Of a stretch of 64,000 bases of DNA, positions 1-64,000 are shown in pieces. Every line of letters begins with the position of its first letter. Position 1 is the stretch's first letter. The notes beneath the pieces are model-generated. The model saw nothing but the letters and a program-made list of their open reading frames with translations, had not been told where the DNA came from and ran no database searches. This DNA comes from Ruegeria atlantica (lineage in GTDB: Bacteria > Pseudomonadota > Alphaproteobacteria > Rhodobacterales > Rhodobacteraceae), in assembly GCF_001458195.1 (NCBI RefSeq), contig NZ_CYPU01000039.1:372093-436092 (forward strand). The letters are read 5' to 3'. The position numbers and the translations under genes are program-made.

Positions 1-148
1 CCTCGCGCCGCTGCGGCTGGTCGAGGTTGAGTTCGAAACAGAGGCCGAGGCGCAGGAATACACGCCGCCCGACTGGTTCGGAACAGATGTGACGGCAGAT
101 AAACGTTATAAAAACAAGATGATGGCGATCAAGGGTGTGCCAATCTAG
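1..148 (+). CDS. CYTH domain protein, C-terminal end (partial)
   Basis: An open frame enters from the left edge and stops with TAG at 146-148. The 48 visible residues are acidic and end in VPI; they include VEVEFETEAEAQEY and a terminal region with PPDWFG, DVT and RYKNK. This resembles the C-terminal strand and helix of CYTH-type triphosphatases, where a PxWFGxEVTxDxRYxN pattern is usual. The family binds triphosphates through acidic residues lining a tunnel. The start and most of the domain lie outside the window. The stop codon overlaps the stop of the convergent sensor kinase gene in the tetranucleotide CTAG. Assignment rests on this short tail only. Confidence 0.6.
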   Translation, partial: LAPLRLVEVEFETEAEAQEYTPPDWFGTDVTADKRYKNKMMAIKGVPI

Positions 149-1515
149 GGCTTACGCGCCAGTTTGATTGTTGCCTCGAGACCCGGGTCGCAATTGCGGG
201 CCTCGAATGCGCCCTGATGCATGTGTGAAATCGCTGCCACTAGCGCCAGACCCAAGCCTGAGTTGCGCTCGGTCCTTGCGGGATCGAGCGTCACAAACGG
301 CACCTGCAGGCGTGGCAAATCCTCTTCAGGGACACCAGGGCCCCGGTCACGCACGCTCAGGCAGGTGTAGGGGCCGCTTTCTGACAGGGTGATCGTGATC
401 GCCGTCTTTTCCGGGGCATAACGCATGGCATTTTCCAGAAGATTTGACAGCGCTTGAGACAGAAGCGGGCGGTGCCCCTGAACAGTGTGGGCGGTGCCGA
501 CGACCTCAAGCGAGATGCTCTGATCGGCGGCAACTGGTTCGTACAACTCGACGACGTCGCCAATCAGTTGCTGCAGATCCACGGGTTCGAATTGTTCCCG
601 CCCGACACCGGCTTCGGCGCGTGAGATTTCAGTCAATTGCCCCAGAACACGCAGCACGTGGTCGATCTCGGCCGTAGCGCGGGCCACGTCGACCTCGCGG
701 TCCAGATCACTTTTGGACGGGTCAGACAGCGACTCGACCCTTTGACGCAAGCGGGACAGGGGGGATCGCAGGTCATGGGCGATTGAATTCGAGGTTGTGC
801 GCAGATTGCTGATCAGTTCCTCAATCCGGTCCAACATGCTGTTCAGGGTTCCGGCCACTTGATCCAGCTCATCCCCGGTTCCGCGCAAGGGCATGCGGCG
901 GGACAGATCACCTGATACGATGTTTTCTGCCGTGCCCGCAAATTCCGACAGGCGAGTGAACACCAACCGGGTGAAAAGCCAGCCGGTCAAAAGGCTTAGC
1001 GCCAGTGCAATGGCTAGGGCCAAGCCAACCGCGCGCAACAGTGCACGGTCGAATTGCTGCCGTGCAAGGGCATCCCGACCTACCAACAGGCGTTCGCCAC
1101 CGGGCAGGCGAACTGAGGCGGCCGAGATCGGCACCAACTGGTCGTTATCGGCGCGGCGAAGATCCAGATCGACCCAACCGCTGCCTGCCGTGACATCCGC
1201 AGGCCAGTGCTTGAGGTTCCCGGCCAGCTTCACACCGAACCGGTCCGTCAAAAGATACAGCGCATCCCGCTCGGACGCGGTTGGAATCCTGCGTTCAATG
1301 GCTTGCAACAGCCCGAACAGACCGCGTCGTTCGTATTCATCTGCCAGGCCTGTCAGTTCGGCGGACACCACTGAACGGGTCTCGCCCTCGATACTGCGAT
1401 TGGCGGTGAAGTATACAAGCCCCAGCACGATTGCGGTCAGCAACGTGCTGAGAACCATGCTGGCTAGAACGAGGCGGGTGCGAGAATTATTGAACGAAAG
1501 TCGCAAGTTATCCAT
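145..1515 (-). CDS. Two-component sensor histidine kinase
   Basis: A 456-residue inner-membrane sensor kinase. Two hydrophobic segments, about residues 13-38 and 160-185, bracket a periplasmic sensor of about 120 residues. A HAMP linker follows to about 235, then the HisKA dimerization helix with the phospho-accepting His247 in IAHDLRSPLSRLR. The C-terminal ATPase domain shows the N box (NLLENAMRYAPE), G1 box (DRGPGVP) and G2 box (SGLGLALV). It should phosphorylate the response regulator encoded just upstream, whose stop it overlaps by 8 bases. The degP gene before both suggests an envelope-stress role, which is inference; the stimulus is unknown. It is complete, with start ATG at 1515. Confidence 0.93.
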   Translation of the reverse strand: MDNLRLSFNNSRTRLVLASMVLSTLLTAIVLGLVYFTANRSIEGETRSVVSAELTGLADEYERRGLFGLLQAIERRIPTASERDALYLLTDRFGVKLAGNLKHWPADVTAGSGWVDLDLRRADNDQLVPISAASVRLPGGERLLVGRDALARQQFDRALLRAVGLALAIALALSLLTGWLFTRLVFTRLSEFAGTAENIVSGDLSRRMPLRGTGDELDQVAGTLNSMLDRIEELISNLRTTSNSIAHDLRSPLSRLRQRVESLSDPSKSDLDREVDVARATAEIDHVLRVLGQLTEISRAEAGVGREQFEPVDLQQLIGDVVELYEPVAADQSISLEVVGTAHTVQGHRPLLSQALSNLLENAMRYAPEKTAITITLSESGPYTCLSVRDRGPGVPEEDLPRLQVPFVTLDPARTERNSGLGLALVAAISHMHQGAFEARNCDPGLEATIKLARKP

Positions 1516-2188
1516 CGGATATCATGTAACCCGCACCTCGAACCGTTTCAATCAATGGCGGCCTGTCGCCTTCATCCAGCTGGCGGCGCAGCTTTGATAT
1601 ATGGACGTCGACCACGTTGGTATTCGGGTCGAAATGATAATCCCAGACACCTTCCAGCAGCATTGTGCGCGATACAACGCGGTTCTTCCGGCGCAGAAAG
1701 AATTCAAGGATCTGGAACTCACGCGGGGTCAGGGAAATCTCTTGCCCGTCGCGGGTGACCTTGCGGGTCAACAGATCCATCTCAAGATCGCGGCAGGTCA
1801 GCGTCGCGGTTTCCTCGGATTCCTGAGGGCGTCGCAACAGGGCTTCGATCCGCGCATGCAGTTCCTGGAACGAAAACGGTTTGACCAGATAGTCATCCGC
1901 ACCCGAGCGCAGGCCCTTGACCCGTTCGTCAACCGCGCTCATCGCGGTCAGCATCAGGGTAGGGGTCTTGACCCCGGCCGCCCGCAAAGATCGGATCAGC
2001 GACAGGCCATCAAGACCAGGAAGCATCCGGTCCAGCACAATGGCGTCAAACCCGCCATCGGTGGCATGGTACAGACCCTCGCGCCCGTCTGCGGCCTGCT
2101 CGACCACATAACCTTCCTCGCCAAAGCCCTTGGCGATGAACTCACGAGTGTCCTCGTCATCTTCGACGATCAGCAGGCGACGGCTCAT
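1508..2188 (-). CDS. OmpR/PhoB-family response regulator
   Basis: A 226-residue regulator with an N-terminal receiver domain and a C-terminal winged-helix DNA-binding domain. The receiver has the acidic pair Glu9/Asp10-Asp11 in IVEDDEDT, the phospho-acceptor Asp53 in IVLDRMLPG and the conserved Lys in LVKPF. The effector half contains LTPREFQILEFF and VVDVHISKLRRQL, typical of the OmpR class. A good ribosome site (AAAGGA) lies upstream of the ATG. It sits between degP, 181 bases upstream on the same strand, and its partner kinase, which begins inside its last codons. It probably controls degP and its own operon, but no operator was identified. Confidence 0.94.
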   Translation of the reverse strand: MSRRLLIVEDDEDTREFIAKGFGEEGYVVEQAADGREGLYHATDGGFDAIVLDRMLPGLDGLSLIRSLRAAGVKTPTLMLTAMSAVDERVKGLRSGADDYLVKPFSFQELHARIEALLRRPQESEETATLTCRDLEMDLLTRKVTRDGQEISLTPREFQILEFFLRRKNRVVSRTMLLEGVWDYHFDPNTNVVDVHISKLRRQLDEGDRPPLIETVRGAGYMISDG

Positions 2189-2258
2189 ATTTTGCGTTCC
2201 TTTCTAGCGGGATTTAAACACAAAAATCCGGCAAAGCACATGATTTGCTTAAGTTACG

Positions 2259-2286
2259 TGCCGGGTGCGTTGCAGCGCACCCGGCA
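2259..2286 (-). terminator. Hairpin between degP and the response regulator gene
   Basis: An 11-base perfect inverted repeat (TGCCGGGTGCG and its complement) with a 6-base loop lies in the 181-base gap after degP. No run of T follows on either strand, so it is not a standard intrinsic terminator. It could weaken read-through from degP or stabilize the degP mRNA 3' end. Confidence 0.4.
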
Positions 2287-2369
2287 GTCTCAGCGGAATG
2301 CGGACAATTCAATCCGCCGAGGAGGCGTACGCCAGAAATCCCCATCAAATGGCGCACGCGGACTTCGGA

Positions 2370-3812
2370 TTAGGCGATTTCCACCGCCACGAAGATCTGG
2401 TTTCCGCCCCGGTTGATCAGCACCAGAGCAGGATCAGTCTTTTCGCTGTCCAGCGCGGCCTTCAGCGCGTCGGGGGAGGCGGTTTCCTGACCGCCCAGCT
2501 TTACGATCACGTCGCCGCGTTGCAGGCCGGCCTTGGCGGCAGGGCTGTCTGGCTTCAGATCAGTGACGACCACACCGTCGACATTCTCAGCAACGCCCAT
2601 CTGAGCACGGTTGCTGTCGGTCAGCGGTGCGACGGTCACGCCCAATGCAGTGCCCGAGATACCTTCGTCCACGGATTTGTCGATCTCAGCCGAGGCGCTT
2701 TGATGCTGACCGATTGTCAGTTCAATCTGCTGTTCCTTGCCATCGCGCAGAACGGTCATGACGCTTTCGGTACCGACTTTGGTTGTGCCCACAAGTATCG
2801 GCAATTCACTGCTGGAGTCGACGGATTCGTCGTTGAAGGTCAGGATGACATCACCTTGCTCAAGCACGCCCTCGGCCGGGCTGCCTGCGACGACATCCGA
2901 CACCAGCGCGCCGGTTGAGGCGTCGATACCCATCGCTGCTGCGATCTCGGGGCTGACATTCTGGATTGAAACACCAAGCCAGCCGCGGCTGACCTGACCA
3001 TCATCGCGCAGATCGGCCGCGATATGTTCAACGATGTTCGAGGTCACGGCAAAGCCAAGACCAACCGAACCGCCGGTAGGAGAATAGATGGCCGAGTTCA
3101 CGCCAATCACTTCGCCTTCCATGTTGAACAGCGGACCGCCCGAATTGCCTTTGTTGATGGCTGCATCGGTCTGAATGAATTCAGCGTAAGGCCCGGCCGA
3201 AATGTTGCGGCCCTTGGCCGAAACGATACCGGTGGTTACGGTCGAATGCAGGCCAAACGGGTTGCCGATCGCCACGACATCTTCACCTACGCGGATAACG
3301 TCGCTGTCACCAATCTCGACGGCCTGCAACGCTTCGCCAGCGTCGATCTTCAGAACGGCGATATCGGTCAGCGGGTCGGTGCCCACAATCTCGGCCTCGA
3401 AACTACGATCGTCGCTCAGACGGACGGTCACGGTCGAGGCATTGTCGACAACATGGTGGTTGGTGATGATGTACCCGGCTTCGTCCAATACAAAACCCGA
3501 CCCCAGACCTTGGGATGGTCCGCGCTGCGGTGCCTGAAAGCCCTCAGGCGCGCCGAAGCGCTTGAAGAACTCACCAAAGGGGTGGTCTTCCAAATCAAAA
3601 TTCTGTCCTTGTCCCGGCGCTTGTACGGGTACGATGTCTTGTTCCGCGATGATGGTCACCACCGACGGCGACACGCCTTCGACCAGATCGGCCAGGGCTT
3701 CGTCGGCCAGTGAGGGCAGGGCAGTCGTGGCCAGCAGCGCTGCACCAAGGGCGGATGCGCCAGCCAAGCCAGTGGCGCGTGGCAAAAGCAGTGAGGATTT
3801 ACGGATGCTCAT
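2370..3812 (-). CDS. degP: Periplasmic serine protease, HtrA/DegP family
   Basis: A 480-residue periplasmic protease/chaperone of the DegP/DegQ type. A signal peptide covers about residues 1-36, with a hydrophobic core and cleavage near SLA-DEA. The trypsin-like domain carries the catalytic triad: His120 in ITNHHVVDN, Asp150 in DPLTDIAVLKID and Ser224 in GNSGGPLFN. Two PDZ domains follow, at about residues 265-360 and 385-480. Start ATG at 3812 has a strong ribosome site (AGGAG). The gene heads a leftward unit with a two-component pair downstream, an arrangement that commonly links envelope-protein quality control to its regulator. Length and domain order are normal for the family. Confidence 0.95.
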   Translation of the reverse strand: MSIRKSSLLLPRATGLAGASALGAALLATTALPSLADEALADLVEGVSPSVVTIIAEQDIVPVQAPGQGQNFDLEDHPFGEFFKRFGAPEGFQAPQRGPSQGLGSGFVLDEAGYIITNHHVVDNASTVTVRLSDDRSFEAEIVGTDPLTDIAVLKIDAGEALQAVEIGDSDVIRVGEDVVAIGNPFGLHSTVTTGIVSAKGRNISAGPYAEFIQTDAAINKGNSGGPLFNMEGEVIGVNSAIYSPTGGSVGLGFAVTSNIVEHIAADLRDDGQVSRGWLGVSIQNVSPEIAAAMGIDASTGALVSDVVAGSPAEGVLEQGDVILTFNDESVDSSSELPILVGTTKVGTESVMTVLRDGKEQQIELTIGQHQSASAEIDKSVDEGISGTALGVTVAPLTDSNRAQMGVAENVDGVVVTDLKPDSPAAKAGLQRGDVIVKLGGQETASPDALKAALDSEKTDPALVLINRGGNQIFVAVEIA

Positions 3813-4309
3813 TTTAGTCTCCTGTTTATATCGCGCGATTGCAGGCGCGCATTAACCGAGGAGATGAGGCATCAGTCTGTGAGTTTCCTGTGCTCAGGAT
3901 TAAAATATCTTAATTTAGCCACAAACAGGTCGTTGTATATCGACGGTCCGCAAGGAAGCGTAGCGAATCGCTAGTCGCGAATCAGTCATTGTTGCCAATT
4001 TGAAAGTCAAATCCTGAATAGTCCTGAATTGATTCAGTTTTGTTAACAAAGGATCGCTGGAAGGCTCTGGTTGAAAATCGCTCACCTCTTGGTTGTGGCG
4101 CGTTTCTGCTACCTGAACAAAAATAACGCATATGATCCCGATAAGGTTCATATATGCTTAATAAAGAGTACACACAATGTCCGATGTGACCTAGGGCGTG
4201 CAGTTTACTGATCGCCTATAGGTAGACCCTGACTCGGCGGGATGTTGCGTAAAAACCAATCCGAGACGCCAAAAATTAACCGTTCTTTCCAATTTTACAT
4301 TGTTTGGAC

Positions 4310-4552
4310 GCACCGTTTGGGTGACGATGATCTTGCCCAAGCGAAAGGGGGAGCCGAAGGCACTAGGGGGTGCCAACGGCTTGTCACAGTCACTGGAAAC
4401 GCTGAGCGGCATGTTAACGAGGGGGTCTTGTTTAGGTTCAGCAGCGGAATAGCCAGGGTGCCATAGGCATTTTTGGCAGCGTTTTCAGGATTGGTGAAAA
4501 GTGGTAGTCCTGTTTTGGGCAAACGGCCTGGTCGGTATCGACCGGGCCGTTT
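4310..4552 (+). ncRNA. Candidate structured small RNA
   Basis: A region with no protein gene contains a series of inverted repeats reading rightward. TTGGG/CCCAA lies at 4317-4340. A strong two-part stem lies at 4352-4381: AGCCG/CGGCT outside and GGCAC/GTGCC inside, separated by a symmetrical AA/AA internal loop. The intrinsic terminator at 4521-4552 closes the series. No rightward protein gene precedes that terminator, so it must end some other transcript. I recognise no known RNA family, and the 5' end is a guess because no clear promoter was found. Confidence 0.35.
4521..4552 (+). terminator. Strong rightward intrinsic terminator
   Basis: A 14-base stem (AAACGGCCTGGTCG pairing with its complement apart from one G-T pair), a GTAT loop and a T-rich tail (TTTCTATTT) on the plus strand. 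The minus strand lacks a T run after the stem, so it does not look like the end of the leftward mocA-like gene. Confidence 0.7.
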
Positions 4553-4569
4553 CTATTTCGGCAGGCCGG

Positions 4570-5169
4570 TTATGTGGCCTTCCCCGCCCGCCAGCGTGCC
4601 CAATCCTCGGGAGTGTCCAGATCCAACAAGGCGTTTTGGCCGGGCAATGGTTGAAGATGCACTGCATTCTTATGCGCCTGCACAACGGACTGCGCGCCCT
4701 CATCGCCGGTAAGTTGACTGAGCTCTCTGAACAGCGGACGGGCAAACACAACCGGATGGCCGGGCTTTCCTGTGGCTGTCGCCCCACGCCAGATCAAGCA
4801 ATTTGGATATTCTTGGATAGACTCTGCGACCTGCTTCAGGTCACCAACTGTGATTTCCGGCAAATCTGCCAGTAAAACCATGACAGCCCCGGCATCGGCG
4901 GGCACATGCCCAAGAGCACCGCGCAAACTGGCGTTCATGCCCTCATCAGCGTCGGGTATTTCAACTGCAACAACATCCATACCTTTCAAGGCGTCCTGGC
5001 GAGAATGCGGAGCAGGCGGAAGCGCAACGATCACCGGGCCTACCTGCAACGCTGTTTGTGCGGATCGCCGTAGCAGGGGCATGCCATCGACGCTTTGCAT
5101 CAGCTTGTCCGTGCCAGCCATGCGGCGGGATTGTCCGGCGGCCAGAAGGATAATGGGAATGTCTGTCAT
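4570..5169 (-). CDS. MocA/MobA-like nucleotidyltransferase
   Basis: A 199-residue protein with the N-terminal LLAAGQSRRMAGTDKL signature of the MobA/MocA nucleotidyltransferase fold, where the glycine loop binds the nucleotide and the Lys the phosphates. A second motif, VMVLLADLPEIT, holds the metal-binding Asp region, and WRGATATGKPGHPV matches the substrate loop of MocA-type CTP:molybdopterin cytidylyltransferases. The family prepares molybdopterin for molybdenum enzymes, but no such enzyme is encoded here. I set the start at 5169, where GAAGG precedes the ATG; a longer frame to 5220 would run into the upstream flavoprotein gene. That gene ends 31 bases upstream, so the two are probably cotranscribed. 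Confidence 0.78.
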   Translation of the reverse strand: MTDIPIILLAAGQSRRMAGTDKLMQSVDGMPLLRRSAQTALQVGPVIVALPPAPHSRQDALKGMDVVAVEIPDADEGMNASLRGALGHVPADAGAVMVLLADLPEITVGDLKQVAESIQEYPNCLIWRGATATGKPGHPVVFARPLFRELSQLTGDEGAQSVVQAHKNAVHLQPLPGQNALLDLDTPEDWARWRAGKAT

Positions 5170-5200
5170 ACCTTCACATAGCCGCCGTAGCCGTCTTTTG

Positions 5201-7618
5201 TCATCCCCGCATACGTTCACCGTCCGCGTCGAACAGCGGGGTTGAGATCACGCGCGCCTTGCGCTTCTGGCCTAGTATCTCAATCTCGACCTCCAAACCG
5301 TCACGTATGCGGTCCGAGGGCAGGAAACCTATTGCGATGGATTCGCCGGCATAATGGGAATACCCGCCCGAGGTGCAGAATCCGACAACTGCACCATCCA
5401 GCCAGATCGGCTCATAGGCATTCACGTCAGCGTCGTCAGCATCCACTTCAAATGAGACCAGCTTACGCGCGGTCCCCTCGGACTGTTCAAGCTCGGCCGC
5501 GGCGCGACCGGTAAAATCGGTGTTCTTCGTGAAGGCGATAAAGCGATCCAGCCCGGTTTCAGCTGCGGTGTAATCGGGGGAAAACTCGCGCATCCACGAG
5601 CCAAAGAACTTGTCCAACCGCAGGCTCATCATCGCGCGCATGCCAAAGGGCACCATACCGTGGGGCTGACCGGCCTGCCAAAGGGTCCACCACAATTGCC
5701 GTTGGGCCATCGGATCACAGTAGATTTCGTACCCCAGATCGCCCGTGTAGCTGACCCTTTGAACGGTGCAGTCGGTCATACCGATGGTCATGCGGCGAAC
5801 ATCAAGGAACCTGAGGTCCGAGATGTCCGTACGGGAACAGGCGGCCAGAACCTCAGTCGCCTTGGGGCCTGCGATCTGAAAACCGTTCAGACGATCGCTA
5901 ATGTTATCAATTGTAACGCCGTCATCCTGATGCTGCAGGAACCACCGCATATGGAAGGCCTGGCTGCCATATGACGCCGTTAGTTGGAATTCGGTTTCGG
6001 CCAGACAGGATACGGTGAAGTCCCCGATCAACTTGCCTTTGGGGGACAGCATCGGTGTCAGCGAAAGCCGCCCCGGCTTTGGGATGCGCCCGGCCATGAC
6101 CCGGTCCAGCCAATCGCGCGCACCCGGGCCGGTGATGCGATACTTGCCGAAATTGTGGACCTCGTTGATGCCGACACCATTGCGCACAGCGCGCACCTCG
6201 CGCCCAGTCGCCTCGAAGGCATCCGAGCGCCGGAACGAGGGCGTTTCATAGCCCGGCTCATCACCCTGCGCAAAATAGTTCGCAACCTCCAGGCCGTATT
6301 GCTGACCCCAAACCGCGCCCAGATCGCTGAATATGTCGTACATCGGGGTGGTCCGGTTCGGACGCGCGGCCGGCAGTTCTTCGTTGGGGTAGGCGACACT
6401 AAAGCGTTTCTGATAGTTCTCGATCACCTTCGGGCGCGTATAGCCAGGCCCGATCCAGTCGCCGAAGCGGGCGACATCCATGGCGAACACATCGCGCTCA
6501 GGCTCTCCTTCGATCATCCATTGCGCCAACGTCAGGCCAACCCCGCCGCCCTGACTGAACCCGGCCATCACGCCACAGGCGGACCAATAGTTGCGCATGC
6601 CCGGCACCGGCCCGACGAGTGGGTTGCCATCGGGCGCAAAAGTAAACGGTCCATGGATCACCGATTTGACGCCAGCCTCGGCCAGAACGGGGAAGCGTTT
6701 GTAGGCAAATTCGATGCTGTCGGTGATCTTGTCATAATCGTCGGGCAGCAGTTCGTGGCCGAACTCCCACGGTGTGCCATCGACAGCCCAGGGTTTGCAG
6801 GGTTGTTCATAGAACCCAATACACAGCCCGCGCCCTTCCTGCCGCAGATAGCTTTCTCCGGCGGGATCCATCACATGCGGATGCTCGCCGCCAGCGTCAA
6901 TGATCGCCTCGATCTGAGGGATCGAATCTGTCACCAGGTACTGGTGTTCCATCGGATGCAGGGGGAAATAGAGGTCCGCCATCGCGCCAACCTCGCGCGC
7001 CCAAAGGCCGCCGGCATTGACGATGTGTTCGGCATGGATCGTACCCTTGTCGGTAACCACATCCCATGTCCCATCGGTGCGTTGGATGGTCTTGCGTACC
7101 ATGCAGTGCGTTTCGATCGTAGCGCCTCCCATACGGGCCGCTTTGGCATAGGCATGGGTGGTCCCCGACGGATCCAGATGACCGTCCAGCGGATCATAAA
7201 GCGCACCGATGATCCCGTCGGTGTTGGTGATCGGAGCGATCTTTTTGATCTCATCCGGACCAACGATTTCGGTTTCCAACCCCATGAATCGATGCTTGGC
7301 GCGTTCCGCCAGCAACATGTCGAACCGATCCTGATTATCTGCCAGCGTCACTCCGCCCACATGATGCAGACCGCAGGACATGCCGGTAATCTCTTCCAGC
7401 TCTTTATACAGCCGGATCGTATATCCCTGCAGCGCCGCCATGTTGGTGTCGCCGTTCAGGGTGTGAAACCCACCCGCTGCGTGCCAGGTCGACCCGCTGG
7501 TCAGTTCGGACCGTTCCAACAGCATCACGTCCGTCCACCCCAGCTTGGTCAGGTGATAGAGTACGGAACATCCAACGACTCCGCCGCCGATGACTGCAAC
7601 TTGGGTTGTGAGTTTCAT
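5201..7618 (-). CDS. FAD-dependent dimethylglycine/sarcosine dehydrogenase-like protein with GcvT domain
   Basis: An 805-residue, probably cytoplasmic flavoprotein. The N-terminal half is a DAO-type FAD domain, with GGGVVGC at about residues 11-17 and the SGSTWHAAGGF segment that in related dehydrogenases contains the flavin-linked His. The C-terminal half, from about residue 430, is a GcvT-like folate-binding module with YGSQAFHMRWFL and FGMRAMMSLRLDK. Such proteins oxidize N-methyl groups of dimethylglycine or sarcosine and pass the one-carbon unit to tetrahydrofolate. Several paralogues with other substrates exist in Roseobacters, so the exact substrate is open. It is followed by the MocA-like gene and is far from the sox cluster of this window. 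Confidence 0.85.
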   Translation of the reverse strand: MKLTTQVAVIGGGVVGCSVLYHLTKLGWTDVMLLERSELTSGSTWHAAGGFHTLNGDTNMAALQGYTIRLYKELEEITGMSCGLHHVGGVTLADNQDRFDMLLAERAKHRFMGLETEIVGPDEIKKIAPITNTDGIIGALYDPLDGHLDPSGTTHAYAKAARMGGATIETHCMVRKTIQRTDGTWDVVTDKGTIHAEHIVNAGGLWAREVGAMADLYFPLHPMEHQYLVTDSIPQIEAIIDAGGEHPHVMDPAGESYLRQEGRGLCIGFYEQPCKPWAVDGTPWEFGHELLPDDYDKITDSIEFAYKRFPVLAEAGVKSVIHGPFTFAPDGNPLVGPVPGMRNYWSACGVMAGFSQGGGVGLTLAQWMIEGEPERDVFAMDVARFGDWIGPGYTRPKVIENYQKRFSVAYPNEELPAARPNRTTPMYDIFSDLGAVWGQQYGLEVANYFAQGDEPGYETPSFRRSDAFEATGREVRAVRNGVGINEVHNFGKYRITGPGARDWLDRVMAGRIPKPGRLSLTPMLSPKGKLIGDFTVSCLAETEFQLTASYGSQAFHMRWFLQHQDDGVTIDNISDRLNGFQIAGPKATEVLAACSRTDISDLRFLDVRRMTIGMTDCTVQRVSYTGDLGYEIYCDPMAQRQLWWTLWQAGQPHGMVPFGMRAMMSLRLDKFFGSWMREFSPDYTAAETGLDRFIAFTKNTDFTGRAAAELEQSEGTARKLVSFEVDADDADVNAYEPIWLDGAVVGFCTSGGYSHYAGESIAIGFLPSDRIRDGLEVEIEILGQKRKARVISTPLFDADGERMRG

Positions 7619-7760
7619 GCACGTCTCCTGATGGCTATGCCGTCAGTCTCAATAGGAAAGCTGCCTTTGCAATAGCTTCAGCGACAGAAAGTGTCGCGGA
7701 AGGCGATCCGGGTTCAGCACCTGCTGGCGACCCCAAACAGGAAGGATACGGTGGTTGTCT

Positions 7761-7793
7761 AAAAGAAAACCGGCGCTCGGATCAGAGCGCCGG
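7761..7793 (-). terminator. Intrinsic terminator of the corC unit
   Basis: A perfect 9-base stem (CCGGCGCTC and complement, 7770-7793) with a 6-base loop is followed on the minus strand by TTTTCTTTT. It lies 29 bases past the corC-like stop and should end the leftward unit that contains corC. Confidence 0.85.
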
Positions 7794-7821
7794 TGGATTC
7801 TTGCAGTTTTTTGGGTTGTTC

Positions 7822-9132
7822 TCAGAGAGGTCGAACTTTCAGTTCGGTGATCCGGTTGCCTTGACGTTTTGTCACCTCAAAGCGGAAGCCGTGAAAGGAA
7901 AAGACCTGACCGACGGTTGGGATCATCTGCGCTTCGTGAATGACCAGACCGGCGATGGTATTTGCCTCATCGTCAGGCAAGGACCAATCCATCGCGCGGT
8001 TGGCGTCGCGGATCGTGGTGGCCCCTTCGACCAGAAACTGCCCATCTTCGGTTCGGGTCACGGATACGTCTTCGTCGATGTCGAACTCGTCCGCGATCTC
8101 GCCCACGATTTCCTCGAGGATATCCTCTAGCGTGATCAGCCCGCGCAGCGAACCGTATTCATCCACCACCAGCGCAAAGTGGCTGTGCATCCGAAGGAAT
8201 TCGCGCATCTGATCGTCCAGAGTAGTGGTTTCCGGAACAAAATAGGGGTCGTTCGCGACCTTGAGGATGTCGAACTCTTTCAGTCGGTTATCAGCGTTCT
8301 CACTGCCGCCGGCATGGGCGTACATCGCGCGGAACAGGTCCTTGGCGTGCACGACACCCACGATGTTTTCTTGCTCATCCCGAAACACCGGCAGGCGGGT
8401 GTGGCTGCTTTTCAGACATTGCTGAAGGATGGCCTCGGGCGAGGCGTCTGCATCGATCATTTCGATATTCGAGCGGTGCAACATAATCTCTTCGACCGTG
8501 CGGTCGCCCAGATCCAGCGCGCCAAGGATACGGTCACGGTCTTCCTTTTCCACAACGCCTTCGGAATGACCAAGCTGCAATGCCCCGGCGATTTCCTCGC
8601 GCACTGCCAGAATGTTGCTGTCCGGGTCGATCTGGACGCCGAACAGGCGCAGAACACCGCGTACCAGCAGACGCACGGCTGCAACGATAGGCGAAAACAC
8701 CGTCACGACGACGCCGATGATCGGTGCTACTGCTGCGGCCGCTTTTTCCGAATTGGTGATCGCGTAGGTCTTGGGAAGAACCTCGGCAAAGATCAGGACC
8801 AGAAGGGTCATCACCAGCGTTGCCAGCGCAACGCCGCTTTCACCGAACAGCCGTGTGAAAAGCGCGGTCGCCAGCGACGCGGCAAGGATGTTGACAAGGT
8901 TGTTGCCCAACAGGACCGAGCCGATCAGCCGTTCATTGTCGTCCGTGATTTCCAGCGCCTTTTGCGCGCCGCGTGAACCCTTGTCGGCCTGCGCACGCAG
9001 TTTTCCGCGCGATGATGCGGTCAATGCCGTTTCAGAACCCGAAAAAAAGCCCGACAGGACAAGCAAAAGCAGGATGGCGCCTATGGTAAACCAGAATGCG
9101 CCGTCGATCAGAGAAGCAGAAGAGGGTTCCAT
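7822..9132 (-). CDS. CorC/HlyC-type CNNM and CBS-pair membrane protein
   Basis: A 436-residue inner-membrane protein. The N-terminal CNNM domain (about 1-200) has three or four hydrophobic segments and the family pattern FFSGSETALTASSRGKL. A CBS pair follows at about 215-340, with RLPVFRDEQENIVGVVHAKDL and FALVVDEYGSLRGLITLEDILEEIVGE-type segments, then a CorC_HlyC domain. Family members are linked to magnesium or cobalt efflux; transport is not proved from sequence. The start at 9132 leaves 63 bases after xerD, and the terminator at 7761-7793 follows it, so it is likely the last gene of the 11.8-7.8 kb leftward unit. Confidence 0.9.
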   Translation of the reverse strand: MEPSSASLIDGAFWFTIGAILLLLVLSGFFSGSETALTASSRGKLRAQADKGSRGAQKALEITDDNERLIGSVLLGNNLVNILAASLATALFTRLFGESGVALATLVMTLLVLIFAEVLPKTYAITNSEKAAAAVAPIIGVVVTVFSPIVAAVRLLVRGVLRLFGVQIDPDSNILAVREEIAGALQLGHSEGVVEKEDRDRILGALDLGDRTVEEIMLHRSNIEMIDADASPEAILQQCLKSSHTRLPVFRDEQENIVGVVHAKDLFRAMYAHAGGSENADNRLKEFDILKVANDPYFVPETTTLDDQMREFLRMHSHFALVVDEYGSLRGLITLEDILEEIVGEIADEFDIDEDVSVTRTEDGQFLVEGATTIRDANRAMDWSLPDDEANTIAGLVIHEAQMIPTVGQVFSFHGFRFEVTKRQGNRITELKVRPL

Positions 9133-9195
9133 CGGTCCTTGGTTGTTCGTGATACTGCATCCGTTATGGGGGTGCGCATGCTGTGGATCAAGGGG

Positions 9196-10155
9196 TTAGC
9201 CGTCGTCATCGCCGTCTTTAGCCAACGGGTGATGCTGCAACACAAGCTCTGACAGGCGTTCGTCCAGGACATGGGTGTAGATTTCTGTGGTCGCCACGTC
9301 GGCATGGCCCAACAGGGTCTGGATCGACCTCAGATCAGCGCCATTGGCAAGAAGATGCGTGGCAAATGCATGGCGCAGGGTGTGTGGTGTCACCTTTTCG
9401 GGCGAAACGCCACCTTCTTCGGCCAGTTCCTTGACCAGCAGAAAAAACCTGTGCCGGGTCAGATAGCCGGATTTGCCGCGAGACGGAAACAGGAACTTGG
9501 AACGCTGAGCGCCGTCTGCAACCTGCTTGTCCTCAGCCTCGTCCCTGATAAGCAACCACGCCGCCAACGCATCGCGCGCCGGAGGGGACAGAGGCACCAT
9601 CCGTTCCTTGCCACCTTTGCCCAGCACAAGCAGCATCCGGGGGTCACCTCTGGCCGAGGAGACCGGCAGCGAAACCAATTCAGTTACCCGCATTCCCGTG
9701 GCGTACAGAACCTCCATCAGGCAGGTGTTGCGCACCCGTTCTGCATCCTTGCGACCGGTGCGGCGCGCGGCCTCAAGCAAACGATCGACTTCGGCGACAT
9801 CCAGCGTTTTGGGCAGGCGTTTTTGTCGCCCGGGGCCTTTGATCTGAATGGCGGGGTTAGCTTCAAGCCAACCTTCTTCAAAGGCGAACCGAAACAGTTG
9901 CTTGATCGCCGACAACCGACGTGCGCGCGTGGAACGGGACAGGCCCTGTGCGTCGCAGTCTATCAGGTATTGTTCGATTTGTTCTCTTTGTGTGTCGGGA
10001 AAACCCGTTTTTCGACGTTCCAGCCAGGCCGAGAATTCTTTCAGATCGCGACCGTATGCCAGCAGCGTATTTGTCGCGGCCCCCAATTCAGCAGCCTGAG
10101 CTTGCAAAAAGGTGGAAATCCACAAGTCCTGCGTCGCTGGGGCGGCCACGGTCAA
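9196..10155 (-). CDS. xerD: Tyrosine site-specific recombinase XerD
   Basis: A 319-residue tyrosine recombinase. The N-terminal SAM-like core-binding domain covers about residues 10-95. The catalytic domain shows the full set: Arg156 in TGMRVTEL, Lys181, His258 and Arg261 in HTLRHAFATHLL, His284 in LLGHADVATT and the nucleophile Tyr293 in IYTHV. XerD with XerC resolves chromosome dimers at dif. A housekeeping position in an operon, not next to integration scars, supports XerD over a phage integrase. Its start overlaps the stop of the upstream 507-residue gene by 4 bases. Confidence 0.9.
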   Translation of the reverse strand: MTVAAPATQDLWISTFLQAQAAELGAATNTLLAYGRDLKEFSAWLERRKTGFPDTQREQIEQYLIDCDAQGLSRSTRARRLSAIKQLFRFAFEEGWLEANPAIQIKGPGRQKRLPKTLDVAEVDRLLEAARRTGRKDAERVRNTCLMEVLYATGMRVTELVSLPVSSARGDPRMLLVLGKGGKERMVPLSPPARDALAAWLLIRDEAEDKQVADGAQRSKFLFPSRGKSGYLTRHRFFLLVKELAEEGGVSPEKVTPHTLRHAFATHLLANGADLRSIQTLLGHADVATTEIYTHVLDERLSELVLQHHPLAKDGDDDG

Positions 10156-11675
10156 CTGTCCTGCAGGATCAACAAGTTCAGCGCGGCGCGGCGGGCGGTG
10201 TCCTCAAGACCCACACGGCGCAGAGTCGCGATAGCCGCTGTCAGGTCGACAAGGTTGCCGCGTGCCCCGTGTGCAAACCGCTGCATGGTCTCTAAGATCG
10301 CTTCACCTAGCTGATTGTTGTTTAGCATCGTTTCGATATTCGGCGGGACCGGAGCAGCCCATGCAAATCCTTGCGCAACCGCATCCGCCAGAGGCGAAGG
10401 AGAGCGCGCGCGCCCCGGATCGCCTTGCGCTAACGCCGCCAGAAAGTGATTTTCGTCGGATTGACCGGGCACAGAAAGGGCTGCTGTTTCATACAGTTCG
10501 GACAACAGCAGGATACGCCAGCGCAGCTGTTCCGCCGACGGATCCGTCAGCTCTATCTGCGACAGGCGTTCTGCGAACAATTCTGCAAAGGGTACCTCTA
10601 ATCCGATCAGGCGCATTTGCGTCCACACAGTATTTAAAGCCCGGGCGATTTTGTCGGGATTGCGCGAATCCAGTGCAGACTCGAACCGTTGCACGGACGA
10701 GACCCTGTCCCAAACTGCGCCGGATGCGGCCGGAGAGCGCTCGGTATACAGACCCAGCAACTGGTTGGGGGTCAGCGCGCCAATGCGGGTCAGCCGCTCA
10801 GCCGCTTCGATCTGCGCTTTCCACCCGGCTACGTCCCGCAGGTCGGCATTCGCAAAGGCACGGGGCAGAGGGGCCGATGGCAGGCGTTCTCCGATCGCCT
10901 CAAACAGGCGAAAGGTCAGCGGGCTGGGATCATCTGGTTGCGGAAGGTATTCGGCATCTTCGAACAACTCGGGGCTGAGAAAGCGATCCAGCACATCCAG
11001 CTCTTCTGGTGGCAATATTTGCAATGCATGTGCAGCTTCCAGTGTGAGGGCGGCTGATGGCCAGTCTCCGCGCCGCGCCTTGCAGAATATTTGCGCGGCG
11101 TAGTCCTGCGACAGGTGTGGCTTCGCGATCAGCGACGTACAGCTGCGATCCTCGTCCCCAGTGAGCAGGGTGGCGTCAAACCAGCGCTGGAACCTTTCGC
11201 GTGTGTCGGTCGGACCGGCCAATTGGACCAGCGATTGCGCCGGGTCGGCTGCGCCAAGTTGCATCAATCGGTCGATGCGGGCCAATAGTAGCGTTTCCTC
11301 GGCGCCTGAACTGGCAGGTGCGCGGGCCTCGGACAGGATCAGCGTAAACAACAACCGCTGCATGGCGGGGTTAAAGCGAACCGGCACATCGGTGATCAGC
11401 TCAGCCAGCCGGTCTGCATCACTATTCTGCCAAAGATGCACCGGCAGGCCAGTCACAGACGACGACACAAGCCCCAACGGCTGTGACAGCGCCTCAAGCG
11501 GAGAGACTTGGATATCCGGCTGAATGCCCGTCTCCGTGACCGGTGGTTCCAACAGGACAGTCCCCGGCAGGTTTTCCGGAGGGTCCGTCAGCCAATCGAT
11601 GACGGAAAGAGGAGCCTGTTGCGCCTGCGCTGATCCAGCCAGCAATAAGGCAGCCAGTGCGGCTTTATTCAACAT
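10152..11675 (-). CDS. Exported protein of unknown function, 507 residues
   Basis: I do not recognise the family. The first 18-19 residues form a clear signal peptide (AALAALLLAGSAQAQQ), so the product is probably periplasmic. The rest is rich in Ala, Leu and Arg with many short amphipathic helices and no obvious catalytic motif; it looks like a helical-repeat protein. It overlaps xerD by 4 bases downstream and begins 11 bases inside the small membrane-protein gene upstream, so all are probably translated together. Similar genes lie between shikimate kinase and xerD in other Rhodobacteraceae, as far as I recall. Confidence 0.75.
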   Translation of the reverse strand: MLNKAALAALLLAGSAQAQQAPLSVIDWLTDPPENLPGTVLLEPPVTETGIQPDIQVSPLEALSQPLGLVSSSVTGLPVHLWQNSDADRLAELITDVPVRFNPAMQRLLFTLILSEARAPASSGAEETLLLARIDRLMQLGAADPAQSLVQLAGPTDTRERFQRWFDATLLTGDEDRSCTSLIAKPHLSQDYAAQIFCKARRGDWPSAALTLEAAHALQILPPEELDVLDRFLSPELFEDAEYLPQPDDPSPLTFRLFEAIGERLPSAPLPRAFANADLRDVAGWKAQIEAAERLTRIGALTPNQLLGLYTERSPAASGAVWDRVSSVQRFESALDSRNPDKIARALNTVWTQMRLIGLEVPFAELFAERLSQIELTDPSAEQLRWRILLLSELYETAALSVPGQSDENHFLAALAQGDPGRARSPSPLADAVAQGFAWAAPVPPNIETMLNNNQLGEAILETMQRFAHGARGNLVDLTAAIATLRRVGLEDTARRAALNLLILQDS

Positions 11676-11814
11676 TCAGGATTACCGGCTCTCGGATCTC
11701 GTCTTGCGGGGCCGAGAAATCCACCCCGAATATCGGACCCAAATACGCATATCCCACCAGCCCGACAAAACACAGGCAAACAATATATATCAGGAACTTG
11801 ATCAGACGGCCCAT
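11665..11814 (-). CDS. Small single-pass membrane protein, 49 residues
   Basis: A short gene reading MGRLIKFLIYIVCLCF and ending in ILNVE. One transmembrane helix spans about residues 5-26, followed by an acidic, proline-containing tail (SAPQDEIREPV). The start ATG at 11814 lies 79 bases from the divergent aroK start. Its last 11 bases overlap the start of the 507-residue exported protein, which suggests translational coupling. I recall similar small proteins divergent from shikimate kinase in Rhodobacteraceae; no function is known to me. The overlap and a coherent membrane helix make it a believable gene despite its size. Confidence 0.72.
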   Translation of the reverse strand: MGRLIKFLIYIVCLCFVGLVGYAYLGPIFGVDFSAPQDEIREPVILNVE

Positions 11815-11893
11815 TGCTCAACGCTGCCCCAATTTTGTCTTTTGCCATAGTTATAGCTGGCATTTTTCGTAAGATCACGTCATTCACGTTGAA

Positions 11894-12481
11894 ATGAGCG
11901 AAATTAAGCATAACGCCCACACAGAAGGTACTGATGCGGTCTTTGAACTGCACAAAACCGTCGTTCTTGTTGGCATGATGGGGGCCGGAAAGACGGCTGT
12001 GGGCCGTGCTTTGGCCGCAAGGCTGGGTGTTCCCTTCCTCGACAGCGACGCCGAGATCGAATCGGCTGCCAATATGACCATCCCCGAGATATTTGAGCGT
12101 GATGGTGAACCGTTCTTTCGCGCCAAGGAAAGTCAGGTCATCGGACGTCTGCTGGACGAGGAAAAAGGCATCCTGTCAACTGGCGGGGGCGCTTTTCTTT
12201 CCGATCAGAACCGCCAGATGATCACTGAACGCGGGGTTTCGGTCTGGCTGCGGGCTGACTTGAAGGTGTTGTGGAACAGGGTCAAACATAAGGACACACG
12301 GCCTTTGCTGCGCACGGCTGACCCTTATGCGACCTTGCGCGCCTTGTATGAAGCCCGCGTCCCGGTTTATGCGCAGGCAGGTCTGACAGTTGAGTCCGAT
12401 GGCGAAACCTCGATTGAAAATATGGTGGACCGGGTGGTGGAGTCGATGTTGACGCGCCCCGACGTATTGGAACGGAAGTAA
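11894..12481 (+). CDS. aroK: Shikimate kinase
   Basis: A 195-residue cytoplasmic kinase that phosphorylates shikimate in the chorismate pathway. The P-loop GMMGAGKT is at residues 27-34, the shikimate-binding Asp lies in FLDSDAEIE, the GGGAF motif in STGGGAFLS, and the RPLL lid region in DTRPLLRTADP. An N-terminal extension of about 20 residues precedes the core, which is common in alphaproteobacteria. The stop codon directly abuts the aroB start, so aroK-aroB form an operon. It is transcribed divergently from the small membrane-protein gene. Confidence 0.95.
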   Translation: MSEIKHNAHTEGTDAVFELHKTVVLVGMMGAGKTAVGRALAARLGVPFLDSDAEIESAANMTIPEIFERDGEPFFRAKESQVIGRLLDEEKGILSTGGGAFLSDQNRQMITERGVSVWLRADLKVLWNRVKHKDTRPLLRTADPYATLRALYEARVPVYAQAGLTVESDGETSIENMVDRVVESMLTRPDVLERK

Positions 12482-13594
12482 ATGCACCAAACCGTACATG
12501 TAGAGCTTGGCGAACGCTCGTATGACGTGGAAATCGGGCCCGACCTGCTGGCACAATCCGGCACGATGATTGCACCCTTGTTGCACCGGCCCAAGGTTGC
12601 CGTTCTGACGGATGAGAACGTGGCCGGGTTACATCTGAATGCGTTGCGGGATGGCCTGGCAACAGCTGGAATCGAGATGACCTCGCTGGCCTTGCCCGCA
12701 GGAGAAGCCACCAAAAGCTGGCCGCATTTTGAACGCGCGGTTGAATGGCTGTTGTCGGAAAAGATAGAACGCCGCGATGTGGTGATTGCCTTGGGTGGCG
12801 GGGTCATTGGTGATCTTGCGGGATTTGCTGCGGCCGTTTTGCGGCGCGGTGTCCGTTTCGTCCAGATACCGACCTCGTTGCTGGCGCAGGTGGACAGTTC
12901 TGTTGGCGGAAAAACCGGCATCAACGCTCCACAGGGCAAAAACCTGATTGGGGCATTCCATCAGCCGTCTCTGGTTCTGGCGGATACATCGGTTCTGGGC
13001 ACCATGACTCAGCGGGATTTCCTGTCGGGTTATGGCGAGGTGGTCAAATACGGCCTGCTGGGCGATGCAGAGTTCTTTGAATGGCTCGAAGCTAACGGTC
13101 CCGACGTTTCGGGTGGCGATATGGCCGCGCGTGTGCGGGCGGTGACACGCTCGGTTCAGATGAAAGCCGATATTGTAGCCCGCGATGAGACTGAGCAGGG
13201 CGACCGTGCGCTGCTGAACCTTGGGCACACGTTCTGTCACGCGCTTGAAGCGGCCACCGGGTATTCGGATCGTCTGCTGCACGGTGAAGGCGTTGCCATC
13301 GGCTGTGCACTGGCGTTTGAGCTTTCCTCTCGTCTTGGGTTGTGCTCACAGGAAGATCCAAGCCGGGTTCGGGCGCATCTGCGCGCGATGGGAATGAAAA
13401 CCGATCTGGCGGACATTCCCGGAGATCTGCCGGATGCCGAAGCGCTGGTTGATTTGATGGCGCAGGATAAAAAGGTCATCGACGGCCAGTTGCGATTTAT
13501 TCTGGCGCGCGGGATTGGGCAGGCGTTCGTCACTTCGGACGTCCCAAGGGACGCTGTGTTGTCCGTGCTGGAAGACGCCTTGGCAACGGTTTGA
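12482..13594 (+). CDS. aroB: 3-dehydroquinate synthase
   Basis: A 370-residue NAD- and metal-dependent enzyme converting DAHP to 3-dehydroquinate, the second step toward chorismate. The NAD-binding segment VIALGGGVIGDLAGFAAA and the substrate/metal region DSSVGGKTGINAPQGKN are intact, as are the metal-ligand His motifs LLNLGHTFCHALE and LLHGEGVAIG. The start ATG follows the aroK stop with no gap. Its stop TGA abuts the stop of the convergent site-2 protease gene (TGATCA), leaving no room for a terminator between them. Confidence 0.96.
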   Translation: MHQTVHVELGERSYDVEIGPDLLAQSGTMIAPLLHRPKVAVLTDENVAGLHLNALRDGLATAGIEMTSLALPAGEATKSWPHFERAVEWLLSEKIERRDVVIALGGGVIGDLAGFAAAVLRRGVRFVQIPTSLLAQVDSSVGGKTGINAPQGKNLIGAFHQPSLVLADTSVLGTMTQRDFLSGYGEVVKYGLLGDAEFFEWLEANGPDVSGGDMAARVRAVTRSVQMKADIVARDETEQGDRALLNLGHTFCHALEAATGYSDRLLHGEGVAIGCALAFELSSRLGLCSQEDPSRVRAHLRAMGMKTDLADIPGDLPDAEALVDLMAQDKKVIDGQLRFILARGIGQAFVTSDVPRDAVLSVLEDALATV

Positions 13595-14665
13595 TCAGCG
13601 TCCGCGGATCACCATCAATTCACCGATGTTTTCGCGGGTGATGTAGCCAATCATTGCGCCGGCCTGCGTGCAAACTGCGACGGCGGGAGCACCCTTGTGT
13701 AGTTTCCCCAGCACGGTTTCCAAGCCGGTGGTCAATTCAACACGCGGAATCTCGGTTTCCATGATCGAAGTTGCCAGATCGGACCGAGGAGCCTCTTGCG
13801 CCATGGCAGTAAACAGCGTGCCGCGCGCAATAAAACCAAGCAAGTCTCCATTCGAACCCAACACGGGGAATTCGTGTTGCGTGGTGTGAATGACGGCCTG
13901 TGCGGCGGTTGCAAGCGTGTCGTTGGGCGATAGGGCGTGAAACTCGGTAATCATAGCGTCGCGGGCCAGCACCCGCCGCGCGACTGAGCGCATGGCCACA
14001 TCGTGGCTTTCCGCATTGGCCGCGACGAACACAAAGACGGCGATCAAAACCAGCAGAGGGTTACCTGTGCTCAGACCGAGAAAACCAAACGCCACCGCCA
14101 CGACCTGACCCGCCAGAGCGGCGATACGTGTGGCTTTTACCCGGTCCATCTTCAGACATAAAAGCGCGCGGAATACCCGGCCGCCGTCCATAGGGAAGGC
14201 CGGGATCATGTTGAATACGGCCAGCAACAAATTCACATAGGCAAGCCGGTTCAACAGTCCGGCACTGGTCGAATCGATCCGGGCCAGCGAGTCCAGCGTC
14301 ATTCCGGCCCCCATGGCCATCAAAACGATCCAGATTACAATATTCACTGCCGGCCCGGCTAGAGCGACCCAGACTTCTTCCATAGGCTTCTCGGGCATCC
14401 GTTCGAGCCGGGCAAGCCCGCCGATAGGCAGCAAGGTGATGTCAGGGGTTTTGATGCCGTAGCGCCGCGCCATCAGCGCGTGGCCGAACTCATGCGCGAC
14501 AACGCATGCAAACAGCGCCAGAACAAAGATCAGGTTGTCGATCGCGGCAGGCACCCCGCCTTGGGAATAGGCCGCAAAGGCGACCCAGCCCAGTAACAGA
14601 AAAAAGGTGACATGGACCCTCAGTTCCGACCCCAGTACCCGGCCGAGTGAGAAGGACCATGTCAT
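13595..14665 (-). CDS. Site-2 protease (M50) with CBS pair
   Basis: A 356-residue intramembrane metalloprotease. The zinc motif HEFGH is at residues 58-62 within a membrane helix (VVAHEFGHALMARRYG), and the third ligand Asp lies in MIPAFPMDGGRVFRALL. The C-terminal third is a CBS pair beginning near RDAMITEFHAL, which probably senses adenine nucleotides. This matches the SpoIVFB-like, CBS-containing M50 group of proteobacteria, whose substrates are mostly unknown. It lies 18 bases downstream of ssb on the same strand and ends flush against aroB. Confidence 0.9.
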   Translation of the reverse strand: MTWSFSLGRVLGSELRVHVTFFLLLGWVAFAAYSQGGVPAAIDNLIFVLALFACVVAHEFGHALMARRYGIKTPDITLLPIGGLARLERMPEKPMEEVWVALAGPAVNIVIWIVLMAMGAGMTLDSLARIDSTSAGLLNRLAYVNLLLAVFNMIPAFPMDGGRVFRALLCLKMDRVKATRIAALAGQVVAVAFGFLGLSTGNPLLVLIAVFVFVAANAESHDVAMRSVARRVLARDAMITEFHALSPNDTLATAAQAVIHTTQHEFPVLGSNGDLLGFIARGTLFTAMAQEAPRSDLATSIMETEIPRVELTTGLETVLGKLHKGAPAVAVCTQAGAMIGYITRENIGELMVIRGR

Positions 14666-14683
14666 GTTTCGTCTCCGTTTGCC

Positions 14684-15196
14684 TTAGAACGGAATCTCGT
14701 CGTCGTCGATTCCGCCGGATGCAGGTGCAGGGGCAGGGGCGCTGGACTGTCCGCCATAGGGGTCGCCATAGCCGCCGCCCGCCTGACCACCGCCATAGCT
14801 GCCTGACTGTCCGCCGCCATAACCGCCTCCGCCGCCGCCTTCGCCGCGCGCATCCAGCATCACAAGGGTCGAGCCGAAGCCCTGAAGAACAACCTCAGTC
14901 GAATAACGGTCCTGACCAGATTGGTCCTGCCATTTACGGGTCTGCAATTGCCCTTCGAGATAGACCTTCGAGCCTTTGCGCAGATATTGCTCCGCTACGC
15001 GGACAAGCCCTTCGTTGAAGATCGCGACCGAGTGCCACTCGGTGCGTTCGCGACGCTCGCCAGTATTGCGGTCTTTCCAGTTTTCGGATGTGGCGATGCG
15101 CAGGTTGCATACTTTGCCCCCGTTTTGGAAATTCCTAACTTCAGGATCGCGGCCAAGATTGCCGATAAGAATGACCTTGTTGACTGAACCTGCCAT
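14684..15196 (-). CDS. ssb: Single-stranded DNA-binding protein
   Basis: A 170-residue SSB. The N-terminal OB fold (about 1-110) begins [21 protein letters not shown] and contains [19 protein letters not shown] glycine-, tyrosine- and serine-rich linker (about 115-155) follows, and the acidic tail DDDEIPF that recruits repair and replication partners closes the protein. I start at 15196, where GGGGAAAT precedes the ATG; the frame remains open upstream for 16 codons without family similarity. It is divergent from the lytic transglycosylase gene and followed by the M50 protease gene. Confidence 0.96.
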
Positions 15197-15316
15197 ATAT
15201 TTCCCCGTTCTTGTCTGTGTCGAGCGCGCCCGAATCTGGCGCAAAGTTTCTAGGCGACCCTATACGGCCTACGTCGTGGTTAAAACACAGTTGATGTGTG
15301 CAACACTGGGCAATAA

Positions 15317-15982
<666 letters not shown>

Positions 15983-16004
15983 TCAACAACCATCCCAAGT
16001 CAGA

Positions 16005-16032
16005 AAAGAACCGGCGCTGTGGCCGGTTCTTT
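16005..16032. terminator. Bidirectional terminator
   Basis: A perfect 11-base stem (AAAGAACCGGC and complement) with a 6-base loop lies between the convergent transglycosylase and ABC ATPase genes. The stem ends in AAA/TTT, giving short T tracts on both strands. Confidence 0.8.
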
Positions 16033-16044
16033 GCGTTTGGGCTG

Positions 16045-18132
16045 TTACTCGGCCGCGATTTTGATGACCGGCTCCATGCGGGCCAGAACCTCTTCGGACA
16101 GATGGCACTTGACCTGATGTCCGTCCGCCAGGGTTTTCACCGGCGGCACATCCTTCTCGCACAGCCCACCCGACACTTCGGATTTCCAGCGACAGCGCGT
16201 CTGGAAAGGGCACCCAGGGGGCGGGTTCATGGCCGAGGGGATATCACCGTCCAGAACGATATGCGCTTTTTCAACCGACGTATCCGCAATGGGAACAGCA
16301 CTCAGCAGAGCCTCGGTATAGGGGTGATAGGGCGGCGAGAACACCTGATCAGTGGTTCCCAGCTCGACCACATGGCCCAGATACATCACCATCACCCGGT
16401 CGCTGAGATAGCGCACAATCGACAGGTCGTGGCTGATGAACAGCAGGGTGGTCTTGTGCTCGCGCTGGATCTCCATGAGCAGGTCGGTCACTGCCGCCTG
16501 AACGGACACATCCAAAGCTGACACAGGTTCATCCGCAACGACGATCCGGGCATCCCCGGCAAAGGCACGTGCGATACCGACGCGCTGTTTCTGGCCACCG
16601 GACAACTGGCGTGGCATCCGCTCGGCAAAGGCACGAGGCAGCTTCACCAGATCCAACAATTCCAACATGCGCTGTTTACGCTCGGCCTCGGAATTTCCCA
16701 CGCCAAAGATTTCCAGCGCGCGGATGATCTGCCGCCCAACGGTCATCGAAGGGTTCAGCGTGTCAAACGGGTTCTGGAACACCATCTGAACTTCGCCAAC
16801 AGTCTTGGCGTCACGCTCTTCAATGGGCACGTCTTCGATATTGCGGTTATCCAGCAGGATCTGCCCGTCGGTGGCTGTTTCTAGCCCCATTAAAACCTTG
16901 GCAAAGGTGGATTTACCGCACCCAGATTCGCCCACAATCGCCAACGTCTCAGACTCATGTGCCTCAAAGCTCAGTGTTTCGTTGGCTTTGACCACCTTTT
17001 TCTCACCGCCCCCGAACAATGCATTGGCGGCTACTTCGTAGTACTTTTTAAGGTTGTCCATTTTCAGGACAACACGGCCGATTTCACCTTTTTCTTTCTT
17101 GTCCGCCAAAGTGATTGGGGCATTCCAGTCGATCTCTTTGTACTTCAAACAGCGTGTGTGGTGGCGGTCATTGCCGGGTACAGGCTCCATCAGAATGTTC
17201 TGCGCGTCGCAACGGCCTTCTTCGAAATAGTCGCAGCGTGGGCCAAAGTTACAGCCTGACGGACGTTCGTGGGGCAGGGGGAAGTTCCCAGGAATGGCCA
17301 CCAGTGGGCGCGCGTTCTTGTCTGCCCCCGGCAACGGGATCGAGCGGAACAGCGCTTGCGTATAGGGGTGCTGCATCTCGTCGAACACATCGTGGATCGA
17401 GCCGCGCTCGACTGCCTCACCCGAATACATCACACAAAGCCGGTCACAGGTTTCCAGAACCAGACCAAGGTTGTGGGAGATGAACAGCATCGAGGTGCCG
17501 TATTTCTTACCCAAATCCCTGACCAGCTCGACTACGGCGGCCTCGACCGTCACATCCAGTGCGGTTGTCGGTTCATCCAGAATCAACAGCGCCGGCTTCG
17601 ACATCAGCGCCATCGCGATCACGATACGCTGCTGCTGCCCCCCTGACAGCTGATGGGGGAACGAATTCAGCATCCGCTCGGGGTCGGGCAGGCGTACGTC
17701 CGTCACCACTTCCAATGAACGGGCATAGGCCTCTTCTGCGCCGACTCCCTCGTGGATCATCGGCACTTCCATCAATTGCTTGCCGATCTTCATCGCCGGG
17801 TTCAGCGAGGCCATCGGCTCCTGATAGATCATCGCGATCTCATTGCCGCGGATGTCGCGCAATTCATCCGCACTCATCTCAGCCAGATCGCGTCCTTTAA
17901 ACTTGATTGTACCCCCAACAACCCGCCCGTTCTTGCCAAGGTCCTGCATGACCCCAAGTGCCACAGTGGACTTGCCGCAACCGGATTCCCCGACCAGTCC
18001 AACAGCCTCGCCGGGTTGTACGCTGACCGAAAAATCCATCACGGCGGGAATTTCCCGAAGGCGGGTGAAGAAAGAAATCGACAGTTTGTCGATCTCAAGA
18101 ATTGGGCCGTCATATTCCGCCAATTTGTTCAT
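16045..18132 (-). CDS. Oligopeptide-type ABC transporter, fused double ATPase
   Basis: A 695-residue cytoplasmic protein carrying two complete ABC ATPase domains, equivalent to a DppD-DppF fusion. The first half has Walker A GESGCGKST, signature LSGGQQQR and Walker B LLILDEPTTALD. The second half repeats these with GESGCGKST, LSGGQKQR and IVVADEPVSALD. Each half ends in an oligopeptide-type C-terminal extension with cysteine clusters (GCNFGPRCDYFEEGRC and PPGCPFQTRC) that often bind iron-sulfur or metal. It is the last gene of the leftward operon with two permeases and a binding protein. The substrate cannot be read from it. Confidence 0.92.
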   Translation of the reverse strand: MNKLAEYDGPILEIDKLSISFFTRLREIPAVMDFSVSVQPGEAVGLVGESGCGKSTVALGVMQDLGKNGRVVGGTIKFKGRDLAEMSADELRDIRGNEIAMIYQEPMASLNPAMKIGKQLMEVPMIHEGVGAEEAYARSLEVVTDVRLPDPERMLNSFPHQLSGGQQQRIVIAMALMSKPALLILDEPTTALDVTVEAAVVELVRDLGKKYGTSMLFISHNLGLVLETCDRLCVMYSGEAVERGSIHDVFDEMQHPYTQALFRSIPLPGADKNARPLVAIPGNFPLPHERPSGCNFGPRCDYFEEGRCDAQNILMEPVPGNDRHHTRCLKYKEIDWNAPITLADKKEKGEIGRVVLKMDNLKKYYEVAANALFGGGEKKVVKANETLSFEAHESETLAIVGESGCGKSTFAKVLMGLETATDGQILLDNRNIEDVPIEERDAKTVGEVQMVFQNPFDTLNPSMTVGRQIIRALEIFGVGNSEAERKQRMLELLDLVKLPRAFAERMPRQLSGGQKQRVGIARAFAGDARIVVADEPVSALDVSVQAAVTDLLMEIQREHKTTLLFISHDLSIVRYLSDRVMVMYLGHVVELGTTDQVFSPPYHPYTEALLSAVPIADTSVEKAHIVLDGDIPSAMNPPPGCPFQTRCRWKSEVSGGLCEKDVPPVKTLADGHQVKCHLSEEVLARMEPVIKIAAE

Positions 18133-18193
18133 CTTGTATCTCCTCGCGAGAGTCCGGGGTTCCCCGTCATCTGGCTAAAAATATCCTGGGGGT

Positions 18194-18212
18194 CCGGGGG
18201 CAAAGCCCCCGG
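18194..18212 (-). terminator. GC-rich hairpin between permease and ATPase genes
   Basis: CCGGGGGC, AAA loop, GCCCCCGG: a perfect 8-base stem. On the minus strand it reads CCGGGGGCTTTGCCCCCGG and is followed further on by AGGATATTTTT. This matches a dispersed element frequent between Rhodobacteraceae genes. It may attenuate transcription into the ATPase gene or protect mRNA. Confidence 0.55.
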
Positions 18213-18223
18213 TCGCTCTCACA

Positions 18224-19687
18224 TCAGTCCTTCAGGCTTTCTTCGCGCAGGCCGTCTGCCAGCAGGTTCAAACCAAGAACCAGCGACAGCAAGGCAAAGG
18301 CAGGCGGAAGGGCAGGGTGCAGATAGATCGACAACAGCTTGCGCCCCTCGTTGATCGTAGAGCCCCAATCCGGGCTTTCCGGCGGCAGTCCCAATCCGAA
18401 GAAACCCAAGGTTCCCAACAGGATCGTGGTATAGCCGATACGCAGACAGAAATCGACGATCAGCGGACCTCGAGCATTGGGCAGGATTTCCCACAGCATG
18501 ATGTACCACGGGCCTTCGCCACGGGTCTGTGCCGCAGCCACGTAATCCCGTGTTTTGATGTCCAGCGCGAGACCGCGCACGATGCGGAACACGGTGGGTG
18601 AGTTCACGAAGACAACCGAAACAAACACCACGAGGATACCGCCAGGGATATCGAACAGGTCCAGATAGGTCGGCAATCCCCAAATGCCGTAATCATCGGT
18701 GTTGATGATGTAGCCATCGGTCGAAATCAGCGACAGATACAGCCACAGCGCGATACCCAGAACCCCGATCAACAGCGGAGTGCGGAAATTCGGGCGGGTG
18801 TAATACCGCGAGTTCAGCAGAACGCCGATGAACAAGATCGGGAATATGAACAAAACGGCTGCCATATAGTTAGGCACGCCTGTCGCCACGATTTCGGGTG
18901 TGACCAGCAGGTAGAACAACAGGATGACCGGGAAAGCCAGGATCAGGTTGGCAAGGAAGGACAGGAACGTGTCCAGACGTCCTCCGTAGTATCCGGCCGG
19001 CAGACCCAGAGTGATCCCGACCATAAATGCGAACATGGTCGCAAGCGGTGCGATCTGCACCACGATCCATGCGCCTTTGACCATGCGACTAAAGACGTCG
19101 CGGGCAAGGTTGTCGCCGCCCAGAAGGTACCAGGCATACTCGCCGTCTTCAGGGTTTTGCAGGGGCGTTCCGGGCACTTTGTTCTTCATGCCAGAGACCT
19201 GACTCAGCGGGTCATGTGTAATGATCAGATCCAGCGCACCGAAGATACCGGTGAAGACCCAAAACATCACAAGGCCGAAGCCGATCATGCCGATGGGGCT
19301 GTCGAACAGTTTGCCGTACAGCCCGAGGCGTCGTTTGAAGGCGATCGACATTGCAAACAGGATGATCAGCGACAACCACACAGGCAGAAATTGCTGTGAG
19401 ATCGCGCCGACGATCCCGGCACTGGTGCCCATGAGGATGCCAAGCACGATATACGCCAGCGCAAGGACGACACAGGCGAAAAAGCTGTATCTCAAGGCTG
19501 ATTGGGTCAATCCCCGCAGTCCTGTGCCTGAGCTGAGCGTGCCGTCCGCATTCAAGCTCAACGGGACTTCGGGTAGGACGATGCTGCCGATGATCCAGAC
19601 GACGATAGATACGACCAACGCAGCCAGCGCGATCATCAGGATAGGGTTTAGAATGGCGATAGAGCCGGTCCAGCTTAGAGGTTCCAT
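18224..19687 (-). CDS. ABC transporter permease, DppC/OppC type, with long N-terminal extension
   Basis: A 487-residue inner-membrane permease, about 180 residues longer than usual DppC. The first 140 residues hold three or four extra hydrophobic helices. The transport core starts near GGDNLARDVFSRMVKGA and includes VGITLGLPAGYYGG; a second insertion of hydrophobic sequence lies between core helices (about 285-350). The coupling loop for the ATPase is DYVAAAQTRGEGPWYIMLWEILPNARGPL. It lies 12 bases downstream of the DppB-type permease. The extra helices are typical of a subgroup of these transporters but their role is unknown. Confidence 0.88.
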   Translation of the reverse strand: MEPLSWTGSIAILNPILMIALAALVVSIVVWIIGSIVLPEVPLSLNADGTLSSGTGLRGLTQSALRYSFFACVVLALAYIVLGILMGTSAGIVGAISQQFLPVWLSLIILFAMSIAFKRRLGLYGKLFDSPIGMIGFGLVMFWVFTGIFGALDLIITHDPLSQVSGMKNKVPGTPLQNPEDGEYAWYLLGGDNLARDVFSRMVKGAWIVVQIAPLATMFAFMVGITLGLPAGYYGGRLDTFLSFLANLILAFPVILLFYLLVTPEIVATGVPNYMAAVLFIFPILFIGVLLNSRYYTRPNFRTPLLIGVLGIALWLYLSLISTDGYIINTDDYGIWGLPTYLDLFDIPGGILVVFVSVVFVNSPTVFRIVRGLALDIKTRDYVAAAQTRGEGPWYIMLWEILPNARGPLIVDFCLRIGYTTILLGTLGFFGLGLPPESPDWGSTINEGRKLLSIYLHPALPPAFALLSLVLGLNLLADGLREESLKD

Positions 19688-19699
19688 GATCTATCTCCC

Positions 19700-20746
19700 T
19701 TACGAAATTCGGATGCGCGGGTTGAGGTAGACATAGCCGATATCGGATATCAGCTGCGTCACCAGCACCACAAAGACCGACACGACCGAAATCGCCAGCA
19801 AGAGCTGAATGTCGTTGTTGCCCGCCGCCTGCACCAGTGCCCAGCCAAAACCCTTGTAGTTAAACAGGGTCTCAACAATCACCACGCCATTCAGCAGCCA
19901 TGGGAACTGCAGCATGATAACGGTAAAGGGGGCGATCAGAGCGTTGCGCAGCGCGTGCTTCATAACGATGTTCCCAAAGGAAACACCCTTGAGACGCGCG
20001 GTACGGATATATTGTGCGGTCATCACCTCGGTCATCGAAGCGCGGGTCATCCGGGCGATATAGCCCATCCCGTAAAGCGCAATGGTCAGAACCGGCAGAA
20101 AGAAGTTCTCAAAGGTCGGATTGTCCATCGCTTGCGTCGCAGTGCCCTTGAACCATTTCAGGCCCACGGTGGACGAGGTGAAGATCGCGATGAAGATCAC
20201 GCCTGATACGTATTCTGGCGTCGCCGTCGTGATGATCGAGAAGGTGGAGAGGGACCGGTCCAGTGCTGATCCTTCGCGCATCCCGGCCAATACTCCAACC
20301 AGTAGCGCGGATGGCACCATCAGGACCAAAACCCAAAACATCAGATAGCCGGTGTTGCCCAGGCGTTTGCCAACAATGGTGCCGACCTCGTCTTTGAACA
20401 CGCTGGAATAGCCCCAGTCGCCTTGCAAAACACCGCAATATCTGGAGGTCGTTTCCTCGGTCGACCCCGGTCTGGTACACGTTCCAAGGAACGTGCCGTC
20501 ATCAAGTGTCTTGGTATAGCCTGGCAAAACCCCCAGCCATTGACCGTATTTGACCAGCGTTGGTTGCAGATAACCGCGATTGTCCAACCAGGTCTCAACC
20601 TGTTCGTCGGACATCCGCTGGTTGCCCTGCGTTTTCGCAAGCTTTTCCAGGTTCGGGTAGAGGTTGGTCAGAAAGAAGACCACGAAAGTCAGGCACAATG
20701 CAGTCAGAAGCATGACGCCGAACCGTCGGAGGATGAATAGTCCCAT
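19700..20746 (-). CDS. ABC transporter permease, DppB/OppB type
   Basis: A 348-residue inner-membrane permease. It begins MGLFILRRFGVMLLTALCL, a typical DppB first helix, and carries a periplasmic loop of about 110 residues. The ATPase-coupling motif lies in AQYIRTARLKGVSFGNIVMKHALRNALI. I start at 20746; the frame extends 20 codons further but without the family pattern. With the DppC-type permease it forms the membrane channel of a peptide- or opine-type importer. It follows the binding-protein gene after a hairpin. Confidence 0.9.
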   Translation of the reverse strand: MGLFILRRFGVMLLTALCLTFVVFFLTNLYPNLEKLAKTQGNQRMSDEQVETWLDNRGYLQPTLVKYGQWLGVLPGYTKTLDDGTFLGTCTRPGSTEETTSRYCGVLQGDWGYSSVFKDEVGTIVGKRLGNTGYLMFWVLVLMVPSALLVGVLAGMREGSALDRSLSTFSIITTATPEYVSGVIFIAIFTSSTVGLKWFKGTATQAMDNPTFENFFLPVLTIALYGMGYIARMTRASMTEVMTAQYIRTARLKGVSFGNIVMKHALRNALIAPFTVIMLQFPWLLNGVVIVETLFNYKGFGWALVQAAGNNDIQLLLAISVVSVFVVLVTQLISDIGYVYLNPRIRIS

Positions 20747-20839
20747 GTTGGCCCCTGTTGTTCGGGTGTTCCGCAGATCATTGGACCATTGTCTGGCCTC
20801 GGACATCCGACCCCGTGTCGGCCTGTCTGCGGCTGGAAA

Positions 20840-20862
20840 GGGGCGCCCTGTTCAGGCGCCCC
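20840..20862 (-). terminator. Attenuating hairpin after binding-protein gene
   Basis: GGGGCGCC and its complement with a 7-base loop, followed on the minus strand by CTTTCC. It lies between the binding-protein and permease genes. Such hairpins let the binding protein be made in excess over the membrane parts. Confidence 0.55.
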
Positions 20863-20881
20863 CATTAACGTCTGGCAGGTT

Positions 20882-22552
20882 TTAGGCCGCCCAGCCCCAC
20901 TTATAGTGGTGATGCTCGAAGGAGACATGCATGTCGGTGCCGACAAGCCCGTCCTTCATGTGGCGATACAGCGAACGCCAGTATGGCTGAATGGTCACGC
21001 CTTCTTCCTGGATCATCGCCTCGCCCTTGGCGACCACTTCGCGGCGCTTGTCGGCATCCGCGATGGCCAGCGCTTCGGTCAAAAGCGCGTCAAACTCGGC
21101 ATTTGCCCAGCCGAATTCGTTCCAGGCTTCACCGGTACGATAGGCCAGAGCCCAGATTTGCACGCCCAGTGGGCGGTGGTTCCAGTTGGTCGAGCTGTAG
21201 GGGTATTTCGCCCAGTCGTTCCAGAACGTGTTGCCCGGCAGAACGGTCCGCTTGACCTTGATACCCGCGTCACGCAGCTGCGCTGCAACCGCGTCGGTGG
21301 TGTTCCGGCGCCAGTCGTCGTCGATCGAGATCAGCTCGTGCTCGAAATCGATCATTCCGGCTTCTTCCATCAGCGCACGTGCGCCTTCCGGGTCGACCTT
21401 CTGCGGCGGCAGTTCGTAATAGTCCGGGTGGATTGGACCAACATGGTGGTTTTCCGCAGGCGAACCGCGACCGCCGTAACCCAATTCCAGACAGATCGAG
21501 TTATCAACCGCCATTTGCAGAGCCTGACGCACACGCTTGTCTTCGTAAGGCTTCTTGCCGTCAATCTCGGCCAACTGGTTCGGGCGGACGACGATGGTGT
21601 TCATGGTCACAACTTCGGACTTCACATAGCCGAGGCTATCCATCACGTCGATGAATTCACCAACCGATTCATACAACATGTCGACTTCATCGGATTCCAG
21701 CGCGGCCAGCCAAGCGGACGGGTCGGTGCCGTAGTCAATGTAGACGATGCTGTCCAGCGCCGGGCGACCAAAGATCTCTTCGCCCCACCAGGTGTGGTTC
21801 TCGTTGCGAACGAGGGTGGCTTTCACGCCGACTTCCAATTCCTGCACCAGATATGCGCCGGTGCCCACATTGTTGAGCAGATCGGTTTCGCTGAACGAGC
21901 TGTGTACGATAGCTGCGGGATAGTCCGCCATGCCTGCGATCAACGAGATATCAGAGGCCGGCAGGTTCAGTTTGACGGTGTTGGCGTCGACAACTTCGAT
22001 TGCACCTTCAATGGCCTGACCGGATTCCGGATCGATCAGTGTCGCAAAGCGACCTGCCATCGAATTGGTTTCTGAGCTCTTGTCACACCAGCGCCCGATG
22101 TTGCGGGCCACGTCCTCGGCGGTGAAGTCGTCACCGTTGTTCCATTTGACGCCCGGGCGGACTTTCAGTGTGTAAACGGTTGCGTCGTCGTTGACTTCCC
22201 AGCCTTCCAGCAACATGCCGCGGAACGTACCGTCCGAGTTGTACTCGACCAGATACTCGAGCGTGCCGCGGGTAACGTTTGCGATCTGCGACCAGTCATA
22301 GGTGCGTGGGTCCTTCAGGGCGCGCACTTCCTGCTGAACGCGCAGGGTGCCGCCTTCTTTCTTGGCATCTTCTCCGGCCGCACGCGCCGGGGCGGCCAGG
22401 CCGATCAAGCCATAGGCTGCGGCCGCGGTGACCCCAAGGCCCGTGGTGCGGGTCAAAAACTCGCGTCGGTTCAGTTTGCCGTCCCGATATTCCTGTGCGT
22501 GCATTTCTGCCGCCCAGTGCATCGGTGCTCCGGTCATTGTTTGATTATTCAT
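20882..22552 (-). CDS. ABC transporter substrate-binding protein, family 5 (Tat-exported)
   Basis: A 556-residue periplasmic binding protein of the peptide/opine/nickel type (SBP_bac_5). A twin-arginine signal lies at about residues 28-58 ([14 protein letters not shown] then a hydrophobic stretch ending in APARAAG), so it is probably exported folded. The body has the family pattern [26 protein letters not shown]. First gene of the leftward transporter operon, with the promoter expected in the 327-base gap upstream. The ligand is not predictable; Roseobacters hold many paralogues for peptides, opines and sugars. Confidence 0.9.
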
Positions 22553-22879
22553 TAACGTTACTCCCTGTGAGACAGTATTTTTTTGGATGAAGTGTCGAAC
22601 CGCTCAGGCCGGAATGCTCCGGCCGGCAGGTTCAATGGTCTTCTGATCTCGGATTTCGGACATCCCCATGACCGACATTCGGCACCAGAATTTGGGTGAG
22701 GTCAATGTTCGAAATCGTCATTCGAGGTACAAAAACGACATTGATGGGCAGAGTTTACCGCTATCAGCATTTTCAGCCCCAGGGGAATCCCTTGGCAGGT
22801 TCAGTTTCGCGGCAGTGGATTCGCCGCGAATTCCTTGAACGTGTGTTCGCGATCAGTGCGACTTCAACCGCATCAGGTA
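22553..22879. other. Gap between miaA and the ABC transporter operon
   Basis: 327 bases without a supported gene. It should hold the promoter and leader of the leftward transporter operon. Two inverted repeats are visible: GGCCGG-N6-CCGGCC at 22607-22624, in the leader of the binding-protein gene, and TTCGCGGC-N9-GCCGCGAA at 22806-22830, just past miaA, which may help end the miaA transcript although no T run follows. An open frame rightward from 22696 has no protein-family features. Confidence 0.55.
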
Positions 22880-23788
22880 TCACTTTGATAAGTCAACCCG
22901 ATTCCAACCTTTCATGCGGGCGCGAAACCAGGTGCGCTGTCGTTTGGCGAATTGGCGGGTCGAAATCGTGGCGCGTTCGCGGGCTTCATCCAACGTCATG
23001 GCGCCGTCGATATAGGCCATCAACTCGGGTACTCCGATGGCCTTGAATGCCGGAAGCGACGGATCATAGCGGTCCCGCATCCTTTCAACCTCGGTCAATG
23101 CACCAGTGTCCAACATCAGGTCAAAGCGGCGCGTGATGCGATCCAAAAGCCATTGTTTATCTACGTCAAAAACGATGGGCACTGTGTTCTTCACGTCCAA
23201 ATCTGGGGGCGGTGTTGCGTCTTGCCAGTCACTGAGGTTTCGACCAGTGGCTTTCCGCACTTCCCAAGCCCGCTGAACACGGGCGCGGTTTTGTGTGTCG
23301 ATCCGGGCCAGTGTCTGTGCATCCACACCCGCGATCAGAGTCTGCAAGGTTAGGCTGTCTGCCTCGGCCCGGATTTCGGACGGTGTAGGTGGAATATCGG
23401 CCATACCCTCGGTCAGCGCAGAAATATATAGGCCGGTGCCCCCTACAATGATGGGGCGTGCGCCGCCGGTTAGCAGTGGTTTCACCTCGCGCAGCCAATG
23501 GCCGGTGGAGTAGTCCTGATCATATGAGATATGTCCGTACAGAAGATGCGGTGCGCGGGCTTCCTCCTCAGCCGACGGGCGGGCGGAAATCACGCGCCAA
23601 CAATCGTAGACCTGGCTGGCATCGGAATTCACGATGACACCACCGAACTGCTCGGCGATCAACAGGGCAAGGGCGGACTTTCCAGAGGCGGTAGGGCCTG
23701 CAATCAACACAGGTTTCTCATCAGGAATGGGGGGCAGGCGGTCCAATATCTGCGATCTTGCGGGTTCGGTTATCATGGACTGCCTCAT
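22880..23788 (-). CDS. miaA: tRNA dimethylallyltransferase
   Basis: A 302-residue enzyme adding a dimethylallyl group to A37 of tRNAs that read UNN codons. The P-loop GPTASGKS is at residues 31-38. The catalytic Asp lies in [14 protein letters not shown], with the Gln in the same segment replacing the more usual DSMQVY form. [13 protein letters not shown] and the C-terminal [12 protein letters not shown] helix, which contacts tRNA, are intact. It is divergent from pyrH with 82 bases between starts. Confidence 0.94.
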
Positions 23789-23870
23789 TCCTTACCAATC
23801 GCATTGAACCTGCGGCTGTTTTGCTTCATTTTGCGCCGGAAAATAAACCCGTGCCAGCCCGGAGCGCAAC

Positions 23871-24623
23871 ATGACCATTTCCCCTACCACCGACCCCGCC
23901 GAAATCACAAAGGCAAGGTATGATCGCGTAATGCTGAAAATCTCGGGCGAGGCGCTTATGGGCGATCAGGGGTTCGGCCTGCATCCGCCCACAGTTCAGC
24001 GCATCGCGCAAGAGATCAAATCGGTCCACGATCTGGGCGTCGAAATCTGTATGGTAATTGGCGGCGGTAATATCTTCCGCGGTCTCAGCGGATCGGCACA
24101 GGGGATGGAACGGACTACCGCTGATTACATGGGCATGCTGGCAACGGTTATGAACGCGCTGGGGATGCAGTCCGCGCTGGAAGAGATCGGCGTTTTCACT
24201 CGGGTTATCTCGGCCATCCGCATGGATGAGGTTTGCGAGCCCTATATTCGCCGTCGCGCCGTGCGCCACCTTGAGAAAAAACGGGTCTGCATCTTTGCCG
24301 CCGGAACCGGAAACCCGTATTTCACCACCGACACTGCCGCGACCCTGCGCGCCAACGAAATGGCATGTCAGGCGATCTTCATGGGTAAGAACGGCGTCGA
24401 TGGTGTTTATGATAAGGACCCCAAGGAACATGCGGATGCCGTGCGGTACGACACCGTCAGCTATGATGATGTTCTGGCCAAACGCCTGCGGGTCATGGAC
24501 GCGTCGGCCATTGCACTGGCGCGCGACAACAATCTGCCGCTGATTGTCTTTGGGCTGGACGAACCCGGCGGGTTCCGGGGCATTTTGGCCGGTGAGGGGA
24601 CCTACACCAAAGTTCAGGGCTAA
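23871..24623 (+). CDS. pyrH: UMP kinase
   Basis: A 250-residue bacterial UMP kinase of the amino-acid-kinase fold, making UDP from UMP. Motifs: [18 protein letters not shown] at the N terminus, [10 protein letters not shown] for the phosphate, [14 protein letters not shown], and the nucleotide-binding [16 protein letters not shown]. It stands alone with its own terminator; the ribosome-recycling factor gene frr, often the next gene, is not here. Start ATG at 23871 follows a GGAGCGC ribosome site. Confidence 0.96.
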
Positions 24624-24646
24624 ACCGCTTTACAGTTTGCTTAAAT

Positions 24647-24672
24647 GCCGGGTTTGGATGCCCGGCTTTTTT
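24647..24672 (+). terminator. Intrinsic terminator of pyrH
   Basis: GCCGGG and CCCGGC with an 8-base loop, followed by six T residues (24667-24672), 24 bases after the pyrH stop. Confidence 0.88.
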
Positions 24673-24874
24673 GTGCGCGTTTAGCAAACCTGAATGCTTG
24701 ACGAACCATCTCAGTCCTTGCAATTTGACCGCGTTCCCGTGCCGGATCGGTAGCGGGAGCTGTCTGCGCCTATCGCGCGGGCTGGGCTGGAAGACCTGCC
24801 ATGATTTCTGAGGGTTTCGAAATCATGCTCGGACACCTCTTGAATGAACGCGCATGATCAAGGAGAGACGTGCC

Positions 24875-26101
24875 ATGAGCACTCTGGATATCAATTTTGT
24901 CCGGTCACAGTTTCCGGCCTTTTCCGAGCCTAGCCTGCAAGGGCAGGCATTATTCGAAAACGCTGGTGGGTCATACACTTGCAAGCCGGTTCTCGACCGC
25001 CTGACGCGCTATTATACCCAGCGCAAAGTGCAACCCTATGCACCCTATGAGGCCAGCCGTCTTGCCGGCGAGGAAATGGACGAAGCCCGGGCACGCATGG
25101 CAGCCATATTGGGCGTCGAGACGGATGAGCTGAGCTTTGGCCCTTCGACTACGCAGAACACCTATGTCCTGGCGCAAGCTTTCCGCCAATGGATGCAACC
25201 GGGTGAGGCCATCATTGTCACCAATCAGGATCATGAGGCAAATTCAGGTCCGTGGCGGCGGCTGGCCGACGAGGGGATCGAAATCCGCGAATGGCAGATT
25301 GATCCCGACACCGGGTCGTTGAATCCGATGGACTTGGAAAACCTGTTGGACGAAAACGTGCGTCTGGTGTGTTTTCCCCATTGCTCGAACGTGATTGGAG
25401 AGATCAACCCGGTGACCGAGATCACCGCGATTGCCCATGCGGTGGGGGCATTTGTATGCGTTGACGGCGTATCATACGCACCACACGGGTTTCCGAATGT
25501 TGGTGATCTGGGGCCGGATATCTATCTGTTTTCGGCCTACAAAACATATGGGCCGCATCAGGGTTGTATGGTCATCCGGCGTACGCTGGGGGAGATGCTG
25601 CCGAACCAGGGGCACTATTTCAACGGCGACGTGCTGTACCAACGGTTTACTCCGGCGGGACCGGACCATGCCCAGATTGCGGCCAGCGCGGGCATGGCGG
25701 ATTATATTGATCTGCTGTGCGACCATCATAGCGGGCCAACCGGCGAAGCGGCCGAGCGTGGTTCATTCGCCCATGATCTGATGCGCTCGCACGAGGTCGC
25801 ACTGCTGCAACCGGTTCTGGATGCGGTCAAAGACCGCAACGCCGTTCGCCTGATCGGAACATCCGATGCCAGCCGCCGCGCGCCGACTGTGACCTTGGCG
25901 TTGAACCGCAATGCCGAAGCGGTTGCCGCCGATCTGACTGGATATGGAATCATGGCTGGCGGAGGTGATTTCTATGCCGTGCGCCCGTTGACCGCGATGG
26001 GGGTTGATCCTGATCAGGGCGTGCTGCGGGTCAGTTTTACGCACTATACGTCTCAACAGGAAATTGATCAGCTTTTGAATGCACTAGACGACGTTTTGTG
26101 A
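24875..26101 (+). CDS. Class V aminotransferase, cysteine desulfurase-like
   Basis: A 408-residue PLP enzyme. The PLP Lys is Lys223 in YLFSAYKTYGPHQG; the cofactor-binding FGPSTTQNTYVLA, NQDHEANSGPW and CVDGVSYAPHG segments are typical of the NifS/CsdA-like fold. The active-site Cys loop of true cysteine desulfurases is not evident, so the reaction is uncertain; it fits the VC1184-type subgroup of cysteine-desulfurase-like proteins. I start at 24875, nine bases after AGGAGA; an upstream in-frame ATG at 24854 lacks a good ribosome site. It runs toward the photolyase gene 54 bases on. Confidence 0.82.
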   Translation: MSTLDINFVRSQFPAFSEPSLQGQALFENAGGSYTCKPVLDRLTRYYTQRKVQPYAPYEASRLAGEEMDEARARMAAILGVETDELSFGPSTTQNTYVLAQAFRQWMQPGEAIIVTNQDHEANSGPWRRLADEGIEIREWQIDPDTGSLNPMDLENLLDENVRLVCFPHCSNVIGEINPVTEITAIAHAVGAFVCVDGVSYAPHGFPNVGDLGPDIYLFSAYKTYGPHQGCMVIRRTLGEMLPNQGHYFNGDVLYQRFTPAGPDHAQIAASAGMADYIDLLCDHHSGPTGEAAERGSFAHDLMRSHEVALLQPVLDAVKDRNAVRLIGTSDASRRAPTVTLALNRNAEAVAADLTGYGIMAGGGDFYAVRPLTAMGVDPDQGVLRVSFTHYTSQQEIDQLLNALDDVL

Positions 26102-26128
26102 TCCAATTCCCCTGCTGCTTCGTAACCG
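26099..26128 (+). promoter_or_regulatory. Possible RpoE(ChrR)-type ECF sigma promoter for the photolyase
   Basis: TGATCC at 26099-26104, exactly 18 bases, then TAACCG at 26123-26128. The sigma-E/ChrR promoter of Rhodobacter sphaeroides is TGATCC-N18-TAMGTA by my recollection; the -35 matches fully, the spacer matches, and the first three bases of the -10 match. The site lies 28-57 bases before the photolyase start and overlaps the end of the aminotransferase gene. Confidence 0.45.
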
Positions 26129-26155
26129 ACGAAAGAAGAAAAGAGCAGGGCGGAC

Positions 26156-27580
26156 ATGGAACAGCAGCGGTCACCGATCATAATGTGGTTCCGACGGGAT
26201 TTGCGCCTGTCGGATCACCCTGCACTGAGCGCCGCGGTTGAGAGCGGGCGACCGATCATACCAGTTTTCGTTCTAGACCACACGGTCCAGGCTTGGGGCG
26301 CAGCGCCGAAATGGCGTCTTGGATTGGGCCTAAAGGCTTTTGCCCAGGCGCTAGAACAGGCTGGCAGCCGCCTGATCCTGCGGCATGGGGATGCGCTGAC
26401 CGTTCTGCGGCAGCTTGTCGTCGAAACCGGCGCAAGCGATGTGTTTTGGACCCGCGCATATGACCCGGAAGCCATTGCCAGAGATACGAAGATCAAGACG
26501 GCTCTGACCGACCAAAGTGTCACGGTTAAATCCTTCGCCGGCCATCTTTTGTTCGAACCTTGGACAGTGGCGACGAAAACAGGGCAGCCGTTCCGTGTGT
26601 TCACTCCAATGTGGCGTTCAGTGCGCAGCCGGGATGTTCCGGCCCCAAACAACGCTGTGTCTCATCTCAAAACGCCCGCGATGTGGCCCGTTTCTGAAAA
26701 CCTTGAGGATTGGCATCTGGGCGCGCAGATGCGCCGCGGAGCATCCGTGGTCACACCCCATGTCCGTCCGGGCGAAACCGCAGCTTTTGAGGCGTTGCAT
26801 CAATTTCTGGACCGCATCGCCGACTATTCAGATCGCCGGGATCGTATGGACTTGGACGGAACATCTAACCTGTCCGAGTATCTGTCTTTAGGTGAAATAG
26901 GCCCGCGTAGTGTCTGGCACGCAGTTCAGCGGGCCGGGATGACGGGAGTTCAGGGGGGCGAACCCTATTTGCGCCAATTGGTCTGGCGCGAGTTCGCTTA
27001 TCATCTGATGTATCACACTCCATCCTTGCTCAGCGGTAATTGGAAGCCGGAGTGGGATAGGTTTCCCTGGAACACTGATCCGGACCAGCCTGAAGTGGTC
27101 GCTTGGAAGCAGGCGAAAACCGGCGTGCCGGCAGTCGATGCCGGGTTACGGCAGATGTATGTGACCGGGCGAATGCACAATCGGGCCCGGATGATCGTGG
27201 CGAGTTACCTGACCAAGCATCTCATGACGCATTGGAAAATTGGCATGGATTGGTTCGCGGATTGTCTGGTCGACTGGGATCCGGCGGCAAACGCGATGGG
27301 CTGGCAATGGGTTGCAGGGTCGGGGCCGGATGCCTCGCCATTCTTTCGCATCTTCAATCCGCAAACCCAGCGGGAAAAGTTCGATCCGCAATCGGACTTC
27401 GTTCGGCATTGGATTGCTGAGGGGCAGAGCAATCCACCAGCAACAGCACTGGCGTATTTTGATGCGGTTCCGAAGTCATGGAACCTCAGCCCACAGGGCC
27501 CATACCCGCAACCCGTTGTCACTTTGGCAGCCGGCCGGGCGCGTGCATTGGCGGCCTATGAGGGCCGAAAAAACCAGTAA
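26156..27580 (+). CDS. phrB: Deoxyribodipyrimidine photolyase
   Basis: A 474-residue FAD protein that repairs cyclobutane pyrimidine dimers with blue light. The N-terminal antenna domain starts IMWFRRDLRLSDHPAL. The catalytic domain shows LRQLVWREFAYHLM, RQMYVTGRMHNRARMIVASYLTKHL and WQWVAGSGPDASPFFRIFNP, the FAD and DNA contact segments of class I photolyases. It is followed 69 bases later by a cyclopropane synthase-like gene, the same pairing as phrA-cfaA in Rhodobacter, where both belong to the singlet-oxygen response. Start ATG at 26156 follows AGAGCAGGGCGG. Confidence 0.93.
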   Translation: MEQQRSPIIMWFRRDLRLSDHPALSAAVESGRPIIPVFVLDHTVQAWGAAPKWRLGLGLKAFAQALEQAGSRLILRHGDALTVLRQLVVETGASDVFWTRAYDPEAIARDTKIKTALTDQSVTVKSFAGHLLFEPWTVATKTGQPFRVFTPMWRSVRSRDVPAPNNAVSHLKTPAMWPVSENLEDWHLGAQMRRGASVVTPHVRPGETAAFEALHQFLDRIADYSDRRDRMDLDGTSNLSEYLSLGEIGPRSVWHAVQRAGMTGVQGGEPYLRQLVWREFAYHLMYHTPSLLSGNWKPEWDRFPWNTDPDQPEVVAWKQAKTGVPAVDAGLRQMYVTGRMHNRARMIVASYLTKHLMTHWKIGMDWFADCLVDWDPAANAMGWQWVAGSGPDASPFFRIFNPQTQREKFDPQSDFVRHWIAEGQSNPPATALAYFDAVPKSWNLSPQGPYPQPVVTLAAGRARALAAYEGRKNQ

Positions 27581-27649
27581 CAAATTGAAAACTTGCCATA
27601 AACACAAACTCGGCCTAGCCTGTTTGCGCGGCCGCACAGAGGAGAGCGG

Positions 27650-28858
27650 ATGACTTTGATGACCACCGAGGGGCAGAAAGACCTGCCCAGATACTTTGTG
27701 CAAGTATTCAAAATGGTTAGCCGGATGCAGTCTGGCCGATTGGACATCGGACTGCCGGATGGTCGTGTCTTCCGAACCGAGGGCACCAAACCCGGGCCGG
27801 TTGCGCGTGTGGATATCCACAATCCAGACGTTTTTGCCCGCCTGGTCCGTGAGGGTGAACTTGGTTTTTCCGACGCATATCTGGAAGGTGACTGGAGCAC
27901 GCCGGACCTGCGATCCTTTATGGACCTGGTGCATATGGGTAATGAAACGGTCTACGACGATTTCACCGGAAAAGTCCTTGTGCAGATGTATGAGCGGCTG
28001 CGGTTCTGGTTGCACCGCAATAACCGGGCACAGGCCAAAAAGAACATCTCGTACCATTATGATCTGGGCAATGATTTCTATGGTTTGTGGCTTGATGACA
28101 CGATGACCTATTCCAGCGCACTGTTCGAAACAGGGCAGGAAAGTCTGGAAAAGGCGCAAACCGCAAAATACGCCAGTATGGTCGATGAAATGGGTGCAAA
28201 ACCCGGAGATCACATTCTTGAGATTGGCTGTGGCTGGGGCGGCTTTGCTGAATACGCTGCAAAAGAGCGTGGCCTGCGGGTCACAGGTCTGACGATCAGT
28301 CAAGAACAGTTGAAGTTTGCCAGGCAGCGTATTGAAAATGCTGGCCTTTCGAATTTGGTTGAATTCAAATTGCAGGATTACCGGGATGAGCGTGGGCAGT
28401 ACGACGGAATCGCATCGATCGAGATGTTCGAAGCGGTAGGTCAAAAGTACTGGCCTGTGTATTTCGACACTGTGCGTGAGCGATTAAAACCCGGGGCGCA
28501 AGCGACGTTGCAAATTATCACTGTCGCGGATCATCGATGGGATGTTTATCGTAACGGCATTGATTTCATTCAGAAATATATTTTCCCGGGCGGCATGCTT
28601 CCGGCGCCTTCCATTTTGAAGGAACAAGTTGCTCAGGCGGGTTTGAAAGTCGTCAAATCGAAAGAATTCGGAAAAAGCTATGACCTGACCCTGCGCCGCT
28701 GGTATGACACGTTCAACGGCAAGTGGGACGAAATCTCGGAAATGGGCTTTGATGAGCGTTTTCGCCGCATGTGGAATTATTATTTGACCGCCTGCGGAGC
28801 AGCCTTTGACACCGGTAATTGCGATGTGACACAGATCACTATAGCGAAACCGAGTTAA
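27650..28858 (+). CDS. cfa: Cyclopropane-fatty-acyl-phospholipid synthase family methyltransferase
   Basis: A 402-residue SAM-dependent enzyme acting on membrane phospholipids. The family motif YHYDLGNDFYGLWLDD is at about 135-150, and the SAM-binding EIGCGWGGFAE at 191-201. QDYRDERGQYDGIASIEMFEAVG and ADHRWDVYRNGIDFIQKYIFPGG match the bicarbonate and lipid sites of the family. The YSCA segment of classical Cfa reads YSSA here. It could also make related modified fatty acids. It lies after the photolyase and 16 bases before trgA. A GAGGAGAG ribosome site precedes the ATG. Confidence 0.87.
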   Translation: MTLMTTEGQKDLPRYFVQVFKMVSRMQSGRLDIGLPDGRVFRTEGTKPGPVARVDIHNPDVFARLVREGELGFSDAYLEGDWSTPDLRSFMDLVHMGNETVYDDFTGKVLVQMYERLRFWLHRNNRAQAKKNISYHYDLGNDFYGLWLDDTMTYSSALFETGQESLEKAQTAKYASMVDEMGAKPGDHILEIGCGWGGFAEYAAKERGLRVTGLTISQEQLKFARQRIENAGLSNLVEFKLQDYRDERGQYDGIASIEMFEAVGQKYWPVYFDTVRERLKPGAQATLQIITVADHRWDVYRNGIDFIQKYIFPGGMLPAPSILKEQVAQAGLKVVKSKEFGKSYDLTLRRWYDTFNGKWDEISEMGFDERFRRMWNYYLTACGAAFDTGNCDVTQITIAKPS

Positions 28859-28874
28859 GGAACGGACTTCAGAA

Positions 28875-29315
28875 ATGCCCACTGCACCCAAGCTTGTTTC
28901 TGGCTTATGCCTTTTGATCGTGGCGTTCTTGGTTTCGAGTATGGTCATCGAAAACGGTGATGAAGGTAAGAACTACGGTATGTTTACCTACGTAAACATG
29001 GCGTTGGGCGTGATTTGCGGTTGGTGGATCATGGGCAAGCGTGCTGGCCGGGGCTGGACTGCCGCAATCAACAACGGCTTGACCGGAATGGCGGCGCTGG
29101 TGTTCTGGGGACTGTTTGTTCAGGGTGTAAACGAAATGCTCCGCTTGGCGATGCGCCATCGGTATGACGGCCCGTTCGAGGCGCTGATCTCCATCTTTAA
29201 AATCGGTGTTGAATATGGTCAGCAACTTGTGGTGCCCGAAATCTTGTGGACTTTGATCATTGGGGCTCTGATCACTGGGCTGGTCACCGAGGAAGCAGCC
29301 CGCCGGTGGCGGTGA
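28875..29315 (+). CDS. trgA: TrgA-family membrane protein
   Basis: A 146-residue inner-membrane protein with about four hydrophobic segments (about 8-24, 38-54, 70-86 and 120-138). It matches the TrgA family, described in Rhodobacter sphaeroides as part of a tellurite-resistance locus with trgB and cysK. The same gene order follows here. Its molecular role is not known. It starts 16 bases after the cfa stop and is followed by trgB after 32 bases. Confidence 0.85.
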   Translation: MPTAPKLVSGLCLLIVAFLVSSMVIENGDEGKNYGMFTYVNMALGVICGWWIMGKRAGRGWTAAINNGLTGMAALVFWGLFVQGVNEMLRLAMRHRYDGPFEALISIFKIGVEYGQQLVVPEILWTLIIGALITGLVTEEAARRWR

Positions 29316-29347
29316 GCTAACAACTTAAAGTACGAAAGAACTCAACA

Positions 29348-30463
29348 GTGTCAGATCTGTTCTTTTATGGCACGCTGCGGCACTTGCCATTGCTGGAGCT
29401 TGTCTTGGGACGTCCAGCGTCCAAACTTGAATTTGCCCAAGCCACACTGAAAGATCATGCAGTCCATAGCGTGCAGGATCAGGCCTTTCCCATGATTGTT
29501 CATGAGGAAGGCAGTCTGGCCAAAGGGTTATTGCTCCGGGGATTGAGTGAGGAAGATCAGAACCGTTTGGTCTTCTACGAGGGTGGCTTTGATTACGACC
29601 TGCGGGAGCAGACAGTTGATCTGGCCGACGGGTCGATATCGCAAGCCCTTGTGTTCTACCCTGAGCCGGGGCTTTGGAACCGCGGCGTTCTCTGGTCGCT
29701 GCAGGGTTGGTTGGATGAGTGGGGCGCGATGACGATGCTCGCCGCGCAAGAGGTTATGGGTTTTTACGGCAAGGTTGATGCGGAAAAAATTGCGCGAAGC
29801 TTTCCGTCGATCCGGACGCGAGCATGGGCAAAGCTGGCTGCCCGTCAACGTGCGACAGGTGATGCACGAGACACTGCCAAAGACGTCATCGTGCACGATC
29901 GTAAACCGGCCTATGTCAATTATTTCGGGATGGAAGAAGTCGCGTTGCAGCATCGCCAATACGATGGCTCGATGGGCAAAGTGCTGAACCGCAGCAGCCT
30001 GATGCAAGGCAGCGCCGTGATCGTCCTGCCATATGATCCCGTGCGCGACACGGTTTTGTTAGTTGAACAATTCAGGGCACCGATCTTTCTGGCTGAGGAT
30101 CCTGAACCCTGGATGTGGGAGCCGGTCGCCGGTATGATCGACCCAGGCGAAACGCCGGAACAGGCGGCCCTGCGCGAGGCCGAAGAAGAAGCCCAGATTG
30201 CGCTGAACCGGCTGGAGTATGCAGGCGGCGCGTATTCCTCCAGCGGGTCATCGACTGAATATCTATACCTTTATGTCGGGCTGGCTGATCTGACCAAGAC
30301 CATCGAAGATGGTGGGTTGGCAACGGAAGGTGAGGATATTCGAACCCAGATTCTGCCTTTCAGTGATTTCATGGACAGGGTCGACAGTCATGGGTTTAAG
30401 GATTTGCCGCTTTTGGCGGTGGCCCATTGGCTTGCACGTCACCGTGAGCGCCTGCGCGGATGA
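29348..30463 (+). CDS. trgB: TrgB: gamma-glutamylcyclotransferase-like domain fused to Nudix hydrolase
   Basis: A 371-residue two-domain protein. Residues 1-130 resemble the GGCT/AIG2-like fold, starting DLFFYGTLRHLPLLELVLG and containing YEGGFDYDL. Residues 185-371 form an ADP-ribose-pyrophosphatase-type Nudix domain with the box running from Gly262 to Ile284; the glycine near the box end (REUxEExGU) is Gln283 here. The start is GTG at 29348. TrgB belongs to the tellurite locus of Rhodobacter; hydrolysis of ADP-ribose or a similar nucleotide is likely for the C-terminal domain. Next comes cysK after 69 bases. Confidence 0.88.
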   Translation: MSDLFFYGTLRHLPLLELVLGRPASKLEFAQATLKDHAVHSVQDQAFPMIVHEEGSLAKGLLLRGLSEEDQNRLVFYEGGFDYDLREQTVDLADGSISQALVFYPEPGLWNRGVLWSLQGWLDEWGAMTMLAAQEVMGFYGKVDAEKIARSFPSIRTRAWAKLAARQRATGDARDTAKDVIVHDRKPAYVNYFGMEEVALQHRQYDGSMGKVLNRSSLMQGSAVIVLPYDPVRDTVLLVEQFRAPIFLAEDPEPWMWEPVAGMIDPGETPEQAALREAEEEAQIALNRLEYAGGAYSSSGSSTEYLYLYVGLADLTKTIEDGGLATEGEDIRTQILPFSDFMDRVDSHGFKDLPLLAVAHWLARHRERLRG

Positions 30464-30532
30464 TTTTCGCCGCTTGTGGTCGTCGCGCACCACAGGTAAA
30501 TCTGCGTTGATCCGAAATGAAATGAGGGCGCC

Positions 30533-31567
30533 ATGCGCATTGCACGAGACCTTGCCGACGCAGTCGGAAAAACCCCGCTGATCCGCCTGCGTCGCATCAG
30601 CGAAGAGACCGGGTGCGAGATTCTCGGCAAGGCCGAATTCATGAACCCCGGCCAGTCGGTCAAGGATCGTGCGGCGCTCTACATCATCCGCGATGCCATT
30701 GCGCGTGGTGACCTGAAACCGGGCGGTACCATTGTCGAAGGTACGGCGGGTAACACCGGGATCGGTTTGGCGCTTGTTGGTGCGTCGATGGGGTTCCAGA
30801 CCGTCATTGTCATCCCGGAAACGCAGTCCGAAGAGAAAAAGGACATGCTGCGACTAGCTGGCGCTCAGCTGGTTCAGGTTCCGGCCGCACCGTATCGCAA
30901 CCCCAACAATTTCGTACACTATTCCCGTCGTTTGGCCGAAGAACTGGCGCAGACCGAGCCCAATGGCGCGATCTGGGCCAACCAGTTTGACAACGTTGCA
31001 AACCGTCAGGCGCACGTGGAAACTACGGGTCCTGAAATCTGGGAACAGACCGACGGCAAGGTCGACGGTTTCGTCTGTGCCGTAGGTTCGGGTGGAACGC
31101 TGGCGGGCGTGGCCGATGCGTTGCAACCCAAAGGCGTCAAGATCGGTCTGGTCGATCCGATGGGGGCTGGGCTGTATTCGTATTACACCACCGGCGAAAT
31201 CGCGATGGAGGGCGGCTCGATCGCCGAAGGCATCGGTCAGGTGCGTATCACCAAGAACCTTGAGGGGTTCAAACCTGACTTTGCGTATCAGATGACGGAT
31301 TACGAGGCGCTGCCTTACATCTTTGATCTGCTGCGCGATGAAGGCCTGGTCATGGGCGGTTCAACCGCCATTAACATGGCTGGTGCGGTACGTCTGGCCA
31401 AAGATCTGGGTCCGGGCCACACCATCGTGACCATCCTGTGTGACTATGGAACTCGCTATCAGTCCAAGCTGTTCAACCCGGATTTCCTGCGTGAAAAGGA
31501 ATTGCCTGTCCCGGAGTGGATGACTGAAGCTCCACGCAGTATCCCCGGCGTTTTTGAGGACGTGTGA
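30533..31567 (+). CDS. cysK: Cysteine synthase A
   Basis: A 344-residue PLP enzyme making cysteine from O-acetylserine and sulfide. The PLP Lys44 lies in EFMNPGQSVKDRAA; GTAGNTGIG binds the substrate carboxylate and AVGSGGTLAG the PLP phosphate. The C terminus is longer than in E. coli CysK by about 20 residues. It completes the trgA-trgB-cysK set; cysteine supply is known to matter for tellurite tolerance. The stop overlaps the start of the mechanosensitive channel gene by one base (TGATG). Confidence 0.93.
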   Translation: MRIARDLADAVGKTPLIRLRRISEETGCEILGKAEFMNPGQSVKDRAALYIIRDAIARGDLKPGGTIVEGTAGNTGIGLALVGASMGFQTVIVIPETQSEEKKDMLRLAGAQLVQVPAAPYRNPNNFVHYSRRLAEELAQTEPNGAIWANQFDNVANRQAHVETTGPEIWEQTDGKVDGFVCAVGSGGTLAGVADALQPKGVKIGLVDPMGAGLYSYYTTGEIAMEGGSIAEGIGQVRITKNLEGFKPDFAYQMTDYEALPYIFDLLRDEGLVMGGSTAINMAGAVRLAKDLGPGHTIVTILCDYGTRYQSKLFNPDFLREKELPVPEWMTEAPRSIPGVFEDV

Positions 31568-33996
31568 TGCTGCGGCGTGTTCGCCTGTTCCTGACCCTTG
31601 TTGCGGTATGTTTTGCGATAGTTTGCGGCCCCGCTGCCGCGCAGCTTACAGATCGTCAAAGCGAATACTACCAAGGCTGGGTCAAAACAGCGGACCGTGC
31701 CGAGATAGTGATCGAGGACAATCGCGCGTCGAACGCGTCGCTCGAAAACCTGCGCTCAGAGATCAACGGCTATAGAGATGATTTCAATCGGGCACGCGGT
31801 GCAAACACCGAACGCATCCAGACGCTGGAAAATCAGATCAAGGCTCTTGGTGCTGCGCCCGAAGGCGACGCGACTGAACCGGAAGATATTGCCACACTAC
31901 GAACGCATCTAGACGAGCAGTTGAACAGTTTGCGCGTCCCGCAGATCATCTCAGAAGAGGCATTCAGCCGGGCCAATGGTCTGATATCTGAGATAGACAA
32001 ACTATTGCGGGACCGTCAGGCGAAAGAACTTTTGGAGCGCGGACCGTCGACCCTGAACCCCACCCACTGGCGGCCGGCCTGGGTTGATGTGAATGAGGCT
32101 GCGCAAGCGTTGTTCAACGAAGCGCGGCGGAACCTGAGTACTGACGTAGTACATGAACGTTTGCGTGCACGTGGGCTGGGTATTCTGGCTTTGGTGTTCG
32201 TTGCTGGTGTTCTGCTGTTTTACGGCAAGCGCTGGTCGGAAGCCGCTGGTGCGCGTCTGCGAGCCCTGGGGGGGCAGGGAAGTGGCGTATGGACGTTCCT
32301 GACCTCGTTGCTGCGAATTATCCTCCCCTGGTTCGGCGTCTGGCTTCTGGTTCAGGCTGTTGTGATGACAGGCGTTCTGGGGCTGCGCGGGACGCTGTTG
32401 ATGGAAAACGTGCCCTATTGGGCGGCGATCATCCTGTATTATGACTGGATTGGCCGACAGGTTTACGTGCTGCAAGCGGCGCAGGGGTTCAAAAAACTGT
32501 CCCGCCAGAAAGTCACTGAGTTACGCGTCTACCTCGATTTTCTTGCCGGGCTCCTGATCCTGCATGAACTGGTGAACCTGTTCGATCAGATCGAAAATAT
32601 CTCGGATGCGACGCGCGCCGTCGTCGCCTTTCCGGTCATCGTCGCAACAGCTTTGATTCTTCTTCGCGTCCGTCGCGTCCGCAGTGTTGATGTCCCGGTC
32701 GATGCAGGTGAGCCGTCCGAAACGGCCCGCGCTGCCGGGTTCAGCCAGCTGGTCGAGTTCATTCGACGCGCTTTGTTCTTCCTGGGGATTGCCAGCCCGA
32801 TTTTAGCGATGCTGGGGTATACGAATGCGGCTGAGGCAATCGTTTTCCCGGCCGTGCGTTCATTGGTTCTTATTGCAGCGCTGGTCATCGTCCAACGCTT
32901 CCTGACGTCTGTTTACGGCTGGCTTGGCGGGCAGGGCGATAAGGCCAAGGACTCGCTGTTTTCGGTTCTCATCGGCTTTGCAATGGCCATTCTGGCTATG
33001 CCCGTGCTCGCGCTGTATTGGGGTGCGCGTCGAACCGACCTGCAGGAAGTCTGGTCGCGCCTGCTGCAGGGATTTGACATTGGCGGGGTAACCATCTCGC
33101 CCAGCAACTTCTTTACGTTCCTTGTCATATTTGCCATCGGCTATGGCCTGACGCGGATGCTGCAAAGCGGGCTGCGCAATTCTCTGTTGCCAAAGACCAG
33201 CATTGATCCAGGCGGGCAAAACGCGATTGTTTCGGGCACCGGGTATGTCGGTATTTTCCTGGCCGCGCTGGTTGCGATAACGATTGCCGGTTTCAACCTG
33301 TCATCGCTGGCTATTGTTGCCGGTGCGTTGTCAGTCGGGATCGGCTTTGGTCTGCAAACCATCGTGTCGAACTTTGTGTCGGGCATAATCCTGTTGGTCG
33401 AACGCCCAATCTCGAAAGGGGATTGGATCGACGTGAATGGGATGATGGGGTACGTCCGTGATATTTCCGTCCGGTCCACGCGGATCGAAACGTTTGACCG
33501 CACGGATGTGATCGTTCCGAACTCGGATCTGATCAGCGGCGTTGTCACGAATTATACACGCGGCAATACGATCGGGCGGGTGATTGTACCGGTCGGGGTC
33601 GCCTATGGGACTGATACCCGAATGGTAGAGAAGATTCTGGGCGAAATCGCGAATTCACACCCGATGGTTCTGGCGAATCCAGCCCCTAGTGTGGTGTTTC
33701 AGGGGTTTGGTGCAGATTCGCTGGACTTTGAAATCCGGGCCATCCTACGCGATGTGAACTGGGTGTTGTCAGTCAAATCCGATATGAACCACGAGATCAA
33801 CCGGCGCTTTGTCGAAGAAGGGATCGAAATCCCATTTGCACAGCGCGATCTCTGGTTGCGTAACCCCGAGGCGTTGCAGGGCAGCGAAGCCCGACCCAGC
33901 AAGAACACCGACGAAATACCGTCCGCAAAGCCATCCACAAATTCTGTCGAGATGACCGAGGGCGATTTGGCTGATGGTGACGGGGACGAGATTTAA
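31567..33996 (+). CDS. MscS-family mechanosensitive channel, large, with DUF3772 domain
   Basis: An 809-residue inner-membrane channel. A signal peptide (about 1-25, ending AAAQ) is followed by a periplasmic coiled-coil-like region with the DUF3772 pattern (about 90-200). About ten hydrophobic segments follow between 205 and 620. The MscS core shows SLAIVAGALSVGIGFGLQTIVSNFVSG, then the beta domain VERPISKGDWIDVNGMMGYV and a C-terminal alpha/beta cage. It should release solutes on osmotic downshock. I use ATG 31567, overlapping the cysK stop; GTG at 31564 is an alternative. The acidic C-terminal tail of about 45 residues is probably disordered. Confidence 0.9.
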   Translation: MLRRVRLFLTLVAVCFAIVCGPAAAQLTDRQSEYYQGWVKTADRAEIVIEDNRASNASLENLRSEINGYRDDFNRARGANTERIQTLENQIKALGAAPEGDATEPEDIATLRTHLDEQLNSLRVPQIISEEAFSRANGLISEIDKLLRDRQAKELLERGPSTLNPTHWRPAWVDVNEAAQALFNEARRNLSTDVVHERLRARGLGILALVFVAGVLLFYGKRWSEAAGARLRALGGQGSGVWTFLTSLLRIILPWFGVWLLVQAVVMTGVLGLRGTLLMENVPYWAAIILYYDWIGRQVYVLQAAQGFKKLSRQKVTELRVYLDFLAGLLILHELVNLFDQIENISDATRAVVAFPVIVATALILLRVRRVRSVDVPVDAGEPSETARAAGFSQLVEFIRRALFFLGIASPILAMLGYTNAAEAIVFPAVRSLVLIAALVIVQRFLTSVYGWLGGQGDKAKDSLFSVLIGFAMAILAMPVLALYWGARRTDLQEVWSRLLQGFDIGGVTISPSNFFTFLVIFAIGYGLTRMLQSGLRNSLLPKTSIDPGGQNAIVSGTGYVGIFLAALVAITIAGFNLSSLAIVAGALSVGIGFGLQTIVSNFVSGIILLVERPISKGDWIDVNGMMGYVRDISVRSTRIETFDRTDVIVPNSDLISGVVTNYTRGNTIGRVIVPVGVAYGTDTRMVEKILGEIANSHPMVLANPAPSVVFQGFGADSLDFEIRAILRDVNWVLSVKSDMNHEINRRFVEEGIEIPFAQRDLWLRNPEALQGSEARPSKNTDEIPSAKPSTNSVEMTEGDLADGDGDEI

Positions 33997-34001
33997 ACGC
34001 C

Positions 34002-34054
34002 TTTGCAAGGCTTTCGATTTCAGGTGAAATTTCACCTCAATGGGGCCTTGCAAA
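34002..34054. repeat. Nested inverted repeats after the channel gene
   Basis: An outer perfect 10-base repeat (TTTGCAAGGC at 34002-34011, complement at 34045-34054) encloses a perfect 16-base palindrome AGGTGAAATTTCACCT (34022-34037). It lies between the channel gene stop and tRNA-Ser. It may act as terminator or mRNA stabilizer, though no T run follows. Confidence 0.6.
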
Positions 34055-34069
34055 TCCCTCGGCGATAGT

Positions 34070-35125
34070 TCAAATAACGCCGGCACGGAGAGGTGGCCGA
34101 GTGGTCGAAGGCGCACGCCTGGAAAGTGTGTAGGCGGGAGACCGTCTCCAGGGTTCGAATCCCTGTCTCTCCGCCACCTCAATGTCTTCAAGTGACAGCG
34201 GGTGCAGAAATGAGAAAGTGTCTCTACGTCGACTGACAAGGTCGCCTTCAGCTAGAAGCGGCTGATCACAGTAAATAAAAAATCGATGCTTCTGATGGTT
34301 TTGGCTTGAAAGGTCTTCAACCTGAACTTCCATCCGGAAGTCGGCAAAGTGGACTTCAACCACCACCGCAAGCTTCCAGGAATCTCTTCTCGCTTTACGG
34401 CCTAAAGGTAGTATTCGCTGGTCGATCTTTTGTTCGGCAGTGAGAATTTCTTTGATTTCGGCACCTGGTCGACGGGAGGGTCGAGCACGTACAGAGCCAG
34501 AGGCGGTGCGCCCGTTGTCCGTGCATGGGTGCTTCGTCCAAGGCTTTCCGAGTTCATCAAAGAAGACGCGGCTACCGTGTTCATTGGCATAAAAATAGAC
34601 GGGCTGACCGCAGACGGGGCAGGATGCATTGGGATTGACGAAGCAGCGAGAGTAACTTGTCGCGCCGTAGCCTTTCAGTGTCAGCGAAGCTTGTTGCTTT
34701 TCATACTCGGAATCGACCGGCCGAAGTGGCTTTGCTACTGGCGCGGTGGATACAACTCCACCGTTTCGGTTGCCGCCGCCAACGCACCACCCGCATGTAC
34801 ACCAAGGATAATGATTGTGCCCGGTCAATTTAGCACCAATACGCCGATACTCATTGCAGTAAATTGTATCAACAACGCGCCTTTCGGAAGTCCCTTTCCT
34901 CGAGTTTCTATCAACCTCGAACCGCGGATCAAGGCGACGTAGCCTGCCACCAAGTCTAGTGTCTGGTTTCGGCTGCGAAGCGAACGAATGCGCGTGCAGT
35001 GTAGATCCGTCCCGGCGAGGGCAGCTTGGGCTCCGAACAACGATTACCAGTAGAAGACACGATCGTCCGCACCACCAAAAAGGGCTCAGCCCGCGCTTCG
35101 TTGAGGGCGAAACGCCGGCAATCAA
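34070..35125 (-). CDS. Zinc-ribbon-like protein of unknown function; both ends uncertain
   Basis: A 351-codon open frame of which the middle looks like real protein. It contains CTCGWC, then SCPVCGQPVYFY and RVFFDELGKPWTKHPCTDN, a cysteine/histidine pattern I associate with uncharacterized bacterial proteins that may bind zinc. The first 85 residues look non-coding and contain no further ATG; a TTG at 34828 just before GHNHYPWC is a possible start. At the other end the frame has no stop before the tRNA-Ser gene and runs antisense through all of it. The gene may therefore be truncated at one or both ends. DNA from 34829 to 35193 shows nothing else I recognise. Confidence 0.45.
   Translation of the reverse strand: MIAGVSPSTKRGLSPFWWCGRSCLLLVIVVRSPSCPRRDGSTLHAHSFASQPKPDTRLGGRLRRLDPRFEVDRNSRKGTSERRVVDTIYCNEYRRIGAKLTGHNHYPWCTCGWCVGGGNRNGGVVSTAPVAKPLRPVDSEYEKQQASLTLKGYGATSYSRCFVNPNASCPVCGQPVYFYANEHGSRVFFDELGKPWTKHPCTDNGRTASGSVRARPSRRPGAEIKEILTAEQKIDQRILPLGRKARRDSWKLAVVVEVHFADFRMEVQVEDLSSQNHQKHRFFIYCDQPLLAEGDLVSRRRDTFSFLHPLSLEDIEVAERQGFEPWRRSPAYTLSRRAPSTTRPPLRAGVI
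34087..34176 (+). tRNA. tRNA-Ser (anticodon GGA)
   Basis: A 90-base class II tRNA with the CCA end encoded. The acceptor stem GGAGAGG pairs with TCTCTCC (one G-T pair), the anticodon stem CACGC pairs with GTGTG, and the loop CTGGAAA gives anticodon GGA at 34121-34123, reading UCC and UCU. The long variable arm and the T arm with GGTTCGAATCC are present. The DNA following its 3' end is disturbed by mobile-element activity. Confidence 0.96.
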
Positions 35126-35193
35126 TCGAACGCGCGCCTATGTTGCTTCCGCCAAACCTCTCCTGCCAGAAAACACAGATCATAGAGGCTGAC

Positions 35194-35212
35194 GGCTCTG
35201 TTGCACAAATCG
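35194..35212 (+). repeat. Left terminal inverted repeat of the IS
   Basis: Begins GGCTCTGTTGCACAAATC and mirrors the right end at 36227-36245 with one mismatch in 18 bases. Confidence 0.85.
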
Positions 35213-35258
35213 CCTTGGGGGATTCACCGCATGAATCCAGTGTGGTAGCCGAGAGGCT

Positions 35259-36191
35259 ATGAGTAGTTGGGCAACAACGAAGTACAAGACCACGAACTGG
35301 TCGGCTTACAATAATGCGCTGAGGCTGCGCGGGTCGCTGGCGATCTGGTTCGATCCTGAGATGATCTGGACGCCACCACCAAGTGGTAAACGCGGTCGAC
35401 AACGGAGCTTCAGCGATGCCGCTATCCAAACGTGTCTGACTCTGAAAGTCCTGTTCGGGCTACCGCTTCGGCAAACGACCGGGTTCGTCGAGAGCCTCTT
35501 GCGACTGGTCGGATTGGATTGGGCGGTGCCCGATTTCAGCACCTTGTGTCGGCGTCAGAAGAGCCTACAGGTGAACCTGCCATATCGTGGCACAAAGGGG
35601 GCGCTGAACCTTCTCATCGATAGCACCGGCATCAAAGCCGAGGGCGAAGGGGAGTGGAACGCACGCAAGCATGGCGGCCCCAAGCGCCGGATTTGGCGCA
35701 AGTTACACATCGGGATTGACGAAGAAACGCTGGAAATGCGGGCCGCGGAAGTTACCGGCAGTAACGTCGGCGACGCTCCCATGCTGCCTGAGCTTCTTGA
35801 TCAGATCCCGGAGGATCAGGAGATGGGTACCGTCACCGCCGATGGGGCCTACGACACTCGCAAGTGCCACGACGCAATCGCGGACCGAGGGGCCAATGCT
35901 GTCATCCCACCGCGTAGGAACGCCCGTTTCTGGAAGCCAACGACCGCAGGAGCGGTGGCGCGAAACGAGTCCCTCCGCGCAACCAAGTATCTCGGACGAG
36001 CCATCTGGCGACGATGGAGCGGATACCACCGTCGAAGCCGTGTCGAAACGAAGATGCATTGCGTGAAACTGCTGGGCCAACGCCTCTTGGCGAGGGACTT
36101 CGACCGCCAGGTGGCCGAACTTCAGGTGCGCATTGCGGTTCTCAACCGGTTCACCGGCCTTGGCATACCTGTCACGAAAGCCGTGGGATAA
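35259..36191 (+). CDS. IS5-family transposase
   Basis: A 310-residue DDE transposase. The acidic residues are visible in LLIDSTGIKAEGEGEWNARK (first Asp), VTADGAYDTRKCH (second Asp) and RRSRVETKMHCVKLLG (Glu, with the YREK-like spacing of IS5). The N terminus, with TNWSAYNNALRLRGSL, is typical of the IS903 group. The frame is complete with a GAGAGG ribosome site, so the element may still be active. It reads toward the truncated AbrB gene. Confidence 0.93.
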   Translation: MSSWATTKYKTTNWSAYNNALRLRGSLAIWFDPEMIWTPPPSGKRGRQRSFSDAAIQTCLTLKVLFGLPLRQTTGFVESLLRLVGLDWAVPDFSTLCRRQKSLQVNLPYRGTKGALNLLIDSTGIKAEGEGEWNARKHGGPKRRIWRKLHIGIDEETLEMRAAEVTGSNVGDAPMLPELLDQIPEDQEMGTVTADGAYDTRKCHDAIADRGANAVIPPRRNARFWKPTTAGAVARNESLRATKYLGRAIWRRWSGYHRRSRVETKMHCVKLLGQRLLARDFDRQVAELQVRIAVLNRFTGLGIPVTKAVG

Positions 36192-36226
36192 ATCCGTCCG
36201 GGGAAAGGGGAAGTCCGACTATCATC

Positions 36227-36245
36227 GGATTTGCGCAACAGAGCC
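36227..36245 (-). repeat. Right terminal inverted repeat of the IS
   Basis: Reads GGCTCTGTTGCGCAAATC on the minus strand, mirroring the left end at 35194-35212. Confidence 0.85.
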
Positions 36246-36646
36246 ACCATGTCCTGAAACCCGCCCGGCATGGCCGCAAAAAACGCAGTTTTGTCGTCAA
36301 AGCCCCAGAATTTGCGAAAGAACGGCACGCCAACCATTGCAATCAGCAGGATAAATACTGGTATCAGCAAAAGGGACGCCGCCATCTTTGGAAGTTCCGC
36401 GAACAGGCTGGGTGTGATCGACGCCCCGACCGCGACGCCGAGGATGGTTCTGGACCCGACCGAGATTTGCCCGAAATCCCACATGGGTGCGTGTGCCAAA
36501 GCTGCAATCAAACACGCTGACATCGGCCCGAACAGAAAGGGAAGCGGCAGGTTCAACGCCCAAAAAACTGCAGTTCCCAACATAGCCAATATCAGCGTGA
36601 CTGACCGTTGCATCAGCGGCGACAAATGAAGGCTTGAGGCGGTCAA
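36246..36646 (-). pseudogene. AbrB-family membrane protein, N-terminal fragment cut by the IS
   Basis: About 133 residues of an AbrB/AmoB-like inner-membrane protein (family length about 350). Three or four helices and the family segments LPLPFLFGPMSACLIAA, SRTILGVAVGASI and AAMPGGFQDMVA are present. The frame crosses into the IS at 36245 and ends inside it after unrelated residues. The rest of the gene is not present on the other side of the IS, so a deletion or rearrangement accompanied or followed the insertion. The divergent GntR gene is probably its regulator. Confidence 0.82.
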
Positions 36647-36664
36647 GGATAGTGTCCGATTTCG

Positions 36665-36695
36665 TTGACTAAGTCATGTATCCAAATGTATACAA
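36665..36695 (+). promoter_or_regulatory. Promoter and operator of the gntR gene
   Basis: TTGACT (36665-36670), 18 bases, TATACA (36689-36694) form a good sigma-70 promoter. Over it lie two 10-base tandem repeats, ATGTATCCAA (36676-36685) and ATGTATACAA (36686-36695), the second including the palindrome TGTATACA, and an 11-base palindrome TGACTAAGTCA at 36666-36676. Such symmetric TGTAYACA-like sites are typical GntR/FCD operators, so autoregulation is likely. Confidence 0.55.
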
Positions 36696-36720
36696 AGAGG
36701 CGCAATATGCAAGATTGAGA

Positions 36721-37401
36721 ATGATGAAAACTCAAGAAGATCCTAATCAAACCGGCCCACAGGGGAATTCCGCTTATCAGCGCTTGCTGGATGAAATTCG
36801 CGAGGGTGTTTTGTTACCTGGTGAACGGCTGAGAGAGATCGAGCTGTCCGAAAGACTGGGTGTCAGCCGAACACCTGTGCGCGAAGCGATACGGCAACTC
36901 GAAGCGGATGGGTTGGTGACGCATGTCCCTAGGCTGGGCGCAACGGTTCGCAGCCTGAGCTATTCGGAGGTTATGGAACTGTATGAAATGCGCGCCGTAC
37001 TTGAAGGAACAGCGGCACGGTTGGCGGCACGCGCGGCTTCGGATGTGGAACTGGACGAACTTAATGTCCTGAATGATCGCCTTGCCGAGGCTGGCACCGG
37101 TCCGGTGGCCGCTCAGTTGAACCGTATTTTCCACGCCACGCTGTTGGATGCCGCCAAAAACCGCTTTCTCACAAAGTCGATGTTATCGTTGCAAAAGGCG
37201 TTGTTGATATTGGGTCCGTCCCAAATGCTGGATGGTCAGCGCGCAGACGATGCCGCGGGTGAGCATCGCCGTGTGATGGACGCCTTGCAGGCCCGCGACG
37301 GCGACGCAGCCGAGCTGGCGATGCGCGCCCATGTTCATGCGGCCCAGCGAATGCGTATCCGCGCGTTGCAGAAACGGGACCGCGCAATTGATCAGGCCTG
37401 A
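36721..37401 (+). CDS. GntR-family (FCD) transcriptional regulator
   Basis: A 226-residue repressor-type regulator. The winged helix-turn-helix is at about 20-85, with LREIELSERLGVSRTPVREAIRQLEADGLV. The FCD ligand domain follows, with YEMRAVLEGTAARLAA, the metal-binding Asp/His positions in HATLLDAAKN and GEHRRVMDAL, and a C-terminal HVHAAQRMR. An upstream in-frame ATG at 36676 lies within the promoter and operator, so I start at 36721 (36724 also possible). It probably controlled the adjacent AbrB-type gene, which is now cut. Ligand unknown, likely a small carboxylic acid. Confidence 0.88.
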   Translation: MMKTQEDPNQTGPQGNSAYQRLLDEIREGVLLPGERLREIELSERLGVSRTPVREAIRQLEADGLVTHVPRLGATVRSLSYSEVMELYEMRAVLEGTAARLAARAASDVELDELNVLNDRLAEAGTGPVAAQLNRIFHATLLDAAKNRFLTKSMLSLQKALLILGPSQMLDGQRADDAAGEHRRVMDALQARDGDAAELAMRAHVHAAQRMRIRALQKRDRAIDQA

Positions 37402-37530
37402 CCTGAGGAGCTGATTGTCCTAGCTATTGGTCTTAGGTTCCTTCGCCAAACCACTTCTCCCGTCCGCAGAAGCCGACGGAAAGCACGGCTATCGTGGAGG
37501 TCGTTGTTTAGGCTCTTCCGGTACAAACAC

Positions 37531-38409
37531 TCAGCTGACCACTTTCAAAGGGTTGGCGCCTTCAACCTCGCGGCTAATCTCTTGTACCAGCGCCATCGCG
37601 GCAGGGTTTCGGCGCTTAACATGCATACGCGCGACAAAAATGATCGGCGGGGGATCGGGGAACACGCCTTTGACCACCTCTATGTCCGGTGTGACATGCA
37701 TTCCATTCAACAGGGCGACGCCCAAACCGGACCGCACGGCCGACTGAAGGCCAGTGGCGCTTGGGCATTCTAATACGTTGTCGAAGCGGTGCCCTTGCAG
37801 CTGCCCATCTCCGAAGCCCCATTTGCGATAGAAACATTGGCTGTCGAAGGACAGAAAGGGAACAGGTGCTGTCGTATCCAGTTGGAAATCCGGTGATTTT
37901 ACCCAGTGCAGAGTGTCCTCGAACAAGATCAGGTCATCTGGCCGCGCATCGTGCCGAAAGATTTGCATGACGGCGACATCCAACTCTCCGGCCTTCAACC
38001 ACTCTTGCACGTTCAGACTTTGACTGGTGCGTGTTCGGACCTGAACGTCCGGGTAAAGCCGGGTGAAACGGCCCAATATGCGGGCGATGTCGCTGGTGGC
38101 CGTGTCCTCGGTCATACCCAGCCGGAGTGCGCCGGCCAAAGGTTTCTTGCTCAAACTGGCCAACGCCTCATCGTGCAGGGCACATATTCGGCGGGCATAG
38201 TCGCACAGGCGCAGACCTGTATCTGTGAACAGAGGGCCACCGGGTCGGCGCGCCAGCAGATCGCAGTCCAGGGCTTGCTCTAACCGTCTGATTTTGTGGC
38301 TGACTGCCGATTGCGACAGCGCCAGATGCTCGGCCGCGCGCGTCACGCCGCCATGGGATGCGATGGCTAGAAGGGCGCGCAGGGCGTCAATTTCCAATCG
38401 GTCGGTCAT
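37531..38409 (-). CDS. LysR-family transcriptional regulator
   Basis: A 292-residue LysR protein. The N-terminal helix-turn-helix reads RALLAIASHGGVTRAAEHLALSQSAVSHKIRRLEQAL, followed by the inducer-binding domain from about residue 90. The frame is open up to 38451, but that stretch contains the dyad ATGAA-N5-TTCAT and AT-rich promoter DNA, so I start at 38409. It is divergent from an alpha/beta-hydrolase remnant that it probably once controlled. It ends convergently 129 bases from gntR. Confidence 0.87.
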   Translation of the reverse strand: MTDRLEIDALRALLAIASHGGVTRAAEHLALSQSAVSHKIRRLEQALDCDLLARRPGGPLFTDTGLRLCDYARRICALHDEALASLSKKPLAGALRLGMTEDTATSDIARILGRFTRLYPDVQVRTRTSQSLNVQEWLKAGELDVAVMQIFRHDARPDDLILFEDTLHWVKSPDFQLDTTAPVPFLSFDSQCFYRKWGFGDGQLQGHRFDNVLECPSATGLQSAVRSGLGVALLNGMHVTPDIEVVKGVFPDPPPIIFVARMHVKRRNPAAMALVQEISREVEGANPLKVVS

Positions 38410-38440
38410 TTGTGAAACCATGACATTTTTTAATTGAGCC

Positions 38441-38455
38441 ATGAATATCATTCAT
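38441..38455. promoter_or_regulatory. LysR-type operator dyad
   Basis: ATGAA-TATCA-TTCAT, which contains the T-N11-A pattern of LysR sites (T38442 to A38454), lies in the divergent gap between the lysR gene and the hydrolase remnant. Confidence 0.5.
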
Positions 38456-38515
38456 TTGTGTCACGCGCCAGTATTGAACTACTGGTCAGGAAATCCAAAG
38501 CTCAGGAGCATTCGC

Positions 38516-38857
38516 ATGCCGCATCTCGTCCCGGACCACACAGTGATCAAAACCCCGCGGATGGTCCCCGGAACCCATGGGGAAGGCGATCCGGTGGTTT
38601 TGATCCACAGCACATTATCTTACATCCGGTGCGACGTGCCGCCTGTATGGGCAGCGGCGGGCAACAGGGTACACTTGTTCGATCTGGCGTGTCTTGGTCA
38701 GTCTGAACGACCTTGGAATCCGGCGCTTAATGGGTCGGTTACCGATCAAGTTCCCGTCGTTCACAAGTTGCCGAAAAACTGCAGTCATTTCCAGATTAGA
38801 GATCAGCCCAAACGGACACCCGCGCCGCTGATCAATCTCCTGACGCGAAAGGGCTGA
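38516..38857 (+). pseudogene. Alpha/beta-hydrolase remnant (haloalkane dehalogenase-like N terminus)
   Basis: A 113-codon frame starting after AGGAGC. Its first 80 residues read like the N terminus of an alpha/beta-hydrolase: GEGDPVVLIHSTLSYIRCDV, where HGTPSYSxIWRDV is usual, and NRVHLFDLACLGQSERPWNP. Small deletions are evident, and the sequence loses all similarity after QVPVVHKL, before the nucleophile elbow. The catalytic Ser or Asp and the His are therefore absent. It faces the LysR gene and is followed 3 bases later by a small membrane-protein gene. I regard it as a decayed gene. Confidence 0.65.
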
Positions 38858-38860
38858 GCC

Positions 38861-39115
38861 ATGACGGATCAAATCAAAACCCGTGACCGGCGCGGCCTGA
38901 CGACCGTATTCGAAATCACCGGATCGGTGTTGGCAATGGCCTATGCCTTGCTGATCGCGTCGAATACGGGGGCTGAGTTGCTGGGTTTCACCCTGTTGTT
39001 AGTGTCCTCGGGCCTGTTTGCGGCTTGGGCCGTAATAGATCGCCGCTGGACGTTCCTGTTGTTGCAAGGGTTCTATGGGGCCTCAGCGATCATCGGCTTG
39101 ATCCGGTGGGCATGA
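38861..39115 (+). CDS. Small membrane protein, CBU_0592-like
   Basis: An 84-residue protein with three hydrophobic segments at about 16-34, 38-56 and 62-82. The pattern of helices and the motif FLLLQGFYGASAIIGLIRW resemble the CBU_0592-like domain of small bacterial membrane proteins, which have no assigned role. The start lies 3 bases after the hydrolase remnant, so it shares that transcript. The gene is intact. Confidence 0.65.
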   Translation: MTDQIKTRDRRGLTTVFEITGSVLAMAYALLIASNTGAELLGFTLLLVSSGLFAAWAVIDRRWTFLLLQGFYGASAIIGLIRWA

Positions 39116-39158
39116 ACTTCGCATAGGGCGGTTGCGGAAATCTTGCTAGAACAGTCTT

Positions 39159-40163
39159 ATGCGCAATAAAGACAGAATCAAAATCGGCTTTTTGCTGTTT
39201 GACGGCTTTCCCATGGCCTGCCTGACCTCGGTAATCGAGCCGTTGCGGGCGGCCAATGAAATCGCCGGGCAAGAGGCGTTTTGCTGGTCGCTGCTGTCCG
39301 AGCGTCAACAGAAAGTACAATCCAGCGCAGGTGTCCGGTTCGAGGCCGAGCAATCTCTGGCCGACTGCAAGGATATCGACATCTTGTTCCTTCTCAGCAG
39401 CCCAACGTCCGGCTTTGATAATACAACCGTTGGCAACGGTGCTCTGCGCAGTCTTGGACGGCATGGCACTGTTTTGGGCGGGATTAGCGGTGGTGTTTTC
39501 CCATTGGTCCGGTCCGGGGTGATGGGGGGCCAACCTGTTTCCGTCCATTGGTGCTATGAGGCCGCATTTCTGGCTGAGTTTCCCGAAGTCGACTCGCGTA
39601 GCGAGGTGATCGTGAAAACGGCGACACGCTACACCGCAGCCGGTGCCGCTGCCGGGTTCGATCTGGCCCTGCATCTGATTGAAGATCGGCTGGGTGGCGA
39701 AGTCGCGCACGAGGTTGCCTGTTGGTTCCAACATCCGATGATGCGCGGGTCAGGGGTGCGGCAACAGGTTCCGACCACGACCGCGCCGGAAACCGGGGAC
39801 AGCCTTCCACCGTTGGTGTCGAGCTGCGTCGACCTGTTCGCCGGTCATATGAGCGATCCGATTTCCATCGCAGAGGCCGCACAGCAAATCGGGGTCACGC
39901 CACGCCAGGTGGAACGTGCTTTCAAACAGGCGACGGGCCAGAGCCCCAGCCATTACTATCGCGCAATGCGCATGAATGCGGCACGGCAGATGGTGGTCTA
40001 TACCAAAGACCCGATCGCAGATATCGCGGCTGCGATCGGGTATGGTTCAGTGGCGCCGCTTGTGACGCATTATCGGTCAGCATTTGGGCTAAGCCCAAGC
40101 GAAGACCGTCGCAGGATCAACCGCTTCCGTGTCGAAGGTAACGCGCCATTGCCGTCAGTCTGA
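39159..40163 (+). CDS. GlxA/AraC-family regulator, probably GbdR-like regulator of sarcosine catabolism
   Basis: A 334-residue regulator. The N-terminal half is a DJ-1/PfpI-like domain (IGFLLFDGFPMACLTSVIEPLRAANEI) and the C-terminal 100 residues hold two AraC helix-turn-helix motifs (ISIAEAAQQIGVTPRQVERAFKQATGQSP and DPIADIAAAIGYGSVAPLVTHYRSAFG). In Pseudomonas, GbdR of this architecture responds to glycine betaine and dimethylglycine and controls sarcosine oxidase. Here the gene ends 7 bases from soxG, convergent to soxBDAG, which makes the same role likely. Confidence 0.85.
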   Translation: MRNKDRIKIGFLLFDGFPMACLTSVIEPLRAANEIAGQEAFCWSLLSERQQKVQSSAGVRFEAEQSLADCKDIDILFLLSSPTSGFDNTTVGNGALRSLGRHGTVLGGISGGVFPLVRSGVMGGQPVSVHWCYEAAFLAEFPEVDSRSEVIVKTATRYTAAGAAAGFDLALHLIEDRLGGEVAHEVACWFQHPMMRGSGVRQQVPTTTAPETGDSLPPLVSSCVDLFAGHMSDPISIAEAAQQIGVTPRQVERAFKQATGQSPSHYYRAMRMNAARQMVVYTKDPIADIAAAIGYGSVAPLVTHYRSAFGLSPSEDRRRINRFRVEGNAPLPSV

Positions 40164-40170
40164 CGTTGTT

Positions 40171-40731
40171 TTACAGCGCCGACCGCATTGCAGTGACGAT
40201 GGCATGATGCAACGATCCGGCGGATGAACGGGGGCCATAAATGCTGAACGCTTCATCTGACCGACAGAGAACAAAGCACCCAATGTGGTGAATTGAGCAA
40301 CGGGCGACGCTGCCCGCATCGATATTGCGCAGGTCCAGCATAGATAACAGTTCCAACACAGCCGGAATCTGATCACCGTTCAGGTCGAACCGTGTCCAAC
40401 CGTCGGTCTGTTCTGTCACCGACGCGGTATCGCCCAAAGCGGACTTCACCTGATCAGTAAGCTCTTCGTGCGTGTCAAAAGGCGCCTCGATCATCCACTG
40501 ATCCGGACCGGCCCAAAAGGCAGTGACAGTGTCACCTGCATGTTGGCCGATACCAGGTGCAGGGGCACCGATCAGTTTTGCCAGGGCTTTGCTGGCTTTG
40601 GTTTCCTGTCCCATCCGCGCGGCGGCGGATGCCAGTGCGGCGCCCGGAACTTCCCGGCACGTAACCCCGCCAACAGTGTCGACCTGCGGTTCGGACCCGC
40701 CCAATGCGGTTATTGCAACTAGATCATGCAC
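40171..40731 (-). CDS. soxG: Sarcosine oxidase gamma subunit
   Basis: A 186-residue subunit of heterotetrameric sarcosine oxidase, which oxidizes sarcosine to glycine and passes the methyl carbon to tetrahydrofolate. It resembles the GcvT-like gamma fold: AFWAGPDQWMIEAP, VTEQTDGWTRFDLNGD and ARCSIHHIGCFVLCR. I start at GTG 40731, nine bases after GGAGAG, inside the last codons of soxA; ATG 40755 lacks this spacing. It is the last gene of soxBDAG. Confidence 0.9.
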   Translation of the reverse strand: MHDLVAITALGGSEPQVDTVGGVTCREVPGAALASAAARMGQETKASKALAKLIGAPAPGIGQHAGDTVTAFWAGPDQWMIEAPFDTHEELTDQVKSALGDTASVTEQTDGWTRFDLNGDQIPAVLELLSMLDLRNIDAGSVARCSIHHIGCFVLCRSDEAFSIYGPRSSAGSLHHAIVTAMRSAL

Positions 40732-43669
40732 GCAGACGCTCTCCTTCGGGGTCAACGAAATGGGCCGATACGATTTCGACTTCGACGGTCAGGTCGGTCA
40801 ATGGGGACACAAGGCGCATCTTCTCGCCCATTCGGTTGGCACCGTCCTGCAAAAGACCCAGCCCGATATTGCTGTTCAGAATGGGCGAATACGCAGCCGA
40901 AGTGACATAGCCCTGATCGTGCGCGGCATCCACCGGGCCGGTCGTGTTCATCAAATGGCCACCAGCGGTGACTTTCTCTTCGGGCGATACCGGTTTGATC
41001 CCGACCAGCCGCAGGACATCCGGTTCTACCAAGGCCTCTCGTTCGGACAGGGTCGATCCGATGCCGTCTTTCTTTTTCGACACCATCTTACCCAATCCAA
41101 GATTCAATGCCGTTGTGGTGCCATTCAACTCGTTGCCGGCCGCGTGGCCCTTTTCGATCCGCATGACGCCCAGCGCTTCGGTGCCGTAAGGGACAACCTC
41201 AAATTCTTCACCTTCGGTCATCAGACGCCGCATCAGCGCATCGCCATAGCGTGAGGGCACGGCGATTTCGAACGCTAACTCTCCCGAGAATGAGATCCGG
41301 AAAAGCCGCGCCCGCAACCCGTCGCAAACCGTAATGTTGCCACAGCCCATGAACGGGAACGCGTCGTTTGAAATGTCGAATTCAGGGTCGACGATCTTTT
41401 GCAACAGCTTGCGCGAATTGGGACCAGCGACAGCATATTGCGCCCAGGATTCCGTGGTCGAGATCAGCTGCACATCCATATCCGGGAACAGGCATTGGCG
41501 CACAAATTCCATGTGACGATAGACATTTACCGCATTGGCCGTGGTCGTTGTGACGACAAAATGATCCTCGGCCAGACGCGCGGCTGTGCCATCGTCCATT
41601 ACCATGCCGTCTTCGCGAAGCATCAGGCCATAGCGGGTTTTTCCCACGGGAAGCTTGGTGAAACCGTTCGCGTAGACGCGGTTCAGGAAATCAGCCGCGT
41701 CCGCGCCCTGCACGTCGATTTTTCCAAGTGTCGTACAGTCGCACACCCCGACGGACGCGCGGGTCTGGCGCACTTCACGGTCCACTGATTCACGCCAATG
41801 AAGCTCACCGGGCAGGGGAAACCACTGCGCGCGCAGCCAGTTGCCGACTTCGACAAACACAGCGCCCTTCTCCTTGGCCCAATAATGCGAGGGCGTCAGG
41901 CGCGTGGGGTGGAATTCTTGTCCCTTCATCCGACCGGCGAAGGTGCTGATCGGAACAGGCGTGTAGGGCGGGCGGAAAATGGTTGTCCCTGTTTCGGGGA
42001 TCGATTTTCCGGCCACCTCGGCCATGATCGCCAATGCGCTGATGTTCGAGGTCTTGCCCTGATCAGTCGCCATGCCAAGGGTGGTATAGCGTTTCAGGTG
42101 TTCAACTGACCGGAACCCTTCCTGATAGCTGAGTTTGACGTCCTTGACGGTCACGTCATTTTGCTGGTCCAGCCAAGCGCGTTTGCAGCCTTCGACATAC
42201 CAGAACGGTTTCTGCGCGATCGGAGTATCCTCGGCCTCGGGCAAGACAGGCTGAGCAACGCTCAGCTCCAGCGCTGCCGCGGCAGCCTCGGCACCGGATT
42301 GCAATGCACCTTGCGTAGACATCACTCCGTTCGCTGCGCCCGCGACAGTCAATCCGACGGGCAGATTTGAACCGGGCACAAAGGCGGCCAGATCGTCGTT
42401 CCAGACCGGACGCCCGCGCTGATGGCAGGTCAGGTGCACATTCGGGTTCCAACCCCCCGAAACGCCCAGTGCGCCGCATTCCAGCGTGCGGGTCGAGCCG
42501 TCGGGCAGGGCAACTTCGACAAAGGTCAGACCAAGACGCCCCTTGGTATTCACAACCTGTGCGCCGCTCAGGACTTCGTAATCGTAGTTGACCGGAGCAT
42601 CCTCACGCACATCGACAACGGCGCAAATGTGAACGCCCTTGGCATGCAAGTCGGCGGCGGTGCGGTGACCGTCGTCGTTGTTGGTAAAGATCGCTACGCG
42701 TTGAGAGGCCGTAACCGCAAACCGATTGGCATAAGTTCGCAAGGCGCTGGCCATCATGATGCCGGGGCGGTCGTTGTTTTCAAACGCGATGGGCCGTTCA
42801 GTCGACCCCGCACACAGCAATGTCTTCTTGGTGTAAATGCGCCATAAGATCTGGCGCGGTTTACCTGCGGGCAGGGTGGCCACATGATCTCCGGTGCGTT
42901 CTACAGCGCCGTAGATGCCGTGGTCGAAGGCGCCGATGACAGTGGTTCTGGCCATCAGCCGGACGTTGGGCATACTTGACAGTTCGGCGACAGCCTGCGC
43001 GGCCCAATCGCTGCCGCTCTGATCTCCGACTGAGAATGTCTCGCTGTTCAGACGTCCGCCGAACCGAAAATCCTCATCAGCCAGAATAACGTCGGCACCC
43101 GCGCGCCCTGCGGTCAGGGCTGCCATCAAGCCCGATGGACCGGCGCCGATGATCAGCAGATCACAGTGGCGGAACCCTTTGTCATATTCGTCGGGGTCAG
43201 CCTCCATCGACAAAGAGCCAAGGCCAGCGGCGCGGCGAATGATCGGCTCATAGATTTTTTCCCAAAAAGCGGCCGGCCACATGAAGGTCTTGTAGTAGAA
43301 CCCGGCGGACAGGAAATTCGAGAACAGGTCGTTTACGCCAAGCGCATCGAATTTCAGGCTGGGCCAACGGTTCTGCGATTGCGCCTCAAGCCCGTCAAAC
43401 ATCTCGGTCGTTGTGGCCCGTGTGTTGGGTTCCTGCCGGTTGCCGGAGCGCAGCTCGACAATGCCATTGGGTTCCTCGGATCCGGCAGTCAGCAGGCCGC
43501 GCGGGCGGTGATACTTGAACGAGCGTCCGATCAATCGCACGTCATTGGCCAGCAAAGCCGAAGCCAGCGTATCGCCGGGATGGGCGGTATAGTTGCGGTT
43601 GTCGAACCGGAAGTTCACTGTTGTGTTGCGGTCGATCTGGCCACCGCTCAGTCTGTTGGATTGCGTCAT
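40724..43669 (-). CDS. soxA: Sarcosine oxidase alpha subunit
   Basis: A 981-residue subunit. Residues 1-100 form a 2Fe-2S-like ferredoxin fold without the cysteines (GDTLASALLANDVRLIGRSFKYHRPRG pattern). A dinucleotide-binding domain follows with LLIIGAGPSGLMAALTAGRAGADVILADE at about 170-200, binding NAD. The C-terminal 400 residues are a GcvT module that binds tetrahydrofolate, with the Asp-containing GCGNITVCDGLRARLFRISFSGELAFE segment. Its start overlaps the soxD stop by 4 bases and it overlaps soxG downstream. Length is normal. Confidence 0.95.
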   Translation of the reverse strand: MTQSNRLSGGQIDRNTTVNFRFDNRNYTAHPGDTLASALLANDVRLIGRSFKYHRPRGLLTAGSEEPNGIVELRSGNRQEPNTRATTTEMFDGLEAQSQNRWPSLKFDALGVNDLFSNFLSAGFYYKTFMWPAAFWEKIYEPIIRRAAGLGSLSMEADPDEYDKGFRHCDLLIIGAGPSGLMAALTAGRAGADVILADEDFRFGGRLNSETFSVGDQSGSDWAAQAVAELSSMPNVRLMARTTVIGAFDHGIYGAVERTGDHVATLPAGKPRQILWRIYTKKTLLCAGSTERPIAFENNDRPGIMMASALRTYANRFAVTASQRVAIFTNNDDGHRTAADLHAKGVHICAVVDVREDAPVNYDYEVLSGAQVVNTKGRLGLTFVEVALPDGSTRTLECGALGVSGGWNPNVHLTCHQRGRPVWNDDLAAFVPGSNLPVGLTVAGAANGVMSTQGALQSGAEAAAAALELSVAQPVLPEAEDTPIAQKPFWYVEGCKRAWLDQQNDVTVKDVKLSYQEGFRSVEHLKRYTTLGMATDQGKTSNISALAIMAEVAGKSIPETGTTIFRPPYTPVPISTFAGRMKGQEFHPTRLTPSHYWAKEKGAVFVEVGNWLRAQWFPLPGELHWRESVDREVRQTRASVGVCDCTTLGKIDVQGADAADFLNRVYANGFTKLPVGKTRYGLMLREDGMVMDDGTAARLAEDHFVVTTTTANAVNVYRHMEFVRQCLFPDMDVQLISTTESWAQYAVAGPNSRKLLQKIVDPEFDISNDAFPFMGCGNITVCDGLRARLFRISFSGELAFEIAVPSRYGDALMRRLMTEGEEFEVVPYGTEALGVMRIEKGHAAGNELNGTTTALNLGLGKMVSKKKDGIGSTLSEREALVEPDVLRLVGIKPVSPEEKVTAGGHLMNTTGPVDAAHDQGYVTSAAYSPILNSNIGLGLLQDGANRMGEKMRLVSPLTDLTVEVEIVSAHFVDPEGERLRA

Positions 43670-43953
43670 TTGGAACGTCCCCGCGCGCGGGCCACATCGC
43701 GGGCCAGTTCTACCTTGGAAATCTCATGTGTGGTGGTGTCGCGGGTAACGACCAGCCACGACCGGTCGCCAGCTTCATGATACCACAGTTCTTGATGCTC
43801 GCCTGCGGGATTGTCGCGCAGATAGCCGTATTCATAGAACGCGTCCGCCGCGTCTTCGGCCTGCCAGTCCGGGCGGTTGATCAGTGACGCGTCACCCAGA
43901 TAGGTGAATTCAGATGCGTCGCGCGGGCCCAGAAGGGGATGGTTGATAATCAT
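43666..43953 (-). CDS. soxD: Sarcosine oxidase delta subunit, zinc cysteines replaced
   Basis: A 95-residue subunit. In well-studied SoxD the N terminus reads CPxCGxR and a later H-x3-C completes a zinc site. Here the N terminus reads NHPLLGPRD and the later part YHEAGD; the three cysteines are replaced by His, Leu and Asp, and the protein contains no cysteine. The rest (ASEFTYLGDA, ELWYHEAGDRSWLVVTRDTTTHEI) keeps the family pattern. The gene sits between soxB and soxA as expected, overlapping soxA by 4 bases. Zinc is probably not bound. Confidence 0.9.
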   Translation of the reverse strand: MIINHPLLGPRDASEFTYLGDASLINRPDWQAEDAADAFYEYGYLRDNPAGEHQELWYHEAGDRSWLVVTRDTTTHEISKVELARDVARARGRSK

Positions 43954-43966
43954 TCTCGTGCTCCGC

Positions 43967-45217
43967 TCAATGCAGGTTGGGCTGATTGCCCACGCCTTTT
44001 TCGTCGATCATCCGGCCCGTGCGGAACCGGTCGAAGCGATAGGCCGTGGCGGTAGAGTGCGGTTCGTCCTTCGCCAGAAGATGCGCAAAACAGTAACCGG
44101 ATGCCGGGGTCGCCTTGAACCCGCCATAGCACCATCCGCCATTGAAATAGAGACCCTCGACCGGAGTGCGATCGATGATGGGTGAGCCATCCATCGACAT
44201 GTCCATAACACCGCCCCACATACGCAGCAGGCGGGCGCGCCCGATCATCGGCATCAATGAGACGCCGCCTTCGCAGACATCCTCGACCACAGGCAGATTT
44301 CCACGTTGGGCGTAGGTGTTATAGCCGTCGATATCACCGCCAAAGACCAACCCGCCTTTGTCGGACTGGCTGACATAGAAATGTCCGGCCCCATAGGTGA
44401 TGACGCTGGGCAGAACCGGCTTCAGACCCTCGGACACAAACGCCTGTAACACGTGGCTTTCAATCGGCAGTCGCATGCCCGCCATGTTCATCACCCGGCC
44501 CGAGTTACCGGCAACAGCGCAGCCGACTTTGTTAGCCCCGATAAAGCCCTTTGAGGTCTCGACGCCCAGGCATTTGCCGTTCTCGATACGCAGACCAGTG
44601 ACTTCGCAATTCTGGATGATGTCGACACCGTGGCTGTCCGCAGACCGGGCAAAGCCCCAGGCCACGGCATCATGGCGCGCGGTGCCGCCCCGTCGCTGGG
44701 CCAGACCGCCTTTGATCGGGAAACGCGCGTCGTCGAAATTCAGATAGGGGTGTTCTTTGCGTACCTGATCGGCATCCAGCAATTCGGCATCTGCACCGTG
44801 CAGGATCATCGCATTGCCGCGCCGCGTATAAGCGTCGCGCTGACCATCCGTGTGGAACAGGTTGAGTATTCCGCGTTGGCTCATCATGGCGTTGTAGTTC
44901 AGGTCTTGTTCAAGCCCTTCCCACAGTTTCATCGAAAATTCATAGAACGGCTCATTCCCGTCCAGCATGTAGTTCGAGCGAACGATCGTCGTGTTCCGCC
45001 CGACATTGCCTCCGCCGATCCAGCCCTTTTCGACAACCGCGACATTGCGATGACCGTAGACCTTCGACAGATAATGGGCAGTTGCCAGCCCATGACCACC
45101 ACCGCCTATGACGATAATGTCGTAATGGGCTTTGGGTTCGGGGTCACGCCAGACCGGTTTCCACCCTTTGTGGCCGGTAAGCGCCTCTTTGATGACTCGA
45201 AAGCCTGAATATCGCAT
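43967..45217 (-). CDS. soxB: Sarcosine oxidase beta subunit
   Basis: A 416-residue flavoprotein subunit that carries FAD and the sarcosine-oxidizing site, with covalent FMN near the alpha-beta interface. The FAD motif IIVIGGGGHGLATAHYL starts at about residue 34 and is followed by WIGGGNVGRNTTIVRSNYM. The C-terminal NGGWCYGGFKATPASGYCFAHLLA binds flavin. It is the first gene of soxBDAG, 77 bases after a LysR gene on the same strand, with a direct repeat in the gap that may be an operator. Confidence 0.96.
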   Translation of the reverse strand: MRYSGFRVIKEALTGHKGWKPVWRDPEPKAHYDIIVIGGGGHGLATAHYLSKVYGHRNVAVVEKGWIGGGNVGRNTTIVRSNYMLDGNEPFYEFSMKLWEGLEQDLNYNAMMSQRGILNLFHTDGQRDAYTRRGNAMILHGADAELLDADQVRKEHPYLNFDDARFPIKGGLAQRRGGTARHDAVAWGFARSADSHGVDIIQNCEVTGLRIENGKCLGVETSKGFIGANKVGCAVAGNSGRVMNMAGMRLPIESHVLQAFVSEGLKPVLPSVITYGAGHFYVSQSDKGGLVFGGDIDGYNTYAQRGNLPVVEDVCEGGVSLMPMIGRARLLRMWGGVMDMSMDGSPIIDRTPVEGLYFNGGWCYGGFKATPASGYCFAHLLAKDEPHSTATAYRFDRFRTGRMIDEKGVGNQPNLH

Positions 45218-45278
45218 GAATCGGACCTTTTTTGCCAGAATTCACTATTTTCCTGCTCAGCGATATCCTCAGATGCGA

Positions 45279-45311
45279 CATTGGTGTGTCTGAATCAGAC
45301 CCATTGGTGTG
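45279..45311 (-). promoter_or_regulatory. Direct repeat and palindrome upstream of soxB
   Basis: CATTGGTGTG occurs at 45279-45288 and again at 45302-45311, 23 bases apart, with the palindrome GTCTGAATCAGAC (45288-45300) between them. Two direct half-sites about two helical turns apart are typical of AraC-family binding. The site is 62-94 bases before the soxB start; its right part overlaps the end of the LysR gene. Confidence 0.4.
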
Positions 45312-46158
45312 ACGAGCCGGGAACCAATTGTGAAAACCATGATACAACGGCGTCAACCTCGGGTGATGCGCGCTGCACGGCCAGAAAGTACCCTTCGGCC
45401 GCTGGAGCAGTCTCATCAAAGGCACGCGCGACCTGTCCGGTCTGCAGAGCGTGATCGGCGATAAGTGCATTCACCAAGGCCACGCCGTTCCCGGAAGCCG
45501 CCAATTGCAAGGCGAGCCCGTAAGAATCGACATAATAGGCCGGGGTATGGATTTTATGACCGGTGACTTCCGCCCATGTGGACCAGTTGTCTGACGTTCC
45601 CACGGCCTCGATCAGGGGCAAGTCCTGACAAGCGCCAACCAAGGCAGGCGCTTTTACTGCGATCAGGTCATTCGGCAGTAACGGTTTTGCATCCCGCCCG
45701 ACTTGTTTTTCTGACCCGAACCGGATTTCAACATCGGCGCGCAGGGCCGAGTATTCATCCGGCCAGATCGTGCTGACAAAGCGAATGGACGTATCTGGGT
45801 TTTGGTCGCGAAACTGGGGCAGGGCAGGGGAAATCAACCATTCGATGATGCTGATTGACGCCGCAACAGTAACGTGTCTGGCCCGTTCCTTTGCCAAATA
45901 CGGAGAGGCGGCGGATTGCAGCAATTGCAGTGCGGCTTCGACCTGCGGCAGCAGCTTTCGGCCTTCATCCGTCAAGGAAAGACCGCGCGGATGCCGATGA
46001 AACAGGACGACGCCCAGCCGGGATTCCAGCGACCTGATTTGCTGGCTTACGGCGGATTGGGTCAATCCGATTTCATCCGCCGCAGCTGTTGAGCTCAACC
46101 TTCGGGCCGCGGCCTCGAAAGACCTGAACCATGTAAGGGGGGGCAGTGTTTTGGGCAT
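45295..46158 (-). CDS. LysR-family regulator, GcvA-like
   Basis: A 287-residue LysR protein. It begins MPKTLPPLTWFRSFEAAARRLS, typical of the GcvA/AmpR subgroup, with the helix-turn-helix in DEIGLTQSAVSQQIRSLESRLG and a ligand domain from about residue 90. A TTG two codons upstream is possible but the ATG at 46158 fits the family. It lies divergent from the six-gene flavin monooxygenase operon and upstream of soxB on the same strand, so it could control either; the divergent operon is the usual target. Confidence 0.88.
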   Translation of the reverse strand: MPKTLPPLTWFRSFEAAARRLSSTAAADEIGLTQSAVSQQIRSLESRLGVVLFHRHPRGLSLTDEGRKLLPQVEAALQLLQSAASPYLAKERARHVTVAASISIIEWLISPALPQFRDQNPDTSIRFVSTIWPDEYSALRADVEIRFGSEKQVGRDAKPLLPNDLIAVKAPALVGACQDLPLIEAVGTSDNWSTWAEVTGHKIHTPAYYVDSYGLALQLAASGNGVALVNALIADHALQTGQVARAFDETAPAAEGYFLAVQRASPEVDAVVSWFSQLVPGSSHQWV

Positions 46159-46209
46159 GTGCAACCGACCTAGTAGCTTTGTTAATACCTAAGACCCAAC
46201 TTCTTTCGT

Positions 46210-46239
46210 TTGTCAAAGTGCCGGCCAATCAAAGATATT
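46210..46239 (+). promoter_or_regulatory. Promoter of the flavin monooxygenase operon
   Basis: TTGTCA at 46210-46215, 18 bases, GATATT at 46234-46239. A transcript would start near 46246, about 20 bases before the GTG start. CTTTCGTTTGTCAAAG at 46203-46218 contains T-N11-A and may be the LysR site. Confidence 0.45.
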
Positions 46240-46265
46240 TCTCGTACTCAAGATTGGGGGATAAC

Positions 46266-46865
46266 GTGCAGCCGGAAATTCGTAAAATAGTGACCTTCGA
46301 CGAAGAAGTTCTGATCGAAGGATATCGCAAAGCCGAACGGCCGTGGCGCATGTTTGCTGTGGCAGCGGTTGTTACCAACCCTTGGGCTGGACGTTTCGTC
46401 GAAGATCTACGGCCGGAAATTTTGGCCTATGGCCCAATCCTGGGTCAAGAACTGACCGACAGGATGATCGCGCTGGCCGGAAGCGGCGAGGCGATTGAGG
46501 CCTATGGCAAGGCTGCGGTTGTGGGGCTGGACGGAGAGGTCGAGCATGCCTCGGGCCTGATCCACACGCTGCATTTCGGAAACATCTTCCGGCAGGCGGT
46601 TGACGCCAAGTCCTATCTTTCATTCACCAACACCCGAGGCCCGGCGAACACACCGATCATGGTGCCACTGATGGACAAGAATGATGCGGGCCGTCGGTCA
46701 CACTATCTGACGCTGCAATTCGCCATCCCCGACGCCCCCCGTGCGGATGAGATCGTCGTGGTTTTGGGCGGAGCAACCTCGGGCCGTCCGCATCATCGCA
46801 TTGGCGACCGTTATCAGGACTTGAAGGATCTGGGCCATGACGTGGACAACCCGGCCTCGGTCTGA
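46266..46865 (+). CDS. Amino acid synthesis (AA_synth, PF06684) family protein
   Basis: A 199-residue protein starting with GTG at 46266 after GGGGGAT. The segments FAVAAVVTNPWAGRFVEDL, YGKAAVVGLDGEVEHASGLIHTLHFGN and STTSGRPHHRIGDR-like GGATSGRPHHRIGDRYQDL match the PF06684 family, which has no proven reaction despite its name. The open frame continues upstream across the promoter, so the longer start is rejected. It is the first gene of an operon that continues with a hydrolase overlapping by 29 bases. Confidence 0.85.
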   Translation: MQPEIRKIVTFDEEVLIEGYRKAERPWRMFAVAAVVTNPWAGRFVEDLRPEILAYGPILGQELTDRMIALAGSGEAIEAYGKAAVVGLDGEVEHASGLIHTLHFGNIFRQAVDAKSYLSFTNTRGPANTPIMVPLMDKNDAGRRSHYLTLQFAIPDAPRADEIVVVLGGATSGRPHHRIGDRYQDLKDLGHDVDNPASV

Positions 46866-47616
46866 CATCGGCGGGCTCGCCGCTATAGACGAAGGTGAAG
46901 GCCCGCTTGTGGTTCTGCTCCATGGCGTTGGCCTGCGGGCCGAAGCCTGGGGCGCGCAAATCGATGCGCTGTCTGCCGCCGGGTATCGTGTTCTGTGTCC
47001 GGAGATGCCCGGGCACGGGGAAACCCCGTTCCATGGTGCTATCGGGCTGGATGGGTACGCCAACCCGATCGCGGCCCGATTGACCGAACCTGCCGTTCTG
47101 ATTGGGCATTCCATGGGCGCTTTGATCGCTTTGGACATTGCGGCATCGGGTCATGATCAGGTGAGAGGCGTTGCCGCGTTGAACGCAATTTACCGCCGAA
47201 CCTCCGAAGCGCGTGCGGCTGTCACGACCCGCGCGGCGGCACTGGATGCTGCGGCCATAAACGATCCCACCGTGACTTTGCAGCGTTGGTTCGGCGATCA
47301 GGTTTCAGAAGAAGGCGAAGCCTGTTCGCGTTGGCTGAAAGATGTCCACCCGGGCGCATACAAAGCGGCCTATACCATCTTCGCCGAAAGCGATGGCCCG
47401 ACTGACGCACAACTGGGGCAAATCAAATGCCCGGCACTGTTTATGACGGGCGGGGATGAGCCAAATTCCACACCCGGCATGTCGCAGGGCATGGCGCAGC
47501 AAGTGACAAATGGCCGGGTAAAGATAATCCCAAATGCCGCCCACATGATGCCCATGACGCACCCGGCTGACGTTAACGCCAATTTGCTTGAGTTCGTTCG
47601 GAGGTGCCTGCCATGA
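46837..47616 (+). CDS. Alpha/beta hydrolase
   Basis: A 259-residue cytoplasmic hydrolase. LVVLLHGVGLRAEAWGAQI forms the oxyanion region and GHSMGA the nucleophile elbow; the acid Asp lies near MTGGDEPNSTP and the His in IIPNAAHMMPMTHP. It resembles carboxylesterase or RutD-like members associated with flavin monooxygenases. It overlaps the AA_synth gene by 29 bases and the flavin reductase gene by 4 (ATGA), so translation is coupled. It could hydrolyse an ester, lactone or carbamate intermediate; the substrate is unknown. Confidence 0.88.
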   Translation: MTWTTRPRSDIGGLAAIDEGEGPLVVLLHGVGLRAEAWGAQIDALSAAGYRVLCPEMPGHGETPFHGAIGLDGYANPIAARLTEPAVLIGHSMGALIALDIAASGHDQVRGVAALNAIYRRTSEARAAVTTRAAALDAAAINDPTVTLQRWFGDQVSEEGEACSRWLKDVHPGAYKAAYTIFAESDGPTDAQLGQIKCPALFMTGGDEPNSTPGMSQGMAQQVTNGRVKIIPNAAHMMPMTHPADVNANLLEFVRRCLP

Positions 47617-48533
47617 CCGAGATTGACACTCGCGCCCTGCGTGATGCATTTGGCAACTTCATGACCGGTGTAACGGTTGTGATGACCCGCGATTCCTCTG
47701 GAAACCCGGTCGGGTTCACGGCGAATTCCTTCACGTCCGTGTCGCTTGACCCGCCTTTGCTGTTGGTGTGTCCCGGCAGGTTTCTGTCCAGCCACGATAC
47801 CTTTGCCGGATGCACACATTTTGCGGTGAATGTTCTGGCAGATGGGCAGCAGGATGTTTCAAACACCTTCGCAAGTTTCAAGGGCGACCGATTTGGTCGG
47901 GTGGCGCATCGCGACGGAGCCAATGGCATGCCGCTGATCGACGGGGCGCTGGCACAGTTTAGCTGTGAAACGCATCAGGCGCTGCCCGCAGGCGACCACA
48001 CGGTTCTGATTGGCCGTGTCACAGACTTCACCCATATCGGTGGAAACGGTCTGGGTTATGTGAACGGGTCGTACTTCAGTCTTGGACTTGAGCGTGAGAT
48101 GGACGCGCAGGTTCCGACAATCTGCGGCGCGATTGTTGCGGCAAATGGCAAAATTCTTCTGGAACGCTACGAAGGCGCATTTCGCCCGGTTCAAATCGCC
48201 GGTGCAGAACCCGGGGGGCAACGCAACAGGCTGGCACAGGGCCTTTCCGATCGGGGCATTCAGGCGCAGATCGAACAGGTCTATTCTTCATTCAACGATG
48301 CCGAAACGAACCTGCACTATACGTTCTTCCTGGCGTCCTGCGGTCAGACCATCCAGATGGACAATGCTGAATGGGTAGACATCGGCGATCTGGCCGATCT
48401 GACCTATGCCAGCAATAGTTTGCACCACATGATGACCCGCTACGCGCTTGAAGCCCGCGAAGGCGTTTTCGGGCTGTATCTCGGTGACGCCGAACGCGGC
48501 GAAATTCACAGTTTCGGTAAAGGAGCCATTTGA
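47613..48533 (+). CDS. Flavin reductase with C-terminal Nudix-like domain
   Basis: A 306-residue protein. Residues 1-155 are the FMN-binding split-barrel of two-component flavin reductases (RDAFGNFMTGVTVVMTR, GFTANSFTSVSLDPPLLLVCPG, NGLGYVNGSYFSL). Residues 160-306 are additional; the segments GAIVAANGKILLERYE, a helix at LAQGLSDRGIQAQIEQVYSSF and HYTFFLA suggest a degenerate Nudix fold lacking the catalytic REUxEE box. It should supply reduced flavin to the adjacent luciferase-like monooxygenase. Start ATG at 47613, behind GGAGG, overlaps the hydrolase stop. Confidence 0.87.
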   Translation: MTEIDTRALRDAFGNFMTGVTVVMTRDSSGNPVGFTANSFTSVSLDPPLLLVCPGRFLSSHDTFAGCTHFAVNVLADGQQDVSNTFASFKGDRFGRVAHRDGANGMPLIDGALAQFSCETHQALPAGDHTVLIGRVTDFTHIGGNGLGYVNGSYFSLGLEREMDAQVPTICGAIVAANGKILLERYEGAFRPVQIAGAEPGGQRNRLAQGLSDRGIQAQIEQVYSSFNDAETNLHYTFFLASCGQTIQMDNAEWVDIGDLADLTYASNSLHHMMTRYALEAREGVFGLYLGDAERGEIHSFGKGAI

Positions 48534-49567
48534 TGGAGTTTTCACTGTTTGCCCACGTGGAACGTCTGACCCCGAATCAGCCTCACGATGTTCTGTATGA
48601 TGAGTTCGTGAGCCTGGTGAAGATGGCTGATGACGGGGGCATGCGGGCAGTTTGGACAGGTGAACATCACGGCATGGAGTTCACCATTGCCCCCAATCCG
48701 TTTCTGTCGCTGGTCGATCTGGCGCACCACACGCGCAATGTGCGGTTGGGGACCGGAACGGTAATTGCGCCGTTCTGGCATCCCATCAAACTGGCAGGTG
48801 AGGCCGCCGCAGCGGATCAAATGACAAAAGGGCGTATCGAGTTGGGGGTCGCGCGCGGTGCGTATTCCTATGAATACGAACGTCTGATGCCAGGAATGGA
48901 CGCTTGGGAGGCGGGGCAGCGCATGCGCGAGTCCACCCCGCTGTTGCCTCAGATCTGGAAGGGCGATTGTGCCCATGAAGGCGAGTTCTATGCGTTTCCG
49001 GCCGCAACTTCGGCACCGAAGCCATATCAGGAGGACGGCCCGCCAATCTGGATCGCCGCGCGGGATCCTAACAGCCACGAATTCGGCGTTCACAACGGAT
49101 TCAATATTCAGGTCACCCCGCTGTGGCAGGGTATGGAAGAGATCGAGACCCTGATGGGGCGGTTCAACGATGCCTGTGACAGCTACGAGGGGCCGCGCCC
49201 CAAGATCATGCTGTTACACCACACCTATGTCGGCAAGGACGACGACGATGTTGCGCAGGGCGTGCAAAATCTGCGCCGGTACTACAATTACTTTGGTGCA
49301 TGGTTCATGAACAAACGGCCAGTTGAACAGGGCTTGATCAAACCGATTACCGAAGCCGAGATGGACGCGAACCCGATGTATACCAAAGAAAAATTGGGCC
49401 GTGATCTGACCGTTGGGACTGCCCAACAGGTGATCGACAGGATCAAGCGCTATGAAGATCTGGGTTATGACGAGTTTTCGTTCTGGGTCGATAGCGGCAT
49501 GACCAACGAACGTAAGCGCGCCTCTTTGGCGCGATTCATCGACGACGTGATGCCGGCATTTCAGTGA
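48533..49567 (+). CDS. Luciferase-like (LLM) flavin-dependent monooxygenase
   Basis: A 344-residue TIM-barrel oxygenase of the bacterial luciferase family. It begins MEFSLFAHVERL and contains VWTGEHHGMEF, VRLGTGTVIAPFWHPIKLAGEAAAADQMTKGRIELGVARG and a C-terminal GTAQQVIDRIKRYEDLGYDEFSFW; these are flavin- and substrate-binding parts of the family. The start overlaps the reductase stop by one base (TGATG). Partners in the operon are the reductase, a hydrolase and an aldehyde dehydrogenase, so it likely oxidizes a small organic substrate giving an aldehyde. The substrate is unknown. Confidence 0.88.
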   Translation: MEFSLFAHVERLTPNQPHDVLYDEFVSLVKMADDGGMRAVWTGEHHGMEFTIAPNPFLSLVDLAHHTRNVRLGTGTVIAPFWHPIKLAGEAAAADQMTKGRIELGVARGAYSYEYERLMPGMDAWEAGQRMRESTPLLPQIWKGDCAHEGEFYAFPAATSAPKPYQEDGPPIWIAARDPNSHEFGVHNGFNIQVTPLWQGMEEIETLMGRFNDACDSYEGPRPKIMLLHHTYVGKDDDDVAQGVQNLRRYYNYFGAWFMNKRPVEQGLIKPITEAEMDANPMYTKEKLGRDLTVGTAQQVIDRIKRYEDLGYDEFSFWVDSGMTNERKRASLARFIDDVMPAFQ

Positions 49568-49575
49568 GGACCACC

Positions 49576-51054
49576 ATGGGAAACTTACCGCATTTTCAGC
49601 TGTTCATTGATGGCGCCTGGACCGAAGGTTCAGCCTCGCAGGTTATGACGTCCGAGAACCCGGCCACAGGCCAGGGGTGGGCCACATTCGCGTGCGCCTC
49701 GCCCAGTGATGTTGAACGCGCCATCGCCGCCGCCAAACGGGTTTTGGATGACCCGGGATGGCGGGATATGACACAGACGCAGCGGGGCAAGCTGCTGTAT
49801 CGCCTTGCCGATCTGGTGGCTGAGAATGCTGCGCGTCTGGGTGAGTTGGAGACGACCGACAGCGGAAAGCTGTTGGCGGAAACCTCGGCACAAACCGGAT
49901 ATGTCGCCGATTACTACCGCTACTATGCGGGTCTGGCAGACAAGGTCGAAGGCACGGTCCTGCCCATCGACAAGCCGGACATGCATGTCTTTACCTCACG
50001 AGAACCGATTGGCGTCGTGGCCGCGATCGTGCCGTGGAATGCGCAAATGTTCCTGACCGCGACCAAGCTGGGCCCGGCGTTGGCTGCCGGGTGTTCCGTG
50101 GTGCTGAAAGCATCGGAAATCGCGCCCGCACCCATGCTGGAATTCGCCAAGCTGATTGAACAGGCTGGGTTCCCGTCCGGCGTTGTGTCGGTCATCACCG
50201 GTGACGCCGAAAACTGTGCAATTCCACTGACCCGCCATCCTGATGTCGACCGAATTGCTTTTACCGGCGGGCCAGAGACCGCCCGCCATGTGGTGCGAAA
50301 CTCGGCTGAGAACTTTGCGGTAACGTCATTGGAACTGGGTGGGAAATCCCCGATCCTCGTGTTTGAGGACGCCGATATGGACGGTGCAGCAAACGGCCTG
50401 ATCGCAGGTAACTTCGGCGCATCCGGTCAGAGTTGCGTGGCGGGAACGCGCGGACTGGTGCATCGGTCAATCCTTGGGCCTCTGGTCGAGCGGATCGCCG
50501 AAAAGGCCAGCGCCATCCGGTTGGGTGATCCCTTGCAGCCGGAAACGCATGTTGGTCCGTTATGTACCGCGGCGCAGGTGCGCAAGATCGAAGAGACCTT
50601 AGGCAAAGCGCAGGGGCAGGGCGCGACGATCCATTTCGGTGGAAAAGCTGCCGACCGTCCCGGGAATTACATGAACCCCACTTTGGTAGAATGCGCATCC
50701 CCCGAAACCGAAACGTTGAAAATCGAAATGTTCGGGCCGGTGATGTCCTTGCTGCCATTCGATACCGAAGAAGAGGCTATCGCGCTGGCAAACAGCACCC
50801 CTTACGGGTTGGGCTCGGGCGTGTTCACGCAGAACCTTGCGCGCGCACACCGTGTGTCAAAACGGGTCCGGGCCGGTATCTGCTGGGTGAACACCTATCG
50901 CGCGATCTCACCCATTGCGCCGTTCGGTGGGTTCAAACAGTCGGGATATGGTCGCGAGGCCGGGGTTGAAGCGATACTGGATTACACCAGAACCAAGACA
51001 ACCTGGATCAGCACCGCGCAAGAGCCGATGGCGAACCCCTTCATAATGCGTTAA
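49576..51054 (+). CDS. NAD(P)-dependent aldehyde dehydrogenase
   Basis: A 492-residue aldehyde dehydrogenase. The catalytic Cys lies in GASGQSCVAGTRGL and the general-base Glu in VTSLELGGKSP; VPWNAQMFLTATKLGPALAAG and FGGFKQSGYGREAG are the expected cofactor and C-terminal segments. I start at ATG 49576 behind GAGG; GTG 49564 is an alternative. It sits 8 bases after the monooxygenase and probably oxidizes the aldehyde produced by the pathway to the acid. Confidence 0.92.
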   Translation: MGNLPHFQLFIDGAWTEGSASQVMTSENPATGQGWATFACASPSDVERAIAAAKRVLDDPGWRDMTQTQRGKLLYRLADLVAENAARLGELETTDSGKLLAETSAQTGYVADYYRYYAGLADKVEGTVLPIDKPDMHVFTSREPIGVVAAIVPWNAQMFLTATKLGPALAAGCSVVLKASEIAPAPMLEFAKLIEQAGFPSGVVSVITGDAENCAIPLTRHPDVDRIAFTGGPETARHVVRNSAENFAVTSLELGGKSPILVFEDADMDGAANGLIAGNFGASGQSCVAGTRGLVHRSILGPLVERIAEKASAIRLGDPLQPETHVGPLCTAAQVRKIEETLGKAQGQGATIHFGGKAADRPGNYMNPTLVECASPETETLKIEMFGPVMSLLPFDTEEEAIALANSTPYGLGSGVFTQNLARAHRVSKRVRAGICWVNTYRAISPIAPFGGFKQSGYGREAGVEAILDYTRTKTTWISTAQEPMANPFIMR

Positions 51055-51097
51055 GGATTCGGCAAAGCAGGGATTTCCGAAGGGAAGTGAGGGGCGC

Positions 51098-51964
51098 ATG
51101 AAACTGACAAAACCAAACTTCCCATCACCGGCCGATACCGCCGAGCGCAAGGCCATTGCCCCTGTAATATGCTATCCGCCGGATGCGCTGAAGCAGCCTG
51201 ATCTGAACGGTTTGAGCAAGCTTCGCGAGGATGCGGTAAAGGTGGCCGAGGTCACTGCGGCGCCACGCGATGCGGCATGCATTGATGTTCCGGCTGGCGC
51301 TTTCGTCAGGGTGGTTTCGGTCGATGGCCCTCAGGTCGGTGACCTGAACATGTGGAATAAGCATGACCTGACTGAGCGGTTCTATTCCGGCAAAACCCGT
51401 GCGCTGCATGGCACGCATCTGTCTACCGGCGACCGGATGTGGTCGAGCTTTCCCAACATGCGACCGATGGCGACGATCATTGCCGATACTCTGGACTGGT
51501 ATGGGTTCGATACCTATGGCGGATCGGTCCATGACGTGATTGGCACACGGTGTGATCCGTATACCGGGCGTTTGCTGTCGGGGGATGACTATCACTATTG
51601 CTGTCATTCGAACCTGACCCGCGCGCTGGCCAGCTATTGCGACCTGCCACTGCATGAGGCCGAAATGCTGGTGCATGACGTGCTGAACGTGTTCATGTGC
51701 ACTGGATTTACCCGCGATACCGGCCAGTATTTTATGAAGGCCAGCCCAGTACGACCCGGCGATTATCTCGAGTTCTACGCTGAGATTGACCTGATCGTTG
51801 GTCTGTCTGCGTGTCCCGGCGGGGATTGTTCATCGGAACATTCTTCGGATGCCGCTGCCTGCCATCCGCTGTTGATGGAGGTCTATGACCCCGGCGAGAA
51901 AGCGCGTACGGCGCATGTGCAACCGGATCGATCAAAATATGACCGCTCCCATGGATGCAGCTAA
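51098..51964 (+). CDS. DUF1989 (urea carboxylase-associated) family protein
   Basis: A 288-residue protein of the DUF1989 family, whose members often neighbour urea or guanidine carboxylases. Features: DVPAGAFVRVVSVDGPQVGDLNMWN, DDYHYCCHSNLTRAL with a possible metal-binding Cys/His cluster, and a C-terminal SACPGGDCSSEHSSD. The reaction is not established. It follows the aldehyde dehydrogenase after 43 bases with an AAGTGAGGGG ribosome site. Its stop overlaps that of the convergent M20 deacetylase gene. A urea-related role would fit the creatinase and ureohydrolase further right. Confidence 0.88.
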   Translation: MKLTKPNFPSPADTAERKAIAPVICYPPDALKQPDLNGLSKLREDAVKVAEVTAAPRDAACIDVPAGAFVRVVSVDGPQVGDLNMWNKHDLTERFYSGKTRALHGTHLSTGDRMWSSFPNMRPMATIIADTLDWYGFDTYGGSVHDVIGTRCDPYTGRLLSGDDYHYCCHSNLTRALASYCDLPLHEAEMLVHDVLNVFMCTGFTRDTGQYFMKASPVRPGDYLEFYAEIDLIVGLSACPGGDCSSEHSSDAAACHPLLMEVYDPGEKARTAHVQPDRSKYDRSHGCS

Positions 51965-53118
51965 CGGGTGAGGCGATGACCTAAGCGGGTTAGCATTCTG
52001 CAGCACATGTCCAACTGTTCAATCTCGAGGAACTCGTCCGCCTTGTGGGCCTGTGCGATTGAACCTGGCCCGCAAACGATCGCGTGAACGCCAAGCTTCT
52101 GAAACAACCCGGCCTCGGTCGCAAAAGCGACAACACCTGTACCGTTGGCTCCGGTCAGTTCGGCCACCAGATCACGGGCTGCGTTTTCTTCCATCGGCTC
52201 AAGGCCTTCGACCTCGGCGATAGCCTCTTGTGTGATGTTCGAGTCGCTGTGGACCGCTTGCATCTCCGGTAACAAGGAATGCTCCACGTAGTCCGCAAGG
52301 GTCTTTTTGACGAGGTCGGCGTCACTTGCCTGCACGGGTCGCATCTCCCACAAAACCTCAGCCTTGCTAGCTATGACGTTATGGGCAACGCCCCCAGAGA
52401 TTTGGCCGATATTGACCGTCGTCCAAGGCGGCTCGAACCGGCTGTCGGCGGGTGCGCGGGACTTGAGGATATGGCGCAGCTCCAGCAGTTTGCTGATGTA
52501 TCGCGCGGCATACTCCGCAGCATTTACCCCGTCATCGGGGGCAGAGCTGTGTCCCTCTAACCCGGTAAAACGGGTCGTACATTCAAAGCAGCCCTTATGA
52601 CCCTCAATCACACGCATCTCGGTCGGCTCACCGATGATGGCGATGTCCGGAACGATGCCACGTTCAGACAGGTCGTCGACTAGGGTTTGCGCACCAAGGC
52701 AGCCGACTTCCTCGTCGTAAGTAAAGGCAAAGTGCAGCGGCTGGGTCAGCTTCCCGACATCCAGTGTTTCGCCGAAAGCCACCGCCGCAGCGATAAAGCC
52801 CTTCATGTCGCATGTGCCGCGACCGTAGAGTTTGCCGTCACTTTCCGCCAACTTAAACGGATCTGTCGTCCAGTCCTGATCGGCCACCGGCACCACATCC
52901 GTATGGCCGGACAGAAGGATACCACCGGGTTGATCGGGGCCGATCGTGGCAAACACATTGGCCTTGGTGCCAGTCTTGTCCCGCGTGACGATACATCGCG
53001 CGCCCAGTGCCTCGAGCCGTTCGGTCAGATAGCTGATCATTTCCAGATTCGAATCTGCTGACACCGTCTCAAAAGCGATCAGGTCCGCTAATAGTTCTAG
53101 GGTTCTCGGTAAGGTCAT
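51961..53118 (-). CDS. argE: M20-family deacetylase, acetylornithine deacetylase-like
   Basis: A 385-residue metallohydrolase of the ArgE/DapE type. The metal ligands are visible: His in LLSGHTDVVP, Asp in GRGTCDMKGF, Glu-Glu in TYDEEVGCLG, Glu in IIGEPTEM and His near the C terminus in SIAQAHKADEF. Acetylornithine deacetylase is the nearest named function, but its position after a DoeA-like gene suggests it may remove an acetyl group from a related diamino acid such as N-acetyl-2,4-diaminobutyrate. Start ATG 53118 overlaps the stop of the upstream gene by 4 bases (ATGA); the open frame to 53157 is rejected. Confidence 0.85.
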   Translation of the reverse strand: MTLPRTLELLADLIAFETVSADSNLEMISYLTERLEALGARCIVTRDKTGTKANVFATIGPDQPGGILLSGHTDVVPVADQDWTTDPFKLAESDGKLYGRGTCDMKGFIAAAVAFGETLDVGKLTQPLHFAFTYDEEVGCLGAQTLVDDLSERGIVPDIAIIGEPTEMRVIEGHKGCFECTTRFTGLEGHSSAPDDGVNAAEYAARYISKLLELRHILKSRAPADSRFEPPWTTVNIGQISGGVAHNVIASKAEVLWEMRPVQASDADLVKKTLADYVEHSLLPEMQAVHSDSNITQEAIAEVEGLEPMEENAARDLVAELTGANGTGVVAFATEAGLFQKLGVHAIVCGPGSIAQAHKADEFLEIEQLDMCCRMLTRLGHRLTR

Positions 53119-54299
53119 GGCTTTACAAACAGCTTTCTGGGGCGGTTGCAGAAACACTCGGCAGGTCCGGATTCTGTGATGAGGATCGGCTCAGTGATCT
53201 CCAACCCCCAATCATCCATCCAGAGGCCGGGCATGAAGTGAAAGGTCATGCCAGGTTCCAGCACTGTCTCATCCTCGGGGCGCAGGGATATCGTGCGTTC
53301 ACCCCAGTCCGGCGGATAACTCAGGCCAATCGGATACCCGCATCGCGCGCCGCGCTCGATACCCGCCCGTTCCAGCGGGGCAGCCAGAGCAAACGCGATA
53401 TCACGCGCCTGATTGCCGGCACGCGCGGCTTCTAGTCCCGCCTCAAGCCCTTCTACCAGGGCGGCTTCAGCACGAAGCAAATAGTCAGGTGGCTTACCCA
53501 AAAAGACCGAGCGGCAGAAGGGCGCGTGGTAACGGCGATAGCAGCCTGACAGTTCGAAAAATGTACACTCTCCGGATTTGAATGGTTCACCATCCCAAGT
53601 CAGGTGCGGTGCAGCGGCATCCGGGCCGGACGGGAGCAGCGGCACAATGGCTGCGTAATCGCCCCAATCCTCGCCAACTCCGGTGACTGCGTCATGGTAG
53701 ATTTGCGCGACGAGGTCGTTCTTGCGCATACCCGGTTCGATGCGCTCCAATACGCCGTCGGTCACATGCTCGGATATCCGGGCAGCTTTTCGCATTAGCG
53801 CAATTTCCTCATCGGATTTCACGGCACGCTGCCAGTTCACCAATGTGTTTGCGTCGACCAGCTCTGCGTCGGGCAACTCCGCCAGCAAAGTCAGGTGCGC
53901 TTTGGCTGAATAATAATAATTGTCCAACTCGACACCGATCCGCCCCTTCGCGATACCAGTATCCGCAATCAGCGCTGCCAGATCCTGCATGGGGTGACGC
54001 ACGGTGGATTGTACGTATTCGTCCGCATAGCCGTGGATCCGGTCATTGGACATCCAAACAGTTTTACGCGCGCCGTTGGCATCCTGATTTCGGCCCCACC
54101 AGATCGGGTCGGCATCCTGAAGCACAAGTACCCCTTGATGCACATAGAACGACCAGCCCTCATAGCCCGTCAGCCATGCCATGTTTGAAGGATCTTCGAC
54201 AAACAAAGCATCCAACCCGGCGGCTGCCATGGCGGCGCGGGCCTTTGCCAATCTGCGGTCGTACTCGGCGCGGCTGAATGCCGGATCTGAATGGGGCAT
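53115..54299 (-). CDS. doeA: M24-family amidohydrolase, ectoine hydrolase (DoeA/EutD)-like
   Basis: A 394-residue pita-bread enzyme. It closely follows my memory of DoeA/EutD: DPSNMAWLTGYEGWSFYVHQ near the N terminus, NWQRAVKSDEEIALMRKAARI, the probable catalytic His232 in APHLTWDGEPF, YPIGLSYPPDWGERT and MTFHFMPGLWMDDWGLEITE. The Asp-Asp-His metal ligands of aminopeptidase-type M24 enzymes are absent, as in creatinase and DoeA. DoeA opens the ectoine ring to N-acetyl-diaminobutyrate. The usual partner doeB is not here; an M20 deacetylase gene follows instead with a 4-base overlap. The substrate may be ectoine or another cyclic amidine. Confidence 0.78.
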   Translation of the reverse strand: MPHSDPAFSRAEYDRRLAKARAAMAAAGLDALFVEDPSNMAWLTGYEGWSFYVHQGVLVLQDADPIWWGRNQDANGARKTVWMSNDRIHGYADEYVQSTVRHPMQDLAALIADTGIAKGRIGVELDNYYYSAKAHLTLLAELPDAELVDANTLVNWQRAVKSDEEIALMRKAARISEHVTDGVLERIEPGMRKNDLVAQIYHDAVTGVGEDWGDYAAIVPLLPSGPDAAAPHLTWDGEPFKSGECTFFELSGCYRRYHAPFCRSVFLGKPPDYLLRAEAALVEGLEAGLEAARAGNQARDIAFALAAPLERAGIERGARCGYPIGLSYPPDWGERTISLRPEDETVLEPGMTFHFMPGLWMDDWGLEITEPILITESGPAECFCNRPRKLFVKP

Positions 54300-54384
54300 T
54301 TTAGGCTCCTGCCTTGGGCGAGTTTTGTTGACAGAACTTGACGAATGCGATCACGTCAATGGGCATCACGGGAAAGACACCAAA

Positions 54385-54396
54385 TTGAGAATCTCA
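54385..54396. promoter_or_regulatory. Palindrome in the divergent M24 gap
   Basis: TGAGA-A-TCTCA (54386-54396) lies in the 195-base gap between the divergent doeA-like and M24 genes. TTGAGAAT is repeated at 54442-54449. It could be an operator shared by the two directions; no regulator gene is adjacent. Confidence 0.35.
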
Positions 54397-54494
54397 CCTA
54401 CCCCCCATCGCGGCGGCCAAAAGCTGATCAATGGCACTTGCTTGAGAATTGACGCAGACGCGCAGGTTATCCGCTTTTTCTCTGAGGTCACGGA

Positions 54495-55640
54495 ATGAGG
54501 GGGTTTGACACATCTGAGTTCGCAGCACGAACGGAACGCGCGCAAAACAAGATGCAAGCCTCTGGTCTGTCGGCCCTGTTGCTGACGACGGAACCTGAGG
54601 TCCGATATTTTACCGGCTACCTGACGCGGTTTTGGGAAAGCCCAACACGGCCCTGGTTTCTGATTGTACCTGCCAGTGGCAAGCCGATTGCGGTGATCCC
54701 TTCGATCGGGGCCGCGCTTATGGCCGAGACATGGCTCGACGATATCCGAACCTGGGCTGCGCCGGATCTGGCCGACGATGGCATTAGCCTTTTGGCTGAT
54801 ACACTTCGCGAGGTGACGCCCGACGACGCAAAGATCGGACTACCAGATGGGCATGAAACGCATGTCAGGATGCCGTTGGCAGACCTTCGACGTCTGCAAC
54901 AGACAGTCGGTCAGCGAGACCTTTGCGGCGATGAAGGGATCGTACGCGCGCTGCGGATGGTGAAATCATCAGCGGAGATTGCAAAGATTGAAACGGCATG
55001 CGCCATCGCTGGGCGTGCCTTTCAGCGGGTGCCCGAAATCGCCAAAGAAGGCGTGGCGCTGGATGCTGTGTTCCGCGGGTTTCAAATGCTGTGCCTGGAC
55101 GACGGGGCCGATTGGGTTCCATACCTCGCGGGCGGTGCGGAACAGGGTGGCTACACCGATGTGATTTCCCCGGCATCTGATACGCTGCTGCAGCAAGGCG
55201 ATGTCTTGATGCTGGACACCGGCCTGGTTTGGGATGGGTATTTCAGTGATTACGACCGCAACTGGTCAATAGGGTCCGCGAACGCGCAGGTTAAGTCAGC
55301 CTACAGTGCTTTGATTGAAGCATCGGATGCGGCATTCGAGATTGCGCGCCCGGGCGCCACGGCGGCTGACTTGTTTCAGGCGATGAACTCTGTGCTGTCG
55401 CGCCACGATGCTGACACTGGGGCAGGGCGTTTGGGGCATGGATTGGGTATGTCTCTGACAGAATGGCCGTCCTTAATACCAACCGACCACACAGTTTTGG
55501 AATCAGGCATGGTCTTGACGCTTGAGCCGGGCATTGCCGTGGGCGGAAAGATCCTTGTCCACGAAGAAAACATCGTCATAACCGGAGAAGAGCCCCGCTT
55601 TCTTAGCCCTCGCGTTGGTATGGAGTTGCCCGAGATATGA
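54495..55640 (+). CDS. M24-family metallopeptidase (Xaa-Pro dipeptidase type)
   Basis: A 381-residue pita-bread enzyme with the full metal set: Asp241 (LMLDTGLVWDG), Asp252 (YFSDYDR), His315 (LGHGLGM), Glu344 (LEPGIAV) and Glu358 (VHEENIVI). It is therefore a true dinuclear-metal peptidase or amidase, unlike the DoeA-like and creatinase members nearby. The N-terminal creatinase-like domain covers about 1-150. It is the first gene of a rightward unit, overlapping the EutA-like gene by 4 bases. The substrate could be an Xaa-Pro dipeptide or a cyclic amide. Confidence 0.87.
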   Translation: MRGFDTSEFAARTERAQNKMQASGLSALLLTTEPEVRYFTGYLTRFWESPTRPWFLIVPASGKPIAVIPSIGAALMAETWLDDIRTWAAPDLADDGISLLADTLREVTPDDAKIGLPDGHETHVRMPLADLRRLQQTVGQRDLCGDEGIVRALRMVKSSAEIAKIETACAIAGRAFQRVPEIAKEGVALDAVFRGFQMLCLDDGADWVPYLAGGAEQGGYTDVISPASDTLLQQGDVLMLDTGLVWDGYFSDYDRNWSIGSANAQVKSAYSALIEASDAAFEIARPGATAADLFQAMNSVLSRHDADTGAGRLGHGLGMSLTEWPSLIPTDHTVLESGMVLTLEPGIAVGGKILVHEENIVITGEEPRFLSPRVGMELPEI

Positions 55641-56344
55641 CGCGCTTACCTTATACAGTTGATGCAGATGATCCCGCCATGCCCCCAATGGGTCTGATCG
55701 TCTTGCAGACAGACGAGACCCTTGAGCCGGAATTCAACGCGTATTTTTCTGATCGTAGCTGTCCGATTTACGTCTCCAGAATTCCCAGCGGCAAAGAGGT
55801 GACGACAGATACTCTGGCGGAAATGGAAACCGCGTTACCTGCCGCTGCCGATCTGTTGCCCAAGACCCGACCATATCGTGTGGTCGGTTATGGCTGCACC
55901 TCTGCCAGCTCGGTCATCGGCTCGGATCAGGTCGAACAAATGGTTCAAAAAACTTGCACGGCAGCGATTGTTACAAACCCATTGCGCGCGGCCTCGGCCT
56001 GCGCCCACGAACTTGGTGTAGCAAAGTTCGCACTTTTGTCGCCATATATCGAAGAAGTGAACGATCCCTTACGCAATGCATTTTCGCAAAATGGCATCTC
56101 GATGGATGTTTTTGGCACCTTCGGCGAAGCCGAGGAAGCCAAGGTTGCCCGAATTTCCCAAGATTCTCTGATCGACGCTGCGATGAATCTTGGGCGGGAC
56201 GATTCGGTTGAAGCTATTTTTCTAAGCTGCACGAATTTAAGAACTTTTGATGTTATCCCGATTGTACAGGAACGCCTAAAAAAACCGGTGCTTTCCAGTA
56301 ATCAAAGCCTTGCGTGGCACATGCGAAAGTTGAATTCCGCCTGA
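55637..56344 (+). CDS. Asp/Glu racemase-superfamily protein, EutA/maleate isomerase-like
   Basis: A 235-residue protein of the Asp/Glu/hydantoin racemase fold, nearest to EutA and maleate cis-trans isomerases. Both catalytic cysteines are visible: Cys87 in VVGYGCTSASSVIG and Cys198 in IFLSCTNLRTFD. EutA belongs to ectoine-utilization clusters together with EutD/DoeA, EutB and EutC; here only the EutA-like and DoeA-like parts occur. It overlaps the M24 gene by 4 bases, and 149 bases separate it from the transporter. It may isomerize or racemize a product of the adjacent hydrolases. Confidence 0.82.
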   Translation: MTRLPYTVDADDPAMPPMGLIVLQTDETLEPEFNAYFSDRSCPIYVSRIPSGKEVTTDTLAEMETALPAAADLLPKTRPYRVVGYGCTSASSVIGSDQVEQMVQKTCTAAIVTNPLRAASACAHELGVAKFALLSPYIEEVNDPLRNAFSQNGISMDVFGTFGEAEEAKVARISQDSLIDAAMNLGRDDSVEAIFLSCTNLRTFDVIPIVQERLKKPVLSSNQSLAWHMRKLNSA

Positions 56345-56493
56345 AAACTCGGCTGCTTCCTTTCTAATAGTTACCCACGTGTCATATTTTGGTTGCGTGC
56401 CGCACCCTGCATGTCCTTAAATGGCCTCGACAGGTCTTTGAGATCCGGATGAACCGGGCAAGCAGGGACCGCACAGGGGAGACTAATCGGTAA

Positions 56494-57585
56494 ATGTCTA
56501 ATGACGCAGCGTTCGTCGAGTTTCAGCATGTCCAAAAATCCTATGATGGCGAGATCCTTGTTGTAAAAGACCTTAACCTTTCGATGCCGAAGGGTGAGTT
56601 TCTTACAATGCTTGGGCCCTCAGGGTCCGGCAAGACAACTTGCCTGATGATGCTGGCCGGGTTTGAAACAGCCACACATGGCGAGATTATGTTGGACGGT
56701 CGACCGATCAACAACATCCCACCGCACAAACGCGGTATCGGCATGGTATTCCAGAACTACGCTTTGTTCCCGCACATGACAGTGGCAGAAAACCTGTCCT
56801 TTCCGCTGGAAGTGCGGAATATTGGCAAGGATGCGCGAGAAGAAAAGGTCCGCCGAGCGCTTGATATGGTCCAGATGGGGGCCTTTGGCAGCCGTCGACC
56901 TGCGCAATTGTCCGGGGGGCAGCAACAGCGGATCGCCCTTGCGCGCGCGTTGGTTTTCGAACCCGAGCTGGTTCTGATGGATGAACCGCTGGGTGCACTC
57001 GACAAACAGCTGCGCGAACATATGCAATTTGAAATCACGCGTCTGGCCCATGAACTGGGGATAACGACCGTCTACGTGACCCACGATCAGACCGAAGCGC
57101 TGACAATGTCGGATCGCGTTGCGGTATTCGACGATGGGCGCATTCAACAGCTTGCGCCGCCGGATCTGCTGTACGAAGAGCCGGAAAACAGTTTTGTTGC
57201 CCAGTTCATTGGTGAAAACAACACATTGGAAGGCGTTATTAAGTCAATCAACGGCGATGAATGTGTTGTGGCGCTGGATGACGGATCTGAAATTGACGCC
57301 AAGCCGGTCAATGTCCACGCGGCAGGTGATCGGACCAAAGTGTCAATCCGGCCTGAGCGGGTGGAATTCAACAAGGATCGTCTGCACGCCGATGCGCATA
57401 CTCTGAAAGCAACGGTGAAAGAGTTCATTTACATGGGCGACGTCTTCCGCTTCCGTTTGTCGGTTGCCGGGAATGATGATTTTATCATCAAGACGCGTAA
57501 CGCACCGGACGCTATCAGGCTGTCGCCGGGCCAGGAAGTCGAGATCGGCTGGCTTGCGCGCGACTGCCGGGCATTGGACGCCTGA
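56494..57585 (+). CDS. ABC transporter ATPase, spermidine/putrescine (PotA) type
   Basis: A 363-residue ATPase with Walker A GPSGSGKTT, signature LSGGQQQR, Walker B LVLMDEPLGALD and a C-terminal TOBE domain (about 285-360) typical of PotA/MalK-type proteins. It energizes import by the adjacent binding protein and two permeases. The ribosome site GGGGAG lies about 12 bases before the ATG, slightly far. Its position just before the creatinase gene suggests that the cargo is creatine or a related guanidino or betaine-like compound; this is inference. Confidence 0.92.
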   Translation: MSNDAAFVEFQHVQKSYDGEILVVKDLNLSMPKGEFLTMLGPSGSGKTTCLMMLAGFETATHGEIMLDGRPINNIPPHKRGIGMVFQNYALFPHMTVAENLSFPLEVRNIGKDAREEKVRRALDMVQMGAFGSRRPAQLSGGQQQRIALARALVFEPELVLMDEPLGALDKQLREHMQFEITRLAHELGITTVYVTHDQTEALTMSDRVAVFDDGRIQQLAPPDLLYEEPENSFVAQFIGENNTLEGVIKSINGDECVVALDDGSEIDAKPVNVHAAGDRTKVSIRPERVEFNKDRLHADAHTLKATVKEFIYMGDVFRFRLSVAGNDDFIIKTRNAPDAIRLSPGQEVEIGWLARDCRALDA

Positions 57586-57696
57586 TCAGGAATTACCCCG
57601 CTCGTGTCACCAATATGTGCGGGGAAAGGCATGCGTGGGTTACCCCGTGGCCCAACCGCAATGACAAAGATTAACGGGAAAAACAGGGAGTTAACG

Positions 57697-58788
57697 ATGA
57701 AAATTACCAAAACCACTCTTATGGCGAGTGCGATTGTGGCTGTTGCCGGCGCCGCGTCAGCCGAAGAGATGACGATCGTCTCTTGGGGCGGAGCCTATTC
57801 CAAGTCGCAGCTGAAGGCCTATCACGAGCCCTATTCAGAAAAGACCGGTGTCACCATCCTGAATGATGACAGCTCGGCCGAGGCGGTTGCCAAACTGCGG
57901 GCCATGAACGAAGCTGGCAACGTTACCTGGGATGTTGTTGACGTTGTTGCGGCGGACGCCATTCGTCTTTGTGACGAAGGTCTGGCGCTGGAAATCGACT
58001 TTGACACCCAGCTGGCTCCGGCGCCGGATGGGACGTCTGCCTCCGACGACTTCGGCGATCTACTGGTCAGCGACTGCTTTATTCCGCAGATCGTGTACTC
58101 GACCACATTCGGCTATCGTACCGATCTGGTCGGCGATAACCCTCCGACCGAAATCTGCGCAGTGTTTGATCTGGAAAACTACCCTGGCAAACGTTCGCTG
58201 GAAAAACGTCCGATCAATAACATGGAATGGGCGCTGCTATGTGATGGCGTTGCCAAAGACGATGTTTATGACGTTCTGGCGACCCCGGAGGGGCAGGATC
58301 AGGCTCTGGCCAAGCTGGATACCATCAAGGACAGTGTTGTCTGGTGGTCCGCAGGTGCAGACACGCCTCAGCTGCTGGCAGATGGCGAAGTCATCATGGG
58401 CTCAACCTATAACGGTCGTCTGTTCAGCGTGATCGAAGAGCAGAAGCAGCCCGTTGCCATGCTGTGGGACGCGCAGGTATTCGATCTGGATGGCTGGATC
58501 ATTCCCGCCGGTCTGAGCGAAGAGCGTCAGCAGCGCGCCTTGGACTACATAATGTTCGCAACAGACACGCAGCGTCTGGCGGATCAGGCCAAGTACATCT
58601 CGTACGGCCCGGCACGTGCGTCTTCGGCACCGCTGGTTGGTCAGCACGCCGATCTGGGTATCGACATGGCACCACACATGCCGACTGATCCGGAAAACGC
58701 CAAGAACACGTTCCTGTACAACTACGAGTTCTGGGCTGACTACCGCGACGATATCGACGCGAAATTTCAGGCATGGCTGGCAAAATAA
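57697..58788 (+). CDS. ABC transporter substrate-binding protein, PotD/PotF type
   Basis: A 363-residue periplasmic protein (SBP_bac_6/8 type). The signal peptide covers about 1-22 (TTLMASAIVAVAGAASAEE). The mature part starts with EMTIVSWGGAYSKSQ, as in polyamine-type proteins, and includes AKLRAMNEAGNVTWDVVDV and ALDYIMFATDTQRLADQAKYISYGPA. I start at 57697 behind CAGGGAG; the frame is open for 31 more codons with no signal. A strong hairpin follows, probably setting its excess over the permeases. Ligand unknown, perhaps creatine. Confidence 0.9.
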   Translation: MKITKTTLMASAIVAVAGAASAEEMTIVSWGGAYSKSQLKAYHEPYSEKTGVTILNDDSSAEAVAKLRAMNEAGNVTWDVVDVVAADAIRLCDEGLALEIDFDTQLAPAPDGTSASDDFGDLLVSDCFIPQIVYSTTFGYRTDLVGDNPPTEICAVFDLENYPGKRSLEKRPINNMEWALLCDGVAKDDVYDVLATPEGQDQALAKLDTIKDSVVWWSAGADTPQLLADGEVIMGSTYNGRLFSVIEEQKQPVAMLWDAQVFDLDGWIIPAGLSEERQQRALDYIMFATDTQRLADQAKYISYGPARASSAPLVGQHADLGIDMAPHMPTDPENAKNTFLYNYEFWADYRDDIDAKFQAWLAK

Positions 58789-58807
58789 GCCGGTTCTGAA
58801 ATACACG

Positions 58808-58831
58808 GCCGGGGCCGCCATTGGCCCCGGC
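58808..58831 (+). terminator. Attenuating hairpin after binding-protein gene
   Basis: A perfect 9-base GC stem (GCCGGGGCC and complement) with loop GCCATT, 20 bases after the binding-protein stop. No long T run follows, so partial read-through into the permeases is likely. Confidence 0.6.
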
Positions 58832-58854
58832 TTACCTAAGACCAAGGGACGCAG

Positions 58855-60126
58855 ATGACTGACGCTACTCAATCCGGCCCGATGCTTGCTGCCGATGGCA
58901 CGCCGCTGAAGAAATCTCTGGCGCGATCCTTGCGCCGCCGAAAACTTCGGGCTTTGGCTCTGATTGCGCCCTTGCTGCTATTTGTACTGCTGTCCTTTGT
59001 GATCCCGATCGTTTCGATGCTGTTCCGCTCGGTTGAGAACGGGATAGTGTCCCAAACGCTTCCCCTTACGGTGGTCGAGCTGCAGAATTGGGATGCCGAA
59101 AGCGGAGAGCTACCGGATGAGGCGCTTTATGCGGCCTTTGCCAAAGATATGGTCGCCGCAATTGACGCAAAAGAACATACGAAACTGGGTTCACGCCTGA
59201 ACTACGAACAGACAGGGATGTCCTCGATGTTCAGGCAATCGGGACGCAAGATCAAACGATTGGACCCAGAAGCTGACGCTCCGTTCAAGGAAAAGCTGAT
59301 CGAGATTCACGACGGCTGGGGGGATGTGAATATCTGGCGCGTGATTAAGACGCATGCAGTGCCGATCACCAATGGGTACTTTCTGAACGCCGTTGATATG
59401 CAGCGCACGCCAGAAGGTGCGCAGGCCCAACCCGAAGATAAACGTATCCTTATCAAGCTGTTCGGGCGGACCTTGTTCATGTCGCTGATTATTACTGGCT
59501 CTTGTATTCTGCTGGCCTATCCGATCTCATACCTGCTGGCCAATCTGCCGATGCGCGTTTCGAATATGCTGATGATTTTGGTGCTGCTTCCGTTCTGGAC
59601 CTCGCTGCTGGTGCGTACATCAGCGTGGAAAGTGATGTTGCAACAGCAAGGGGTGATCAACGAAACGCTAGTCTGGTTGGGGTTTGTTGCCGATGATGCA
59701 AGGCTGGTGATCATCAACAACCAATTCGGCACGATCATCGCAATGACGCACATCCTACTGCCGTTCATGATCCTGCCAATGTATTCGGTCATGCAGACGA
59801 TCCCGCCGACTTACACGCGCGCAGCGAAATCCATGGGCGCAACAAACTGGACGACCTTCTGGCGGATTTATTTCCCTCAATCTATTCCGGGCATCGGCGC
59901 GGGGTCGATCCTCGTGTTCATTCTAGCGATCGGCTACTACATCACGCCCGAGATCGTAGGCGGCACTAAAGGTGTTTTCATCTCGAATCGGATTGCCTAT
60001 CACATCTCGTCGTCACTTAACTGGGGGCTGGCAGCGGCGCTGGGGACAATTTTGCTGGCGGTCGTTCTTCTACTTTACTGGTGCTACGACAAGATCGTGG
60101 GCATTGATAACGTCAAGCTGGGATAA
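58855..60126 (+). CDS. ABC transporter permease, PotB type
   Basis: A 423-residue inner-membrane permease. One helix at about 35-58 (ALALIAPLLLFVLLSFVIPIVSML) is followed by a periplasmic loop of about 140 residues, longer than in PotB. Five further helices follow from about 200. The ATPase-coupling EAA loop reads YTRAAKSMGATNWTTFWRIYFPQSIPG. It is followed 5 bases later by the second permease. The enlarged loop is a feature of several Roseobacter members of this group. Confidence 0.9.
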   Translation: MTDATQSGPMLAADGTPLKKSLARSLRRRKLRALALIAPLLLFVLLSFVIPIVSMLFRSVENGIVSQTLPLTVVELQNWDAESGELPDEALYAAFAKDMVAAIDAKEHTKLGSRLNYEQTGMSSMFRQSGRKIKRLDPEADAPFKEKLIEIHDGWGDVNIWRVIKTHAVPITNGYFLNAVDMQRTPEGAQAQPEDKRILIKLFGRTLFMSLIITGSCILLAYPISYLLANLPMRVSNMLMILVLLPFWTSLLVRTSAWKVMLQQQGVINETLVWLGFVADDARLVIINNQFGTIIAMTHILLPFMILPMYSVMQTIPPTYTRAAKSMGATNWTTFWRIYFPQSIPGIGAGSILVFILAIGYYITPEIVGGTKGVFISNRIAYHISSSLNWGLAAALGTILLAVVLLLYWCYDKIVGIDNVKLG

Positions 60127-60131
60127 AGAAT

Positions 60132-61343
60132 ATGGCTGCACTTACACCAATATCCCGCAAACCGTTGTCGGTGGTTCTGCCGACTGTCGCAATCGCCGGA
60201 GGGTTCCTGGGCATGTTCGTCGGTGCCGGGCAGGACAATGTCCTGCTGGGTATTGTGATCGGTGCTGCACTGATGGCAGGTCTGGCGTGGTTGTACATCA
60301 ACGTGCTGGACAATGAACGCGTCGCACGTTGGATCACGATCCTGGGACTTGCTGCAATCGGGTTTTTCTTTGCGGGTATCACGGGCTTGATCGTTGGACT
60401 TTTGGCGGGATGGTTTTTTGCCTTTTTCATCTTCTGGCTCTACGAAGGGCGCTATCGCCAAAAACTACTGCCATACATGACAGCAGGACAGGTGTTATGG
60501 CACTATACTTTCCGGGTGATCTGTGGGGCGATCTTCGTGTTCCTGATCACGCCGATCCTTGTAGTTCTGCCTCTGTCGTTCAATGCGCAGGACTTCTTTA
60601 CCTTTACACCGGAAATGCTGCGTCTGGACCCCGAGGGGTACTCGCTAAAGCACTACCGTGACTTCTTCACCAACAATGAATGGCAGCGCAGCTTTAAGAA
60701 CTCGCTGATCATTGCGCCAATTGCGACTGTCATTTCGGTGACCTTGGGCACTCTGGCGGCGATAGGTCTCAGCCAGTCGCATGTTCCGGGGCGTCGAGCC
60801 ATCATGGGCATTCTGATTTCGCCGATGATCGTTCCGCTGATCATCTCGGCCACGGGTATGTTCTTTTTCTACAGCGACATCGGCCGCTTTTTGGAAGGTA
60901 CGCTGGGTATGAACAAGAACTTCGTCGGCTATGTGAAAGTCGTGCTGGCCCACGCGGTTCTGGGGATTCCCTTCGTCATAATCACGGTGACCGCAACGCT
61001 GGTCGGGTTTGACCAATCCCTGACGCGGGCTGCTGCGAATATGGGTGCAGGTCCGGTGCGGACGTTCTTCAAGATCCAGATGCCGCTGATTTTGCCGGGT
61101 GTAATCTCGGGCGGATTGTTTGCCTTCATTACTTCGTTTGACGAAGTTGTGGTGGTTCTCTTTGTCGGATCAGCTAGCCAAAAGACATTGCCTTGGCAGA
61201 TGTTCACAGGCCTGCGTGAACAGATCAGCCCGACCATTTTGGCCGTTGCGACCATCCTTGTCGTGATCTCGATCGCGCTGCTGACCACGGTCGAACTGCT
61301 GCGGCGGCGGTCTGAACGCCTGCGGGGTCTCACCCCAGCTTGA
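60132..61343 (+). CDS. ABC transporter permease, PotC type
   Basis: A 403-residue inner-membrane permease. The first 125 residues contain three or four extra hydrophobic helices not found in PotC (about 270 residues). The core starts near FRVICGAIFVFLITPILVVLPLSF, and the EAA loop reads LTRAAANMGAGPVRTFFKIQMPLILPG. It completes the importer and is followed 161 bases later by creatinase. ATG at 60132 follows GATAAAGAAT; the ribosome site is weak, so translation may depend on coupling. Confidence 0.9.
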   Translation: MAALTPISRKPLSVVLPTVAIAGGFLGMFVGAGQDNVLLGIVIGAALMAGLAWLYINVLDNERVARWITILGLAAIGFFFAGITGLIVGLLAGWFFAFFIFWLYEGRYRQKLLPYMTAGQVLWHYTFRVICGAIFVFLITPILVVLPLSFNAQDFFTFTPEMLRLDPEGYSLKHYRDFFTNNEWQRSFKNSLIIAPIATVISVTLGTLAAIGLSQSHVPGRRAIMGILISPMIVPLIISATGMFFFYSDIGRFLEGTLGMNKNFVGYVKVVLAHAVLGIPFVIITVTATLVGFDQSLTRAAANMGAGPVRTFFKIQMPLILPGVISGGLFAFITSFDEVVVVLFVGSASQKTLPWQMFTGLREQISPTILAVATILVVISIALLTTVELLRRRSERLRGLTPA

Positions 61344-61504
61344 CGCGACTCAAAAGCTGATTTAGCGATTTCACCATGTACCCCCGTCACGATGGCGTCG
61401 TGACGCAAAGCGGGGTGCATGGCTCTCGGATCCCGAGGCCGCTCGTCCTGAACGCCGGGACTTGTGGCCGGGCGATGCCAGTCCGGCGTTGAGGAGAGTC
61501 AAAG

Positions 61505-62725
61505 ATGAAAGATCTGAACAACCGCCCCGAGTTTTTCACCTGCCACAACGGTGACAAAGCGCCGTTGCCATTCAGCCGGGCTGAATACGACCGTCGCCTT
61601 GCCAGCCTGCGCGCGACCATGGCGGCACGGGACATTCCCGCAGTTCTGCTGACGTCGATGCAGAACATCGCTTACTACTCGGGCTTCCTGTACTGCTCGT
61701 TTGGTCGCCCCTATGGCTGTGTTGTAACGCAGGTTGCCTGTACCACGGTTTCGGCCAATATCGACGCCGGGCAGCCCTGGCGCCGGTCGGTCGAAGAGAA
61801 CGTGATCTACACCGATTGGAAGCGGAACAATTACTGGCGCGCTGTAGCCAGCCTGATCAGCTCTGCCCGCCGGGTCGGTATCGAGGGTGACCACATGACC
61901 CTGGCAATGCGCGACACGGCGCTGGACATGTTGGGTGGGCCGGAACTGATCGATATCGCGGCTGATACGATGGCTGCACGGATGGTGAAATCAGCCGAAG
62001 AGATCGAATTGATCAAAGGCGGCGCGCGTACTGCGGATGTTGGTGGCGCGGCTATCCACGCCGCGATCCGTGAAGGCGCGACCGAGATCGAGATCGCGAT
62101 GGCCGGGCGTGACGCGATGGAGGCCGAGATTGCCCGTGCCTATCCGGATGCCGAATACCGCGACACTTGGGTTTGGTTTCAGTCAGGCCTGAACACGGAT
62201 GGCGCACATAACCCGGTCACCAAGCGCGCGTTGGAAAAGGGCGATATCCTATCCCTGAACACTTTCCCGATGATTTCAGGTTATTACACAGCGCTGGAGC
62301 GCACTCTGTTCTTAGGCGAACCCGACGCCGATAGCCTGCGCATCTGGAAAGCCAACGTTGCCGCGCATGAGCTGGGTCTGAGCCTGATTAAACCCGGCGC
62401 GACCTGCTCGGGGATCTGCGAAGAGATCAACCGCTTTTTCGCTGACGAAGGCCTGCTGCAGTACCGGTCCTTCGGGTACGGCCACTCTTTCGGTATCCTC
62501 AGCCACTATTACGGGCGCGAGGCGGGGCTGGAGCTGCGCGAGGATATCGATACGGTTTTGGAACCGGGCATGGTCGTTTCAATTGAACCGATGCTTTGGA
62601 TTCCGGAAGGTCAGAAGGGCGCAGGCGGATACCGGGAACACGACATTCTGGTGGTCGAGGAAACCGGTGCCGAAAACATTACCGGCTTCCCCTATGGCCC
62701 TGAACACAACACGATCAGTGCATAA
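61505..62725 (+). CDS. Creatinase (creatine amidinohydrolase)
   Basis: A 406-residue enzyme that hydrolyses creatine to sarcosine and urea. It follows Pseudomonas putida creatinase along its whole length by memory: NIAYYSGFLYCSFGRPYG, SANIDAGQPWRRS, the catalytic His235 (His232 in P. putida) in FQSGLNTDGAHNPVT, GYYTALERTLFLGE, YGHSFGILSHYYGREAG and GAGGYREHDILVVEE. Metal ligands of peptidase-type M24 proteins are absent, as expected. It lies at the end of the transporter operon and 16 kb from soxBDAG, which can use the sarcosine. Start ATG follows GAGGAGAG. Confidence 0.92.
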   Translation: MKDLNNRPEFFTCHNGDKAPLPFSRAEYDRRLASLRATMAARDIPAVLLTSMQNIAYYSGFLYCSFGRPYGCVVTQVACTTVSANIDAGQPWRRSVEENVIYTDWKRNNYWRAVASLISSARRVGIEGDHMTLAMRDTALDMLGGPELIDIAADTMAARMVKSAEEIELIKGGARTADVGGAAIHAAIREGATEIEIAMAGRDAMEAEIARAYPDAEYRDTWVWFQSGLNTDGAHNPVTKRALEKGDILSLNTFPMISGYYTALERTLFLGEPDADSLRIWKANVAAHELGLSLIKPGATCSGICEEINRFFADEGLLQYRSFGYGHSFGILSHYYGREAGLELREDIDTVLEPGMVVSIEPMLWIPEGQKGAGGYREHDILVVEETGAENITGFPYGPEHNTISA

Positions 62726-62732
62726 TTGATCT

Positions 62733-62761
62733 GGCAGGAAGGGCGATCAGCCCTTCTTGCC
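62733..62761. terminator. Bidirectional terminator between creatinase and ureohydrolase
   Basis: GGCAGGAAGGGC pairs with GCCCTTCTTGCC (one G-T pair) around a GATCA loop. It lies across the stop of the ureohydrolase gene and 7 bases after creatinase. No T run follows. Confidence 0.6.
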
Positions 62762-63721
62762 ACGTTCGTGAAAGATGAATCCGATGAAGTTCAGCAGAAC
62801 CTGAGCCGCGAGAATCTGCGTGCTCTCGGTCGGGTCGTAATTCGGAGCCACTTCGACCAGATCGATCCCGACTACGTCTCCGCGTTTCGCAAGCCCCTGA
62901 ATTATCTCCAAGACATCATAGTACTGGAACCCGCCGTGGCTGGGCGTTCCAGTGCCAGAGGCGATGGACGGGCAGAATGCGTCGATATCAATCGTGACAT
63001 AATACCGGGCGCCTTCCGGGATGCGCGCCAACACGCCATCTGTACCGAGCTTGCGCACCTGTCGCACGGACAGAATGTCAGACCCACGGGCGCGGGCGTC
63101 TTCATATCCTTCTTTGGCGGTTGACGACACGTTCCGGATGCCCAGTTGCGTCATGCCCGAAACATACGATTTTTCAATTGCGCGCCGCATTGGGTTGCCG
63201 TGTCCGGCGGTCACGCCATGCCGTTCGTCCACGAAATCCAGATGCGCATCAATTTGCACGACGTGGATGGGTCCGTTTTTCTCGCAATCCTTTTCGAAAG
63301 CGTTGATGCACGGGATGTTGACCGAGTGATCTCCACCGATAGTGACGGGCAGGGCGCCTGCGTTCAGCATCTTTTCCACACCAAACTGAATGTTCGCGTG
63401 GCTTTCTTCGGTTTTGGTGTGGATGATATCCGCGTCACCGATATCGACCATCCGGACGGACGCATCCAAGTAAGTAGCATCATCCTCGTGATCATACGCA
63501 CCGGCGTGTCCAAAGCTGAACAGGGTCGATGCCTCTCGCACCGCCCTTGGGCCGAAACGCGCGCCCGAACGCCATTGCGTGCCGAAATCAAAAGGGGCTC
63601 CCATGATGGCGACGTCGGCTTCGATTTTGTCCCAATCCTCGACATACGGAGCTTTGCCAAAGGTCGATATACCCACAAACGGCAGGTTCAGGCGACCGCC
63701 GGAATATCCATGAGACGTCAT
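62747..63721 (-). CDS. Ureohydrolase, agmatinase/guanidinobutyrase-like
   Basis: A 324-residue binuclear-metal enzyme releasing urea from a guanidino compound. All six metal ligands are present: His132 (GGDHS), Asp158, His160 and Asp162 (DAHLD), Asp245 and Asp247 (DIDAFCPS). The last motif has Cys-Pro-Ser where most members have Asp-Pro-Ala, a variant that may mark a subgroup. FDFGTQWRSGARFGPRAVREAS matches agmatinase and guanidinobutyrase types. Convergent to creatinase, it shares the urea/guanidino theme. Agmatine is only one of several possible substrates. Confidence 0.88.
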   Translation of the reverse strand: MTSHGYSGGRLNLPFVGISTFGKAPYVEDWDKIEADVAIMGAPFDFGTQWRSGARFGPRAVREASTLFSFGHAGAYDHEDDATYLDASVRMVDIGDADIIHTKTEESHANIQFGVEKMLNAGALPVTIGGDHSVNIPCINAFEKDCEKNGPIHVVQIDAHLDFVDERHGVTAGHGNPMRRAIEKSYVSGMTQLGIRNVSSTAKEGYEDARARGSDILSVRQVRKLGTDGVLARIPEGARYYVTIDIDAFCPSIASGTGTPSHGGFQYYDVLEIIQGLAKRGDVVGIDLVEVAPNYDPTESTQILAAQVLLNFIGFIFHERGKKG

Positions 63722-63871
63722 TGCAAGAATCCTGTTTATTGTTTTCCCAGCGCAGCTTAATCGGGACTTCTAAATCAGGATAGGCGAAACTGGATACATA
63801 TTGCTCAAGCGCGGACTTGATTGTCCGCCTTGCCAGTGTGTATCTGGCGTAACTGCTTGAAAGGAAACACC

Positions 63872-64000
63872 GTGGGACGTCACGAACTGCCACCAGAGAC
63901 GGGTGCCTTTTTTATCAATCTGGATCGGGTCCCAGTGCGCCGTGACTTCATGGAAGCGCAGTTCAATCATGCAGGCTTGGTGGGTGCCATCCGGTTTGGC
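63872..64000 (+). CDS. Glycosyltransferase family 25 protein, N terminus (partial)
   Basis: A frame starting at GTG 63872 behind AAAGGAAA runs off the right edge after 43 residues. The segment GAFFINLDRVPVRRDFMEAQF followed by GLVGAIRFG is the start of LPS-type family 25 glycosyltransferases, which transfer sugars to lipopolysaccharide or related glycans. It is divergent from the ureohydrolase gene with 150 bases between starts and has no evident link to the catabolic cluster. Confidence 0.7.
   Translation, partial: MGRHELPPETGAFFINLDRVPVRRDFMEAQFNHAGLVGAIRFG

Follow-up and report, generated by a model that had tools for sequence, protein, structure and literature searches.

The trigonelline (Tgn) pathway of Acinetobacter baylyi ADP1, reportedly worked out by Perchat et al. 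2018, is said to include an aldehyde dehydrogenase (ALDH; TgnC), a hydrolase (TgnD) and a succinate semialdehyde dehydrogenase (SSADH; TgnE). PMC8269262 attributes the opening of the trigonelline ring to TgnA/TgnB. According to PMC7913881, TgnF of A. baylyi stimulates succinate-semialdehyde oxidation by TgnE and is homologous to a member of the PF06684 family. A preliminary description of the locus treated here had considered AA_synth (PF06684) to be without proven reaction; the report on TgnF speaks against its having no known role.

Homarine is an abundant plankton compound. A pathway for its catabolism in environmental bacteria is reported by Ferrer-Gonzalez et al. 2026 (Nat Microbiol 11:1531). 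The operon is reportedly homABCDER, with five structural genes, a regulator and N-methylglutamate as the product. In the North Pacific, homarine is said to make up as much as 3% of particulate carbon (PMC8269262), and a later correction states that its concentration had been overstated. PMC13390433, which describes TmaR and tmaR-mgdABCD of R. pomeroyi, assigns Mgd a part in the catabolism of homarine, with reference to Ferrer-Gonzalez et al. 2026. R. pomeroyi DSS-3 draws down homarine (PMC12817926); according to PMC8269262, its growth on homarine is less effective than on trigonelline, and on steric grounds homarine is judged an improbable substrate of TgnAB.

The window analysed here, a 64,000-nucleotide stretch of Ruegeria atlantica DNA, carries a gene set that most likely encodes a pathway of an already known kind: judged by homology, its nearest known system is the trigonelline pathway, not the Rut pyrimidine pathway. 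On balance we favour the reading that positions 46266-51054 hold an oxygenolytic cassette whose substrate is an N-methylpyridinium carboxylate, in all probability homarine (N-methylpicolinate), and which leads towards N-methylglutamate (Table 1).

Table 1. Features of the mgdABCD operon, the cassette and the control region between them (positions in the window)
Feature	Position	Strand	Basis
AraC-type regulator with DJ-1/PfpI domain, TmaR-like	39159..40163	+	HTH_18 above cut-off; DJ-1_PfpI 25.7 bits against a cut-off of 26.6
mgdD-like, N-methylglutamate dehydrogenase gamma-type subunit	40171..40755	-	51% to syntenic R. pomeroyi gene
mgdC-like large subunit	40724..43669	-	NCBIfam soxA 1322.6 bits; 74% to syntenic R. 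pomeroyi gene
mgdB-like small subunit, 95 aa	43666..43953	-	Pfam SoxD 100.3 bits; 76% to R. pomeroyi
mgdA-like subunit	43967..45217	-	NCBIfam soxB 693.3 bits; 78% to R. pomeroyi gene beside tmaR
Candidate LysR regulator of the cassette	45295..46164	-	Pfam HTH_1 and LysR_substrate; divergent from AA_synth
Divergent control region, candidate operator	46165..46265	.	Block TTGTTAATACCTAAGACC..TTCTTTCGTTTGTCAAA conserved in close relatives
AA_synth (PF06684), TgnF homologue	46266..46865	+	Pfam; TgnF-family homology according to PMC7913881
Alpha/beta hydrolase, TgnD homologue, proposed deformylase	46837..47616	+	Pfam; conserved residues
Flavin reductase, TgnA homologue	47604..48533	+	Pfam; aligned to PDB 3rh7 over almost the full length
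LLM-type flavin oxygenase, TgnB homologue	48530..49567	+	Pfam; model; tree
Aldehyde dehydrogenase, TgnC homologue	49564..51054	+	Pfam; conserved residues
DUF1989 protein (PDB 3di4 type), neighbour outside the cassette	51098..51964	+	Pfam; genus-wide comparison

Gene organization and conservation of the cassette

All six open reading frames that the preliminary description had named between 46266 and 51964 are present, and each scores above its Pfam family cut-off (AA_synth, 240.8 bits; Abhydrolase_6 for the alpha/beta hydrolase, 90.9; Flavin_Reduct for the flavin reductase, 130.4; Bac_luciferase for the LLM protein, 163.4; Aldedh for the aldehyde dehydrogenase, 517.8; DUF1989, 157.7). From AA_synth to ALDH, each gene runs into the next, with overlaps of 29, 13, 4 and 4 bases, and 43 bases separate the ALDH stop from the DUF1989 start; translation of the LLM oxygenase likely begins at the ATG at 48533. 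Its predicted structure (pLDDT 87.1) has the bacterial luciferase fold, and residues Ser92 (in GHSMG) and His236 of the hydrolase as well as Cys291 and Glu257 of the aldehyde dehydrogenase are conserved. RidA has a chorismate-mutase-like fold. Such a fold is given in PMC2954203, from which a likeness of AA_synth to RidA may be deduced. A Foldseek search with the AA_synth model returned, at E < 0.001, solely the DUF1185 structures 3byq and 2qtp; a RidA-like fold therefore gains no support from this search and was set aside.

Among the order's 292 genomes, 40 carry an LLM of the window's clade. AA_synth, hydrolase, LLM, ALDH and a divergent LysR gene stay together in all 40 clade loci, so their grouping is not due to chance. 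Twelve of these loci lack the reductase; in the other 28 its gene is placed between those for hydrolase and LLM. The unit consists of five genes (AA_synth, hydrolase, reductase, LLM and ALDH) plus the divergent LysR. DUF1989 behaves differently: it adjoins the cassette in 6/40 loci, all of one genus, and it is carried by 53 of the 54 genomes of the window's genus and 272 of 394 genomes of the family. In 3 of the 20 genus loci inspected (of 53) it sits directly beside mgdA with no cassette between. Since nearly the whole genus has the gene, in part at cassette-free loci, DUF1989 is separable from the cassette and is rejected as a pathway member. The six-gene set of the preliminary description, for which conservation had been named as the check, accordingly shrinks to five genes. 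Its assignment of a nitrogen or urea step to DUF1989 is likewise given up: the protein scores 50.2 bits against UAAP2 (cut-off 284.7) and 32.7 against UAAP1 (cut-off 205.95), outside both families. With AA_synth as a core member and DUF1989 as a neighbour, the contexts of both families become clearer.

The regulatory gene and control region

The regulator had been called a GcvA-like LysR; the likeness is real (188 bits), whereas membership of the GcvA family, with its cut-off of 288, is not borne out. The divergent LysR gene adjoins AA_synth in 40/40 loci of the clade within the 292 genomes. Of the 42 window-clade loci compared, 39 have a regulator of this LysR family, as opposed to none of 109 distinct sister-clade loci, and a GntR-like regulator shows the opposite distribution (0/42 against 98/109). 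The cassette is probably under LysR control. The control-region alignment comprised seven sequences, six of them informative, with L205 ignored because it had been taken in the wrong orientation, and a repeat search across 46165..46265 found no inverted repeats.

Relationship to trigonelline operons

Membership in the Tgn type is indicated by the LLM and reductase pair, by ALDH and hydrolase in 40/40 loci and by the presence of AA_synth. The window's LLM is approximately 57-69% identical to the clade that holds Acinetobacter, and 59-60% to the Acinetobacter members themselves. In the tree, its own clade is separate (support 100/99 with 27 rows, 99/95 with 31 rows) and lies outside the clade containing Acinetobacter TgnB, for which A. 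soli and A. haemolyticus stand in for A. baylyi. S. meliloti pSymA is placed in this sister clade with weak support (80/63); the pSymA set is located between nodL/noeB and nifT. The divergent LLM rows L240, L241, L247 and L248 are on long branches, and two of them are flagged as unsure. A genome type of small size and low GC content (G870, 1.4 Mb, 30% GC at the locus) seems to belong to the reach of the window's clade, though it too is on a long branch and flagged as unsure. Reductase identity across the order's loci is 35-51%; the protein is homologous to PDB 3rh7, which scores 675.5 bits against the S. meliloti pSymA operon protein.

Divergence between the two clades is uneven. Mean identity drops by about 20 points for ALDH, 15 for the hydrolase, 13 for the reductase, 12 for AA_synth and 11 for the LLM; these means and the LLM position counts used 117 sister entries drawn from two sources, in which 8 loci are counted twice, and the regulator and SSADH counts use 109 distinct sister loci. 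The LLM is 65% identical between clades, with 107 positions conserved in both and 6 that are clade-specific (at least 90% in each clade). With no more than six such positions, the oxygenase shows no sign of a new substrate, and the clade-specific LLM residues were rejected as proof of the substrate. An SSADH gene (at least 45% identity to that of A. soli) is found near none of 46 window-clade loci and near 28 of 109 distinct sister loci, within a scan of about 8-10 kb or less per side (Fisher p 2e-5, loci being treated as independent though they are not); it is therefore not universal in the sister clade either. Two of the 46 loci, L044 and L065, have an ALDH nearby that is less similar to the A. 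soli SSADH. The missing nearby SSADH fits a product other than succinate semialdehyde. The two clades co-occur in 0/292 genomes where 4.8 would be expected (p 0.004 without phylogeny), and this mutual exclusion matches the behaviour of isofunctional sets.

The neighbouring mgdABCD operon

In the window the cassette abuts mgdABCD, an operon identified by synteny and by 51-78% identity to the R. pomeroyi operon beside tmaR. The TmaR-like regulator shares 57% identity with its R. pomeroyi counterpart, which adjoins mgdABCD in the same order; two further SoxB-type proteins detected in R. pomeroyi reach 68% and 50% to the mgdA-like protein, and the mgdD-like protein has no Pfam match. The genome taken for R. 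pomeroyi DSS-3 (G614) matches 278 aligned residues of PDB 3di4 at 100%, an entry that we take to be SPO0365 of this strain.

Adjacency of cassette and mgd turned up in a single genus (6/40 loci). Counted at 73% identity or more, the listing having a gap between 73% and 69%, mgdA is present in 26 of 40 genomes of the window's clade versus 52 of 199 without such an LLM (p 5e-6, not corrected for phylogeny). It is as common with the Tgn-type clade (27/35 genomes), and mgd also lies near the Tgn-type loci L098 (= L148), L104, L131 and L186. A search of the window's genome for GmaS found none, so that a supply of Mgd from methylamine through this enzyme is improbable there. Absence of GmaS was rejected as a signature of the clade: gmaS is present in 21/40 clade genomes, and mgd without gmaS is not enriched (6/26 window-clade genomes versus 18/52 without such an LLM, p 0.44). 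All these tests treat genomes and loci as independent, which they are not. The gmaS query was the glutamine-synthetase-family gene of R. pomeroyi near tmaR-mgd (L267), named from its sequence and place; 84 of the 92 genomes that carry it also carry mgdA.

A proposed route and its alternatives

The preliminary description had foreseen an oxygenolytic pathway with an aldehyde oxidized to an acid, which is likely right given reductase, LLM oxygenase, hydrolase and ALDH. All steps proposed here derive from homology to the trigonelline pathway. The reductase would feed reduced flavin to the LLM oxygenase, which would split the ring between C5 and C6; the product would be an N-formyl-N-methyl enamide whose C5 is an aldehyde. 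The aldehyde dehydrogenase would convert this to the C5 carboxylate, 2-(N-methylformamido)pent-2-enedioate, from which the alpha/beta hydrolase would remove formate, leaving the enamine/imine N-methyl-2-iminoglutarate. AA_synth may aid release or tautomerisation. The imine would then be either reduced to N-methylglutamate or hydrolysed to 2-oxoglutarate and methylamine; no imine reductase is found within the cassette. Finally, the divergent mgdABCD would turn N-methylglutamate into glutamate and a one-carbon unit. A ring-opening pathway of the N-methylpyridinium type is in all likelihood encoded here, and homarine in particular is its probable substrate, with somewhat more than moderate confidence. 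Against homarine, R. pomeroyi consumes this compound, yet its DSS-3 genome contains neither LLM clade, only a distant LLM (37%); the clades' mutual exclusion, the equal mgd frequency with the Tgn-type clade and the cassette's missing imine reductase point the same way. A narrower proposal can be put forward tentatively: N-methylglutamate would be made from homarine directly via the imine, not from free methylamine; Mgd in GmaS-free genomes would be a homarine enzyme misread as a methylamine enzyme; and AA_synth would handle the enamine/imine in both the homarine and the trigonelline pathway. If true, this would give the AA_synth family its first defined reaction.

The mutual exclusion of the clades in all 292 genomes would suit a second, isofunctional trigonelline pathway, which would act on the same ring with the first three reactions in common and would end in succinate semialdehyde and methylamine, with the SSADH elsewhere in the genome and Mgd acting on methylamine-derived N-methylglutamate. 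A matching gene order for homologues of all five enzymes, an LLM with few clade-specific positions and the retention of AA_synth, the reported TgnE helper, are also what this alternative predicts. We nevertheless regard it as unlikely, as it has to accommodate a different regulator family, the lack of SSADH near the clade's loci, an ALDH and a hydrolase that have diverged beyond the oxygenase, and a genome in which no GmaS, the first methylamine enzyme, was found (GmaS being present in about half of the clade genomes, as above). Sequence by itself cannot reveal a substrate, and a distant LLM clade B of the window's genome lies in an apparent carnitine-type cluster, which shows that enzymes of this group occur in more than one setting. 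That the substrate is some other N-methylated or N-heterocyclic compound, such as N-methylisonicotinate, N-methylpyridone carboxylates or a related betaine, is nonetheless decidedly improbable: in the tree the Tgn type is adjacent to the window's clade, with which it shares the conserved LLM positions, and the association with mgd fits an N-methyl substrate. The likeness to Rut logic drawn in the preliminary description would mean a Rut-like route for pyrimidines or hydantoins, with released urea falling to DUF1989. The cassette reductase scores 82.8 bits against RutF (cut-off 254.75) and the hydrolase 50.3 against RutD (cut-off 238.5), both far under the curated cut-offs despite shared superfamilies; RutA is absent for the cassette LLM among the best 25 of 27 families listed; and DUF1989 is separable. 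The Rut pathway was therefore rejected and the supposed Rut-like logic hardly deserves credence.

If the homarine reading is true, the cassette would serve as a marker for scoring genomes on homarine use; its clade, its regulator and the lack of SSADH nearby set it apart from the trigonelline genes. Where mgdABCD is intact but GmaS is missing, this also warns that mgd alone does not equal methylamine use.

Comparison with known systems

Like the Tgn pathway, the cassette has homologues of TgnF, TgnD, TgnA, TgnB and TgnC, and its gene order is that of the Tgn-type locus of Acinetobacter soli. Unlike that pathway, it has its LLM in a separate clade and no TgnE (SSADH) nearby; LysR replaces the GntR-type regulator of the Tgn-type clade, and between-clade identity is ~57% for ALDH and ~41% for the hydrolase. 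The Rut pathway has in common with it the flavin reductase, LLM oxygenase and alpha/beta hydrolase superfamilies, whereas RutF and RutD themselves are not matched. Gene order and the TmaR-like regulator are shared with tmaR-mgdABCD of R. pomeroyi, at the sequence identities given above, but the window's mgd lies beside a ring-cleavage cassette in a genome in which no gmaS was found. With regard to the Hom system as reported, R. pomeroyi DSS-3 is without any member of the window's LLM clade; the cassette, in likeness to that system, consists of five structural genes with a LysR and abuts mgd.

Gene organization

The preliminary description joined six genes into one unit; in a Pfam search of the window each of the six ORFs scores above its own cut-off, and all the families named for them are borne out. 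The first five, encoding AA_synth, an alpha/beta hydrolase, a flavin reductase, a luciferase-like monooxygenase (LLM) and an aldehyde dehydrogenase (ALDH), overlap at every junction and are here termed the cassette; the DUF1989 gene starts 43 bases past the ALDH gene. The four minus-strand genes and the AraC/DJ-1-type regulator beyond LysR were absent from that account. Downstream of DUF1989 is a group of genes that seems to form a catabolic unit of its own; in close relatives, too, much of it comes after the cassette.

Coordinates of features in the window and of related loci elsewhere
Feature	Coordinates	Strand	Remarks
ORF resembling an IS5-type transposase by sequence	35259-36191		
AraC/DJ-1-type regulator	39159-40163		faces the four minus-strand genes
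Four genes beyond LysR	45217 down to 40171	-	three of sarcosine-oxidase-type families, the fourth without Pfam match
GcvA-like LysR gene	45295-46164		divergent from cassette
Cassette and DUF1989 gene	46266-51964	+	six ORFs
Possible separate catabolic cluster	51961-63721		M20 deacylase (acetylornithine-deacetylase family), three M24 creatinase/prolidase-type genes, Amdase-type gene, binding-protein ABC transporter, arginase-family gene
Second DUF1989 match, window's genome (L002)	G000:C23:21927-22430		in an 882-codon open frame
B set, window's genome (L109)	G000:C19:22494-23522		
B set, R. pomeroyi (L237)	9443-16076		flavin reductase fused to family III CoA-transferase (703 aa)
SDR gene (242 aa) and 609-aa ORF (L240)	11938-14510		precede cassette; 1.4 Mb genome, locus 30% GC
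mgd locus, R. pomeroyi DSS-3	1.677-1.683 Mb		

Conservation of the cassette and the place of DUF1989

A search of 292 genomes of the order with the LLM protein (threshold 1e-60) found matches in 93, of which 40 are at 71-100% identity (clade A1, that of the window), 35 at 60-69% (A2) and the remaining 18 have solely a 34-40% relative (B); a B protein is also present in three A1 genomes, one of which is that of the window. Joint conservation of the six-gene set holds in part: AA_synth, hydrolase, LLM and ALDH are grouped with a divergent LysR gene in all 40 A1 loci and the reductase lies between hydrolase and LLM in 28, while DUF1989, together with mgd (N-methylglutamate dehydrogenase genes), adjoins the cassette in only six, all within the window's genus. 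A1-clade loci without a reductase in that place are L038, L040, L041, L042, L046, L048, L049, L056, L063, L064, L067, L069 and L240. An enzyme encoded elsewhere seems able to stand in for the reductase of the cassette.

A DUF1989 protein of the window's type is encoded in the genus by 53 genomes out of 54 and in the family by 272 out of 394. Among the 20 of these 53 genus loci inspected for neighbours, the cassette is directly upstream in eight (seven with mgd beyond), mgdA adjoins DUF1989 without the cassette in three, and both are absent within about 10 kb in nine. From these arrangements, the LysR-to-ALDH block looks to have been gained or lost as one unit between mgd and the resident gene; DUF1989, which thus also occurs without the cassette, should not be counted in the unit. 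Its supposed role in handling released nitrogen or urea fares no better, since the protein scores far under urea-associated families; it is close to PDB 3di4 (453 bits). The second DUF1989 match of the window's genome is, by its size, probably of the TMAO demethylase type.

Relation to the trigonelline genes

The trigonelline ring is cleaved at C5-C6, after which TgnC oxidises the aldehyde; TgnD hydrolysis yields succinate semialdehyde, methylamine, formate and CO2, and TgnE is a succinate-semialdehyde dehydrogenase (SSADH). A2 includes loci of Acinetobacter soli, A. haemolyticus, Burkholderia and enterobacteria. A passage in PMC8269262 assigns ring opening to TgnA/TgnB, and one in PMC7913881 describes TgnF of A. 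baylyi as stimulating TgnE-dependent succinate-semialdehyde oxidation and as homologous to a former-DUF1185 (PF06684) family protein. The five genes of the cassette are thus homologous, in order, to TgnF, D, A, B and C. The analogy with the Rut pyrimidine pathway has to be replaced, as the named Rut families score far under their own cut-offs.

The predicted LLM structure (pLDDT 87.1) has a bacterial luciferase fold (best matches 8cbb, 7bip and 3fgc), and DUF1185 structures are the sole matches under E 0.001 to the AA_synth model (88.5). Reductase residues 7-304 are homologous to PDB 3rh7, which matches the reductase of the Sinorhizobium meliloti operon over 312 residues (675.5 bits). On S. 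meliloti pSymA the A2-type set is flanked by nodL/noeB and nifT, although the attachment of the Sinorhizobium branch to A2 is weak (support 80/63).

Phylogenetic analysis of 77 LLM proteins supports the A1 core (27 rows) at 100/99; with four divergent members on long branches added, the resulting group of 31 rows is supported at 99/95. The 117 A2 loci included eight duplicates of the same locus, leaving 109 distinct. LysR of the window's type occurs in 39 of 42 A1 versus none of 109 A2 loci, and a GntR-like regulator (named from the Chimaeribacter annotation) in none versus 98. SSADH (at least 45% identical to the A. soli enzyme) lies close to 0/46 A1 versus 28/109 A2 loci (p 2e-5), a less similar ALDH being nearby in two A1 loci. 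Mean identities between versus within clades, computed on 117 A2 loci with eight counted twice, are 65 versus 77/74 for LLM, 57 versus 79/73 for ALDH, 41 versus 56/57 for hydrolase, 41 versus 54/54 for reductase and 67 versus 83/76 for AA_synth. The greatest divergence is in ALDH and hydrolase; consistent A1/A2 differences in LLM are confined to six positions. Diverged ALDH and hydrolase, with SSADH missing nearby, would be expected if ring opening is the same and the fragments differ.

The neighbouring mgdABCD genes

Judged by gene order and identity, the minus-strand neighbour of the cassette is N-methylglutamate dehydrogenase (Mgd). The arrangement recurs in R. pomeroyi DSS-3, where the regulator is followed by D, C, B and A in the other orientation; identities are 57% for the regulator and 51%, 74%, 76% and 78% for D, C, B and A. 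Two further SoxB-type genes found in that strain reach just 68% and 50% identity with the one in the window. Excerpts of PMC13390433 place tmaR (SPO1584) beside mgdABCD (SPO1585-1588) in this strain and refer to a report of an Mgd role in homarine catabolism.

GmaS, the first methylamine enzyme, has no match at 1e-120 in the window's genome, although mgdABCD is present; glutamine-synthetase-family proteins number four there versus six in two GmaS-bearing relatives (G121 and G129). The window's type of mgdA is found in 26/40 A1, 27/35 A2, 12/18 B-only and 52/199 other genomes, and gmaS is missing from 6/26, 9/27, 0/12 and 18/52 of these, respectively, without enrichment of this state with A1 (A1 versus others, p 0.44). 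As 33 of the 117 mgd-bearing genomes (28%) have no GmaS match, Mgd may often be fed by another source of N-methylglutamate.

Candidate substrate and comparison with known systems

The cassette is real, conserved and of a known kind, and its substrate route is most likely a homarine pathway. Tgn chemistry on a C2 rather than C3 carboxylate, with C5-C6 cleavage, aldehyde oxidation and formate removal, would give N-methyl-2-iminoglutarate, by its structure the oxidised form of N-methylglutamate; once reduced, it would be what the neighbouring Mgd acts on. The SDR at L240 is a candidate imine reductase; the 609-aa ORF there has no Pfam match. Against the homarine reading, mgd accompanies A2 as much as A1, the combination of mgd with missing gmaS is not enriched with A1, and the LLM proteins of the two clades differ consistently at no more than six positions. 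Furthermore, A1 and A2 occur together in none of the 292 genomes (4.8 expected, p 0.004), a pattern that redundancy would give and that the homarine reading leaves unexplained. In 17 sampled genomes of the window's genus they are likewise exclusive (10 with one, four with the other, three with neither, none with both). R. pomeroyi carries solely a B-type LLM (37%), and passages in PMC12817926 and PMC8269262 report, respectively, its rapid homarine drawdown and a growth on homarine less effective than on trigonelline; it would thus use other enzymes for both compounds, or its B set would handle one. Among the matches listed from the homarine literature, the single gene-level statement comes from PMC13390433, with Ferrer-Gonzalez et al. 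2026 as the work cited for it.

The distant B sets of the window's genome and R. pomeroyi show identities of 34-37% for LLM, 52-54% for ALDH and 68-70% for AA_synth. They adjoin BKACE, 3-hydroxyacyl-CoA dehydrogenase, enoyl-CoA hydratase and RidA genes; the first three we take to be carnitine-type surroundings. The low-GC genome G870 has AA_synth, hydrolase, LLM and ALDH and is without the reductase; within its order 11 of the 162 genomes, all of one genus, have its LLM type, whose putative membership of A1 rests on a long branch.

Ferrer-Gonzalez et al. in 2026 reportedly described a homarine gene set, homABCDER, made up of five structural genes plus one regulator, from Rhodobacterales, SAR11 and SAR116. 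This composition matches that of the A1 cassette, and it is likely that the two are the same genes.
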